DNA of 64,000 nucleotides from the NCBI RefSeq assembly GCF_921293095.1, contig NC_060252.1, positions 74,296,866 to 74,360,865 of the forward strand. The letters run 5' to 3'. This document shows positions 1-64,000 of the stretch, in pieces (positions within the stretch are counted from its first letter, which is position 1; each line of letters starts with the position of its first letter). The notes below the pieces were generated by a model. It ran no database searches, was not told the origin of the DNA, and saw nothing but the letters and a program-made list of their open reading frames with translations. This DNA is from Ischnura elegans (taxonomy: Eukaryota > Arthropoda > Insecta > Odonata > Coenagrionidae). The translations under genes and the position numbers were made by a program.

Positions 1-2440
1 GATCTATCCCACTGGCATTGAAGGCACCTATTCTTCTGCTGTCTATATGATTTCACATGTCGAGTACATATCTGATCCCTATCCTAGCTGGCCATAGCTC
101 TTGTACAGTTATTTAATCTATAACTGAAAATAGGTTATTATCATTGAATTTTATTGTTGAACAAAATAAAGCATTTATTAGCCCTAGGGCTGGAACCTTG
201 TCATGGGGATATGCTTGGGTATTCCAGTGATCCCTGGAGCTACAGGTGGTCAGAGTAATTCTCAATGAGATTGTTCACTTTGACCCACAATAGTAACTGA
301 GTAAAAGAATTTGGAAGATGGGATAAATTGTGCCAAAAAAATAAATATTAGGCATTCAGTCCATTCTCATGTGAGTTCGAAGTAAGATAACGCTGAAGTT
401 GCAGCATGCTTTTCATAAGCAAATGACATCATTTAAGTTCTAGTTCATTGGCTCGTTCAGAGACAACATTTCACCATGGGAAGGAGTCCCTCACAGAATT
501 GTGAACAACAAAAAAACCATGCAATGCGAGGAGCTTAGGAGTAGCTGAGAAACAGTGAATGGCTCAGCAGGAGATCGTGATCAGGGCCTTATTTTCTTAA
601 AGAGTAACTACGCTCCAGCCAAGGGCCTCAAGATCAAGATGGCCCTTCTTTCAAATGTATTGATTAAGATCAACAGGAATCAAAATATAAAAATGGGTGG
701 TGAAATGGCTTCATAATTAGAATAGGTTAGGGCCTCTTTTAATGTAAATAAGGCCCTCCTCCTGACATTATCAACTTATCTGCGAGTGGATTAAGGACAT
801 AGATTATTTGCTCTGAATATCTCAAGAATAATGTGAACAAGCCCATTACCCCTGGTAGGGAATCCTATGCTAGATAAGTCAAAAGTATAGTCCAACCCTT
901 TGACCTATGTATGGACAACTCTGTATAGAGGTAATCCATTCCATGGTGTAATTTGAAAAATACATTCCCTATCTAATGGATCCCTACCTAATGTATCTTT
1001 ATATCTTCTCTGAAAACATAAATCAAATGAGTCAAAGAAACCCTTATCCAATGAGGCCTGGCACTAAACAGATGGTATCATTCAGAACAGGGAGTGCAGC
1101 AGGAACTTGAGGTCTTGATAATACAAAATCCTGTCAAGTACTTTAATTTGTATTCGAAGAAAGAAAAGAAAATGGAAAAGAAGAAAGCAGCTCATAGGGA
1201 CATGAATAAGGTTATCAATGGCAAATATATGTACTACATTAGTGAGGCACGCCAAAACTTGAAAGTACACCTGCACCAACATTAAAGAGTAACGAAGAGC
1301 CTAGGCAATATATCTAGTTGGCCTGTTTCCCATAGCTTTGCATAGCATACTTAGACTACAGAACATGACATAGAGACCAAAATGTTTCGTTTGCATAATG
1401 GTGAAAATTGAATTAACCGTTCGTTACAAGCAGGCATATTATGAAATCAGTGGTAGATTTTGGGGGTATCACTGGGGCCATGATCCCCCCAAATTTTATC
1501 AAAGATTTTTAATTTTTGTCCGTTTTATAGTTTTTGTGTCTTTGTAAAGAAGGAAAGGGAGTGTATAAGCAAATGTATGGCTACGAGTCCCAAACGGGAG
1601 AGAAGTTTTAGTTGTGTTTATTGTAGATCATTGCACTAATGACTCAAAAAAACAAGCTCAAAAATAAAATAAACTGCGTCTCTAAGCTCTCCGAGAAGTA
1701 TTTCACACTCTCCTGACCCAGGTCATGACCCACCACCCCAAATTTGATTGAAATTCCCCTGTATGAAATGAAACCATATCGAATAATGGAGTGTCAAAAA
1801 ATAGATGCCCCTGGTTTCCTGAATCAATGTATTGCAGGTCGTTGCCACAAGGAAACATTTTTTTATCGGAGAGGCTGGAACACACAAAGACCCCCACCCT
1901 CGCTATGTGCCTGTCTACGATCTCTAAATCAAATTTCCTGCAGAGTATTCGATATTGTTTCCGGTGTGGGAGTGGTAACTACCTTAGGGCATTACCTACA
2001 GGCTGTAGTAACTAAAGGTTTGGTATCTGGTGCAGAACGATTTTGATGAAGGCACGTATGAAATCAGGTCTTGAGGTTTTCGGAAAACTTGTTCGGTCAC
2101 TACAACCAATACGTTTATAGTTCTCGCTCGATCACTCAATTTTCCCACCCTTTGGTAACCGCAGCACTCGCTGTGTCACGAACAGGTTGTACTAACCTAA
2201 AATAGTTAACCAGAATATGGTCCTAAAAATTAGTAATCCCTTTTGACATAATGTGGGTATTAATTTTATCTTAAACAACATAAAATCAATAGAAGATTAA
2301 AATTAAAGTAACTTTTCTTTAAATATTTGAAAATGCATGCAAGGAATTGCGCGTTGCTCCTTAACAGAAGTTTTATTATTTTACAGTTGGTATGCTCTAT
2401 AGGCCAACTGTTAATAAGCGATTGGGTGAAACTGAAAGGG
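1..2440. other. Upstream intergenic region, no gene recognised
   Basis: AT-rich sequence with only short unconvincing open frames (at most about 100 codons, no recognisable domain, no plausible splice partners). No RNA gene or complete transposon with clear ends was seen. Around 1450-1740 there are G-rich and C-rich patches of the type found at the ends of decayed DNA transposons, but I could not define termini. Confidence 0.5.
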
Positions 2441-2530
2441 GAGGAAGAATCATTCGGCCAATGATGAACCCCCTTCCGCGCGAACGTCGCTGACGTCCTG
2501 TGTAGTTCGTTTACGACTGACTTCATGAGG
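2418..2530 (+). promoter_or_regulatory. Putative calnexin promoter (CCAAT and CRE-like boxes)
   Basis: A local GC/CpG-rich island in AT-rich surroundings. It contains an inverted CCAAT box (ATTGG near 2421), a direct CCAAT at 2458-2462, and TGACGTC at 2491-2497, which resembles a CRE/ATF6-type half palindrome. Calnexin genes are commonly induced by ER stress, so an ATF-like box here makes sense, but the full ERSE spacing (CCAAT-N9-CCACG) is not present. A possible non-coding first exon would end at 2672, before a strong donor (GTGAGT at 2673), and join the acceptor at 2997. This is inference from position and motifs. Confidence 0.35.
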
Positions 2531-3013
2531 AAAGTAGATTCTTTATTTGCCTCATCCAGTCTATTTACAAATTTATGATACTACAATAAAATTTTATACT
2601 CGTGTTTATGTAGTTATTGTTATCAAAGCTTTGCAATATTTGTATTAGCTGAGTTCCGTGCCGGCATTTTAGGTGAGTTATGAATATCCAGTAGTTGTGC
2701 AGGGGGTAGCCCTATTTAGTTAATGAGATTATAGCCTTAAGTGTTTCATCATTTCAAATCTGCCTTACTTTGGGAGCTGCTGTATAACCCTATCTTGTAC
2801 GTTTCTGTTGTGTGGTTTATTTAGTGTCCATTTTTGTCGTTTTGCGTTTACTCCATTTGGTGTGTTACAATAGTTTCGCTTGCATAAAGAGTTATTGAAA
2901 AAGCTAATGAGATTTCACAAATTAAATAAAACATTTTTGCATCAGCTTCGGGAGTGGCCGTAGGTATATACTAACCTTACAACGACTTCATTTTCAGGGC
3001 GTACAAATCGAAG

Positions 3014-6000
3014 ATGAAAGCTTTTATCAAGTGGATTTTACCTGCACTATTGTTATTTTTCACCTGCTGCCTCACCCAAGAAGACTATGATGAAGTTACT
3101 GTTACTTCGGAAGGGGTAGGTGGCTTGGTTTTTGCATTAAATTTCATTGGAAGTGAAGGTTTTGGGGCATGTTTGCCACGTTATGTGTCATCATACTTCA
3201 TGCATGTATATTCATGAGATTATTTCTGTTGCCTACAATTCACGATAGAAAGTGTAGACGGTAGGAGAAACGTTATTTTTTTAAATTCATACGAATATTA
3301 ACCGAGAATAATTGATTTTTAACTTGCCGTAATGTTTTTTTGTATATCTTATAATCCTAATATATGTGTATGCCTATTACCTTTGCAGGAAGAAAATGAA
3401 TCTGAGGAAGAGGTAACATACTCTAGCCCTGTCCCCTCTGGCAGAGTATATCTAGCCGAGTCATTTGATGATCCGCAGTTATTCAGGAAGAAATGGATAA
3501 TTTCACAAGCGAAAAAGGATGACACAGATGAGAACATAGCAAAATATGATGGTAAGGCGTTATTATATTTACGTATTTGTGGCAAAGTTGATCTTAGTTG
3601 CCAGCTAATATGGAATTATTATTCTCGAATTATATCTCTCTTTAGTTTTGGTTCCTTATCTAATACATCCAAGCGAAAGGTCATATCCACTGTTTCGAAG
3701 GTCTGGCATTTTACTTCATCGAGAGGTTTGCCTGTGTTGTGTGTAGTTCCTGAATGTCGTGACTAAAGTATTTGTGTATTTATATTTTTCTCGACCGCCG
3801 CTGTGCTCATCAACCCTATTGCAACCCTATCGCTGTTGAAAACTTTCATCATTAGCTGTAGATCCTGGTGTGGAATTTAGCTTCGCTCCAGCATGATCCT
3901 TTGGTACTGCGGTGCATTATGGTTAATGGTGAAGCACAGTTATTAAGGTTTAATTGTTTGGTTGCATGCAATTATTAAACACTTCAGTTTTGCAACTACG
4001 GTCATGTACTGATATTTCAGTTGCATTGTGGCATTGAAAATGAAGTTTTTGAAAGCATTGAGATTCCAATTTCTATAAAACTATGTCTGCTCCTCAGTTA
4101 ATGCAAATATGCGACCACTTTTGAAGAAGTGTTGACAGGGTCAACCAAGAGGTTCATGTTATGAATTTCATGCCACTCAACGTATGAAAATACCATTTTA
4201 ACCTCTTGACAGAAAAACAATGGTTGGTGTTGTTTCTTTGGTTTTTGATGATTATGTTCTCTCCGTATTTCTGGGTTCTTCATCTTGTGTTGATATGAAC
4301 TCAAACAACCTAGTCATTCTCTAAGTGGGGACTTGAGGTCAAATGCATTTAGTTGTAGTCATGGTACCTCATATAAACTTGATTGTCATCATAATCTTTA
4401 CTGGGCTACTAGCTATTTGGTGGTTTCCCCTAGCACTTTATGATGCATGGTGGAATGCGAATCCTTTATCCCAGTCCATATCCATAGCTGTTGGTGCTGC
4501 CTCATTGGCAACTTGTATCATTCACAAATAGCTGTGTTTCTCTTACTGTATGACATTTGTTTCCTCGGAAAGTTACTTTTATCTTGGTTCACCCATCAAG
4601 TGTTCTCCACAACAGAAGTGGCTTAGGATTTTTTTCTCTGTGGCTCTATTGTGCTCCTCTTTTTTGTTAATAGTGCATGCATAAGTATTTTGCCTCATAG
4701 CTATACAACCAATTAGAGAACCTACTATGCTGAGCCAAACTAGAGTGTTGCAAAGAACCGTGTGCTCCTCTTCATTGTTCATTGTGCATGTATACGTATT
4801 GAGGATGTATCTACCTAAGGCCTACCATACATGTTCCATCCCGGCCTCAAGGCCGGTCCTTGAGGCCGGAACTGCGCAGTTTGGCCGGAGCCTCAGGCCC
4901 ACCAAACACGTTCAGTTTGGCCTCAAGGCCTGGACTGTACAGTCCCGGACTGAAGGCAGAACTGACAGTGTGTGGCGACGCCTTGAGGCGGATTGTCGGC
5001 TGGACGGCGGCGGCCGGATGGGATAACAATGAGGCCCAGCCTCAAGGTTGCTTGGCCTTGAGGCCAGACCTTCCGGCCGACTGGATTCCCATTCGGGACT
5101 TCATTGGATTCCCATCCGGCTCTCCGGCCGACAATCCGCCTCAAGGCATCGCCACACACTGTCAGCTCTGCCTCAAGGCCTGGACTGACAGTACAGTCCA
5201 GGCCTTGAGGCCAAACTGAACGTGTATGGGAGGCCTAACCAGTGAGAGTGACACTACAGAAAAACCATACAGATGTGTTGCCAAGGGAACCTTTTTATTT
5301 ATGATTAAATTATCTTGATGTTGCATAATTATTCTTAAAGGAAACTTCAGTATACTGATACTTATCTCTTGTGTATGATCACCAGTTTTTTGTGTCAAGT
5401 GCAAAGCTCCTATTTGCAGCTCCTTGATATTGAAACCAAGGAGCATGTCCAAGGAAGGATGTGAATTAAACACTTCAAAGTGTTCTACAACTGCATACTG
5501 AATTAACCCATTCAGTTTTGATACGTACAAGTACTTCCTAATGGCTCGTATGTTTTGAAACTACTTTGTGGTCAAACAAATGATGTAATTATGAAGCACA
5601 TATTGCAAAGTGTTCAGTTATCAGTCATGTTTTTTCACCATGTTGCAGCCTAATCAGTCAATCAAAGGTTTTTCTGTATGCCTGTCTAGTACCTATGAGC
5701 ATTTTTGTAATTTCTCTGAATATCTTAATACAAGCCCTCTTTTTTCGGCAATGAAGTCTTTAAAATATGGAGTATAGATACTATTCCCTATCAATATTTA
5801 ACCTATGCTTGATGACAACTGGATCTAATCCATGGGCATACCCAGCGAGGGGTAGGAGGGGGCAGCTGCCCCCCCCCCCCTGAAGCAAAAATCGCAAATG
5901 TCTCTAAGGAAAATAATATTTTTTCAATCAAATGATTTTATAAACTAATTAAAAGCTATTACAGTTTCCCTAAAATTTTGATTTCAATCACCTTTTCCAT

Positions 6001-9000
6001 GCTTAAGTCTTACCTACAACTTGAACAACCATGGCTTGCCCTTCCTCCCTCCTCCCCCCTAGATTTCATCCTGGGTATGCCCTTGATGCCCTGACAATTC
6101 ACAATAAAAAAAGTGATTACATTTTGTGTATTACCTGAGCATTGAAATCAAATGGAAAGTGCCTCAAATGATTTAACCCAACATTTATAAGTTTCTTTCA
6201 ATATACGTAGGCATAGAATGCATCAGACATCCATTAAGTAATATTTATTATGTTTTGGTCTAAAACAGGATTTGGTTGCTGAAGTCTTGCCCAACAGTCT
6301 ATTGATGGTTTAAGTGAATTGAACATGTTAGTTGTTAACTAATAAATAGGTATAGTTGGAGTACATATGTTAATTTGCATACAATATTCATTTTACCTCA
6401 GCCAGTTTCAACATTCCTTTCCTTGGTATCAGAAGGATACTTTGGTAGTCTCTTGATATAGATGTAAATTATGCTTCTGATAATTATATTAAGTATCCAT
6501 TTGGTAATGAGATGAGGAAAGTTAAAATCAAGGGTGGAAAGTGACACTGTGCTGCTTTACTGATTTCTTGTAATGTATTGTCACATAGTCAATTTGTCTC
6601 TGATCAGTGGCGAATCCAGGATAGGGATGGCGGCTCTCCTCTCCTGTATGTAATCAACAAGTGAACAAAATAACAATGTTATCTCTAGTAGATTGGATAC
6701 TACATAGAGGCCATAACCAATTCGCTACCTTGGTTTGACAAGGTTCTAACCGACATTTTTGCAAAATTTGGTGTTTTCACTCAAAATAACTAAGTTTATG
6801 TTTCTCTATGTGTTCACCGGTTTTTATTCCTCTATGTAAAATAATAACAGATTTAGAACAGTGACAAAGTTCCAACTGCAAAAAGAAAAAACTAATATTT
6901 GGTGAGACAAGGTTCTAACTGCATTTTACTTATTTTATTACTCATATATAAACATGTAAAAAAATAAAATAAATAACATATTCTCTTAAAGTAATAATTA
7001 CTAGTGCATCTAGTGGATCACTAGTGTATGTGCCAAAAATCAAAAATAAATTCCTATTAATAATAGAAATAGAGCAGTTTAAAACTTTGACAAGGTTTTT
7101 CTCAAAACCAGCTGAAGGTCAGTTAGAACCTTGTCAAACCAAGGTAGCGTTTACACTAGATAAAATGGTAATAGCTCCTCTCTGGATCCGCCACTGTCTA
7201 ATTGGGCTTATTTTATGCAGTTGGTTTTTTCCGAGATCGATGACCCGATAAAGCAAAGCTGTTCACAGAAAAACTTACTGTGAGGAGAGTTCATTTGTTC
7301 ATGAACCCCTTAACCTCAATTGTGCTTGCTACAGCGTTTCTTGAGAGTCAGTTTTTCCCCCTAAGAAAACAATGAAATGGCCTCATGTATTTTCTTTCAT
7401 GAGAAAACAAGTGGTAGAATGCTTCAGGGACTCTATATAAAACTTAACGAGTAGTGTTTGTGTACACCATATTCCACGATAGACATTTTCATATAATGCA
7501 AGATAATTTGAATGAATGCGTATGAATATTTATTTATAGAACCTTTATTGCTTCTGCTCAAATGTTCAATCTCACATGTCTGTCTCTACGTTCAGGAGCC
7601 ATTAGAATGAACTTGAATGCGTGAAATTTTCTAAGGGTGAGATATAGGGATGAAAATAAGAGAGACTGGGGCAATATATTTGCTTATCTGATAGTAGTTT
7701 CTTAAGCATGCTGTAGAATAGATGTAATATTGGTGTTGTCTCATGTTGATATGTTTTTCATTTTTATTTTGTAATATATATTCATCCGTATCCCAGAGTC
7801 CTTGTTTGGCTCCATTGAAATTTACATTCAATTGATGTAAATGTATGTGTCAAGGCAATTAATAAAGTACAAAGTGAGGGTAAAAAACTGTAAAGCTTGC
7901 TGCTTTGCTCACTGTAACTGTTGTGTAGCCTATGGTAAGCAAATGGCCACCACTCCTTTGAACACATTTTTCAAGATATAATTTTTAATCCATTATTTTT
8001 CATGAGTTAGGAAATGTATCATTGTAAAATTTGAGTTTTTTAAAGCCTCTACGATGTCTTGATGAAGACACATCTAGGACGGGAAGTGAATCGATATCTG
8101 GGTAGCAATCCTTTTAGAGGAATGCAACCTTCATTTAAATTTTTTCTACAAGCTGTCCAATGATAGAGGAATTCAAGTACTTAAAGTGTTGTTGCTTTGC
8201 TCTACTTATGTGTAATTCCAATGCACTTATTTATTGCTGAGACTAAGCTGTTATTTTTGTATGAAAGGTAAGTGGGAAGTGGAGCCTGCTCAACGCCATC
8301 CATTGCGGGGTGACATGGGACTAGTGATGAAATCGAGGGCCAAGCACTCTGCCATTTCTGCTCACCTGGACCGACCTTTCCGCTTTGAGGACAAACCGTT
8401 GATTGTCCAGTATGAGGTGAACATGCAGGTTGGGCAAGAATGTGGGGGTGCTTACTTGAAATTACTTTCTCACGAAGAGGGCCCTCGAGGAGTCGACCTT
8501 CTTCACTTCAGGGACAAGACCCCGTACACCATCATGTTTGGGCCTGACAAGTGTGGAAATGATCACAAGGTAAGGAAAATATGTCCTTGCTCTGTGTTTG
8601 ACCTTAGTGAATGAGGCATGTTTATTTTTTGTGATGTGAATGGTTTTATCCCAGGGAAAAAACACGTTAGGGTATTCTTTTCTAAAGGCCTGTTTACACG
8701 GTACATTAACACGTACAGGTTAATGTCTAAATGTATGAACGCGAGAATGAACGCCAAAATGCACCATGTAACCACCCAACTTGTGCAAATGCCTGCACAG
8801 AAAATAGAACCTGTTCTAATTTGGTTCATGCATTCGTACATGTTCCGTTCCGGTCCACAAAAATCATTCACGCAAACGTACATTAACTCGTACGTGTTAA
8901 TGTATCGTGTAAACAGGCCTTTAGATTAGTATTTGGAGTTTAAATGCAATAAAAATTAAAATATCAGTGTGGATGCCTTGAATTTAACTTTTCTTGATCA

Positions 9001-12000
9001 GCAACATACCTCATTGATCATTATTATAATTTGATTGTATTTCGTATGAATAAAATCCTCTTAATTACAAGTACATATTTGCATCCCATATTACCAAGCC
9101 AATCAGAATATGGGACTCGCATAAATAAAAATATATTATGTCCCTGGTGTCGAGCATGCATTATCTTTGGTTTGAAATGGACTTTTCGCTTTCTTTTGCA
9201 GCTTCACTTCATCTTCCGTCACAAGAATCCTCTAAATGGTACTTATTCGGAGAAGCATTGTAGAAAGCCAAAGGATCGTGTTGAAGAGCCAATGAAGGAT
9301 AAGAGACCTCACCTTTACACACTCATTGTGCGGCCGGACAACTCCTTTGAAGTCAGAGTTGATCATAAGGTTTGGTTCATTTTACTAAAATAAATGTCAT
9401 ATTACTTATTTTATTGTTATTAATGGCTCTGCCAAATGGAAAGAGTGTCGAAAGAAACTTTTTTACATTTATTTTTGTCTGTGCACTTGATTACCAGAAA
9501 TGGTGCTTAACAAAAAAGAGGGTGGAACACTACAAAATGTAGAACTCTTAAGTCCTATAGTGAAAGAATGGCATAGTGAATTGAAACCTAAAAATTTTTT
9601 TCCTAAATTTTACATTGCCATGGTTGTAAATTGAGTTCTATTGAACTCAAAGGAAATCATCAATGTTGTACTTACCATTTTACAATGAACTTTGCATGAT
9701 AGTTAGTAAAACTTATCACTTATGTTAATGATGAAAGGCATTTGGGCTCGAATTTTCTTATTGCTTTAGACTAAATGCAAACAAACTAGCATGTGGACCA
9801 ATAAAAAACAACTCTGCAAGCTGGATAGGGATTCATTCACGATAATCGGCTGAAAACACTTGATCAGTGACTTTTTATTTATCATATTACTTGTATGGCC
9901 ACTGGAAACTAAATTTCTGGCTCATGCTGTCACAAGTTCTTTCGCTCTAATTTGAGGGTGTTGGTAGCTAGTTGAATTGGTTGTGTCCTGAAAGAACTGG
10001 GTGGAGTAGCGGAGATAAATTTGAGTTATTACAGGTTTGAGAAATTCAGGGAAATGATGGGGGACTTGAAATGGGTCAGGGAAATTAGAGACTTGTTTTT
10101 TGTGTCAAGGAAAATTTGTCATGATACTCAAATCAAAAGAACTGCAGCGGTGTCTGCTAGCGGAGGGATTGTGTCATTTGTGCAGAAAGATACAGTAAAT
10201 TTGCCTTTGGAAATTTGGAGTTTACCAGTTTCTTTTTTTATTGCAATTAAGTTAATAAAAGAAATTAAGTTTCTGCTTTTAGCATTTTCAAGACTTTTCA
10301 TTCTAAAGACCTTTTAATTTATGGTTGAGTTGACTTTTAAACCATTTTTTGACCTTTAATTGACTGAAATTAGCTTAACAAGTAACCAAATTTCTAGGTA
10401 TTAATTGTAAATGGATTAATTTTAGAAAGAATTAAATACATTTTTAGAATTTTGTAGTTAATTGGCTCTTTGACTGAAAATTTTATCTAATTATTGAAAA
10501 TGGAGAGTGAAAATTTCTGTGAAATTAGATTTTAGCCAGGGATATATCAGGGAATTTGAATTCAGGAATCTTGTTACAGCCCTTCAAAACCTAGTGCTAA
10601 TATTATATCTTGACTAGTTCATAGATTCAATTTATTCAATTTTGTGTAGTTAGGTATCTATGTTTGTACATTGATGTTAGGTATGAGAGCGTCGAAAATA
10701 ATCATGGCCTTTTTTTATACGATTTTGTCAGGTTGTGAATGAAGGATCATTGTTGGAAGATTTTAACCCCGAGGTGAATCCACCGGCAGAGATTGATGAC
10801 CCGACCGATTCTCAGCCAGTGGATTGGGATGACAGGGAGAAGATTCCGGACCCAGAGGCTGAGAAGCCTGACGATTGGGACGAAGATGCTCCGGCTCAGC
10901 TTCCCGATGAGAGTGCAGTGAAGCCTGATGGGTGGCTAGATGATGAACCTCAAATGATCCCAGACCCAACTGCAAAACGACCTGAAGACTGGTAAGTCAG
11001 CATTGACTAAAGAGTAATTTTTTAGTGACTATAACTGTTCTTTGATTGAATTTTATATAATATTTAGAAGTCCGTGAATTTCGCGAGACGCGATATCGCA
11101 AAATAACGCAGAATCGGTAATTAAAAACGAAATTTCGCGTTTATTGCGATTTTAGGTGGATTAGCGAAAAAATCTTATCTAAAGAGTCATAATCCATTGT
11201 TTAACGCTGCCGACGTTCATTTTCTCTATCTCATTACGATTCCAAGGTCAATTGGCTCGTTTTTTTGCATCCATTGTTTATGCTTTAAATAGAGTATGTA
11301 ATCCATGAATATTACAAAAGAGGATCCTCAAGTTGGCCTCTACATGTGTTATCAACCACCACGCATTTAAATGGGCTTCCAAAAGTCGCCACTCGCGTCG
11401 CTACCGGATAAATTGATCTGTGTTTCATTGGAAAATAAGGTATAATTAGTGGTTTTAACCAAAATTTGTATACATGATGATGTGATCTATAATATTCATT
11501 ACTTTTCAAAGCTATTCCTAGCAAATAAAAGCACTATACCACAAAATATTAGATAAAAGTACATACCTACTTATGACAGTCAGACCATGACTGGGGTGAG
11601 CTGGAAGTGATTTCCAATTTATTCAGTGTTTTTTTTTATCCTCTCCATTATTCTGGCCTTCCTTATAAATGATATTATTATTTTTTTTTAATACCAGGGA
11701 TGATGATATGGATGGAGAGTGGGAGGCACCATTGGTACCTAATCCCCTGTGTGAAGGTGCCCCTGGATGTGGAGAATGGAAGAGGCCAATGGTACCTAAC
11801 CCAGCGTATCGCGGCAAGTGGAGACCTCCAATGATTGATAACCCAGCATACCGTGGCAAGTGGGCACCAAGAAAGATCCCTAACCCTGACTATTTTCATG
11901 ATGAACACCCATTCAAGATGACACCAATCGTAAGTATTTTTTTTTCTTATCTAAGCCTGGATTGAGCCTCACATAGTTAAAGACTTTGCCACCATAAGAT

Positions 12001-15000
12001 ATTATTTCCCACATGGAATGGGTCCTTCCAATTGTAATGCGAGGTATTAGTTATATTCTTGGAGGCCCAGTTGCTTGGTACATTAACGTCTGCAAGGCAA
12101 TGTCCAAATGCAAGAATGAATATGACAACTTATCATGTAATCATCAAACTTGTGTAAAGGTTTGAGCAGAAATTTGAACCTGATCTAATTTGGTTCATGC
12201 ATTCACACATGTTCTGTTACAGTCCACCAAAATCATTCATTCATCTATGCATGAACTTGTACATGTTAATGTGTATAAACAGGCCTTCAGAATTAAATTG
12301 GACACTATTATTTTCAACCATCAGTGGTAATCCTCAGACTCTAGGAAATTCAAGTATTTAATTATACACTATCAGAGCATATTTACACCATGTTGTAATG
12401 TGAAAATTAATATTTTGTAGGGTTTTGCATTTTTACGTTCAAGGTGATGATGAATGTTTGTTTTGTTTTTTATTTTACGTTGCCAATATAGAAAGTGATT
12501 GTTGTGCGGCCTTGGGATATAGAAGACGAATAAAATAGTTTAAGACGTAAAGAAGACTTTTTTCGTTTTTTGACAGATTATGAGACTTAAACACTAAGTG
12601 TTGATGCGAAGCGAAGTTTTTCTTTTGATGGTGTGAACGGCGAATACGTTTGAGGTTAGAAGAAGTGAACCCCATAATTGTTCTTTGTAAGTTCGGAATC
12701 ATCAAAAATGGCGGAATAAAAGAAGACGAATAAAATAGTTTAAGACGTAAAGAAGACTTTTTTCGTTTTTTGACAGTATTAACCCGTATGAGTTTATATC
12801 TTAATGTATGAATGAATTCAGTGGACCAGAATGGAATGTACAAGTGCATGTGCCAAATTAGAACAGTTTCCATTTTCTGTTCATACATTTACACAAGTTG
12901 GATAGCTACATGGTGAATTTTCATGTCTATTCTTGTATGTAAACATTGACTTGTAGACGTTAATTTATCATGTGACCAGGCATTTAGCTGCTGTATTAAA
13001 CTGCATAAGGAATTCTGTAGCATGAAATAATTTGCCCCAACATTTCTTTTAAATGGTTTGAAACTGTATGAATACTCGGACAGTAAAATGCAGATTACAC
13101 GGTAATCAGTCCCTCACACCCTCTTCTTCCCTCCTAGCCCTCATAGCCCCTCTCACATTTCTCGGTTCACATTCTCAATGCTGTGTTCAAGGGCACAAAA
13201 GGAATTCATTTTACCCTCTCATAAAGTTTTCTTAATGCAACCAATTTAGCTACTGTCATGACTCCACATTGATGAAGAAATGTGGTTGAGATTTCAATGT
13301 AAAACCTTGAAGATGTTGGAAATCGTTGAAAAAAACCTGGATATTGGCTTGAATTTCATTTTACATAGTCAATAAATGTTGTGAAATAGGGTTTAGAATC
13401 CTGTGAGCTGGCCACGGCATAGGGTATGCTACCCTCACTTTGGTGCTGTTAATGTTAATCTTACTTCTCCCTTGTTTATAGGTGTAGTGAATTTTGATTT
13501 TAGAAGGTTAATGTCATTAGTTTTATTTACAGTGTAATTTTCATAAAATGTTTCAGCTTAGTCTTTAATGAATAGTATATGTGAAATTTGTATTTTACTG
13601 TATTTTCCAGAGTGCAGTTGGATTTGAGCTGTGGTCCATGTCAGACTTGATTCTGTTTGACAATATCTTGGTCACCGATGATTTAGCAGTTGCTGACCAA
13701 TGGGCTGCTGATACTTTTGACCTCAAAAAGAAGAAATTGGACCAGGATACTGTGAGTTAATGCAAATTTTATTTGTTGGTTGTAATCCATGATTACTTAG
13801 CAATAGTTTAGCTCATTCATTTTTATTTAAAGTTCTATCACAATAGAAATAAAATTTATGATTTGACTATTACATGATAAGGTAAAATTAGTGGTAGTAA
13901 CAGAGTACAATTGCATGTTTAAGTACTGCTATACATGTATATAAATTAGAAATGGGTCGAATAGCAGATTTCTCGAACTCGAATATCGAATTCAAATATT
14001 AAATCATTGCTCGGATATTCGAATACCTCGAATACTAGAATTTTGCAAGGCATATTAAACGTATGTTTCCTCTTCTATTTCACTTGATGAATGTATAAAT
14101 AAAAAGTGGAATCTCGATCTATCGTTTTTCAAGGGGATGGACGAAAAAAATCCATGAATGCGGGAAGGTTTGACTAGGTTGCCTATGCAGCAGGAAACCC
14201 AGGATTTTGACGAGTAATTGTGATTTCCTTTAAAGGATTCAAAGAGGAATTTCGCTGATTAATGGAATATTTTAATTTTATGGAAACAACTAGGCATATA
14301 TTTGATTCAACTAACTTCTCTTTCAAATATTCTAAGGGGACACACCACCTCGCGAAAAATGATTGCATGCCGTCTCGGCATTTACACTGCTACGATGGAT
14401 TTCTGTCTGATGTATACATTCTTATCTACCAAACGCCATTTCAGCGGCACGCCCATCTGATACTCCCCTTCATCAAACTTCTTATTTTCAACAGGTAGCT
14501 CGCTTTACCCCCACTCCTTCTGTCAAGTGCTAGCGGAAAATCTGAGGCGTTTTGCAAAATACACGCGCTACTCCACCGGATTTTCTTTCTTTCAATTATT
14601 TTCAGTCCATCTTTGGAAGTTCTCACTTTTTGAAACTTTTGATTAATGGTCTTCGTAATACGAAGCCTGCACAAGCTGGGGCCTTAGGTTTTATTTCGAA
14701 GAGGAGGAAAGCGTTGGAGGAGGGGCAGTGGGCTGATGGATGGAGGGGGTAGCAGATATTGGGAATTGTGCTACGTAGTTACTATCCCATGGCACTGAGG
14801 TTCTCCTGGTGGGGAAACCAGGTTTTTCGGATATTTTTTCACCCGATCATTTTTAGTTCCCCACATTGAACTCTTTTCACCGCTATAATCCACGAATTTG
14901 ATGTAGTTCGTCAACTTGCCTAAAACGGTGCTGCATACACTAAACGACTAGAGTTCTCTACATTTTTCCAAGTCAACTACCAACGATGTATGTGCGACAG

Positions 15001-18000
15001 TGAATGATGCTAAGTTCAAAGTAGTCGATGTATTCGAGATGGTACCTTTCGCATGACTATTCGAGACCTCGAATATCGAATACTTTCTAGTATTCGAGGT
15101 ATTTGAGTATTTGAGTATTCGAGTATTCACAGATACTATTCGCACATCTCTAATATAAATATAAGTACTATTGCTTTTTTATTTTCAGTTTTGATTTTTA
15201 TGATGATTCTTTGATTAATATATCAACTCTTTCACTGTGGTCAAACTGCCAAGACTTAGCAAGCCCTATGTTGTGAAAAAATGAACAGTTACCCATGCCG
15301 GCACGTAGGAGCTATGCTCAAGTCAACCGGGCGAATGTAGCTGCTATGTTTACAGCAGCAAAAGGTTGATTAGTATATGCAGGCTATTCCATTCTAAAAT
15401 TCATCCATATCTTAATGTCAATGCATGACTTAATGTTCATTATACTCAGTAAACTGCAAATGTTAAGGTATTTGTATACTGAAGATGTTTGCATGTATAT
15501 GTATTTTTCTGGTCCCAATATTAAAAAGCTACCTCTTGAAAGGAACACTTATATCAACTGGTAAAGGTCCTGAAAACCTGTTCCACTGTGTTCCTTTAAA
15601 AAAACCCTGTCAGCATCAAATTTATTCTGTGTACATGGGAAATTTCTTGGGTTGCCGATATATGTTGAAAGTATTTTTTGCCAATCTTTCAAGCATAATT
15701 TTCTGTGTGAAATTATAGCTTGCATCCAGATTTCATAGGAATATGAGAAATGGATGATAGGGCAGAACTAATGCTCCTGCCAACTTTAGTTACATACGTA
15801 TTTCATTACTGTGAAAACCTCTCAGGGGTTTTCCATGTGAAAATCTATTTTCAAACTTCAGGTATGTACAGTGGTGGATCTATGGGGGTGGGGCTAAGGG
15901 GGCTATAGCCCTCCCCTTGTATCCAATTTACACCAGATAGAATGGCAATTTTTTCCGACCCCCACTACTGCTGGAATATTTAACTGCACTTTGTCCCCCC
16001 CCACCCCCCTTTGTCCCTATCTTGGATCCACCTCTAGGTATGCATATGATGAAATTTTGATCCCATTAAGTATAATGTAAGTTCAAAATTTCATCATTAA
16101 TATTCCTCTTTCTGTAATTGGGTGGATTTTAATTTTTTTTTTTTTTAGGTCAAAGGAGTTAAATTGATACCTCCACTGCACAAACGCTCAACAATCGCCC
16201 ACCGAATCAAATCCGCTCCCTGGTTCCGCTCCGCCCAAGATGAGTGGATTTGATTCGATGGGCGATTGTTGACTGTTTTTGCAGTGGAGGTATTGAATAG
16301 TCTGATCATAGTTTTGCTGCCTTGTTTCTTTTCTTACTATGTACTTGTCGTCTTAAATTTTCTATTATTTCTCCATTTCAGGTGAATAAAATCGCTGCCT
16401 AAAATTAAATGCCTCACCTTTATTCTTGTTTTTTTGTTATAATCTTGAACTAAAATCTTTATCACAGAGCTCCCTCTGGGGCCGCATGCTTCGGGCCATG
16501 AATTATAAACCAGGCTGGTGGGCCCTCTACTTCCTCTACTGCATGGTCCCTGTCTCCATTTATGTTTGGTACTTGTGGAGAAGGGCGTCAGAGGTAAAAA
16601 CTTCATCTGATCATGATTGTAATGCTTGTTGAATACCATCCTCTACACTTTAGGAGGGCCTGATCATGCGCATCATCTCCTATACCAATGCCCACCCATG
16701 GCTATGGGCCCTTTACCTTGTCGTCGTAGCTCTGCCCCTAGTCCTGCTGCTCGTCTTTTGCTGTAGCTCTTCTCAGGTAAGCTCGCTTGCTCTGCTGTGC
16801 TCCCAAATTCATGTATCACTGCTAGTGAGGTTTCCAGGCATTATTGGTCATGTGAAATGGAAATATTTTATGTTAATACGTATGGTATGGTATTTGGAGG
16901 AGGCGAGCGACAGCTGAGGTCATTTGCGCCATGAGGGTAGGGTATGGAAGGAAGGGTGGAGAGAAACCCGGCGTCGGCATTAGCCTGCTCTTAACGAAAG
17001 GCACCAATGGGACCACGGCTTAACGTCCCATCCGACGGACGGAGTGTTGTGCTTGAAATGTCCTCCACACAACATTCAAGCAGGGATCGGGCAGTCTCTG
17101 AAAATTCTCTGCCGCTGCCGGGATTTGAACCCGGGCTCACCGGGTGGGAAGCCAACACTCTAGCCACCACACCAACCCGATCCCCCTGTTAATACGTTCA
17201 CTGCCACTTCGGTCATAATGACCGAAATGGGTACTTCATCTTCTCGCCGCTTCAGTCAAAATGACTGAAAAATGAGTCACTTTTTTGGCCTTTCATTGCA
17301 CGTCGTTGGTCGCTGCTACTTCGATACCCTATGTATGACTTTACGTGGTGCATGTAGCTGAATGCACACAAAAACTCAAATGGAAAGGACCCAAGTATTA
17401 GAGCGAAAGGAAAAAGAAAAACACTTTGGTGCAATGGGTGAACTCATCTATAACTCCACGGCAGGGAACGTGTTAACATGACGGATTATCTAGTTCTAAA
17501 TAATTTCATCTTTCTCATTGAGCTAAATTTAAGGATGAGGATACCAAGTTACCCATACTAGTGGCTAGTATGTAGTCTGTCATGTTGAACCTTTGCTTGA
17601 AGTCGGTAGCCAATCCATCTTTGGCATTTTGAATATTACAATGAGTTACAAGAAAGTCAAAGGTCATGATAAGATATTTTTTCAACTTTCATATTCTTGT
17701 TTGTTTTTTGGACCCACAAATTACTTCTTGATAGTTTTACTTGGCTCTCTAGATTTTGGTGGCTAAATGTTGGAGTTAGGTGATAGGTTGGTTTCTATTC
17801 TTGTATCCTCCCTGAGACCTCCAATAGGATGATTTCTTATGAAGGATTTGTGAAGAATCATGTATTGCCAGTTAATACTTGCTCAAAGTATTGTAGATTC
17901 CTCTTTCTTAGCTTATTACACATTTGATATTGTTAGAATTGTAGGTATTCAAGTACTCTGACAAGGAGTATGGGTACAGTAATAGGTAGGTATTTATTTT

Positions 18001-21000
18001 TAACTTATCGGTGGTTATATTTCTTGTGAGCTGTGTATCATTTGGATGGGATTGCTACGTTCAATTAGGATGATCACAAAAATATCATCATTCAATTTAT
18101 TTCCGGGGGGACTCCCCTAAAAGTTGTCAAATGGTCTAAAAATTATATTGGCAAAGTTACAACTCAGCACGTTAATGTCAACTTGAGGAAAAACTTCAAT
18201 GTTTTGTTTAAAATAATATTTTTTAGAAACTCTAACCTCGATTAGGCAAGTGTAAACGTTATCATGTTGAGTTGAAACTTTTCCAATACTAGTTTTAGAT
18301 GATTTAGTAGCTTCTAGGAAGGGTCCCCTGATAGATATTATGTTAAAAAAATCTTGTGTAGTTTGTCACTACCCTAATTTTTTAGGGTCTATAAATTATC
18401 ATTTCTGTTCTTTTCATTTCATAGTTGGGATAGAAATAACAAAGTTAAGCTACTAATTTTCTTAAATGATTAGTATGTGGGAAGTAAGGAAATATGGGTG
18501 CTCTTATAGTGTGCCATTTGGTTGGCAAGTGTCAGTTTTGGTAGGGTCAAAACTGAATTAAGTATCACCATAGATAGTGATTCAAGGGGTGGTAGCAGAT
18601 GAAAGGAATAATCTACTTGGATTTTGGAGATTTGTTTAGAATAAATTAAAATGCAGGAGCCACAGCTCACTAAAAACAAGAATATGGAAACAATAGGGAA
18701 TCAAGAAAGGCACAGAACAGAATATCACAAAATCTTCAGGGTATTCCATGACATTGTAATTGGGTAGATCACTTGGATATAAAATTGCAAATTCATTAAA
18801 TCGATTTGTTGTGTTGAAGGGAAAGATAAGTTACTACAAAAATATTCCTCATTCATCATTTCTCTGGTTAGCTCAAATAAAAAAATAAGTGGTAGTCGTT
18901 ACAAGGCAGGCGAAGATCGAAGTAAAAAATAACAAGAAACACCAAATTTAAAAAAATATACGATTTTAAAGCCCTCAAAATTCAATTTTATTTATCCTAT
19001 TGATAAATATAGTGGCATTAGTTGGGAAGGGCTCAAAAAAAATTCCCTCCGTTAAACCATTCCAATCCTCTATCCCCCATGCAGAAAATTCTCTGGCATT
19101 CTCTCCCACCATCCATTAATTGATGCTCAATAAATTTGACACTAGCCATTAGCCCTGATGAGGTCTCCAGCATAGGAGAGAAAAAAATCAACCATTTTTA
19201 AGTATCAACGCGAGTTGCCCCCTTAATCCACCAATAATTGACTAGGAAAAGATCGTGCACCTCTGTGTAGAAGACTTTTTACCTTTTTTTTTAAAACAGG
19301 GCAGGTGAGGAGAGATTAAATGTCGCGTGAGATATCATTAAACATTGTGGAGACAGGGACTTCCTTGGCAAGACTTCCATGTAATTGTGTTATTTATGCA
19401 GAAGGTGGGGTAATTGTGGTAAGAAGATTGGAAATAAATTTGTTACATTGGTGTGTGTGAAGCAAGCTCACGTCTAAACACATTGAGAAGGCAGTCTGTT
19501 AATTTCGTATAAAAGAGGTTTGCAAGGGGTGCATATGGAGAATTGCATCATGGTTTTGATGGCTTGCTTGTGAAAATGGTGTTGACTTTTTCAAGACTTA
19601 TCTCCAGTCAGAAGGTAATATTTTTCTAGTCAGCTCATCTTATGTACGTATTTTTCCTTCAATTGAAACTACATATATGACATTCTGCCCACCCTTCTCT
19701 TGACCTCTCCTCTACCTATCGTCTACCAATCAATAACCTAATAATAATAAATTTTTTTGTCCTGCAATTTGCACGATATGAATATAGGACATGTCATGTA
19801 AAGGTCATATATACACTAAAAATTGATTATTTACAAAGAAATACATTTTCATGACAAAGTATCAAGTAAATAGTTTTCGTATAAATAGAGGCAATTTTTA
19901 TATCAGGGCGGTCAATAGTCCTTCAGCGTTCTTGGGGTCTGATGTTATACACTCGTTTCCCTTCAAAGGGAATTAGGTTTTCTGCAGTTTAGAAGGATAA
20001 AGATCTATCATAATTATCGTCAATGTATCAATATCATTAATTAATTATTATTATAATTATCATTAATTATCATCAATTGATAGATGATAATTAATTATTA
20101 TCTATCAATTTCTTATTAATTATAGTCTTACGATTTATCGTCTATACTCTAATTGGGTGGTTCAACTGTCTTCCTACCTACAGTATTAAAAAACTTTACT
20201 TTCAAAATATGACTAGCTATGCCTACCCAGTGTTCGATTTTCTGGAAACCATGATTGTTGTATCAGCTTTTTTCTAAATTATGTTGTTTGTTAGTATGAT
20301 TTATTTATTCAATTTGAAAGGCCACTTGTGGCTGTTTGTGAGTTGTCATCATTTGTCAACAATCCTAAGATTGGTTTTACACAGCTCTCCATTCCTCTCT
20401 TCCATCTACTAGTCTTTTTATAGCGACGTATTTCTTCTCTTTTACATCCTTTATAACCTTTCCGATATAACTCATTTGGAGCCGTCCCTTGCCCTTTCAC
20501 CTGTCCTTCCACGAATGTTTTCATCAGGCCATCATGTCACTTAATGTGGCCAACTAAGTTTTATTTTATTAAATCAATAAAATGAATGAAATATTTAATT
20601 GTCAACTTCAGGAGTCTACCGCAGACAATAAGAAGACTGATGGAGTGACATTGGATGCGGAGGGGAAGGAGGATGGGGGTGAGGATGAGGAGGAGGAAGA
20701 TGGAGTGAGTGGAGGTGAACGTAACAAGGACGAGGACGATGAGGAGGACGACGAAGAGGAAGAGGGCGGAGAGGGGTCCAAGGGGCAGGAAAGTGACACC
20801 AAAGATGATGGCAAGAAGGGAGACGAGGGTGAAGAGGTGAGGTTGAAAAGCCTTTATATCCCTCCCCATTCACTACTGTTTACAGTGAAACGTATGATTT
20901 AACACTTTCCCGGTGAAAGAATGATTAAACTTTTGTCGGGTTTCCGCAGGGGTCAGAAAATCTAAGATCGCTGATGGAACCTGAAACGTCGGAGCTCATA

Positions 21001-22967
21001 AGATTTTCTTACCTGTGTGGAAACCCAAGAAAAGTTTATTCACTCAAACGTCTGGTTTCAGGTTTTTGTCTGAATCTTAAAAACCTGGAAAACCTGCAAA
21101 TGTCAGTAAATTTTTGAGGCCACTAAAAAGTTAGGGAAATGTCATTTTAAAAAAGTGAAAAGTTAGTCAAAAAAGAAAGCATCAGTAAAAAAATTTTGAC
21201 TGTCCCCTCTATTCAATAATTCTTGTTCAAAACATTTATTGTAGTTTTTGTGATTGATTACTCATGGTGGAGCTTTCCAAAGCATACACAGGGGTGCCGA
21301 CTCCATGGGGCCTGAGCCCCCTCATCAATTCGTAATGGGAGTGAGGAAAAAATATGCCTGGCTAATCGATTTTCCCCGGAATGTCCAGTTATCGAGAGTT
21401 GAGTTTTCAGAGCTGTAATGTTTTATGATTCTTCTAAAATGCTCTAAAAAACTTAAAAACTGACTATTTATAAAATTTCCTAGGACAAGACTCCGCTATG
21501 GGCCACCCAATATTTTTATAACTCGGCACCAGCATACGAACTCAGATTTTGCCCTTTTTTTAAAATGATTTCTCCAATGTTATGAGTTCCTTACCAACAT
21601 ATCATCATAACTGGTCAACAATCCTAATATGTATGTATTGGTTCGATGCAACTCTACAATCAATTCTCCTATCAGCTAATCTTATCTTACCTATATATTT
21701 CTTCTCTTTCACAGCTCATGTTAAGTCTAATCCTTGTTTCTTTTGTTTATGAACAAGAGTCATCTAGTATCTTAAAAACATACAAGAAATTAGGTTTCCT
21801 TTCATTGTGTACTTGTAATGCACAAATACCATTTGTATTTACTTCATCAAGGTTATGCATTTATTCTTTAGAATTATTCATTATCCAACCATTTCTCTTA
21901 ATTGGTGTTTCCCAACACTAGAAATTAGTGGACCTCTCTGTCAGAAATAAATCATGTATTTACCACCCTCATTCCCCCTTGCAGCTTTCTTCGGCATATA
22001 TTTTGTGACCAAATTTAAAGACCGTTTGTCAAAGATTTGTTTTAGGGCTCATTAAGAATTAATTAATTCATACTTTCCTCATTCCGTTCTTTATCATGTT
22101 TTACTGTGAAAGCATATTGTTGCAAGAGCTGTCAGAAAAAAATCTCTTAAAAATCAGTGTTATGAAATATGAATGTATTATCACTCCATGGCCATGTTTA
22201 CAGTATTTTTTGTGAGAAGCAGTAAAAAATGATTTTTGCAAAATTTATTTTTACTCAAGATCATGTGCACTTAAAATGACATGACCACGTCTTCAGTATT
22301 TTTTGTGAGTGGCATAAAAAATCATGTTTGCAAACTTTTAATTTACTCAAGATAATGTGCTCTTGAAGTGACATGATATTCAATGCTTTACATCTTATGC
22401 TGCTGACTCATTTTACCTTTGGTTCTACCTTTGGATAAGAATACTGTCCTGCACATTGATGTATTACTATTGCACTGATTTTTTGATTCACTGAGTTAAT
22501 CTAGGCTGCAATCAATGATATTAAGGCCTAGTTACACGGTGCATTAACACACATGAGTTAATGTCCTTTTGCATGAACGATTTTTCTGGGCTTGAACGGA
22601 ACATGTACAAATGCATGAGCCAGATTAGAAAGGGTTCTATTTTCTGTACATGCATTCACACAATTTGTGTGGTTACACAGTGCATTTTTGTGTTCATTCA
22701 TTTGTTCATGCATCCAACATTTACTTGTACCTGTTAATAATATATAATCATTGGATGACAAAAACTTTGCTATCAGGGAAAAGTTCATAAATATTGTCCC
22801 GTACTTCTTACTGGTCCATGCCTACTGTTGCAGTATTTTTTTTCATGTGAGTTTATCCTTATCTTATCTTCTGTTTGCTATGCATTTTCTAGATTGAGGA
22901 AGCAGATGTTACAGAGGTTGGTCCTGAGCGTTCTTCTCCCCGACGACGGCGTCCTAGAAAGGAGTGA
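3014..22967 (+). CDS. Cnx99A: Calnexin, ER membrane lectin chaperone (spliced)
   Basis: Calnexin holds monoglucosylated glycoproteins in the ER for folding with ERp57-like partners. Coding exons: 3014-3115, 3389-3551, 8268-8569, 9202-9369, 10732-10991, 11698-11929, 13611-13751, an alternative transmembrane exon (16468-16593 or 16654-16776), 20612-20836, 22893-22967; all junctions keep frame, giving about 596 residues, normal for the family. It has a signal peptide (residues 1-21), a globular lectin domain with the conserved CGGAYLKLL and CGNDHK cysteine motifs, and a P-domain with four type-1 repeats (xPDPxxxKPDDW, exon 5) followed by four type-2 repeats (GxWxxPxxxNPxY, exon 6). The 4+4 arrangement separates it from calreticulin (3+3). 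After the lectin C-half come the membrane segment, a Glu/Asp-rich cytosolic tail and the terminal [10 protein letters not shown], matching the calnexin ER-retention tail. The symbol is that of the Drosophila orthologue. ATG at 3014 is the first in frame and starts the signal peptide. Confidence 0.96.
4819..5235. mobile_element. Foldback MITE, TAA target duplication (PIF/Harbinger-like)
   Basis: A 417-bp GC-rich palindromic element flanked by TAA (4816-4818 and 5236-5238). The ends are GGCCTACCATACATGTTC and, inverted, GGCCTCCCATACACGTTC. Inside, long complementary arms contain repeated blocks of the form GGCCTCAAGGCC and GACAGTGTGTGGCGA. TAA/TTA duplications and GGCC-type ends suggest a non-autonomous PIF/Harbinger relative. 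Located in the second coding intron of calnexin; the apparent open frames inside it are by-products of the palindrome. Confidence 0.8.
5834..6085. mobile_element. Degenerate TIR element
   Basis: Ends read GGGCATACCCAGCGAGGGGT and, inverted, GGGCATACCCAGGATGAAA. Next to them are G-runs (left) and C-runs (right). It has the appearance of an old non-autonomous DNA transposon in the calnexin intron; no clear target duplication. Confidence 0.5.
6605..7196. mobile_element. hAT-like non-autonomous element
   Basis: Terminal inverted repeats CAGTGGCGAATCCAGGAT and CAGTGGCGGATCCAGAGAG, a typical hAT end. Several inverted or direct copies of TTTGACAAGGTTCTAAC lie inside. The flanking 8-mers do not match well, so the insertion is old or the target duplication has decayed. 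No transposase reading frame. Confidence 0.65.
8686..8920. mobile_element. MITE family A, copy 1
   Basis: A 235-bp palindromic element with termini AGGCCTGTTTACACGGTAC and, inverted, AGGCCTGTTTACACGATAC, about 35 bp of near-perfect inverted repeat. It sits in the calnexin intron between exons 3 and 4. Four other diverged copies lie near 12063, 12508, 22524 and 32497. Here the flanks are TAA and TTA rather than an exact direct repeat. Confidence 0.8.
12063..12286. mobile_element. MITE family A, copy 2 (diverged)
   Basis: Begins AGGCCCAGTTGC and ends with inverted AGGCCTGTTTATACAC. Internal blocks such as AATTTGGTTCATGCATTCA match copy 1. Older and more diverged; located in the calnexin intron after exon 6. 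Confidence 0.7.
12508..12983. mobile_element. MITE family A, copy 3, split by a 256-bp insertion
   Basis: The left end, GGCCTTGGGATAT at 12508-12520, continues at 12777 with TATTAACCCGTATGAG, and the right end is near 12983. The interruption (12521-12776) is the direct-repeat element described separately, and TAT is present at both junctions. Confidence 0.6.
12521..12776. mobile_element. 256-bp element with identical 56-bp terminal direct repeats
   Basis: Positions 12521-12576 and 12721-12776 are identical over 56 bases (starting AGAAGACGAATAAAATAG, ending TTTTTTGACAG), separated by 144 bp of unique sequence. The flanking sequences diverge abruptly. TAT occurs immediately before and after, consistent with a 3-bp target duplication in MITE A copy 3. 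The overall plan resembles a miniature LTR element (TRIM/SMART), but the repeats do not begin TG and end CA. Confidence 0.6.
13947..15152. mobile_element. Non-autonomous hAT-like element with 8-bp target duplication
   Basis: A 1206-bp element flanked by exact ATATAAAT copies (13939-13946 and 15153-15160). Ends are TAGAAATGGGTCGAATAGCA and, inverted, TAGAGATGTGCGAATAGTA. Subterminal TCGAATA/TATTCGA repeats occur at both ends. An 8-bp duplication is the hAT signature. No transposase frame was seen. It lies in the calnexin intron between exon 7 and the transmembrane exons. Confidence 0.8.
15877..16035. mobile_element. Short degenerate hAT-like element
   Basis: Left end CAGTGGTGGATCTATGGGGG; right end, inverted, CTAGAGGTGGATCCAAGATA. 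G-rich left and C-rich right parts are complementary. No clear target duplication. It lies about 430 bp upstream of calnexin transmembrane exon A. Confidence 0.45.
16168..16292. mobile_element. 125-bp palindromic MITE with TTGA target duplication
   Basis: Near-perfect inverted repeat with arms starting TACCTCCACTGCACAAACG and continuing through AACAATCGCCCACCGAATCA. It is flanked by TTGA at 16064-adjacent position 16164-16167 and at 16293-16296. It sits 175 bp upstream of calnexin transmembrane exon A, and its transcript would form a strong hairpin there. Confidence 0.8.
16468..16593 (+). other. Calnexin alternative transmembrane exon A (no Cys-Cys)
   Basis: A 42-codon exon in phase 0-0 with acceptor at 16466-16467 and donor GTAAAA at 16594. 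It encodes a short linker, then [13 protein letters not shown] and a hydrophobic segment ending in WRRASE. It aligns with the next exon (16654-16776): both read G..-R-..-Y..-W-x-A-L-Y-...-P then hydrophobic residues. It therefore looks like a tandem exon duplication. Unlike exon B it ends in basic residues and lacks the juxtamembrane Cys-Cys pair. Either exon joins 13751 and 20612 in frame. Confidence 0.75.
16654..16776 (+). other. Calnexin alternative transmembrane exon B (canonical, Cys-Cys)
   Basis: A 41-codon exon in phase 0-0, acceptor TTTAG before 16654 and donor GTAAGC at 16777. It encodes [15 protein letters not shown] followed by hydrophobic residues and VFCCSSSQ. This closely resembles the vertebrate calnexin membrane segment (RPWLWVVY...FCCSGK), including the juxtamembrane Cys pair that is palmitoylated in mammals. 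It is separated from exon A by only 60 bp, a spacing that would hinder splicing of the two exons together. Confidence 0.85.
16882..17186 (-). mobile_element. tRNA-derived SINE (tRNA-Gly-like head)
   Basis: On the minus strand the element opens with GGGATCGGGTTGGTGTGG, a box A-like segment GGCTAGAGTGTTGGC, an anticodon-loop-like TTCCCAC (CCC, Gly) and box B GGGTTCAAATCCCGG. A conserved SINE body follows (containing GGATGGGACGTTAAGCC) and a 3' tail with ATACC repeats. An 11-bp target duplication, TGTTAATACGT, is present at 16871-16881 and 17187-17197. This is a SINE and not a functional tRNA gene. It is inserted in the edge of a piggyBac-like MITE within a calnexin intron. Confidence 0.85.
17193..17472. 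mobile_element. piggyBac-like MITE with TTAA target sites
   Basis: TTAA at 17189-17192 and 17473-17476 flank inverted ends TACGTTCACTGCCACTTC and CACGTTCCCTGCCGTGG. TTAA duplication with this end type is typical of piggyBac-derived MITEs. The SINE at 16882-17186 inserted at its left end, duplicating the TTAA. Confidence 0.7.
22201..22374. repeat. Diverged tandem duplication, period about 93 bp
   Basis: Two copies beginning CAGTATTTTTTGTGAG (22201 and 22294) share most of their length, including ACTCAAGAT.ATGTGC.CTT. Located in the last calnexin intron. Confidence 0.65.
22524..22742. mobile_element. MITE family A, copy 4
   Basis: Begins AGGCCTAGTTACACGGTG after TTA and contains the family blocks GGAACATGTACAAATGCATG and TTCTATTTTCTGTACATG. 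The right terminus is lost after about 22740. It lies in the last calnexin intron. Confidence 0.7.
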
Positions 22968-24400
22968 AGCATGTGAGATGGTGACATTTTGGAGGCACTG
23001 GCTTCCTCTGAGGGGTAGTTCATCCCTGGGCATACGTCATTCTGAAAGGCGGAAAATTCTCCCTCTTTGTTCTCCATCTCTGTGTGACCATAGCCTCTCC
23101 TCACCTCTATTTAGTTTTTCACCTTTGTCCTTTTCTTTCCCTTGCTTTTTTCTCAATTCTTTTCCTTCAAGATGAAATGAATACGTCACGCTTTGTTCCT
23201 TCTTTTTTGTGGGGTCCAAGATGGATGAAAAACCCCTCAAATGCAATCATAATCTGATGGTATAATGTTTCGATCATGGAATATTCCTACACTGATTTTA
23301 CAGGTCACAGTTATGTCTGTTAGGACTATTGATATCTGTTTTTAAATCAAGCAGGGAACTGTGGGACGAGAAGAAAAATTTAGAGTATAGTGTGTGCGGG
23401 CATTTAGAGGGCCATCAGTCACTGCTGTCGATCTCATTACTTGCGTTGTGTTGTGTGCAGCTTTTTTGTTCTTCATTACCAGAGATCCTGAGTGCTAGTG
23501 AGATACTTGTGAAGATGTTTACTTTGAAAATTGTCGTGGAGGGTAGGAGAGGTAGAGAGTTGGAGAAGTGAAAGTTAAATGGAGGAAGAATGTTGCTATT
23601 CCCAGCGCCTTGATGATGCCCCTGTAGGTTGTGGGAAAGTGGTCTGTTTTTTCATTGGCTCAGATGCATTTGTGTTGTCATGCTGCAAAAATTCTGATTT
23701 CAACCATGAGCACTGGGACACTGGCTTGCAAGTGTGTTTTTTGTGCCTCCTATGTCATTTTTTAGGGTGCAAAGTCTGATGAGGGGTGGGTGTGCACCAA
23801 GCACTTGAATCTGCCATTTTAATAGTTGAAGCTGGCGTTTGCATTATTATTGTTCCAAAGGAGTGCGGCTGCTTAGAACTAACTGGACATTGGCCATATT
23901 GTCAAGCCTTATCATAACTGTGTTAGAACTATACTATATTAAGATTACTGTATTTATATCATAGTCTTCTATTAATGTTATTCTGACTCTAAATTGATTT
24001 GAAATGGAGTTTCAACTGTTATGCATTTCAAAAAAACTGAAGGGAACCTGACCAAAAATTTCATTTGTTTTTTTTAAATCATGCTGATTTGTGGTTTTAT
24101 ATTTCTTTGCAATTTGATTTGCTGACAGTTTTATTGTAGGACTCTAGTCATTATGGTAATTTAATGCAGGCAATAAACAGTTATTCAAGTAACTGGAACT
24201 TTATACATTCTTCTTTGTGAGATTTATTTTGTGTGTTACGTGATAGTGTTTATTCTTGAAGTTTGTTATGCGAGTGATTGTAACAGTGAAGATATGCATT
24301 TAATGATGTGCATTGATGACCATTTATGTAAACCTGAATTTAGTAAAAAATAAAAAATGAGAATGTTCTACTTATTTATAATGAAATATTTACCTTTAAC
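22968..24400 (+). other. Calnexin 3' UTR with polyadenylation signals
   Basis: Non-coding sequence directly after the calnexin stop codon. Canonical AATAAA signals lie at 24172-24177 and 24349-24354, giving a 3' UTR of roughly 1.2-1.4 kb. The short open frames here have no family resemblance and look like chance. Confidence 0.6.
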
Positions 24401-25056
24401 TAGTGGCTGCAAAAAAATTATAGTTGATTGTGAATATGTGTAATTATTGGACTTAAAAGTGAGTAATTCTTCGTCTCAAATATCTGCGTATAATATAGTT
24501 GACATTTTTTTGGATGTGTGTTGTTTCGCATTTATGTCACCTCTTCATTTATGCCTTGTGTGTATATCAGGTGCTAACAAGTATAAACTCATGATTTACT
24601 GAGCCCAAGAGCAACAATGATTTAGTCAGGTATGCTGCTTAATCATCAGTTGTAATGAGTTTGTGCTGGATAAAGAGAGAAAAAGTTTAATGTTCGTTTC
24701 CGGTTGCCTAATATAACCTCTGGATGTGGGAACATGTTGAGTCTTCTAATCAATGATAATGAATAGGCTTATTAATATAGCATTAGAATTGAAACTACTA
24801 GCACTAAACAGTAGAAAAATACCAGTACTTATCAAGAGTACATATACCTAGAAATTGTGTAGATGGCAATGTATTTATTATTATTATTATCCAAGTGGAT
24901 TATTTCATACTGAGGGTGAATTTTGCCATGCAAAAATCTCTGGCTGCATCAGGCTTCGCACCTGGACTTCTCACTAATTGCCAGTCAGGCTACCAGCTAC
25001 ACCTTTTAAAGCCCTCCAATAGCAAAATGAAGCCTGCAGGTCCAAACCAGTCCAAA

Positions 25057-25166
25057 CCCCTATGAAAAAATTGTATAAAACTGCTTCAAATTTGTATACA
25101 TTCATATACATTACCATGGCAATGTATAAAAATTTGAAACAGGTTTTTACAATTTTTTCATAGGGG
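25057..25166. repeat. Foldback palindrome, about 110 bp
   Basis: Arms starting CCCCTATGAAAAAATTGTAT pair with the right arm over about 45 bp around a short loop with ACCATGG. Probably a small MITE; no target duplication assigned. Confidence 0.65.
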
Positions 25167-25318
25167 AATTGTTTCGTACCTGCCTGATCTGAGACTGATA
25201 AAGCCATCTTTTCAGACCAGGCACTTAGCTTCATCGATCAGTTCAGTATCTCAGAATATCATTGAAACCAAGTAGAGATGCATCCCTATTTCATGAAAAT
25301 AATTATGACACATCTAGT

Positions 25319-25600
25319 CAGAGGTGCAGCGAGGGGGTGTTTTGGAGGATAATTACCCCCCAGATCTCAGACATTTTTTAAAGTTTAATCCATTTGACCA
25401 AAAAATGAATTAATAATTCTTATAGAATAGTGTAGGTATCAATAAAATATCCCTCAGAAAGCTGTAAAACTCACCATAATGAACCCTTTTTTTACCCTGA
25501 AAATTGTCTGGGGGAGGGCCACCCACTTACCCCTCGGATTCCCCTTTATTAGTTGCTCCTACACCCCCCCCTCCCCAGCCTTAATTCCTAGCTGCGCCCT
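25319..25600. mobile_element. Degenerate TIR element
   Basis: Left end GAGGTGCAGCGAGGGGGTG and right end, inverted, CAAGGGCGCAGCTAGGAAT, with G-rich and C-rich subterminal parts. Old non-autonomous DNA transposon between calnexin and MSL3. Confidence 0.5.
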
Positions 25601-26260
25601 TGTATCTACTTAATCATAGGTTGATTGAGACCAGCTTCCCTCACACATCATTCTGAAACTACCATAGATTTTAGTGAGCTGGATCTTCCTATCAGTTGGG
25701 GATTTAAATGGGCATCATCCGGTTCTCATGCTGAAGTTGAGGGGACGCAATTGGAGGGCACGATCAAGGGGACTCTATTGAATGTACTGTAACATTTGTG
25801 GGCGCGACCCTTAAGGGGGCTTGAGTTTTGGGGGAGCGGGAGGTCCGCGTTTCCGTTTCGTTCGTTTATTCGGATTGATCCAAGCGGTCCACTTTCCGTT
25901 CCAAGCGTTCCATGCCGTCTGTTTCATGTTCCGCTTGTTCAAAGTAAACGAACGCGGATTTGTTTCGGAACGCCACTGAAAATGTTCGGAAATGTCGATA
26001 GAAGACTGCTGGTGGATTTCGTGAAGGCATTATGAATTGACACCGTAACACACTATTTTATTTCATTTACTTACGGCACTATTTATTATTTGTGAACTGA
26101 CGAACGAATACTTTGCCTTCTGTGGAAAAAGCTTCGACTGCACGAACGAACGAAGGCTCGAGAGATTAATAGCGCAGTAAAACTGTTGCAGTGTGTAAAT
26201 GGAATTTTTTGTGTTCACTTTCTCGGAACCACTGTCTTGCTTTTTAGAACTTAATGAGGA

Positions 26261-29200
26261 ATGGTTTCCACGAGGGGTGTGAAATTTAAATTCTCAGAAG
26301 GAGAAAAGGTGCTTTGCTACGAGCCAGATCCCACCAAAGCTAAGGTTTTATATGACTCCAAAGTAAGCTTTTCTACATTTAAAACACTAATATAAGTTCA
26401 CGAGAGCTTCTGTATACCGTAAGATAGTAATTTTTAATGCCTTTCCTTGGAGATGTTGAATAGAAATTTGTACTGCTTGTTTTAACGAACATTTATTGCT
26501 TCATTTGAAGACTTTTTCCACGATTTTTTGATCTCATCTGTGGTTATAAAGGATTGAAAGATTTCTCATCCTAAATGATGATAAGTTGAATGATTTAGAA
26601 CGGCTTATCCTCACATAACACTCATCCACATCTATGTTTTGTTTTCAGGTTCTTGAAGTCATTGTCAACAAAGATAGCCGGGGAAGAAAATGTGTGGAGT
26701 ACCTAATTCACTTTCAGGTGGGTTTCCTGTTTGATCGGTAGTCACTTATAAGACACATTGAACTCTCTTGCTCTTTTCATTACAATAGATCCTCAATTAT
26801 CCATTGTTTAATAGAATTATGTTCCTATCACTTATCTAGTCCATCGTCATATAACTCCCCGACTCTCTCAGTCTTCCCAACATTCCTCTACTGTTCCTAT
26901 TCTTCCTTGGCTACAATTTCCTATCTCAAAATAACTAGATTTTAATATTCAGGAGAGCATGATAAAGTAAAAGCACTTAAGAAATTGTCGAGAATGGATT
27001 ATCTGTCTTATTCCATTGTCTGTTTGGGCTTTCCCATCCATTTGTTCAGACAATCAAAGCTCAGCATACTGTGCCCATACTATTAGTTTATTATTCTCTT
27101 CATTTCTTTTTCTTAGTTATTTCATTATTTAATCAAATTTTCATTCTTTGGATGTTCATCAAGTTACTTTGACAAAAAATACAATGAATGAATGTCAGGT
27201 TGTGTGGACCTCAAATGAAGTAAGTTAGTTTCATGCACACCGCATTTCAATTTTATCTTTATAATAACCATTTAAAGTGGTAACTACACCTTCAACCCTT
27301 GTCTGAAGTGGTGATGTAATGGACAGAGTGATTAGCTGCTGAAGTGAAGGCTGTATGTTTGATTCCTCTAGCAGGTTTTCCATCACAAAAAAAGGCTCAC
27401 ATGTTATGCTTTGCATCTTCATTAGCATGTCACTTGAAGTGGCCAATGTTTTTCTTTTTACAGGAAAATCTTTTATCAGTTGTTAAGCTGTTGTAGAGGC
27501 TCACTGAATTTCATTGGTAGGCTTTAAATTCCTGTCAGACAGAGTTTGTGTCTGTTTAGGATGTAAAGTATGTATGCCATTCTGCCACCTTAGGCGCTTA
27601 TTCAACAGAAGCAAATTATGTTAAAAATGAGGATATTTGACGGCATTCCTTGCATATTCTTCCCTAAGATCTCATCCATGCCTGATATAATTTCCTTAGC
27701 TTAGGATAAGCTTTTTATCAATTGTTACCTTAAGAAAACTATAAGAAACAGATAACTCCCTCACTTGTGCTATCTGGGGCATTGCTTTTGAAGTAATATT
27801 TTATGAGGAACAATAATGACAGTGGACTTTAGGAGTGGGCAGCCATAGGATCACGATTATCACCATCTCCTCGGCTGTACTCTATCTGAAGTCTTACCCA
27901 CCCACCTGTATCTTATATAACACCTGTGTTTTATGTATCCTTATGTTACTCCGTTAATTTTCCCTCCCAGAATCATTGAGATTGAGTCATCTGAGATAGA
28001 AATGCGCAGAGCTGATACCTCAACCCATGCCCAAAGCTCTGAATCCCTTTTTTGGCATCAGAGAGCCCATTTCTCCGAACATCTCCCCCTGTGATGTGGA
28101 AGGTTACTCTCCCCCTTTGACGTGGAAGGTTACTTGGGATTTCCACCAGGTCAGGTTCTCTATCACGGCCGAGATTTCGATGTACGAGTCATCCATCATC
28201 ATCATATCCTGATAACAATGGACGACTTGTGCATCAAAATGTCGCCCATGATGGAGAACCTGGCCTTGTGGAAATCTGGGGTAACCTTCCGCGATACTAT
28301 ATATGCCAGGAAAGCCCACAATCATTCTGCTCCCCCTGTGTGCTGTTTTCTCCCCAATCCCTTCCCATCCTGAGCACCAAAGGCTATGGGTTTCCTTTCC
28401 AAGTTTCATCCCTAAACATACCCTCCTCTCCACTCTTTGCCATTCTCCTTATTCCTATGACCGAACTACCATTGGAGACATAAGTGAAGAAACTAAGGGT
28501 GTGTTGCTGAACTGCTACGTCATTGTCTCATAAGTCATCAATTCTAGTTAGATATTTCTCGAAAAGCTGTATAAATGACTGCAATTCTTCGTTAAAACTT
28601 TCACGGGTACTCGTCATGTTGAATAAAAACTTTTGAGCAATTTCACAGCTGGGGTCACCAAAAAATTGACGTGGCGTCATGGCCCAAAAGTTTTAGTTCA
28701 ACATGACTGTCATGCTCTCTGCTTCCTCAGCAGCCCCTCCAATTCTGTGACACTGAAAGTACTTTAAAGCCATTTGTGTACTACATTTCACTCAATAATG
28801 GTGCTTGGACAATTGGTAATCTAATTATTGTCAACATTGAACATTTTATAAGTTATGGGTGCCGTTAAATTTCCAAGAACGAATACTATGCAGTGCTTTT
28901 ACCGAAATTCCCCCAGTGACCCATGTCCTTCAGGGAAATCATTAACCTATACCAGCACCTTCCACAGCCAGACTCAATGACCTTCCATAGACTATTGTGA
29001 TTTAGAAAACTCAATGTACCCCGCTAATCCTCTCTTTCTTCTCCAACACTGCCACCTTCTTTAGCTCTCGTCTCCTCACCCACTTTAACCCCGCCCTCCC
29101 CTGGCTGGTCAGATACCTATCCTCACAGGAAAAACCCTTGTCCCAAATCAAGGCTGCCCCTTACCCCCCCCCCCCTCTCACTATTCCATTCTGTGTTTAA

Positions 29201-32200
29201 CCCTCACCCCCGCCCTTTCAACTAGTCCTTTTCCTTCCGATAGATGTCCTCACAGTCACTTGTGTACTTTGCGTATAAATGTATGATGCATGCAAGATCA
29301 GTCACCTGACGATGTAACCAAGTTACGAAACCCGGGTCTTGCCCATAATTAAATAACAGTGAACCTTACAAAGTTTTATTTCCTTACTTCCATTATAAAA
29401 ATACCATTGAATTTCTTTTAGGGATGGAACTCCTCCTGGGACCGCTGTGTTGGTGAAGATTATGTCCTCAAGGATACAGACGATAATCGACGACTTCAAA
29501 GAACACTTTCAGATAAAGCACAGCTGCAGCTGTGAGTGATAATACACTTAGAAAGCTTCCTTTGTATTTTTGGATGTCTTGTGTGATAAGATTGAGTTGG
29601 GAAATGAAAGTTGAAAATGGCGTCTTAACATGAGTTTTGCAGTACATATTTATAAGGTCTCATTTTGTGACAAAGTTTCACCCTAAGAATTTGGTTCAAG
29701 GAATCGAATACCCAAAATTGAGCAGAATATGACTGTTATTTGGATTATGATGAGGTATTGAGTAATCCTTACATTTTTTTCAAATTACTAGACCTAAACC
29801 TGTTTTATTCATTGATGAATTTGTCAGAGTAAATTTTCTTTTCTTTGACTATCTCTATCACTTACATCCTGGGTTAAATTTTCTCTATATTTTCATTTTT
29901 TATAGGATATTTTTATGAGATATAGCAGTGAATACCTCGATATCCATGAAGGGAAGTAGAAATTTTTAACTTATTTAGGTCAAGAATCAAAATTATTTAT
30001 GAATAATATGTATAGCTAATTAAATTTAAGCAGGAAATTCAGAAGACTTAGCTATCAAAAAATTTGTTCAGGTCATCATTCGTATTCATGTATTCACCGT
30101 AGCTGAAAGGTTGGTTATATTAATGCATTGAAGTGTCTTACAGAAAGCCTCATACAAGAATTGATTAAATTGATTTGCTAATTGAAGAATATACTGTAGG
30201 AAAGGAATTTTGGAATAAATTCGGAATATTATAGAAATATTGTGTGTTACATATTTGAAAATAAGAGGCAAATTTTGATAAAATAAAAGAATAATTGGAA
30301 AATGGACAGCTTTGAAAGACTAGTATTTCACCTAAGGTGCTTTTGATGCTTCATTTTTTACATGGTACCGCAGTAAAACTAGGTTGTAAGTTTCTTTGTG
30401 AATTATTCTACTTCAAAATCATGCTCTCAACATTTTTTTAATCGCTTAAATTGTTTTAATGAGAGTTAATCCATTAAAAATATTGGATATGAAGAAAATT
30501 CAATCAGGGCTGTGTGCTCTTGTCATAGAATCTATTACGTAATTTTTTCATCCAAACCATGGTAATTGCTAGAAATTGTTGACTGATAAGGAAATAACAT
30601 GAAATAGCAAGGCTAAAAGACATCATGTAGTCTTTAATGATTACACATTGTACTTCAATGCTTGAAAAATTTTCCAAAAGATAGATTTGATTGGCATTAT
30701 TGCCTACATTTCTCATTATTTCATGCTATTCCTTGCATGGCAAATTCCTGCTATTTGTGCTTCATTAGTTCTTTTGTTGTCTTTCATTTTTGTGGATGAT
30801 TTAAATCAAGCATTTTGCTTATACCCTTTATTCATTGTTTGCATGCTTTGTGTAATTTGAAAATCTTGTCTGGGAAGGTGTATCCGTAAAATTGAATTTA
30901 CTATGTAGAGTTATACAAAATATAACGTTGGGATTGTGTGACGAAGCAAAGCTCTATGCTTCCTTGACAAGCAGTTTGTTGTTTGATATTCAAGTCAAGG
31001 TTTATCATGATACTCCAAGTGTGAATCTTAAGAGTAAGTTTTTATGTGATGTCTTCTTGGATTTAGTGGACATAGATATCCTTTTAAGCTGCCAGTGGCT
31101 CACAAAAATAGAAATAATAGTTGCTTACTACGTAAATAATAATAATTACTGCTTAAAAATTTCTTGTATTTCTTTTCATGGAAGTAGGAGAAAAATTGTT
31201 GACCATTTATCACTACTACTATCTTAGTATTCATAAAAATCTTTATGACTGCACCATTAATTTTGACCAGGAGACTTTGAGGTTTTTATGACTTGATGGG
31301 ATTAAATGATGTTTTCAGTGAAGCATACAGCTTTGCTTTTCAATGATAGTCATATGAAATTTATGCTTAGATATGTTTATCATAGAAGTAAGTGCTGTAT
31401 GAAATAAGTTGGCATCCATTTTACCACAATGATAAAATAATTTTCTTAGCCCAGAAATTATTCCTCAAAAGTTATCTTCTCCTCTAAGTATCTAAGAGCT
31501 GAGAATAGCTTTTAAGTTTTAATGTGCTGACTACAAAATTGGAGTTTTGAAAATATCCCTTGTGTAAATATTAAATTCATATTATTTTATCATATTAGTT
31601 TTATTATGTTATGGTACCATTAAAGGGTCATTGGCAAGCAAATGCCATGTTAACAATGCTTATATGAGACGTAATGGAAAAAAATGTGATACAGAATTTT
31701 TTTCTTACTCTTTGAGTAAAACGGTTCTGACCACTAATAATCAAATGTAGGGCAGATAAAAATTGGGAAAATTCGCTTTTTTTTATATCAATTCACATTT
31801 TTAAAAAATGCCAACTTGTCTCAATACTGCAACATTCCTTGTACCATTTGTTGTGACCTTCTCATCCAATGAAAATGAAGTGTTTTCCAGGTCGTCTTGC
31901 GTGGGAGCAATACGACGACCTCAAACAATCTGGAGATAAGCAGACAGACTGAGCAGCTGCTGGAAAAGGTGCTCAAATTCATATCTACCCGCATGCAATT
32001 CCAGGCGCGAGAGGAAGCAGCAGGCAAGGCGAAGGAAGACATCCGACAGGACGTCGGACGGGGAGGGTGGCGTGGGGGGTGGGGGGGGCACGGTGAAGCG
32101 GCAGCGGAGGAGGGGTAAGAGGCGGGCAGGGGGAGGGGCACGTGGTGGCGGGAGGGGTAGCAGGGGAGGGGGCGGAGGGGGGGTGGATGGGGAGGCTGCA

Positions 32201-35200
32201 TCCTCGGGAGGGGAAGATGAGGAAGGGGAGGAGGAGGAAGAGGAGGAGGACGAGGGAGGGGGTGAGGGATTTTCCTCGGAGGAGGAGAACAGCGATGGGG
32301 GGGAGGATGGGGAGGATGAGGATGCCGCTGGAGAAGACGAGGATGGTGATGAGGAGGGGGAGCCGTCCGAGGGAAGAATCCCCCTCAGCCTCAGCGACAA
32401 CCTGAAGAAACTACTCGAGGATGATGGCGACCTGATTACGTGCAAGCACAAGGTTTCTCATTCCCTTGTCTGTAGATGTAGTGCTGTGAAGTCTTAAGGC
32501 CTGGTTTCACGAGATATCAAAGCATGCGAGTTTGTGTCTAAATGCATGAACGATTTAGGTGGAGCGGAACATGTACTAGTGCTTGAACCTAATTAGAGCA
32601 GGTTCTATTTTCTGTTCATGAATTCGTACAATTTGGGTGGTTACGCGAAGCATTTCGGCATTGCTGTGAATGCTACTTGGGTCATCCACCAGGTAATCCA
32701 CAATGGCTGCCGACTGCCGAGGTTTCAGGGTATGAGTTGTCAGGGCTGAAAATGGAAGAAACTAAGTTAAAAGCGACCTTGTAGATAATAAGTCCTTCAG
32801 CCCTGAGGATGGAGTATGACTCTTACCCCGAAGCGTCGGTAGCCATGGAGGAGATTACCCGGTGGACCACCCAAGCAGCCTTCACTTCCAGCATACACCA
32901 GGAAAGCATCAGATCTTTTTTTTTGTTTCGCCATTCATTTTTGCATTCATGAACTTCATTAACTTGTGTGTGTTAATGTATCTTGTAACCAGGCCTTTAA
33001 AGAATTGCTCTGAACTTAAAACGTACAGGGTTGATGCCAACTTCCAACACTAGAGATGGTCAGAAATCAAATCACCAAAAAAAATACAATCCAGTTACTT
33101 TTAATGGGTGAATTGATTTCAGAGGAAGTTTTTAGTGATTGTTTTAAGGTTGTAGTGAGTGGAGTGGAGCCTAATATCCTGTGAGAATTTCAATGACACC
33201 TTCAGCTCAATGCTACATTTTAAAAAACTTTTTATAATTGTTACTACCACAATGGCTCATATGCATAGAAGTGAAGTGACCAGATATCTCCCTTTCTGTG
33301 GCTCAGTTATTCTTTTTGCAGTAATACTTCATGTCCAGTTATCCCCCTCAACAATTTGGAAATAATCAACTATCCAATGTCATAAATTCTTGCTTTTTTC
33401 AATTTAGGTCTGGTTTGAAACAGAAAAATTGTAAGCTTTAATGGAGAAATATGTTTTACATTTTGAACCCAGATTGTCTAGGGTTGAAGGCTTGAATTCT
33501 GAGCTTCTTATATGAATTATGTGGTAAGTAGATGTGCCATAGATGTCATGGGAGCCTAATTTTCCTATCATATTCATGATAAAGTTCATAATAAGTATAT
33601 GAATAGGTACATATTGACTGTGTCTATTCTGTGCATAGTTGCTTTTAACTTAGTTTCTTCCATTTTCAGCTCAATTCCCTATAAGAAATAAGTAAAACTT
33701 TTTGATTTTTTACAGTCCACAAGTTATTAATGCCTGGGCTACAAATGTTGAAATGCTTTTGCTTCACCTTCAGGTCTAGTTCAAAATGAAAAAGTTTTAC
33801 TTTATTATATTTGCCAAGCTTTTCCATCATATCTCGCTAAATTCAGTTGAATTCAATTCCCGTAGATGAACAGTGTCCAGTATTGCAGAAATATATTTTT
33901 AAGGCTTTTGTGTATCTGAGGAACATCACTTACGTAGTTTCAAAACCATTATGTATTCCTTTCATAGAAAATTCTAATTTTGATTTAATCAATTTCTCCC
34001 TGTAAATGTAAAATCCCTGTGCTAGTGATGCGTGGAATCTATAATCTCTGAAGTCGTTTGAATGTTGCTTAATGGAATTTGTTAGGATTCTGAGGAATAT
34101 TTGAACCTGTGGTAGTACTTCATTCAGCTACACCATTAATACTCATGTAGTACGTAACATGCTAGAGCAAATTTTTGTATTGCTTCTTATTTTTCTGATA
34201 AAACTACCAAGGCTGGTGAGAAATGCATACAAATATCTCTGAATATCTTAATGTGCTCTGAAGCTCTTCAGATAAGTAGCTATTGAGTAGCATTCTCACT
34301 ATAATCATTTCTATAATTAGTTGTCTCAGGCGTGACTTTATGGAATCTATTAAATATAATGAAAAGTAAAGGTCAAATTACAAAGTTTTCTTCACTTTTC
34401 ATTATGATCATTTGTCATTTTCTAGGCTTACGACTGGCTGAATTTTGTTATATTTTTAATCTCCCTGAAATAAATGAAAGTGTGACAATGGAACTTAGTT
34501 GGTATTATATTGAAATAGTGATTAAACACTGGTAGCCAGAGAACGAGATTGCTCCCGAACTATCAGCCTAGATGATGCTCCCTCACTCAAATAGAAACTT
34601 ACTCTTAAGTGTTATTCGTATCAATAGAAAAATCTTTCCGTTCTGAAGTGGCATCAGTCCTTACAATCTTTTGGTGTGAGTGTTTTTGGCAGATCAATTT
34701 TCATAGCAATTTACGCTCCTTTATTTCCCTTGTTTGAAAAATATTTCTCCTGAAGTTGGTTAGGCTGCCTGCCTCTCCCAATGTTATAGCAATATTGGAG
34801 GGCTTCATGAAGCAGTATGCACTCAATCAGCTGTTCCCAGCGACAATATCTCCTGAGAAGAGGAAGAAGCAGCCAAGGAATCAGCATCACCACCATGCTA
34901 ATGGACATGGTAGTCGAAGACCCAGGGATTATGAGAAGGCTTTGAGGAGGTTAGTCATTCTCCTTTTATGTTTAAGATTGTGCACTTTGGTAACGCAGCA
35001 CTTGGTGCAGAAGGAAACCTCCTGAGACTGACAAGCACAGGAAGGGTTGAACATAGAATTAGGGAGGGGTGGCTGGTGAAAGGGGGTAGGAGTTGCCCAG
35101 TGCAGTACATACAGGGATAGGTTTTGTCCAGTCCATGGTAGGGATTGGAGTTTGTTTGTCCTTCTAGTCTGTGAAGACGAGTTATGGTGTCACTGATAGA

Positions 35201-38200
35201 TTTATCTCAAACGGGTGGAAATAATTAGATATTGTTAGAGCTCTCTGTGTCTTAAAATGAATATGAAATTGCCATGTTTACTAACTGCTTAGAAGAGGTT
35301 GAACATATATCTTCCTGCGAGTATAACTTTGTTATTTGCGTGATTCATTTCTGTATGCCTTCTTTAGCAGCAGGATTTTTTTATGTAGCAAAACCGGCCT
35401 TAGTTATAGGTGGGCTCCACTGTACTTCAATTTGTGGCTCTCTAAGGCTAAATCTTTGTTTAGTTGATTGTAAACCTCCCATTTGTATCCCAGGGTAGCG
35501 CTTGAATTATTTGAGGTTAATTCTGATGCATAACTGAGCACTTACCCAATAAGTTAGGAATGAGTGCTTGAGATCATTCTATTAACCTAACGCATCTTTT
35601 TGGTGGACTTTTCTTGATGGATGTTTGGTGACTGAGCTCTCTTTTATTGATGTCATGCATTGCATTTTGATAGTACATAGATGACAAGATGTTTGACCTA
35701 ATTCATGTCATTCATGTTTTTTCAGCTTGAATCTCTGCAAAGAAGTGGTAGACGGTATTAGGATATATTTTGATCACACCTTGAGTGGATTATTGTTGTA
35801 TGCCCAAGAAAAAGAACAGTATGAGGAAGAGGTGGCATCGTTAGCATCACTTTCCAACTCATGTCGAAGTGAAGGGAGGAGTTCAAATAGCAAATATACA
35901 CCAACAAAATTCGCTGTCAAGCAGGAGCAGAACAACAGGTTAGTCAACATAGTTTAAAAAATGCAATTCCAATAAAATTAGTAGGTATCCTCCCTTCATT
36001 TGAATTTTTTTAATTTACCCGTATTGCCTTGCTATGGGTCCTTTTACAAACCTGATTTATAAGGTAGCAAATTTGGGACACTTAGGCTGGGTACATAATT
36101 CATAGGTTTTACATACTGGTAATTTTTATCTGAATGATCATTGTTTTTTTCTGGACATAATTATTTTTTCTTCATTTTTATATTTCAACCACTTAATGAA
36201 TGAACGAGTGATAAATTTCTACGAAGAAAATTTATTTATGATTGATATTATTGCTTCATTGCAGCTATGATACTCCTGGAAGGTTAACTATTGAGGACTT
36301 TTTAAGTGTGCAAGTTAAAGAGGAACCTCGCATCTCATGTGGTGATTCTGATAAGGAGCTATCGGATTTAAAGCACGATATTAGTGTGAAGTCTCCATTG
36401 AAAGAAGAAAGGCATGGTGAAGAGAAGGGTGTTAAGCATTTAGAGAAATCAAAGGACTCTTTTCATGATCTCAAGGATGACTCCAGTAAATTTCCTCGAC
36501 TAGAATCAACTGGAGAAAGTCGGGTGGAAGGTGCTAATCAGTCACTCTCAGGGACATTTCACAATGCCATGTCAAGGTTAGTTCCCTGAAATTTTCAAAG
36601 TATACCTCTTGTCTGGCCTCTTTTCCCATTAAGGTGACTCTAATATCGATGACATTATTTGACATTTAAACATTATAAAAGATTCAATAGACACTTGTTA
36701 CGAGGGGGGACCCTAAAATAACTGGATGGAAATTGCTGTGTGCGTCGGCTTCATATTTTGGGCTTCTCCCACTAGATAGATGTTATTTCATCATTTCTGA
36801 GTCAGCATGTGTAACAGCATGGCTTTAGACGGGTGTAACCCCTGGTGACAATTTACATTCAGTTTTTTGACCCCTTTCATTTTTGAATTGGCCTGATATT
36901 CGAGAACATGGTGCAGCGTTGAAATTTTGTTCTCTGCTTGGTAAAATTTAGTCGGAATACGTTTTCAACATACAGTAGATTCCGTTTAATGGGTCCACCG
37001 GTTACTTGGGGCAGCCGCTTAATTGGGGCAGATCTTGAAGAACAGAACCCAATAGAGGAATATCCCAGAGTATTCTCCGCTTAATTGGGACAGCATGCCG
37101 CTTTATTGGGCCATGAGTCGGCGACATAGACTCTATACTCGTGACGAAATTAAAATTTTTTGTTTTCAGAATATGTACTATTTTTTTTATATTTTCCTCC
37201 TTTGATTTACTCTTATTTTTCACAAATGTTCCTATTCTTGCCCTATTTTGAAAGCTCTTGTTGTTATGTTATCCGCGATAGGATAGGACTTTTCTTTACT
37301 AGGACTTAGTAAAAGACATTCATTCAGCGTCGCCCGTGGCTGTGAAAAATGTTTTTAACAAAAATGTTATAATTCTTAAAAATGATAATAAATTATCTAA
37401 ACTTGCTGATAGATTAATAGTTTAATTAACTTATGTTACATTATAAACATTCTTTAGTCTTCTTTCTACCATTTCAAACTTTTTTATGCCCATATACAAG
37501 AGAGTTCGCCTAATCGGGGCAGCCGCTTAATTGGGGCAAAGTGCACAAGTCCCGATGTGTCCCAATTAACCGGAATCTATTGTATTAAAAAGAACATGCC
37601 TAGAAAATACCTCAAGTGTTCGATTGGAAACCGCGATTCAAACCCGGCAACATGTCGATCGAAGACTTTCAACACCCGGGCCGGCCTTCCAGGTCCAGAA
37701 CTGATGAAAATGTGGAAATAAAACTCGTGCCCTTGTGTACGAGCGCTCTTGATGGGTTTCCATAATGGGCCTCATCTGTGACCTCCTCCCTGACCTTTTT
37801 GTGCCACCTTCAGCTTTGAGATCTAAAAATGCATTACTCCTTCAAGACTCTTTGAAGCATTTGATGTGTTTCTGTTTCATTCTTCCCAAGCTGCACACAA
37901 AACTTGAACTGTTGTTTTAGTGGATGCTCCATTGTCCTTGGACACAATAAAATACATATTTTGAGTGAATATGCATCCTACTGCTCGGAGCAAACTGAGA
38001 CTGGGCACATTTTGAAGGGCAGACCCTCCATCACATTATCCAAATATGCTGCAATGGATATTCACTTCAAAATATAATCATGCATGTTACGTTCATAGTG
38101 CAGCCTGTACGCCGTACTCACTAAAACGTGCTTCCATTTTACGTAGGAACATGACCATATAGGCTGCTGATGGTACTCAATAACAATATGTAAGCACCTT

Positions 38201-41200
38201 TACACATGCCTATGTAAGAAGTTAGGCTCCAACATATGATCCTATATGAGCATGCGGGAAGCTACATGGTACCCTAGGTTCTCAACCAAGTTATTTCAGG
38301 CATATTGGCCGATGTTTCGGAAAACGACTTTTCTTCCATTTTCAAGGTATGTTACTCAATGAATTTCCGATTTCACACTCATATTTCACATGCATTGAGT
38401 AACATGCCGTGAAAATGGAAGACAAATAGTTTTCTGGAATGTCGGCCAATACGCCTGAATTTACCTGGTTGAGAACTCTGGAAGAATTCCTAAATATTAT
38501 TCACCAGGAAAAATGAAAATCGTTTAAAAATTATCTTGTGTGATGTATTATTTTGTTCTTTCCTGGCTTATGGTAATGGTGAAATCTTCTTGTGTTTTTC
38601 ACGCCCTGAGGATGTTGGCGGAGGTAGCTGTCGAAACATCGGGTTACAAGCAACTCACCCGGTGGAAAATCCAAGAAGATTTCATTAGAAAAATTATATT
38701 ATTTGTAGGATGCTTCCCAAAATAATTAGATGATTGTCAGCAAATATCTGCTTTCTTCCTACCTATCTAATGCGGAGCTTTTCTTTTTAAATACCTACAG
38801 TGCGGCCAGTACTAGCTCAAGCTACTCAACGCCCTCCTGTGTGACTCCATCCAATAGGGTCTCATCAGTAGCTCATGATCGGTCATCCATCAATTCAATG
38901 GGAATGACTGCCAGCGAAAATGCCCTGTTAAGAAAAATAATGAATTGGAGGATGGTTCCCGAGGGAGCTGGTGTTGCCAATACCCCATCTCAGCTGTATG
39001 GTGCCCCACACTTGGCCCGATTATTTGGTGAGAAAGTCTTGAACTCATTCATCAGATCTTATCTTTAAAATTGGCTATGTACGTGAGTGCCTAAGCATGA
39101 AAAGAGAAATTCCCTGTTAACTTAATTGAACGCTGTTCAAATAACCCATGATTATAGGGACATGCAAAAGGTGGGGTTATTTTATAGCCAAAAAAGTGGT
39201 GATACATATTTACAAAAGCGAAGTTATTTTGCCCTGAAATCGGTGTTATTTTAACGGCAAAATAATTGATGTTGATTGAGAGCCATGCTTTCAGTGGCCC
39301 ACCCATTGCCCTACATTTAGGATACTATTGACCGGGTATAATTTAACCAATAATATGCATGGAGTATTGACTGAATTCACCTACATATTTTATCCTACGC
39401 ATATCCATATATCCAGCTTACATAGAGAGAAAAATTACTTTTGATTGTCTGTAATTTCAAATGAAATATTGCTATTTTGATCAAGTTGTCTTCTTTTAGA
39501 TTTGTCCTCTTATCTGTTAACACAGTGCTATAGCAGGAAAGAAATCTTTCTGAGTCCACATTTGCAGAGGGGATCCAAATTGCTTAAAGGCCCTTAGATC
39601 CAAACAATGTCTCAGACAATTTGAGCTCTGGATTGTTTTAACCCTTTTACTGCCATTGGGCCGATATATCCGCCCTAGCTTGTTGAGCAAAAACTGCCTG
39701 GGGCCGATTTATATGACTCTTTTTTCGTGATTGAGGCCTTTTCATTGGCTGTAATTTATGTAAACCCTCATAATCTATCTATGGTTATAAGATATGAATA
39801 TATCTTAAGTATTGGGGAAAAATCTAGATGTATTAAATAAAATTAAGTGGCTGAAAATTTAAAAAATATGAAATGTTGCAAATTCTGGAAAATAGCCTTG
39901 GCAGTCTTCGCACATCCTACCCGAAATATGCTGGCAGTAAAAGGGTTAAAAATATGTCCACTGAACCCCGGGAATTTTGCTTTTGTAGTAGTTTCTGTAA
40001 TTCTCCCAACCCCAGCATCAACTTCTCTGTCTCCATTGATTCGAGGCCATGAATTTTTTGTCTTTAAGCTAGGGTTCACGTCTGTAGTTGAAACTTCTTG
40101 GGGATCAAAAACTGAGATCTTTTCAAATTCCTATTTTTCTACTTAGGTCTTCTACCATAAGAGAACTAAATTTAGTTGATGCCTTTTAAGCCATCTGCAT
40201 AGGTATTGACTTTACAGCTGCTGCTTTAGAGGTTCTCATGTTTTGCAAACGTAATAAGTAGTTTTATCGAAAAAAATACTATTATGAATATTCTCGAGAC
40301 TCATTTAAAACTTCTGTAACTCTTTCGAGGCGGTGGAGTTCTCTCCGTAACATGAATTGAGGACTGAGGTCCATGAGACTCTTCCGTCCCCTGTGTATAG
40401 AGCATTTATGCTGGACACCTGTTTAGAAAGGTCATGTGGATAATCACACATTCTCAACACCAACCTTTTTCGATCCTTCCTAGTGGGGACTTCGCATTAT
40501 CTTGGACTCCGAGGGTAGTTGGGTCTCCCTCCTTTCGTGGTTTATAACCCTACCAGCGGCATTGGTTTGCTGTCAACTCATGCTTTGTTTATATCAATTA
40601 GCTACTGTAAACTCTCGATTATACGAAATCAGGGGGACCGGAAAATAGGCACTTCATAATATTGAGTTTCGTAATTTCAAACATTTTTAATAAGTCGCAA
40701 AAAAAATGTTGCTTTAGTTCCCATCACCCTTTTTCTGTCTTTATTGGCCTTCTTTAAAATTTTTGGTGGCTATTTAAGATGGAATTTAAAAAAATGCTCT
40801 TTCTTATTGATTTTATTCTGTGAAAGATCGTTAAAAATCATACAGCCTTAAATTTTCCGTTCTTTGAAGTTGAATATCAATGATCTTAGCGCTAAAGAAA
40901 TTACTGTCCATTTTAGAAAATGCAATCAAATAAAATCTTTAAAATTTTTGCACAAGAATTTAATCTGAGAATTTTGTGGTTAGTAGCGAATAGCAACTAT
41001 TATCTACGCATAAGATAGATATTTGTTTCCAACACCTACGAAATTTAACGGCAGCCCGCCTAACCGCCATTTGTGATGCCTTCTATTGCTCAGTGACGAG
41101 AAAAAAAAGAGGTTCATAGCCCATTTCCAAAATAACCATGGTAGGTTAATATTTGTAGTTCCTTCCGTATCGTCAGGTGAATGTACGGTCTTTTAAATTA

Positions 41201-44200
41201 GTTATTTTCATTATGATTCAGTTACAATCATAAAATATGTAGGATATGATTTTCTAGCGGCGAATATTTGAAGTATGTAAATTCTTTTCGGGCTCTCCAT
41301 CCGGCTGCCGTGGTCCATCATCTTTGAGGACGTTAAAAATGGAAGACTTTTTATTCCTCATCAAGGCCATTGATGCCGGTAGTGAGGTGCCATGTTTATG
41401 TAATAAGTCTCTTCTTTTATGCTGACAGGAGAAAAACTGGTGAAGCATCTTCCATTATCTGGGAAATAAAGAGAGAAACTTTGCAATCCACTTTCATTTT
41501 TTTTTAATTCAACACATGCTTTATCATTTCTCAGCATATTTAGGTGAAGTATTGACTCACTTTTGTGAATTCCCAAAAATTATACACCAAAACATGTACC
41601 TTAACCTCATTTAGTTTTCATGTCTCTTTCTCCATCGTGTTGAAAATTATGCAAAGTATCATTAGTATAGAGAAAAGATTTTTTGTGTTAGCACTAAAAA
41701 TTAGTCACGCCATTATCGTAAAATAAGTAGTAGCGTGGAAAGGGCAAAGCAAACAACTTATTTCTGTTGAAAGTCTGCCGAGACGAAGAGATAGAATTTT
41801 ATAATCGCAGCACCTCACATCTTGTAGGTATCATTGATGACGAAGGATCTTTGATTTAATCGTTGGCTTAGAGGTAGATGGAGTGCCTTACCTGGACAGA
41901 CACCCGAGAAGAATTTAATTCAATCATTCTTTAGTTCTTTCTCCTTCCCATGTTAATATTTATTTCCATTTATGGCGTGCCTATTTCTTGCACGAAAACT
42001 AAAGGAAGGCAAGGTATTGATGTATAATTTTCAAGAGTTCACAAAAGTAATCAACATTGCAAAATTTTAAATCTACACGATATTTAGAAAATAATCTGCC
42101 CGAAATACGATGTATTTCAAGCATCATTTAAGTTTGTTGACCATGTTTATAGTGGGTTAGCAAAACCAAATATTTAGCAGAATTGCTAATTTTTTAGTCC
42201 CATGAACATTAAGTAATGGATTTAAAAAAGTTAGGTGTTTCGTTTACTTTTCCCCTATATGCGATTCATGCTTCCTAACTTGGCTAAAATGATAAGGGTA
42301 AATTACGGAATTGGTGAGGCAGGTAGCCCAGTCGTATCTTTGCGTGAACGAAGTGGGAGGAAATGCTAATCTGCCAAGTCTCACGGGAGCAAGAACAGAC
42401 TAAAATTGTCAAGAAATGACAAAACATGTGTCGTAGCCAATAAAAAGAATGCGGTTAACAAAGTTTTCCTCTTCATATCCCCAATAATGGAAAATACTTC
42501 TCCTGCCTCTGTCCAGTTAGAAACTTGCCCCCGTTGCTTTGAAAAATAGTCAAAATTATGCCTTTTGGTTATTGATGACAATAACTTAATATTATATTTT
42601 ATGCAGGATAAAGTATATAAAAGTTAATGGTATTTTACTAAGTGGATAGCATGAGTATCAAAATATTACAAATAACTAATACAGTAGACTCTCTTTAATA
42701 CAAACTAAGTTTTCATTCCTACGAAGTAGTCATGGTGCTATCGAAAAAGGTACATTAACATGTGATAAAAAGAAATAATATTGCAAATTTTTCATCGTCA
42801 TGAAATTACAAATTGAAGTCAAATAGGTCCCAGCAGCATCGAAAAATATTGTCACAAAGTTTGATGCATTCCCAATCCTAAGTAAAACAAATCACTAAGC
42901 ATTGCTGTACACCCCACACCATAGAATTTAAGAATTTCTGGGTAAACAAATTTATAATGAATTTGCGGACCTTGAAGGGCTAATACAAGCATGAATAAGG
43001 AGAATGCATCTTTCTCTGTTCAGCTTGGGATGAGTTAGGACTACCAGGTGAATCAAATCCATAAAGTATCCAGTTTCACAAACATAACTGGGAAAGTGAG
43101 TCAAACAGGAAATGGGAATTAGCCGGCAGAATTGTATGCACTGGTGCTCATGTTGTGTCCAGAATCAGAATACAAAAAGAAAGGATAGTTCCACATCATA
43201 GGCAGTTTTTTCCATTTTGTTTTATTTGTTGATAAATAAAATGCCAACAAAATTGGTGTATGGCTTTTATAAATACTGCATTTATCTTACAATTGCAGCA
43301 ATCATTGGTCATACTTACAATTTACTTCAAAATAGTGAGGTATTAGCTGTCCGAATCACCGAAATAGAGGCCAAAAATAGTCAGGTCACCCGTATTTCTT
43401 GTCCCTGCTTCTTCCTTTGTCGTGGTGCACTGGTCATCGTCGTTTAGATGTGGGTTTCTTTATATCTGATGGAATATTTTTGATGATATACCAACATTAC
43501 TACTATCTGTGCAATGGAGCAAATTTCCTTCTGAAAGAAATGCTCAAATAATGACCATGACTAAGAATGATGCAGCCTGTGATTTTCCCATTGCATGTTG
43601 GAATGCTTTTTTATTGCGTATACTTACCGTATATGTCTGAATATAGTCTCCCCTTTTTTTTCCAAAAATGCCCGTGATAAAAGTTAAGGGGGGGACTATA
43701 TTCAATCCCATTTTAAAATTTTTTCCTGAAACTCAAGAAACTCAACTTCAAACTCAATATTCGGAGGAATACGGTATGTGTCATCTGATTGCCAATCTTA
43801 TTAATGTGTCTTAAATAACTTTAAATGTTAATGTTAAAATGTATAATTATAATCTAATCAATGACAATACAACATTGAAACAACAAAATACCGTATAAGC
43901 TTGTGTAAGAGGCGCACACATGTAAGAGGCGCACCCCTATTTTGAGGATCGAAGCTATAAAGAAAAAAAATTTTGCGACATTTTTTTATCCTATCGTGCG
44001 GTGTTGCAGACGTATGCCTGGAATTTCGACAGTTATCGAAATGTCCTCTTTCAGTACTATTTGAAAGAGGAAATTTTGATAACTGCGGCGGCATAAGAGG
44101 GAGTAGAAAGAGTTCCGATCCTCTCTTTGCATACGCCATCGCTCTACGTTGCTTGTCCTACTCACGAGCAATTTTGTTTAAAAGCTCTCGCAGGAGTATT

Positions 44201-47200
44201 GCAATAGAATTGCAGCCGTGGAAAATTTTAAGGCAAAACACGACAGGCAAATGACATGAGCTTTCCCAAGAGATTAAACAACAATCGGGGCAATCTCAGC
44301 GCCGTAGGATAATAACCACGTCGTAGATTTAAGGCCCCTTGCACACGCACCGATTTTGGACGGCCGGTAAAATATCGGCCGTCCACATTCCAATAGTGAA
44401 CAATGGGAGAGCATTGGAGCTTGCACACGTACCGACCACACGCCGGCACCGGCAAAATGCCGGTTAGCTGCCGGCTATTGTCACTGTGGATCGCCGACGC
44501 CGGCTTAAAAACTTAGCAACGTATCGTTTGACCGGTAAAAATCCGGCGTGTGTGCAAGCATCGCTTCGCCGGTAAAATATCGGCCAATATTTTACCGGCC
44601 GTCCAAAATCGGTGTGTGTGCAAGGGGCCTAACGGAACTACACTCGGCTCTCCATCAGCTAATGCCTCTGCCGTTTTTTTCCTTTCCGAGACTCCACAGG
44701 AAAATATCAAGTTACAGGGGAACAATGGAAACGTGTTTCATCCCTACCCCATTCCACCAACTGACCTTTTTCGGTCTACCAGGTTCAATTCCCCGAGTTT
44801 CTGGAGGTCAAATGCTACGTGAGTCACCTTCTGAGCTCGAAGATATCTCGATATCTTTCAGCAATTGTATGACACGCACGAGGTTCTAAAAAGAATTAGA
44901 CCTAACGCGACGTATATCTTACAGCATTTAAGTTTTTTGAGCTCTAATTGATTGACACAAAGATTTATAGCTAAAATGAGGCTACTAATATTCAACATAG
45001 TCCAAACAGCACAATTTCGGAAGAAACAAGCGTAGCATAAGCGCATTCAAACAAGACGAGACGGACTGGAAACTCAGGCAACGCAAACTGCGTATATCAC
45101 ATTGCTGCGCCTTCGCCCCTTCGCTTTAAAGGCAACGACGTCACATGCAAGATCGGACGTATTCTTCCCTTGCTCCTTCACTCGTAGCTTTAAATACGGA
45201 GGGGAGGGAGCCCTCTTCCCCTCGACCTCTCCTTCAGCGCTCTTCACTTATAAGCATTTCCGATTTCTTCTATCCACCATTAAGTCCAACAATGAGCACA
45301 CTCGTTTGAATTTTTTCAACCGCAGGTTTTGACACCAATATTACTATATGCAGTATAAATGCCGCGGGATGCCCACTCGTGGCAATAAATTTAGCGCGCG
45401 CTCCGGAGCGACTCACCCCGCGCGATCTTTTCAATGTTCACCTCTGGGGTACCGACGTGACAGCGCGATGCTTGCAAGAAATTCAAACAGGAGCATTTTA
45501 AAAATACGTCACTAAGGGAGAAACTCCCCTGCCTGCCGCTTGATTTTGACCCAGGGTTTCAGATGACTGACTCACACTGAAAACCAAGGCCACTCAGTTC
45601 CCCTTGAACTTGCAACCGGTGAAGGGGAGGGGGGGAAGATAAGAAGTTTGTGTAAGAGGCGCACCCCCATTTTCGGCTGCAATATCTGGGAAAAAAGGTG
45701 CGCCTCTTACACGCGCTTATACGGTATGTGATTATTATTGCATTAAAAAATGCTGTTTTTTTTATGTTTCCGAAAAGAAATGTTCATCCGAAGTTCGTCC
45801 GTACGAATCTTAGGGCCTGTGAACTTGGTAATGATGAGAGTCTACTGTATAACTAATTCAACCTAAAACTGCTTTTTCATAATTAGGAAATGTACATGAT
45901 AAAAAATGATATGGTTTTCTTCTGCCTTCCACTTATATTTTATGCATATTCATGTTGGTGCTATAATGTGGGAGCACAGTTATTCTTATACTTTTTTCAG
46001 TTCATTAAAATTTACATGCTATCACTAATATTAATTATACACGTATTTTTAAATGTCGATTTCATTCATACTTTCAGTTAAGCTTCCTGATCTCCTTCAT
46101 GCTTCAGGAATGCATGAGAAAAAGCTGAAAATTCTTTTAGGATACCTTCACTCTTTTCTGGAGTAAGTATTAGTTAGTTCTAGCGGTAAGAATCTTCGAG
46201 CATTAAGTTGTCGGGTCAATCCACTTCAAATCACTGAGGCCATGATGCTTAACATTTTTAAGTGTCCTGATTTTTTTTGTCATTGGTTCCCTACTAGTAA
46301 ACAATCAAAAAACACCTTTTAACCGCAATAAGTATTGTTTAAACTAAAATTACATTTATTATAAAAATTCATTTAAATAAAGAAATATTTTGCGTGGTCG
46401 GCATCATGACCACCATCTGTTGTAAACATTTTGTACTGCAGCTTACTCCCGCAAGTGCGTTGTGGTTACAACAGATGGTGGTCACGATGCAGACCATTCA
46501 AAATATTTCTATTTTTAAATAACTTTTCATTACAAATGTAATTTTAATGATTTAAACCAGCGTTTCCCAACCAGTGGGTCGCGGGCGGAATTTAAGTGGG
46601 TCACGGCGTGGCTCTTGAAAATGTACCAAATTTAACTGATTCATCAGATAATTTTAATTTTATGTATGTGTCATTTTTATTATTTTTTTAACATAAGAAA
46701 TCTTGGTGCAATGGTTTCCTATTACATTGAAACGAAAACAATAGCGTAACAGTGCTTGTGCACGATCTGGCAACGCATACATACGTATTTGTATGTGTGT
46801 GTGTGTAATCATGGATGGGGTAGGGGTGGGTTGCGAAAATGGAAAAAATTAAAAGGTGGGTCGCTAGACATAAAGGGTTGGGAACCACTGATTTAAACAA
46901 TACTTATTGTTACAGTAATTATTTAATCAAGCCCCTGTGTGCTAACTTGCACTGCACGAGCCCTTGTTTTCACTGCAGGAGCATGTAAAGTGGTTGCATT
47001 TTTGTTGAAATTCACTGCTACACTACTCTAAATGTAGTAGAGTCTCAGTCATAATTTTTTTGTGAGATATTTTTATGTGTATAAAGAACATTCTGTAAAA
47101 TTTTCACTTGCTTTCATTTAGTCCCTTTTTAGATATTGACCTGCAAACATCGATGTTAAAAGGCTTTCTGCATTTTTTGACTAGCTCTAGAAAAAAAAGG

Positions 47201-50200
47201 AGTGCATTCTCAGTGCATTTGTTTTTTGTTTGTTCCCTAACTTATGCTGCTAGTAGTTTCTAAGTATTAACTCAGAAATAACATTTTATTAGTGAGTCTC
47301 GTTTCCTTCATAAAAATTTATGGTGTTAAAAAGTTAGCATTGACAAAATTTTCCTGATTTTTTACGGAAAGATTTTGACTGACTGTATTTTATGATAGAA
47401 AAATTAAAAAAATTGTTTCCCAAAGTTCTTTTCATGATGAACACACTGGTTTTTTTATTATTCTGATGTCTATTAAAATAGCTTCAAAGTTAAACTTTAT
47501 GCAAACCACATTTTTCATCAAAATTTGCCCAGCCGCCCTTTTGAAAATGGCTGCCAAAAAAAAAGTATGGCTTCTTAAATTTTGTTCAAATGGTGTTTTG
47601 TGATAGTCTACTTGTAGGGAACCAATGATAAAATAATCAGGGTACTTAAAAATGTCGAGCAACAAATTTTATTCATGTTGGGTGATTTGAAATGGTATGA
47701 CCCTCTCCTATAATAGCACCTTGTGTTGTATTTTTCATTTCAGATCAGCAATTTTCTTTGGTAGTTAGGTATCAAATCTATTCCTAATTTGGAAGTTCAT
47801 CTGCTTGTTATTCTTCCCTTTTAAGGCAGTTGATGTTTCACCATGCAAGTGCATTCACGTGTTAAAAATACATTAAAATGTGTAAAACCTCAATATGGGC
47901 CCAAAATAGGGTGGTTTCCTATTATTTTTTTATTGCCTAAATCGAAAGATTATTACTCCTGGGGTACGTATTTCACGCTTTTAGATTTTTAAATGACAAT
48001 ATCTATTTTTCGCGATTAAATGAAAAGTGAACATTTTCAAGCGCGCAAAAACTCGACGCGTAAGTATGAATGCCGGGAAATCTCTCCGTACGACGTATTT
48101 CTGGTTCCTGCTGCCGCCCTGTGAGGTGACCTTGAGGTGAGGCTTAGTGCTGATACGACGCAGGCTGCTAGCGGGTAGCTGAGTACCCTGCTGACTGGTA
48201 GCGCTTGGCTTAAATAAGGATTATTAATAACTTATCAAACGAAGAAAACTTTCCGACCTTAGCCAGTTTTAATAAGTGATTATTGAGACATGTTACCCTG
48301 AGCTCTGCGCCTCATGCATCCATTGGTAACCTCGGACGATGTATAACTCCTATCTTCTCTTATAGAAACTAGGTCCCTGTGACGTCACGTTGAGTGGCAT
48401 GGCATGGGCGCCAATCTGGCCCTTTTCAAATGAGGATAAAAATGGACCATTGCCATTAATCTAAACCGGAATTTCTAAAACGAAATAATTTGTATATTAT
48501 GAATACACTAATGGTGGGTAACGAATCGCAATCAATGCCTTTCATTTTCTTTGATGAAGGAAACTACCCTATTAGAAAATTCATTTTTGAGGTTCAAAAT
48601 TTTTTTCTCTCAATTTTTTGTGGAATCGTGAATTAGGTTTAATACGAGGGAACACTCAAAATAAAAAATTTGTTTTCGTTATTTAAAACCAAAAAGATAT
48701 GAATGAAAAATACACAGGCCAATTTTCAGAGCTCAAATCTGATTTTTACCTGAGATAAGTAACTTTTTAAGTCCACTAGGAGCTTCGGCCATGCCTACGA
48801 CGGGAATCAGATTTCTATTGGCTGACACCACATGATGTTTGAACCTCATGAATGTCGTGTGAGCAATGCTTGAAGAAGCTGTAAGCATGCTGCATTTGTG
48901 GAAATAGTGGTCAAAAGTTTATCGTCATAGCTAAACACAATGTTAATTTTTTTCTGGCTGATTCCAGAAATGTACTGGCATTATTAACAGAGAACCTGGA
49001 CAATTTTTTTTATCTCAAAACTATATATATAGTTCCAACCCTCGAGTAATTTTCTTAAATCAACCATCAGAGTCCCATGGCATTTTGGCTACTTTGTAGA
49101 CATTGTGTGAATGCGGTTTAGAGATTCTCCTCACAAACAAGTCACCTAATTTCCTCTAATGTGTTTCTTAGTGGAAATTATGGATTTTCTCCAATTCATG
49201 GGCAATTTTCACCGACTCAGGCGCAATTTTCATCATTTTTTTCCTTCTGCTCATGCTTCTCCCACAAAATTGTTTTTCGAGGCAAATATTTTAGCCGTAA
49301 TTTTTTCACTGCATTGGCCACTCACCGACGCGACGATTTTCCACGGTCCGCCGTTCGCGGCACAGCGCCGTGAAATCCAGAGAGTCATCTTGTCGGATAG
49401 TGGCCTGAATTTTACGGCGCTGTGCCGGGAACGGCAGCCGGCGATAAGTCGTTTCGGCTGAAAGCTGCCTCAACGTAGCTCCGTGCGTGTTTCACGGAAT
49501 AGACGGCACACCGCCACTTTTTGCCGCTTTCAGACAAGCCGGCTTTGCTCCGGCCGTCGTCAACTGCACGGTACCGTGCTTTCAAATAGCCATTGGTCTC
49601 AATGTATGTCTTCAAACGAGTCGAATCGCGCAGTTGACGGAACGGCGTTGTCGACGGTCAGCAAGGCAAGGTTCAATCCGGCCTGGCGGTGGGCCGTTTA
49701 TGGCATGAAATACACACCGTGCTACCTTGAGGCTACTTTCAGACGTGACGACTTTTTGCCGGCCACCGTTCACGGCACGGTGCCGTGAAATTCAGGCCAC
49801 TTTCAAACGAGACATCTCATGGCGCTGTGCCGTGTACGGCGGCCCATGGAAATTTGTCGCGTCGGAAAGTGGCCAATGCAGTGAAAAAATTACGGATAAA
49901 TATACACCTCGAAAAACAATTTCGTGTGAGAAGCATGAGCAGAAGAAAAAATGTTGAAAATCGTGTCCGAGTTGGTGAAAATCGCCCATGAATTGGAGAA
50001 AATCGCAATTAACTCGAAAGTCGTGTATTCACGGGAAAATCCCGGAATTCGCGTCATCGCATTTGCGACTTTTGCCCTATGTCCTATGACTTTTGACTAT
50101 GTTCCTAGTTATGAGTCATGCATTCTTTCAAACTATTCCCCCATTAATGAATCAGCCCTAAGTGGCAACTGTGCTACCTTTCCAACATCTTCACTCCCTT

Positions 50201-50705
50201 ATGATACAGAGAGCCATAAAGCTACAAGTTAACTAAACTTCATTTGCAACAGCAATAATTTGATAATTTTTACTGGATAATCATCCACAGCTCTTTAGAA
50301 TTACTTTGTCTGGCCGGATTTAGGATGCAAGGTGGAGAAAAATATGGCTCATTAAGAATTTGATGATTGATGTGAAAGCTACCTGAAAGTTTTGCCTTCT
50401 TGAAACTTAGAAAATTAGGTAACAACTGAGCATGCCTATACTATCTAATGTAAATTTTGTGAGTTTTGCTGATAATAGTTTGTTATTACAATACATATTT
50501 CATGATACATATCCTGATCCTGTGAAACCTTACGATGAGCAATTTCCTGAATCCATAAAAATGGATACTTTGTGGTGCCATCCTCTAATGGAGTGGAAAG
50601 GATATGGCTCTGTAGTCATTCTTGTCAATTTTCAGGTACTTAGAAGAGCATACTGATTGGTTTGGAGAGCCTCACTACAAGGAAAATCCATCTCTAAGGA
50701 CGTGA
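26261..50705 (+). CDS. msl-3: MSL3, chromo-barrel/MRG subunit of MSL histone acetyltransferase complex (spliced)
   Basis: MSL3 recognises methylated nucleosomes and helps the MSL complex acetylate H4K16; in Drosophila it acts in X-chromosome dosage compensation. Coding exons: 26261-26362, 26649-26717, 29422-29531, 32005-32452, 34756-34949, 35726-35938, 36265-36576, 38801-39027, 46078-46162, 50636-50705; phases agree throughout and give about 609 residues. Residues 1-93 are the chromo-barrel ([20 protein letters not shown], then [16 protein letters not shown] and NRRLQRTL). Exon 4 encodes a basic, then Gly/Glu/Asp-rich low-complexity linker and the start of the MRG domain ([12 protein letters not shown]). 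The MRG domain continues with [34 protein letters not shown] and [10 protein letters not shown], a Ser-rich insertion (exons 6-8), [19 protein letters not shown], and the C-terminal YLEEHTDWF. Distinguished from MRG15 by the long insertion and the closer match to human MSL3. AATAAA follows at 50793-50798. Confidence 0.93.
28124..28290. mobile_element. Foldback MITE in MSL3 intron 2
   Basis: Arms begin GGAAGGTTACTTGGGATTTC and, inverted, GGAAGGTTACCCCAGATTTC, pairing over about 80 bp with scattered mismatches. The reading frames seen on both strands here are consequences of the palindrome. Confidence 0.65.
32497..32996. mobile_element. MITE family A, copy 5, with nested insertion and TTA duplication
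   Basis: Starts AGGCCTGGTTTCACGAGAT, ends with inverted AGGCCTGGTTACAAGATAC, and is flanked by TTA (32494-32496 and 32997-32999). Its interior is interrupted at about 32656-32912 by a different foldback element. TTA duplication supports a PIF/Harbinger affiliation for family A. Located 45 bp downstream of MSL3 exon 4. Confidence 0.8.
32668..32888. mobile_element. Nested foldback element with CCTGAGGATG/CGAAGCGTCGG motif
   Basis: Arms of about 75 bp: left TTGGGTCATCCACCAGGTAA, right inverted TTGGGTGGTCCACCGGGTAA, meeting around CAGGGCTG blocks. It interrupts MITE A copy 5. The right arm contains CCTGAGGATGG...CGAAGCGTCGG...ACCCGGTGGA, a signature also seen at 38604-38685. Confidence 0.65.
36699..37770 (+). 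mobile_element. mariner-family transposase remnant, split by a MITE
   Basis: Starts with a mariner-like end (ACGAGGGGGGACCCTAAAAT). A frame from 36901 reads [15 protein letters not shown], matching the N-terminal helix-turn-helix of mariner/SETMAR-type transposases (consensus xEQRxxIKFCxxLGK). After the MITE at 36973-37582 the homology resumes near 37618 with [18 protein letters not shown] and [15 protein letters not shown], matching the family's VFEWxxRFKxG...[13 protein letters not shown]. Stops and missing segments show it is dead. No catalytic region was recognised. Confidence 0.75.
36973..37582. mobile_element. pogo/Tigger-like MITE with TA duplication
   Basis: 610 bp, ends CAGTAGATTCCGTTTAAT and, inverted, CAATAGATTCCGGTTAATT, flanked by TA. 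Repeated GGGGCAGCCGCTTAATTGGG blocks occur near both ends. It is inserted in the mariner remnant. Confidence 0.75.
38278..38477. mobile_element. Foldback element in MSL3 intron
   Basis: Left arm 38278-38361 (TTCTCAACCAAGTTATTTCA...) and right arm 38393-38477 are inverted repeats at roughly 80-85% identity around a 31-bp loop. The arms contain CCGATGTTTCGG, the inverse of the CGAAACATCGG motif of the neighbouring repeat at 38604. Confidence 0.7.
38604..38685 (+). repeat. Single arm of the CCTGAGGATG/CGAAACATCGG repeat family
   Basis: Contains CCTGAGGATG, CGAAACATCGGG and ACCCGGTGGA in the same order and similar spacing as the right arm of the nested element at 32668-32888. Appears as a solitary, unpaired copy. 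Confidence 0.55.
39642..39945. mobile_element. piggyBac-like MITE with TTAA target sites
   Basis: 304 bp between TTAA at 39638-39641 and 39946-39949. Ends CCCTTTTACTGCCATTGG and, inverted, CCCTTTTACTGCCAGCAT; the first 14 bp are identical. The TTAA duplication and CCCTTT start are typical of piggyBac MITEs. Confidence 0.85.
40609..40700. mobile_element. Possible solo end of a pogo-like element
   Basis: ACTGTAAACTCTCGATTATA followed by sequence alternating CGAAAT/ATTTCG resembles the CAGTAGACTCTC ends seen at 42682. No matching second end was found. Confidence 0.3.
43627..43774. mobile_element. 148-bp MITE with CCGTAT ends and TA duplication
   Basis: Ends CCGTATATGTCTGAATATAG and, inverted, CCGTATTCCTCCGAATATTG, flanked by TA. 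Nested in the pogo-like element. Confidence 0.7.
43891..45724. mobile_element. 1.83-kb element with CCGTATAAGC ends and TA duplication
   Basis: Ends CCGTATAAGCTTGTGTAAGA and, inverted, CCGTATAAGCGCGTGTAAGA, followed by repeated GAGGCGCAC blocks at both ends, flanked by TA. The first seven bases match the MITE at 43627. The interior is GC-richer than the host intron, contains the MITE at 44333-44629 and has no recognisable transposase frame. Confidence 0.75.
44333..44629. mobile_element. Palindromic MITE with exact TAA duplication
   Basis: 297 bp, ends GGCCCCTTGCACACGCACCG and, inverted, GGCCCCTTGCACACACACCG, flanked by TAA at 44330-44332 and 44630-44632. Repeated GCCGGTAAAATATCGGCC palindromes inside. 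PIF/Harbinger-like, a third nesting level in this intron. Confidence 0.85.
46321..46912. mobile_element. Foldback MITE interrupted by a hAT element
   Basis: Left arm 46321-46424 pairs with 46457-46549 continued at 46899-46912. At the centre of the arms, CACCATCTGTTGTAA is perfectly matched. Only when the hAT insertion (46558-46890) is removed does the right arm become continuous, which proves the order of insertion. It starts about 160 bp after MSL3 exon 9. Confidence 0.8.
46558..46890. mobile_element. Non-autonomous hAT element, exact 8-bp target duplication
   Basis: 333 bp; ends CAGCGTTTCCCAACCAGTGG and, inverted, CAGTGGTTCCCAACCCTTTA, the classic hAT end. Flanked by exact ATTTAAAC at 46550-46557 and 46891-46898. 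Confidence 0.9.
47886..48594. mobile_element. Putative TIR element, about 709 bp
   Basis: Inverted ends AACCTCAATATGGGCCC and AACCTCAAAAATGAATT, with subterminal AATAGGGTGGTTTCC / AATAGGGTAGTTTCC inverted. The interior is GC-richer than the intron and has no long frame. No target duplication was assigned. Confidence 0.5.
49173..50012. mobile_element. Large foldback element with about 220-bp arms
   Basis: Arms begin GGATTTTCTCCAATTCATGG and, inverted, CGATTTTCTCCAATTCATGG, pairing through the inner TTTTTTCACTGCATTGGCCA and the following CG-rich block. TTA occurs next to both ends. The CG-rich middle has repeated GCGCTGTGCCG units. Open frames on both strands overlap it; they are products of the symmetry. 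Confidence 0.75.
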
Positions 50706-50792
50706 TTATTTATTGCTTCAATGTAAAATTTGACATTTGTTACACTGTTTGTGATAAAATGCCAAATATTATATTCTCAAATGACTGTTGCC

Positions 50793-50798
50793 AATAAA
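50793..50798 (+). terminator. MSL3 polyadenylation signal
   Basis: AATAAA 88 bases after the MSL3 stop codon, followed by a T-rich stretch. It would give a short 3' UTR of about 110 bases. Confidence 0.6.
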
Positions 50799-50895
50799 TT
50801 TTTTAATAAGATTTTTTCCTTATGATCTAATATCACCTTGTATGTGTATGTTAATGTCAGGACACAGCCACTCAATCTGCAAAAAATGCCTATTG

Positions 50896-51812
50896 TTAGG
50901 CCTGTATTCTTAGTCGACCCTATAGGGCCAACTGACCCTGGATACGTCATCAGCCCCTACATAAAGCGATCTCGCCCTACATATGCCACATCAAGCCCTA
51001 CATATGGCCGTTTTTGGAACTAAACGGGCCCTACTTGATGTAGGGTACCCAAGCCAGCCCTACACCCTACAAAAACATGGCGGGCAGATTTCTTCTGCTG
51101 ATCACTTTGATTAAAGAATCTATGTTATAAAATATACTAAGGGAGACGAGCTCACGCAAACCATTTTAAAATGCACCGTAACACAGCAGAAAGGTAATAC
51201 TACCACATTATAACCATCAATTGAAATAAATAATAAAATTGGCTGAAGTATAAAGAGTATAATATAGTTGTATTCATCACCATGTTTCTGCGGCTATATA
51301 TTAATATTATTCACGTTTGGCACTTGGTACGCTTTTGGGAAACCAATATTGTTTACTTACAACCATAAAAAACATTTTCATGCCGCTATTTGCCACATAA
51401 TAAACTTAACTACGGAAGGTAAAAGTGAATGATAAACCTTGATAATGCAACGAAAGTTCTCATGTCAATGATCATACTTGCCCCGTAATTATCCCTATCT
51501 TGTGTATACTGCTTTTTAAGTAATTTATAGACAATATGATTCTACCTTTGGCTCGATATGAGGGTATTTGTAGCGATGATTAATGTACCGACACGACCTG
51601 GCAGACGACACCGATTATTTATTTACCTTGAGCCGTTGCCCTAACAATACGCCCGAAAATTATCGGATGTCTTTTCTTCGTTTCATAGTTAGGTCTCATT
51701 ATGCAACCAGAGTGGAGAAAAGGTTTATGCCATCATCTGCGTCATTTCTGAGAACTTGATGACGGAATTACTCCTCACCACTTATGTAGGGTCGACTAAG
51801 AATACGGGCTAA
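50896..51812. mobile_element. TIR element downstream of MSL3 (PIF/Harbinger-like)
   Basis: Ends TTAGGCCTGTATTCTTAGTC and, inverted, TTAGCCCGTATTCTTAGTCG, continuing into GACCCTA.A. Internal repeats of CCCTACAT follow the left end. About 917 bp, non-coding, 100 bp after the MSL3 poly(A) signal. Confidence 0.7.
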
Positions 51813-52619
51813 TGTAAATTAACAAAATATGAAACTCATGTCCTCCTGAATTCAAGTCCTTGGATTTCAGTTAACAGCTGATTTTAAAAGCGGTGTTATT
51901 TTAAAACTGGGAAATCTGAGAACTCTCAAAATATTTTGCTGTTAGGTTGTTCTTGGAAGAATGGATGGAGAAATATATGAGCACCATCATCTTTGATACA
52001 ATACATATTGATTACATTTGCCTACTCTTTCTATTGAGTTTGCATTTTCTAGACCTTCTCGGGTCTTAAAATTTGTATGTATTTGAATTGCTTAAGAAAA
52101 ATTTTTGTAGCTTTTTGTAAAAGCTTGAATTTCAGAGGTCTAAATTTTCATAGTTTAGATTATTTTGTGGCTCTTCAACAACACAGAGAACTTGGGTAGA
52201 GCCTTTCCATAATGTCCTCTTGCTTCTATGTATGTCTCTGAAATTTTTTTCTTCCTGTGCTTGTTTATTTTGATAATAAGCTCATGATCTTTTAAGAAAA
52301 CATTAATGTATGAATCTATGGAATTCTTTTTCCCAGCCATACCACTTTATTACTTCACATTCAGAAGATAGAAAAAAATGTGTTAGTTAAGCTCGCAGTT
52401 GCAGTTAGGAGTGCAATTCTGCCTATTGAGGAAATCGAGGCATACTGGTAATTCATTTAAAATATTTCTATTGCCCATTGTACTTTATTGCAAAGTTGAT
52501 ACTTTTTGCTTAGTTTTCGGTTATTGAGACTGGCCCTTCATTTTCAAATTATACTTACTTATTCCAATGGCCATTTATATCCTATATAGTATTTAGCCTC
52601 GCCAACTATCTGCCCTAAA

Positions 52620-53290
52620 TTCTAACTATCATCTGCATCCTCCTCACTGACTCCCATTCTCCCCTCATCAATCAATACTTCATCCGTCCATGTTTTTTTT
52701 TTGTTGTCTTCCATCAGGGTTTTCTGTCCAGACGTGTTTTAATAGGGGCTCCTGCTCTCCTCTCATGATGTACACTGCCCATCCCAATCTCCGGCTCTTG
52801 GCTTCAGCTACTACGTCTGGTGAGGTAAAAAAGGATTAGAGATTTCCTTGTAATGTTATCTCTTGGTTCCATTTTCTCTTTTGGGTCCAAAAACTTTCCT
52901 TAACACTTTATTTTCTAAGGTAACTTCTTTTCGTTCTTTTGACAATACCCTATGATTCAGCTTCATAGAGAAGGATTGGTCTTATTATGGCTTTATAAAT
53001 TTTCAGTTTGGTTTTGATGGGAAATTTTTTCTTATACTTGCATTTTGTCTAGGGCGTACACATTTCTATTGGCTGAGTTTATTGTTTTTATCTCATGTGA
53101 TTCACTATTGTTCGACTTGATTATGGTACCAAGGTTTAAATTAATTTATTCTTTCAAAATTGTGATCCTCAACTGTAATATTTCTGGAGTTATCAGGGCT
53201 CCGATCCAAGGACATAAATTTGGTCTTATCGTCATTGATTCTCAGTCCCATCTTCCTGGGTTCCCTTTATCACAATTTTCAGCTTCCATT
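52620..53290 (-). mobile_element. LINE reverse-transcriptase remnant (minus strand)
   Basis: On the minus strand near 53250-53150 a frame reads GLRINDDKTKFMSLDRS followed by NITVEDHNFERIN. After a frameshift near 53135 come NNSESHEIKTINSANRNVYA and related text. This is the pattern of the RT thumb-side region of LINEs (GLxINxxKTKxM ... FxYLGSxI ... EIxxRIxxANRxxYAL). Towards 52640 the minus strand retains tail-like PREKMEPRDN and TWTDEV segments out of frame. Frame breaks and stops show it is a dead copy, 5'-truncated. Confidence 0.65.
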
Positions 53291-53299
53291 GAGTGAAAA

Positions 53300-54670
53300 C
53301 AAGTTAAGTGTCTAATTTTCTCAAAAGCTTTGACAAAAAGGAGACATTTACGTCAGAAGGTTATTCGGTATGTCTATTTGAATTCAAAAGCAAAGATGAC
53401 AAGCTACCCTGCACATTCTTCATACCTATGCATGTTAACCCTTTCGCAACCCAAGGAATGAGGAAGATGAAACATTTTAAAATGAATCATATGATCCTTT
53501 ATTCAGTCCCTCAGAATGATAGCGCAATTGATAGGATTTCAGGAACCAAAAGAGTGATTGCTCAAACCATTTTCCGAATTACACAGTCATTCCCACCGTC
53601 CCTTTTTCCATCACTTTCCGTACTTACCACTGCCATTCAATTATAAGCTAAGTGTGGCGTTACAATTGCTGTTATAGGCTGTGCATTTATTGGCCGTAGG
53701 ACGTTGTAGGCAATAAAAAAGGCATACCATGGTGAAAGGGATGGAGATCCCATCTCTGGTGCATCATGGAAAATATAGTGAGAAACTCATTTTCCGCCAT
53801 CGCTAGGACGATCCCTGGAGCTGTCTGTCCAAGGGGATGGAAAAAATGATCATGTGATTCAGACATAAGAAAGAAAGTTTCAGTATACATATGTCATGGA
53901 AAGACAAAGACATGGAGCCAAAGGAAATTATTTTCAATAGCCGAAATGGAAGTATAGCCCATGCAACCAGGTAAACAAATGGCTAGGCAAATACAATGGC
54001 AAACAGAGTATACAAATCGCCTTGCTAAAAATATGCCATTATCTCTTTCTGTTAAGCATCCAGTCTCTGGTCGTGGTCTTTCCCTATCAGTAGATACTCA
54101 TTTCCCTCATTCTGATACTACTCACATAGGACATCATCTTCCCTTCCATTTACATCGTAGTCTTCTACTCTTCATTTGAGAAATGAATTCTGGGTCTATA
54201 TACATTTCCTGGGCTAATCATCCATTCTTGAACACCAGATTTAGTTTTAATTAACGAGGCCATGGTCATTGAACTTTTGTTTTCAAACAATGAAGTTAAC
54301 ATTTCAGACTGATTTATAATATTTCAAAAAATTCTGTACTACAGGTTGTAACATAGTCTTATATAATCTTGATTTCCAATGCTTTAATAGTTGTGCTTTT
54401 ATGGATATCCTTGAGCCCTGACGATATCTGTTCCTATGTAAAATTCTTATTTCATCTCATAACTCCCAGCTGATTCAATTCTATTGCTCAGCTTTTATAA
54501 GGTATAAGGAGAATGACAAGATAATTAAACCTAGATAAACAATTTCCGCATTATAGTATACCAAGTCAGAAATGAATGCATTCTTCCATGATAACCATTG
54601 AAGACGACGAAAATTAAGGCTTGAAATAAAACCCATTTCTTTCAACAATGGTTCCCCTACCATAAGAAAT
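53300..54670. other. Intergenic region before MUL1, nothing recognised
   Basis: AT-rich sequence with short open frames (one of 112 codons on the plus strand at 53308) that resemble no family and have no splice partners. No structural RNA or complete transposon seen. Confidence 0.45.
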
Positions 54671-54675
54671 AAAAA

Positions 54676-54681
54676 TTTATT
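54676..54681 (-). terminator. MUL1 polyadenylation signal
   Basis: TTTATT on the plus strand, that is AATAAA on the minus strand, about 36 bases downstream of the MUL1 stop codon. Confidence 0.5.
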
Positions 54682-54717
54682 ACAAAAGTAATTTGAAACA
54701 CATTAACCAAGTTTCAA

Positions 54718-56135
54718 TTACGCTATATATGCTGCACTAACCTTTTCCACTTCAGCTCTACATACTGGACATTTATTACTAATTGATTCGTAACAGTCTT
54801 CACATAAGCAAACATGGCCACAGGGCATCAGAATCAACTCTTTGGGGTTTTCACGACAAACAACACAAAGTTGTGCTTCTTCAAGTTCATCGCTCTTATC
54901 TCGACGACCACTGCTGTTTCCTTCCCTTGCCAGCCGCCGCCTCTGTCTCCTTTCCAATTCCCTCTGCCTCTTCCTCTCGTCCTGATCTAACTTCTCTTTC
55001 TTCGCACGAACCCACTTGAAAGCTATCCAGCAGCTGATAACGACTCCCGAAACTCCAAGCAGCGCTGCCGCCCATCCAAAAGCCTTCCTCTTACCTTCCA
55101 GCCGAGTTATTAACGATGGAAGTGGCAAATGGCTGATGATGAGGGGCAGCCCACCTTTCACGGGTTGATGCAACCTCAAGGACGGCTGGTCAACCTTAAA
55201 ATTATTGGCAGTTAATGAGTGTGTATCTAGTTGGTTCCTATTTAAGCCATGCACTAAACCAACATCACTGTTTAAAAAATCCGTGGATACAAAAGATGGC
55301 TTAGCGTTACTATCATTTGCGGGGACATTTACCAGGAACTTGATGTCATCGAAAGGGTTGGTTGGATTCGATCCGTCAGTATTCAGAGTAATTTCTCCGA
55401 CACCGGTGACGATGGCACCTTCTTTTAACATTTCTTCGGTCGTCTGAATTCCACGACGCCGTATCCCAGTGAAATAGCCCCATACGTGCTCGACAATACC
55501 AGAACTTTCAGTCGGTTGAAATTTATCAGCTATGGTCGTCAACTCCAACATTTCTGCGTTAGTGTCTGCATCAAGCACTTCAATTTTTGTTTCCCCTGAT
55601 TTTCCCATGAGCACGAATGGTATGGAATTACTAGTTTCTTGAATGATACGCTTACTGTCGCTCCTGAAGATAATGGGAGATTCACATGAATACCAAACAT
55701 AGTCATTCTGTGCATAAGAAGGATTATAATTTAAGAATTTGATTCAATACTTACCAAAATCCATGAGCACCTTTAGATACTACATGTTCTCTAAATGTAA
55801 TTTTCTGTATAACGCCGGTAACTCCGTCTGCACTACTGCTGTCGATTGGAGGCCCAATAGCCTTCACCTGACCGCGAACAACTGCATACGGTAATTTTTT
55901 CCTAGCCTCGAGACGAACTGCTTTTTCTAGTTCGGGGCTAATTTCATACACTGGAGCGCCCTGACATAGACAATGAAAAATATTATATTCAAATAATTAC
56001 TGAACAGAAAGAGAAACACCAGAAACATACCTTAATTTCATTGACAACGCGTCTGTTTTTCAAATATTGTTTTAGGCAAACAAAAAATACAAGACCATCA
56101 ATGCTGAGAGCAACAATTTCGCCTAAATAATCCAT
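54718..56135 (-). CDS. Mul1: MUL1, mitochondrial outer-membrane E3 ubiquitin/SUMO ligase (spliced)
   Basis: MUL1 (MAPL/MULAN) spans the mitochondrial outer membrane twice and ubiquitinates or sumoylates proteins controlling mitochondrial dynamics, such as mitofusin. Coding exons on the minus strand: 56135-56031, 55960-55755, 55707-54718, about 433 residues if the second junction restores Trp. Residues 1-35 hold the first membrane segment; exon 2 starts the BAM/GIDE domain (LPYAVVRGQVKAIG, GVIQKITFREH), which continues in exon 3 with NDYVW, GYFTGIRRRGIQTTEEML and GAIVTGVGEI. A second membrane helix lies at about 313-334, and a C3HC4 RING at about 385-420 (CVVC...CGHVCLCEDCY...CPVC). Human MUL1 has 352 residues; the difference is mainly a Ser/Asn-rich insertion before the second helix. 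Under GT-AG splicing the 47-bp second intron shifts frame (see findings). It is divergent from, and 460 bp away from, the zinc-finger gene. Confidence 0.93.
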
Positions 56136-56595
56136 ATTTAGTTTTAAACAGTTATTCTTAAAATCTTGCAGCTACTGCTTCTTCATGGTCCCACACGATC
56201 CACAACAATAAACAACTGAAAACGGAATTGCGATGCCTCGGCTACGCGGCGGAACAAAGTGCGGAAGAAAGAGGAAATAATTAACTTGAAAAGAATGTTT
56301 CTTACTCAGGTTGGATTATTTGATGGGTTTTGATTTCTTTCTTAACTTTTCACCTGCAAATCTAGGTGTTTATACCATGGATCATGGTTTAAAATTAAGT
56401 ATGAAAATTATCCATGCACATCCAGAACAATAGGGCGCTATGGCGCGGTACCCTCCGAACATGAGTTTCCATAAAAATAGATTTAACTAGAGTATATAAT
56501 CTTTGAGATTTAACTTCAGTCATCACAGATAATTCAAGTTGTCGGAGTTCTGATGTTTGTCATTTCCGCGCAAGGTTCTTAATATAACTTTAAAT
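56136..56595. promoter_or_regulatory. Shared divergent promoter of MUL1 and the ZAD zinc-finger gene
   Basis: The two start codons face away from each other across 460 bp. The half next to MUL1 (56160-56280) and a patch near 56430-56460 are richer in CpG than the surroundings, as expected of a housekeeping bidirectional promoter. I see no diagnostic TATA box. Confidence 0.5.
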
Positions 56596-59500
56596 ATGCA
56601 TCCGTTGTATCAATATAACTTTTGTAGGCTGTGTTTGTGTTGTAGTGGAAGCTTATTGAATATCTTTATGGATAACAGTCCCTATGAATCTTTTGTGTTG
56701 GAAGCAGTCAACAATTTGCTGAATTACCAGGTAATTATTTTGTACCATTTCTTTTTCACTTGGCCTGATTACACTATACATCAACTTGTACGAGTTCGTT
56801 TACTTTTTGAAGTTCATTCAGTAGTGCAGGTTCAGTTGTGTTATACAATTCAGCGCAAAAGTTAAATTACTATCACCGGTTGATCATGTATGATGTATCC
56901 CCTTTTGTGGCAATATGCTTGGTGTGGGCATTGTCAGAAAAAACCGTGATTGTGACCAATTGGTATCTCACTCATCACCAGAGTTGAATTCGCGATTTTT
57001 TGAACCCGTTGTTAAATCATCTGTTTGTATGTGTAGAAATAGAAATTTATTGTACGGGTACATCAGTGAATTTTTAATGAGTGTGAAAAAGTCTATGTTC
57101 ACATTTACTACTTGAATTTCTAATAATGTAACATCATTTTCTAATTCTGCTTTCAGATCGTGAAAAACGGTCGCCTACCATGGTTGATATGTCATTCGTG
57201 CCTAGTTCGGCTGTCAGACTTCAGAGAATTTAAAATACGCTGCGCCCGCAGCAAGTTAGTGTTTGACAGCATTGTTCAGCCTAGTAAAGATGAAATCTGC
57301 TATCCTGTATCGAAATGCAGGAGGAAAAAGGTATGAATCCTGTTCATATGTTCATATCAAAAGATATGAATCCTGTTCATGACCAGGAGTGTCATGGGGT
57401 GAAAATGGTATATTAATTGGTATTTGCTCATGTTGGCTTAGCATTACGTTAGGACTTATTGTTACTGGCCTATTTTGGAAGGAATATGTATAATGAAATA
57501 AAAGTAACTAATTGTATAACCAGTTTTACTCAGGGCATGTTCTCTAAACTACTTTTTTCTCAATAAGGGGTGCAGTTGCACTAATGCATGGACGAAATTA
57601 GAAATATTTTGCTGTCTTGCACTCATGCATTCTAGCTTTACCTGGCACAATTTGAAATGCACTCTTGTACGTATTGCATTGCAGAAAATGAAGCAGAGCT
57701 ACTTTTTCTGCAGTTTGGAAATTTTAGTTTTGGTATTTTCTATGTGCCAGTAGGAGGGAAATTTTGAACAATATTCCCATCACCCGCAGTATTTTTATGC
57801 CACTGAATCTGTATGCTACTGAAGAAATTCCTCTGCATTACCACTAGGCCAACTCACTCACTGATTCCCATGGTGTTTCATTACAAACTTTCCTAAGTGA
57901 TGCAAGGGAACAGACCAGTCTTCTAGTGTCAATTACTCAAACTGAATTTTAACATGCAGTGGCTTCATTTGCTGTGATATTGCGGTGGATATTTCATGCA
58001 TATGTTATGTTTGCTATCTCTCAAGGGAAACTTCAGCATTAATTGTAAAAGCATATATTTCGACGGATTGGCGAATTCACCTGAGAAAGTGAATTGATGT
58101 TCTGGAGGTGGATTTATTATCTAGCATGAGCTGCACAATTTATGTGGTGTTAAACATTGCTCATACATTTCCCTTTAATGGTGTTATAATAAAAATATTG
58201 CAGGAGATGGAAATGTTGTTCAAAATTCCCTCCTACTGGTACAATAGAAAATACCGAAACAAAATTTCCAAACTGCAGCTAAAGTGGCGCCGCTTCATTT
58301 GTTACAATACTTTTGAAATCAACTGTACATGCCCCATTTGAAAGTGGCTGTATAGGGCATGCACAATTGCATGTCAGATTGTGTAAAAAAATGCAGTTCT
58401 GAATGGTGCAATAGCAAGCCCTGTGTAAAAGTCTTAATGGAACTGATTTGGTGAAAGATTGAAGTAGTCATAGCCTTTTGGTTCATTGTTCAATGTACTT
58501 GGTCTTTTTAAAATTAAGCTACTCATTCCAAGGAAAAAAATTCTTAATCAGAATTTTATGGCTATGAATTTATGGAGTCAATATTAATGTTCCCATTTCA
58601 CATGGCTTCATTAGCAAATACCTCAATAACATTTTGAAATTCCTCTGAAATGCATTTCTGGCCGACTCATGTATGAGTAGGCTATAAATGATCAAATGAT
58701 GAATGTGTTATAGATGATTAATATAATTATTATTATGGGACGTATTCTCTAGCAAACTTTCCAATCTACACAGAAATTATGGCCACTCTGTGGCCATACA
58801 GTGGCATGCCATTACGGCTATTGTGGGTTGCCATTTTGGCACCATAATCGTTTTGATCCGCGGCCATACTGTGGCCAAAGGGTGGCCTACCATAATGCTG
58901 CTTACGTATGGCTCGTGTAAATACGCCGAAATTGATGAAATCAATGAATAATGTGGGAGCCTTTTCTCTTTAAATAAATATATTACAGGCGGTCCCCAAC
59001 TTTCGCACACAATGCGTTCCCGAAAAAGTGTACGAAAGTCGAACCATTGACTTCCATACTAATTAGGGGTTACGTTCCAAAAGAGCGTAATATACGTACT
59101 AAAACCTTTTTTTCACGGATTTTATTTCAATTCACTAAATTTTAATAATATATGTTAATACAATTCCTCAAATCATCTAATTTCTTTCGAAAATACGCAG
59201 AAAATGTAAATAAAAGTTAAAAAAAAAAAACAAGAAATGCGTTGGCTATCGAGTGAAACATCCTCTTGGCGTTTAAGTTGACATTTCACTTATTATGTCC
59301 ACCATAAATAAAAAGACGTATCAAGAAGCATAACAAAATGTAATTGTTGAACCCTCGCTCTGGATACCTTTTAATTTTTACACCAAAATTCGACATTCGG
59401 CAGGTGACATTCGTGATTGCATATATTTCGCATGTTATTCAAAAAAGACAAATGAAATTCGGTTGATATTTCGTGCAATATCGTTGCTGAAGGTGAATTA

Positions 59501-62500
59501 AACAGCACTCAAATGAAAAAATTCAATTAGAAAGAAGATCTTACTAGTTTTATTGAAAGCTATTTAATGATGTCTAGTCAACTTTTTTGAAAAATCTCTC
59601 CAATGAAGGCTTTCTTCTTCTCTTGATGAAGGAGCCTATAGCAGGCAGTCCCTCTCTCAAATAAATCACCTAGATTAGACTCAACTACCAACAATTCCCT
59701 TCATTGTATACATTCGTATTGTTCGCATATACTGCCATTTGAAACAATTGAATGTTGGGATGCGCACTAAACATCACGGGAATTCAAAATAATTACATAC
59801 CCACGTCCGAAAGTCCAAATTCAGCGTACGGAAGTCAAGTAAAAGGTGTCAATTTTGAACGTGCGAATTGTACGAAAGTCGAGGACCGCCTGTAATCTTT
59901 CTTTCACATGCTTTGTTTATATCAATAGAATCAATCAACTCTCATTTTGGTAACTCATCAACAGACCTGTATCAGTAGGAACCATAATTTTAAAATTGGA
60001 TACATACATGCTTTAAAATGTGGATTTTGTCGATGCAACGCAAAGCTGTGAAGGCACCCGAACACTCACTATGGGCACAATCTGAAAAAAGTATGATTGA
60101 ATCCGGTGTAAATTTCAGAACTGTTCAGCATTTTGCCCGCTCTTCGTCACCCTGGGGAGCTATTTTTCGGCTCCAGATGCGTCGCTCGCCCAGCTAGATC
60201 AGTTCGTCACGATCGTGAGTTAGCGCATACGTATAATGCAGTATTGCATTCTGCAGGATAACCGTACTCCTCAATACCTTGCGTACAGTCTGGACGGCAA
60301 GAGTTGCCCAATGACGGCATAATAGGAGGGGCAGATAACCCTGGGCCAGCACGGTTTACAGCCAATTGCTGTGCCCCAAATGTATCTCACACCCTCGCCT
60401 AGTCATACAATGTTGTTGTATGCATAAGGAGCACCGAAATAAGCCTGTTCCACCAAAACAAGCCCTTTCTTCGAATCACCAAACCAAGTGATTCTTCCTC
60501 TGGGTCCTTCACGCTGGTCATCCCTTCCAGCTCCTCTCTTCACGGAACCCTTTCTAGGTGTTTCCTTTTCTTACTTGGCAACCTTGCCCCCTACCCTGAC
60601 CTAGACTATTCTGCCTGTCATCGGACAACTCTCGGCGGCCGGACTGTAGGTTTATCAACTTAGGAACAAGGTCTTGGGATGCATATTGTTCGTATTTACT
60701 GTATTTGGGAAGATACCAACCCTCGATTGCATCATGCTGCATTCTTCTTTTGAGAAACTGAAACGTATTCACCTGTTCATATTTATTTCTGCATTATTTA
60801 AATGTGTTCCTTATACACTGTTTTTTTTTTTGGACGATTCCTAAAAGAAACGTTCATACGAACTTCGTTATTACGAACCTCTGGTTTTTCGGTCCCGTGA
60901 ACTTTGTAATAACAAGGGTCTACTGTATACACATATCCAAGACAGCGCCATTTTATGATATAAAAAATTTACAATGCAGGTTGCCCTGAAAGGGGGAGTT
61001 AGTGGCCCCATTTGTATCCGCCATCCCAATTATACTGTTATTTTAATTTAGGTACTCTTGGGTGAGAAAATTTATAGGATGTGGACATTTACTATCAGAA
61101 ATACTCCCTCTTACACTTATGTCTCAGAAAAAAAATTAATGTCTTAATTCCTCTGATACAACACTTACATCCATTTCTTCTACTCCCAGTATTCTCCTTG
61201 GAAGGCATCCATAAATATGTCCTCTAGGTACCATGTTGCAGCTTTTACTTCTATCAGCATCCAAGAATGATGTGAAAATAAGTGCCATTTTGTTTGGTCA
61301 CGGCTTCTCTATCCCTGGGGTTGCATAAACCCACCAACCATGTCTAGGCAGGAGATTACTATGATGGTGTTGTGACAAGGCACACCTTGGGGTGTCCGTA
61401 TTCACAAAGAAGTTAACCTCATCATTCATGTATGCTGTGGAAAAGAATTCCTTTTCCAGATCTTTTGTTGGGTTCCTATTAATTATGTACTCTGCATTAA
61501 GTTCTGCTTCTAGCAAATAATGTTTTAAATGGCATAAATGTCATACAAACAAGTATAAAAAAGAGCTCATGAATTAGTCTGTGTTTCTATGTAGTATATT
61601 TTAAATCAAGTTTTCAGTTGTATAGTGAAAAACATTCTGGACACATAATATGCTGGGAAAAAACTGGAAGATATTAAATTGTTCAAATTCATTTATTGCT
61701 TGCCTTCATGAAATTATGCTAGGAATAATACATGTTTAATTCAAATTTTTAATGCAAATTAGCATCTGTGTTCTCTTTGTCATCGCAGGTTCAGTTCTGA
61801 TGAAATTTGCTCTTCTTTGTACAGCAATGTTTATGTTTTTTCCTTTCTATGCACTTTTCCTTAACTTGCTTCGTGTGTTTATCTGTTTCATTGATGGAAT
61901 CTTCTAATTGATTTTTAACCCACTTCCTATTGTTGAATTGGTGTGAAATTTTCATTACAGATCAGAATCAGATGACAATGCATTCTTACATTATTCCTAG
62001 GTCTTCAGTTGCAGTATTTACTATTAACATTTATTTGCTATTTTTTTACTATTAACATTTGTATTATTCGGTCAGATTTGGGGTATAAATGATTTAATTC
62101 TTCCTTACTGCAGCAGTTAACATCTGGCACAATGTTAACTGTTTCACAACCAGAAGATTACAGGTCTGAATCCTGGGAAAGTAGATTCTTTTCCTTAAAT
62201 TTTGAAATGTTTATTACAAGTTGATTTTTACATGTCATTCAAAGTTTTATGCTTTGTTATGTTGCACTTTGTATGAGGAAGTTTTTGGTAGCCTTATAGG
62301 CCTTACTTTTATAAAAGAAAATTATGAAAATAGTATTAAAATGGATTGAAAAATTATTTGAAAATCCACATTTATATTCTAACTAAAAAGGAGAAATTAA
62401 TGGTAAAATAAAAGAAGAATTGAAAAATATATCAGTACTCTCTGTAGTGGATGACATATATTGCATTTTCTCTTGTAAAGATGTCCAGGTAGTTTTTTTT

Positions 62501-64000
62501 ACTGCGAATAGTGTACCAAAAATGCGATTAGATTATTACACTGCGATAAGCATAGTGCTAAAATTAACAAAAAAAAGTGAATTGCAAAGGAAACTCTAAA
62601 TCCGTTTTTTTTTTACTGCAATCAGTGCATTAGAGAAAATGCACTAGAAAGATATGCTTTTTCTGAAAATTGTATAAAATGTACTAAAGATAGTAAAATA
62701 GGATTTTTATCACTCAGAGAATAATGAATGGGTGCCAATCCTTACTCAAGTATCAGATTCATTCCTAATTAGCACCCACGCTTTATTCTCTGAGTGAGCT
62801 TATTTTTAACTTTTTATTTGTTTTTTATTGTTTTTGTTAAAAACATGTTTATTTTATTTTTTTATAGCCTGTCTATCATTAATAGTTACGTTTAACTTGG
62901 AATAATGCATAGTTAATATATGTCTTGAGGGTTTTTGACATATGCATGTTTATTTTACTTTTATTTATAATCTGTCTATCATTAATAGTTTAACTCGGAA
63001 TAATACATAGTATATATATGGCTTGATGGTTTTTGACATATACAGCGGATGTGCATATCAACTAAATAATTTTGTGGTTGTGTAAATTAGTTAATGTGTC
63101 GTAAACTCCTGATAACTTTTTTTTCCCAATCGCAGGAAAATTTACCGCACAAAGGTGAAGGATTCAATGAAAAATGTGACGCAGAAGTAACTCTCTGCCC
63201 TTGTAGCTGTTGTGTTCTTGAACAAATAGTTTCAGAGAATGATGCTGATAAGTCTGGTGAAGAACATTCTCTGTCTTTTGGGGTGGGCTCTGGACTGGAT
63301 AACTGTGTAGAAAATTGTGAGATTGAATCTTCTCTTGACTATTGTGTTTGTGAAATGTGCAAGACTGAGTTTTTCAGCTTCAGGGAGTTGAAAATGCACA
63401 TCAAATTGTGTCATACGATAATGGATCATCAGGGTGATGATTTCCCTGAAAGACAGAGCAGGCAATGTGTTGAGGAAGAAAAGAAGATGGCTGCAGCCTT
63501 ACCTAGCCTTGATCCCAGTCTTAACTGTGCACGCTGTGGAAGGACTTTCAAGTCAAAAGAAAGCCTAATTTTCCACATTGAGAAGTTTGACTTCAAGTGC
63601 ACAAGAAAGGGTAAGGGTGAAAATTACAAGGAAAGAAACAAGCTTTCTGATCATAAGACATTGCCGCATAACAAATGCAACCTGAGTGACAATAGTCCGC
63701 TTGGTATTTACTTTGAGAAAATCAACCAATTCAGTGACAGTAGCAATTTTTACCATGCATTTAGTAGATCAGCTGAGATTCAGGAGGAAAATAATTGTCA
63801 ACAACATAGCAGCCATGACTTAGGGTGTGAATCCAAGTCGAAGCAGTCACCAAGTGCTATTGACAATGAGAATAGTTCAGCTGCTCATCAGTTGGATCCA
63901 AGGTTTTCAGGATTGCTTAGCTGTGTGTCTGCATTTAAACAGAAGATTCCACCAGAAGAGACAAATTATCTTAATGAAATGGATTATTCTAGTACTACTG
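56596..64000 (+). CDS. ZAD-C2H2 zinc-finger protein, partial at window end
   Basis: Probable DNA-binding transcription factor of the arthropod ZAD family, in which the N-terminal ZAD domain binds zinc with four Cys and mediates dimerisation. Exons: 56596-56730, 57157-57330 and 63136 to beyond 64000; junctions are in phase 0 with good GT-AG sites. The ZAD occupies residues 1 to about 90: FCRLCL (Cys10, Cys13), a helical stretch FVLEAVNNLL, WLICHSC (Cys57, Cys60) and LSDFREFKIRC. Exon 3 is open for at least 288 codons. It starts with a Cys-rich linker, then a C2H2 finger (C-x2-C-x12-H-x4-H, from 63349) and a second C-x2-C-x12-H finger near 63532 whose last ligand may be Cys. The remainder is Ser/Asn/Gln-rich linker, so more fingers are expected outside the window. 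The 5.8-kb second intron holds transposons. No specific orthologue recognised. Confidence 0.85.
58777..58896. repeat. 120-bp palindromic repeat in ZAD-gene intron
   Basis: Ends ATTATGGCCACTCTGTGGCC and, inverted, ATTATGGTAGGCCACCCTTT, with internal GTGGCCATAC/GTATGGCC pairing. Probably a small MITE. Confidence 0.55.
58986..59892. mobile_element. pogo/Tigger-like element with TA duplication
   Basis: 907 bp; ends CAGGCGGTCCCCAACTTTCG and, inverted, CAGGCGGTCCTCGACTTTCG, flanked by TA at 58984-58985 and 59893-59894. CAGGCGGTCCCC ends with TA target are typical of pogo/Tigger-like elements. No intact transposase frame. Confidence 0.85.
60820..60928. mobile_element. Solo right end of the pogo-like family at 42682-45847
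   Basis: Shares AAGAAACGTTCATACGAAC-type sequence, CCCGTGAACTTTGTAAT and the terminal GGTCTACTG-TA with the right end at 45770-45849. No left end in the vicinity. Confidence 0.55.
62711..62796. repeat. 86-bp hairpin repeat
   Basis: CACTCAGAGAATAATGAATG pairs with the right arm ending CTTTATTCTCTGAGTG; the inner GGGTGC/GCACCC also pairs. A minimal MITE-like hairpin in the ZAD-gene intron. Confidence 0.65.
62844..63044. repeat. Tandem duplication, period about 101 bp
   Basis: Two head-to-tail copies beginning CATGTTTATTTTA (62844 and 62945), sharing CTGTCTATCATTAATAGTT and GGTTTTTGACATAT. It ends about 90 bp before exon 3 of the ZAD gene. Confidence 0.75.

What the first reader, a model, noticed from the sequence alone, without database searches (positions are those of the whole stretch)
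16468..16776. Duplicated calnexin transmembrane exons, only one with the palmitoylation-type Cys-Cys
Two exons 60 bp apart have the same phase, align along their length (G-x-x-x-R...Y...W-x-ALY...P) and each supplies a complete membrane segment between exon 7 and the acidic tail. Using both would add a second membrane pass and put the ER-retention tail in the lumen, so they are most likely mutually exclusive. Exon B ends in FCCSSS, like mammalian calnexin, whose two juxtamembrane cysteines are palmitoylated and steer it to the translocon or mitochondria-contact sites. Exon A replaces them with WRRASE. Splicing could therefore switch palmitoylation and ER-subdomain placement of calnexin.
Basis: partly seen in the sequence, partly recalled or inferred. 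Interest (0 to 1): 0.85.

Follow-up and report, generated by a model that had tools for sequence, protein, structure and literature searches.

The report
Calnexin gene with two membrane-anchor exons
An animal gene for the protein-folding helper calnexin carries two different versions of the exon that anchors it in the membrane, only one of which has the cysteine pair that is fat-tagged in mammals, so splicing could choose between two kinds of calnexin; whether cells really do this is untested.

Summary
A calnexin gene lies at 3014-22967 (+) in 11 coding exons. Exons A (16468-16593, 126 bp) and B (16654-16776, 123 bp) lie 60 bp apart, both phase 0-0, each encoding one membrane span. All four splice outcomes stay in frame. 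Exon B is the ordinary anchor (calnexin chain 8rjc_9, E 2.7e-7) with FCC at the mammalian palmitoylation site. Exon A keeps P-x-x-W-x-x-Y-x6-P in register but ends LWRRASE. Homology of A is supported, not by every test: its ungapped score with B is reached by 6 of 20,000 block shuffles; identity peaks at second codon positions (22/41) and is at chance at third (10/41); yet A alone finds no calnexin in the PDB. Most likely this is an old exon duplication spliced mutually exclusively, with B the likelier default. Loss of the cysteines in A is fact; the cellular consequence is inferred. No transcript, no second species and no palmitoylation data for this organism were available. The literature listings I saw name no such calnexin exon pair, but supplementary gene lists were out of reach.

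The parts
3014..3115 (+). Exon 1: start codon, signal peptide, phase 0 end
3389..3551 (+). Exon 2, lumenal domain
   Evidence: Pfam PF00262 covers residues 57-430 of the product
8268..8569 (+). Exon 3, lumenal domain
9202..9369 (+). Exon 4, lumenal domain
10732..10991 (+). Exon 5, P-domain repeats
   Evidence: end corrected by one base
11698..11929 (+). Exon 6, P-domain repeats
13611..13751 (+). Exon 7, end of lumenal domain; donor shared by A and B, phase 0
16468..16593 (+). Exon A: alternative membrane-anchor exon, 42 aa, no juxtamembrane Cys, ends LWRRASE
16594..16653 (+). 60-nt interval between A and B; only YTNAY branch-site matches lie 11 and 16 nt from the A donor
16654..16776 (+). Exon B: canonical calnexin membrane anchor, 41 aa, FCC at the palmitoylation site
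20612..20836 (+). Exon 8: acidic cytosolic tail with KKTD motif
   Evidence: KKTD aligned
22893..22967 (+). Exon 9: basic C-terminal RRRRPRKE and stop

Best explanation
An ancestral calnexin membrane exon was duplicated in tandem long ago. The two copies are spliced as alternatives (mutually exclusive), giving two single-pass calnexins of 597 (A) and 596 (B) residues with the same lumenal domain and the same cytosolic tail. B, with the fuller donor and pyrimidine tract, is the likelier default and makes the ordinary, palmitoylatable calnexin. A needs help to be chosen and makes a calnexin held by a Trp/Tyr-rich span with Arg-Arg at the cytosolic face; lacking the two juxtamembrane cysteines it cannot be dipalmitoylated there. 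By the mammalian precedent it should be shorter-lived and less bound to the ribosome-translocon complex unless its new span does that job otherwise. Shown: gene model, frame, homology, missing cysteines. Inferred: use of A, exclusivity, default B, functional consequence.
For: Gene model and frames. Exon B = known anchor. A-B and A-anchor similarity beyond shuffles and beyond all other open AG..GT segments. Second-codon-position identity 22/41 against 12.5 expected (7 of 20,000 shuffles), third positions at 10 against 12.6: pattern of protein-level constraint after saturation of silent sites, hence an old duplication. A joined to its neighbours has calnexin as best of 3 PDB hits at E<=10, gapless over 51 residues, E 0.081. 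A and B are 55% G+C in surroundings of 33-37%. Splice sites: A has the poorest pyrimidine tract of 10 acceptors (9/17; B 13/17) and a 6/9 donor match (B 8/9). Mammalian precedent: both cysteines palmitoylated by DHHC6 (PMC9913998, passages); unmodified calnexin half-life about 5 h, doubly modified about 45 h (PMC4765739, passages); membrane span provisionally placed on TRAP-gamma, dipalmitoylation cited as crucial for binding (PMC11186639, passages).
Against: No transcript or second species. A alone finds no calnexin in the PDB at E<=10. tblastn A-B is weak (E 0.067). Codon-usage scoring does not tell A or B from open intron windows: 639 and 660 of 2290 windows score as high; B fails too, so the test is uninformative. 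A is less hydrophobic (best 19-residue mean 1.48 against 2.95), and 155 of 1001 open segments reach 1.45. 2290 of 29,576 intron windows of that length are open by chance. A's donor is not unusually weak: 4 other exons also score 6/9 and two 5/9.
Confidence: 0.65

Rival explanations
1. Exon A is a relic: a duplicated exon no longer spliced in, still open by luck.
For: Poorest pyrimidine tract of 10 acceptors; no transcript; open windows of this length occur in about 8% of intron positions (2290 of 29,576).
Against: A has AG/GT at both ends in the right phase, high G+C, the anchor signature in register, and third codon positions saturated against B while second positions are kept: a neutral copy of that age would probably have lost these.
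Confidence: 0.15
2. A and B are both included, giving a two-pass calnexin with its tail turned into the ER lumen, or A is a cassette exon added to B in some transcripts.
For: The A+B form is in frame, 638 residues; a 60-nt intron is usable in some animals (recalled).
Against: It would put the cytosolic tail and its basic C-terminus on the lumenal side; the only consensus branch-like sites in the 60-nt intron lie 11 and 16 nt from the A donor, too near for splicing by general knowledge; non-consensus adenines further down cannot be excluded.
Confidence: 0.07
3. A and B are alternative anchors, but what matters is the span itself (packing against TRAP or other partners, lipid preference) or the new RRAS sequence as a kinase site, not palmitoylation.
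For: Most residues of the span differ, and A is rich in Trp and Tyr while W18, Y21 and P28 are kept. RRAS fits the recalled PKA consensus.
Against: Di-cysteine loss is the difference with a known effect in mammals (PMC4765739 and PMC9913998, passages). A four-letter kinase motif beside the membrane is weak evidence. Not exclusive with the best explanation.
Confidence: 0.3

Closest known systems
Calnexin (Pfam PF00262; PDB 8rjc chain 9)
   Same: Lumenal lectin and P-domain, single membrane span, acidic tail, basic C-terminus; exon B keeps PWLW...ALP...FCCS.
   Different: This gene carries a second membrane exon without the cysteines.
Tandem duplicated exon substitution events (PMC9741552, passages seen)
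   Same: Adjacent related exons of equal phase, single homologous region exchanged; that paper counts 236 events in human and 154 in D. melanogaster, and reports enrichment in transmembrane proteins.
   Different: Neither calnexin, CANX, Cnx nor 'chaperone' occurs in its main text; its supplementary gene lists were not readable here. The exclusivity of the present pair is unproven.
Insect ryanodine receptor mutually exclusive exon pair (PMC6026295, passages seen)
   Same: An ER calcium-handling membrane protein with an old alternative exon pair, found in 21 of 26 species by that paper.
   Different: There the pair lies in a SPRY domain in the cytosol, not in the membrane anchor.

Membership tests
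Calnexin | Calreticulin-family lumenal domain | tested here: met
   PF00262 E 1.3e-167, residues 57-430, run on the A isoform
Calnexin | Membrane span followed by acidic tail and basic C-terminus | tested here: met
   Sequence of both isoforms; exon B to 8rjc_9 E 2.7e-7
Calnexin | Type I topology in the ER | not testable with these tools
   -
Palmitoylatable calnexin anchor | Two adjacent cysteines at the cytosolic end of the span, exon B | tested here: met
   FCC aligned to FCC of 8rjc_9
Palmitoylatable calnexin anchor | Same, exon A | tested here: not met
   Aligned residues are L36-W37; the only Cys (25) is mid-span
Mutually exclusive tandem exon pair | Adjacent exons of equal phase and similar length | tested here: met
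   126 and 123 bp, both 0-0
Mutually exclusive tandem exon pair | Homology of the two exons | tested here: met
Mutually exclusive tandem exon pair | Never together in one transcript | not testable with these tools
   No RNA data held
Mutually exclusive tandem exon pair | Conserved across species | tested here: inconclusive
   No animal genomes held; viral and prokaryote contig scans found no relative

The most novel reading that the evidence does not exclude
Calnexin's lipid tag, known in mammals as a reversible enzymatic switch, is here hard-wired by splicing: exon B gives a dipalmitoylatable, translocon-bound, long-lived form; exon A gives a form that cannot be palmitoylated there and carries an Arg-Arg, possibly phosphorylatable (RRAS), membrane edge, so that tissues choose between two ER placements of one chaperone.
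Probability: 0.3. Interest if true: 0.7.

Novelty: new member of a known kind. Interest (0 to 1): 0.5.

Why it matters
If both exons are used, this is a natural pair of calnexins that differ only in the anchor. It would let one test, without mutants, what palmitoylation and the membrane span contribute to calnexin's lifetime and its binding to the translocon, a contact so far only provisionally assigned in structures (PMC11186639, passages).

Tried and rejected
Codon-usage log-odds trained on the other exons of the gene: uninformative, since exon B scores as low as A. Search for further copies of the anchor exon in the window by tblastn and by scanning open AG..GT segments: none convincing. 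Scans of viral contigs and prokaryote genome contigs for any calnexin with flanks: pattern matches but no confirmed relative. Rfam (0 matches) and tRNA (0). RNA folding of 16450-16800 inside: no structure that I could interpret without relatives.

Literature: ten searches. Eight of them were aimed at calnexin isoforms or exons; two searches listed 20 of 29 and 20 of 70 papers. From the listings and the passages opened I saw no calnexin exon pair; PMC10228280 speaks only of transcription start and 3' end choice of 'Calnexin (Calx)' in fly, PMC9374236 and PMC6855806 gave nothing on isoforms, PMC3303723 does not contain 'calnexin' or 'Cnx'. The fly list of 154 genes in PMC9741552 is in a supplement that I could not read, so a fly counterpart is not excluded.

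Full report
Gene. The window holds a calnexin gene on the + strand, 3014-22967, in 11 coding exons counting both A and B. The product matches Pfam Calreticulin (PF00262, E 1.3e-167) and calnexin chain 8rjc_9 (E 2.3e-125, a query made of several exons without exon 4). Over exons 5-7 it is 66% identical to that chain. The product starts with a signal-peptide-like stretch and ends RRRRPRKE.

The two exons. Exon A (16468-16593) and exon B (16654-16776) have AG/GT borders, begin and end in phase 0, and are separated by 60 nt. The four possible products, with A, B, both or neither, are 597, 596, 638 and 555 residues, each with a single stop at the end. So frame does not constrain the choice, and nonsense-mediated decay could not remove unwanted combinations.

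Exon B is canonical. Alone it hits calnexin 8rjc_9 at E 2.7e-7, with PWLW, the ALP of the mid-span kink and FCCS aligned. Passages of PMC9913998 state that in mammalian calnexin both juxtamembrane cysteines are palmitoylated by DHHC6 and that a proline kinks the span near its midpoint.

Exon A is a relative, at some distance. Ungapped it shares 9 of 41 residues with B, score 37; full shuffles never reach it (0/20,000), block shuffles 6 of 20,000; on identities alone 43 and 213 of 20,000. Against the 8rjc span the local score is 53 (0/5000 full, 2/5000 block). Gapped A-B similarity is weaker (12 and 64 of 5000), and tblastn of A over the window ranks B behind one unrelated hit (all). Among 1001 open phase-0 AG..GT segments of the window, A forms come next after B forms (53 and 50; next 39). 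Codon positions 1, 2 and 3 match at 15, 22 and 10 of 41; only position 2 stands out (7 of 20,000 block shuffles; position 1 2322, position 3 17,671). That is what an old duplication under protein-level constraint leaves. A alone finds no calnexin in the PDB at E<=10; joined to its neighbouring exon residues, which include the shared KKTD, calnexin is the best of three hits at E 0.081. In a few positions (G5, M7, A10, L23, V29) A agrees with 8rjc where B does not, so A looks like a sister of B rather than a late copy of it; this rests on five residues.

Both are membrane spans. The best 19-residue hydropathy means are 1.48 for A and 2.95 for B, at the same place in the product. A is rich in Trp and Tyr. 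At the cytosolic edge B reads VFCCSSSQ and [10 protein letters not shown]: lipid-attachment cysteines against Arg-Arg. A's only cysteine is mid-span.

Splicing. A has the poorest pyrimidine tract of the 10 acceptors (9 of 17; B 13) and a donor matching CAGGTAAGT at 6 of 9 (B 8 of 9); other donors of the gene range from 5 to 8, so A's donor is ordinary and its acceptor is the weaker feature. In the 60-nt interval the only YTNAY matches lie 11 and 16 nt from the A donor, which would hinder A-to-B joining; other adenines could serve. The smallest other intron of the gene is 273 nt (from the exon ends). Hence B as default, A regulated, and exclusion by crowding are reasonable but inferred.

What did not help. 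Codon-usage scoring fails for both exons. A and B are 55% G+C against 33-37% in the three flanking introns, which fits coding sequence but is not proof.

Meaning. In mammals non-palmitoylated calnexin has a half-life of about 5 h and the doubly modified form about 45 h (PMC4765739, passages); its span is provisionally placed against TRAP-gamma, with dipalmitoylation cited as crucial for that contact (PMC11186639, passages). An A-form calnexin should therefore behave like the cysteine mutants unless its altered span compensates. This is inference from mammals.

Novelty. Tandem exon pairs chosen by splicing are a known kind (PMC9741552, passages). A pair in the calnexin anchor did not appear in the listings of the searches named under Tried and rejected; unread supplements and genome annotations may hold it. 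I file it as a new member of a known kind, of moderate interest, higher if the palmitoylation switch is shown.

Noticed in passing
16167-16293: Inverted repeat with 52-nt arms (90% complementary, 23 nt between), 174 nt upstream of exon A; no second copy in the window. Looks like a small hairpin transposable element; effect on splicing of A unknown.
   Followed up: partly
16583-16593: Exon A ends in RRASE; RRAS fits the recalled PKA consensus, next to the membrane edge.
   Followed up: no
54721-55743 (-): Long open frame with GIDE (E 3.8e-17) and RING (E 1.8e-15) domains: MUL1-type E3 ubiquitin ligase (gene name recalled).
   Followed up: partly
8705-8969, 12077-12291, 12778-12987, 22473-22738, 32492-32662: Dispersed repeat in both orientations, 73-78% identical, several copies inside calnexin introns.
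   Followed up: partly
14010-15115: Two 31-nt inverted arms 1044 nt apart with GAATATTCGAG-like sequence in intron 7: probable transposable element.
   Followed up: no
63091-63999 (+): Open frame of 303 codons running to the window's end with a sub-threshold zinc-finger match (zf_Hakai, 18 bits against a cut-off of 26).
   Followed up: no
31940-32494 (+): Open frame of 185 codons rich in Glu, Asp and Gly, no Pfam match.
   Followed up: no
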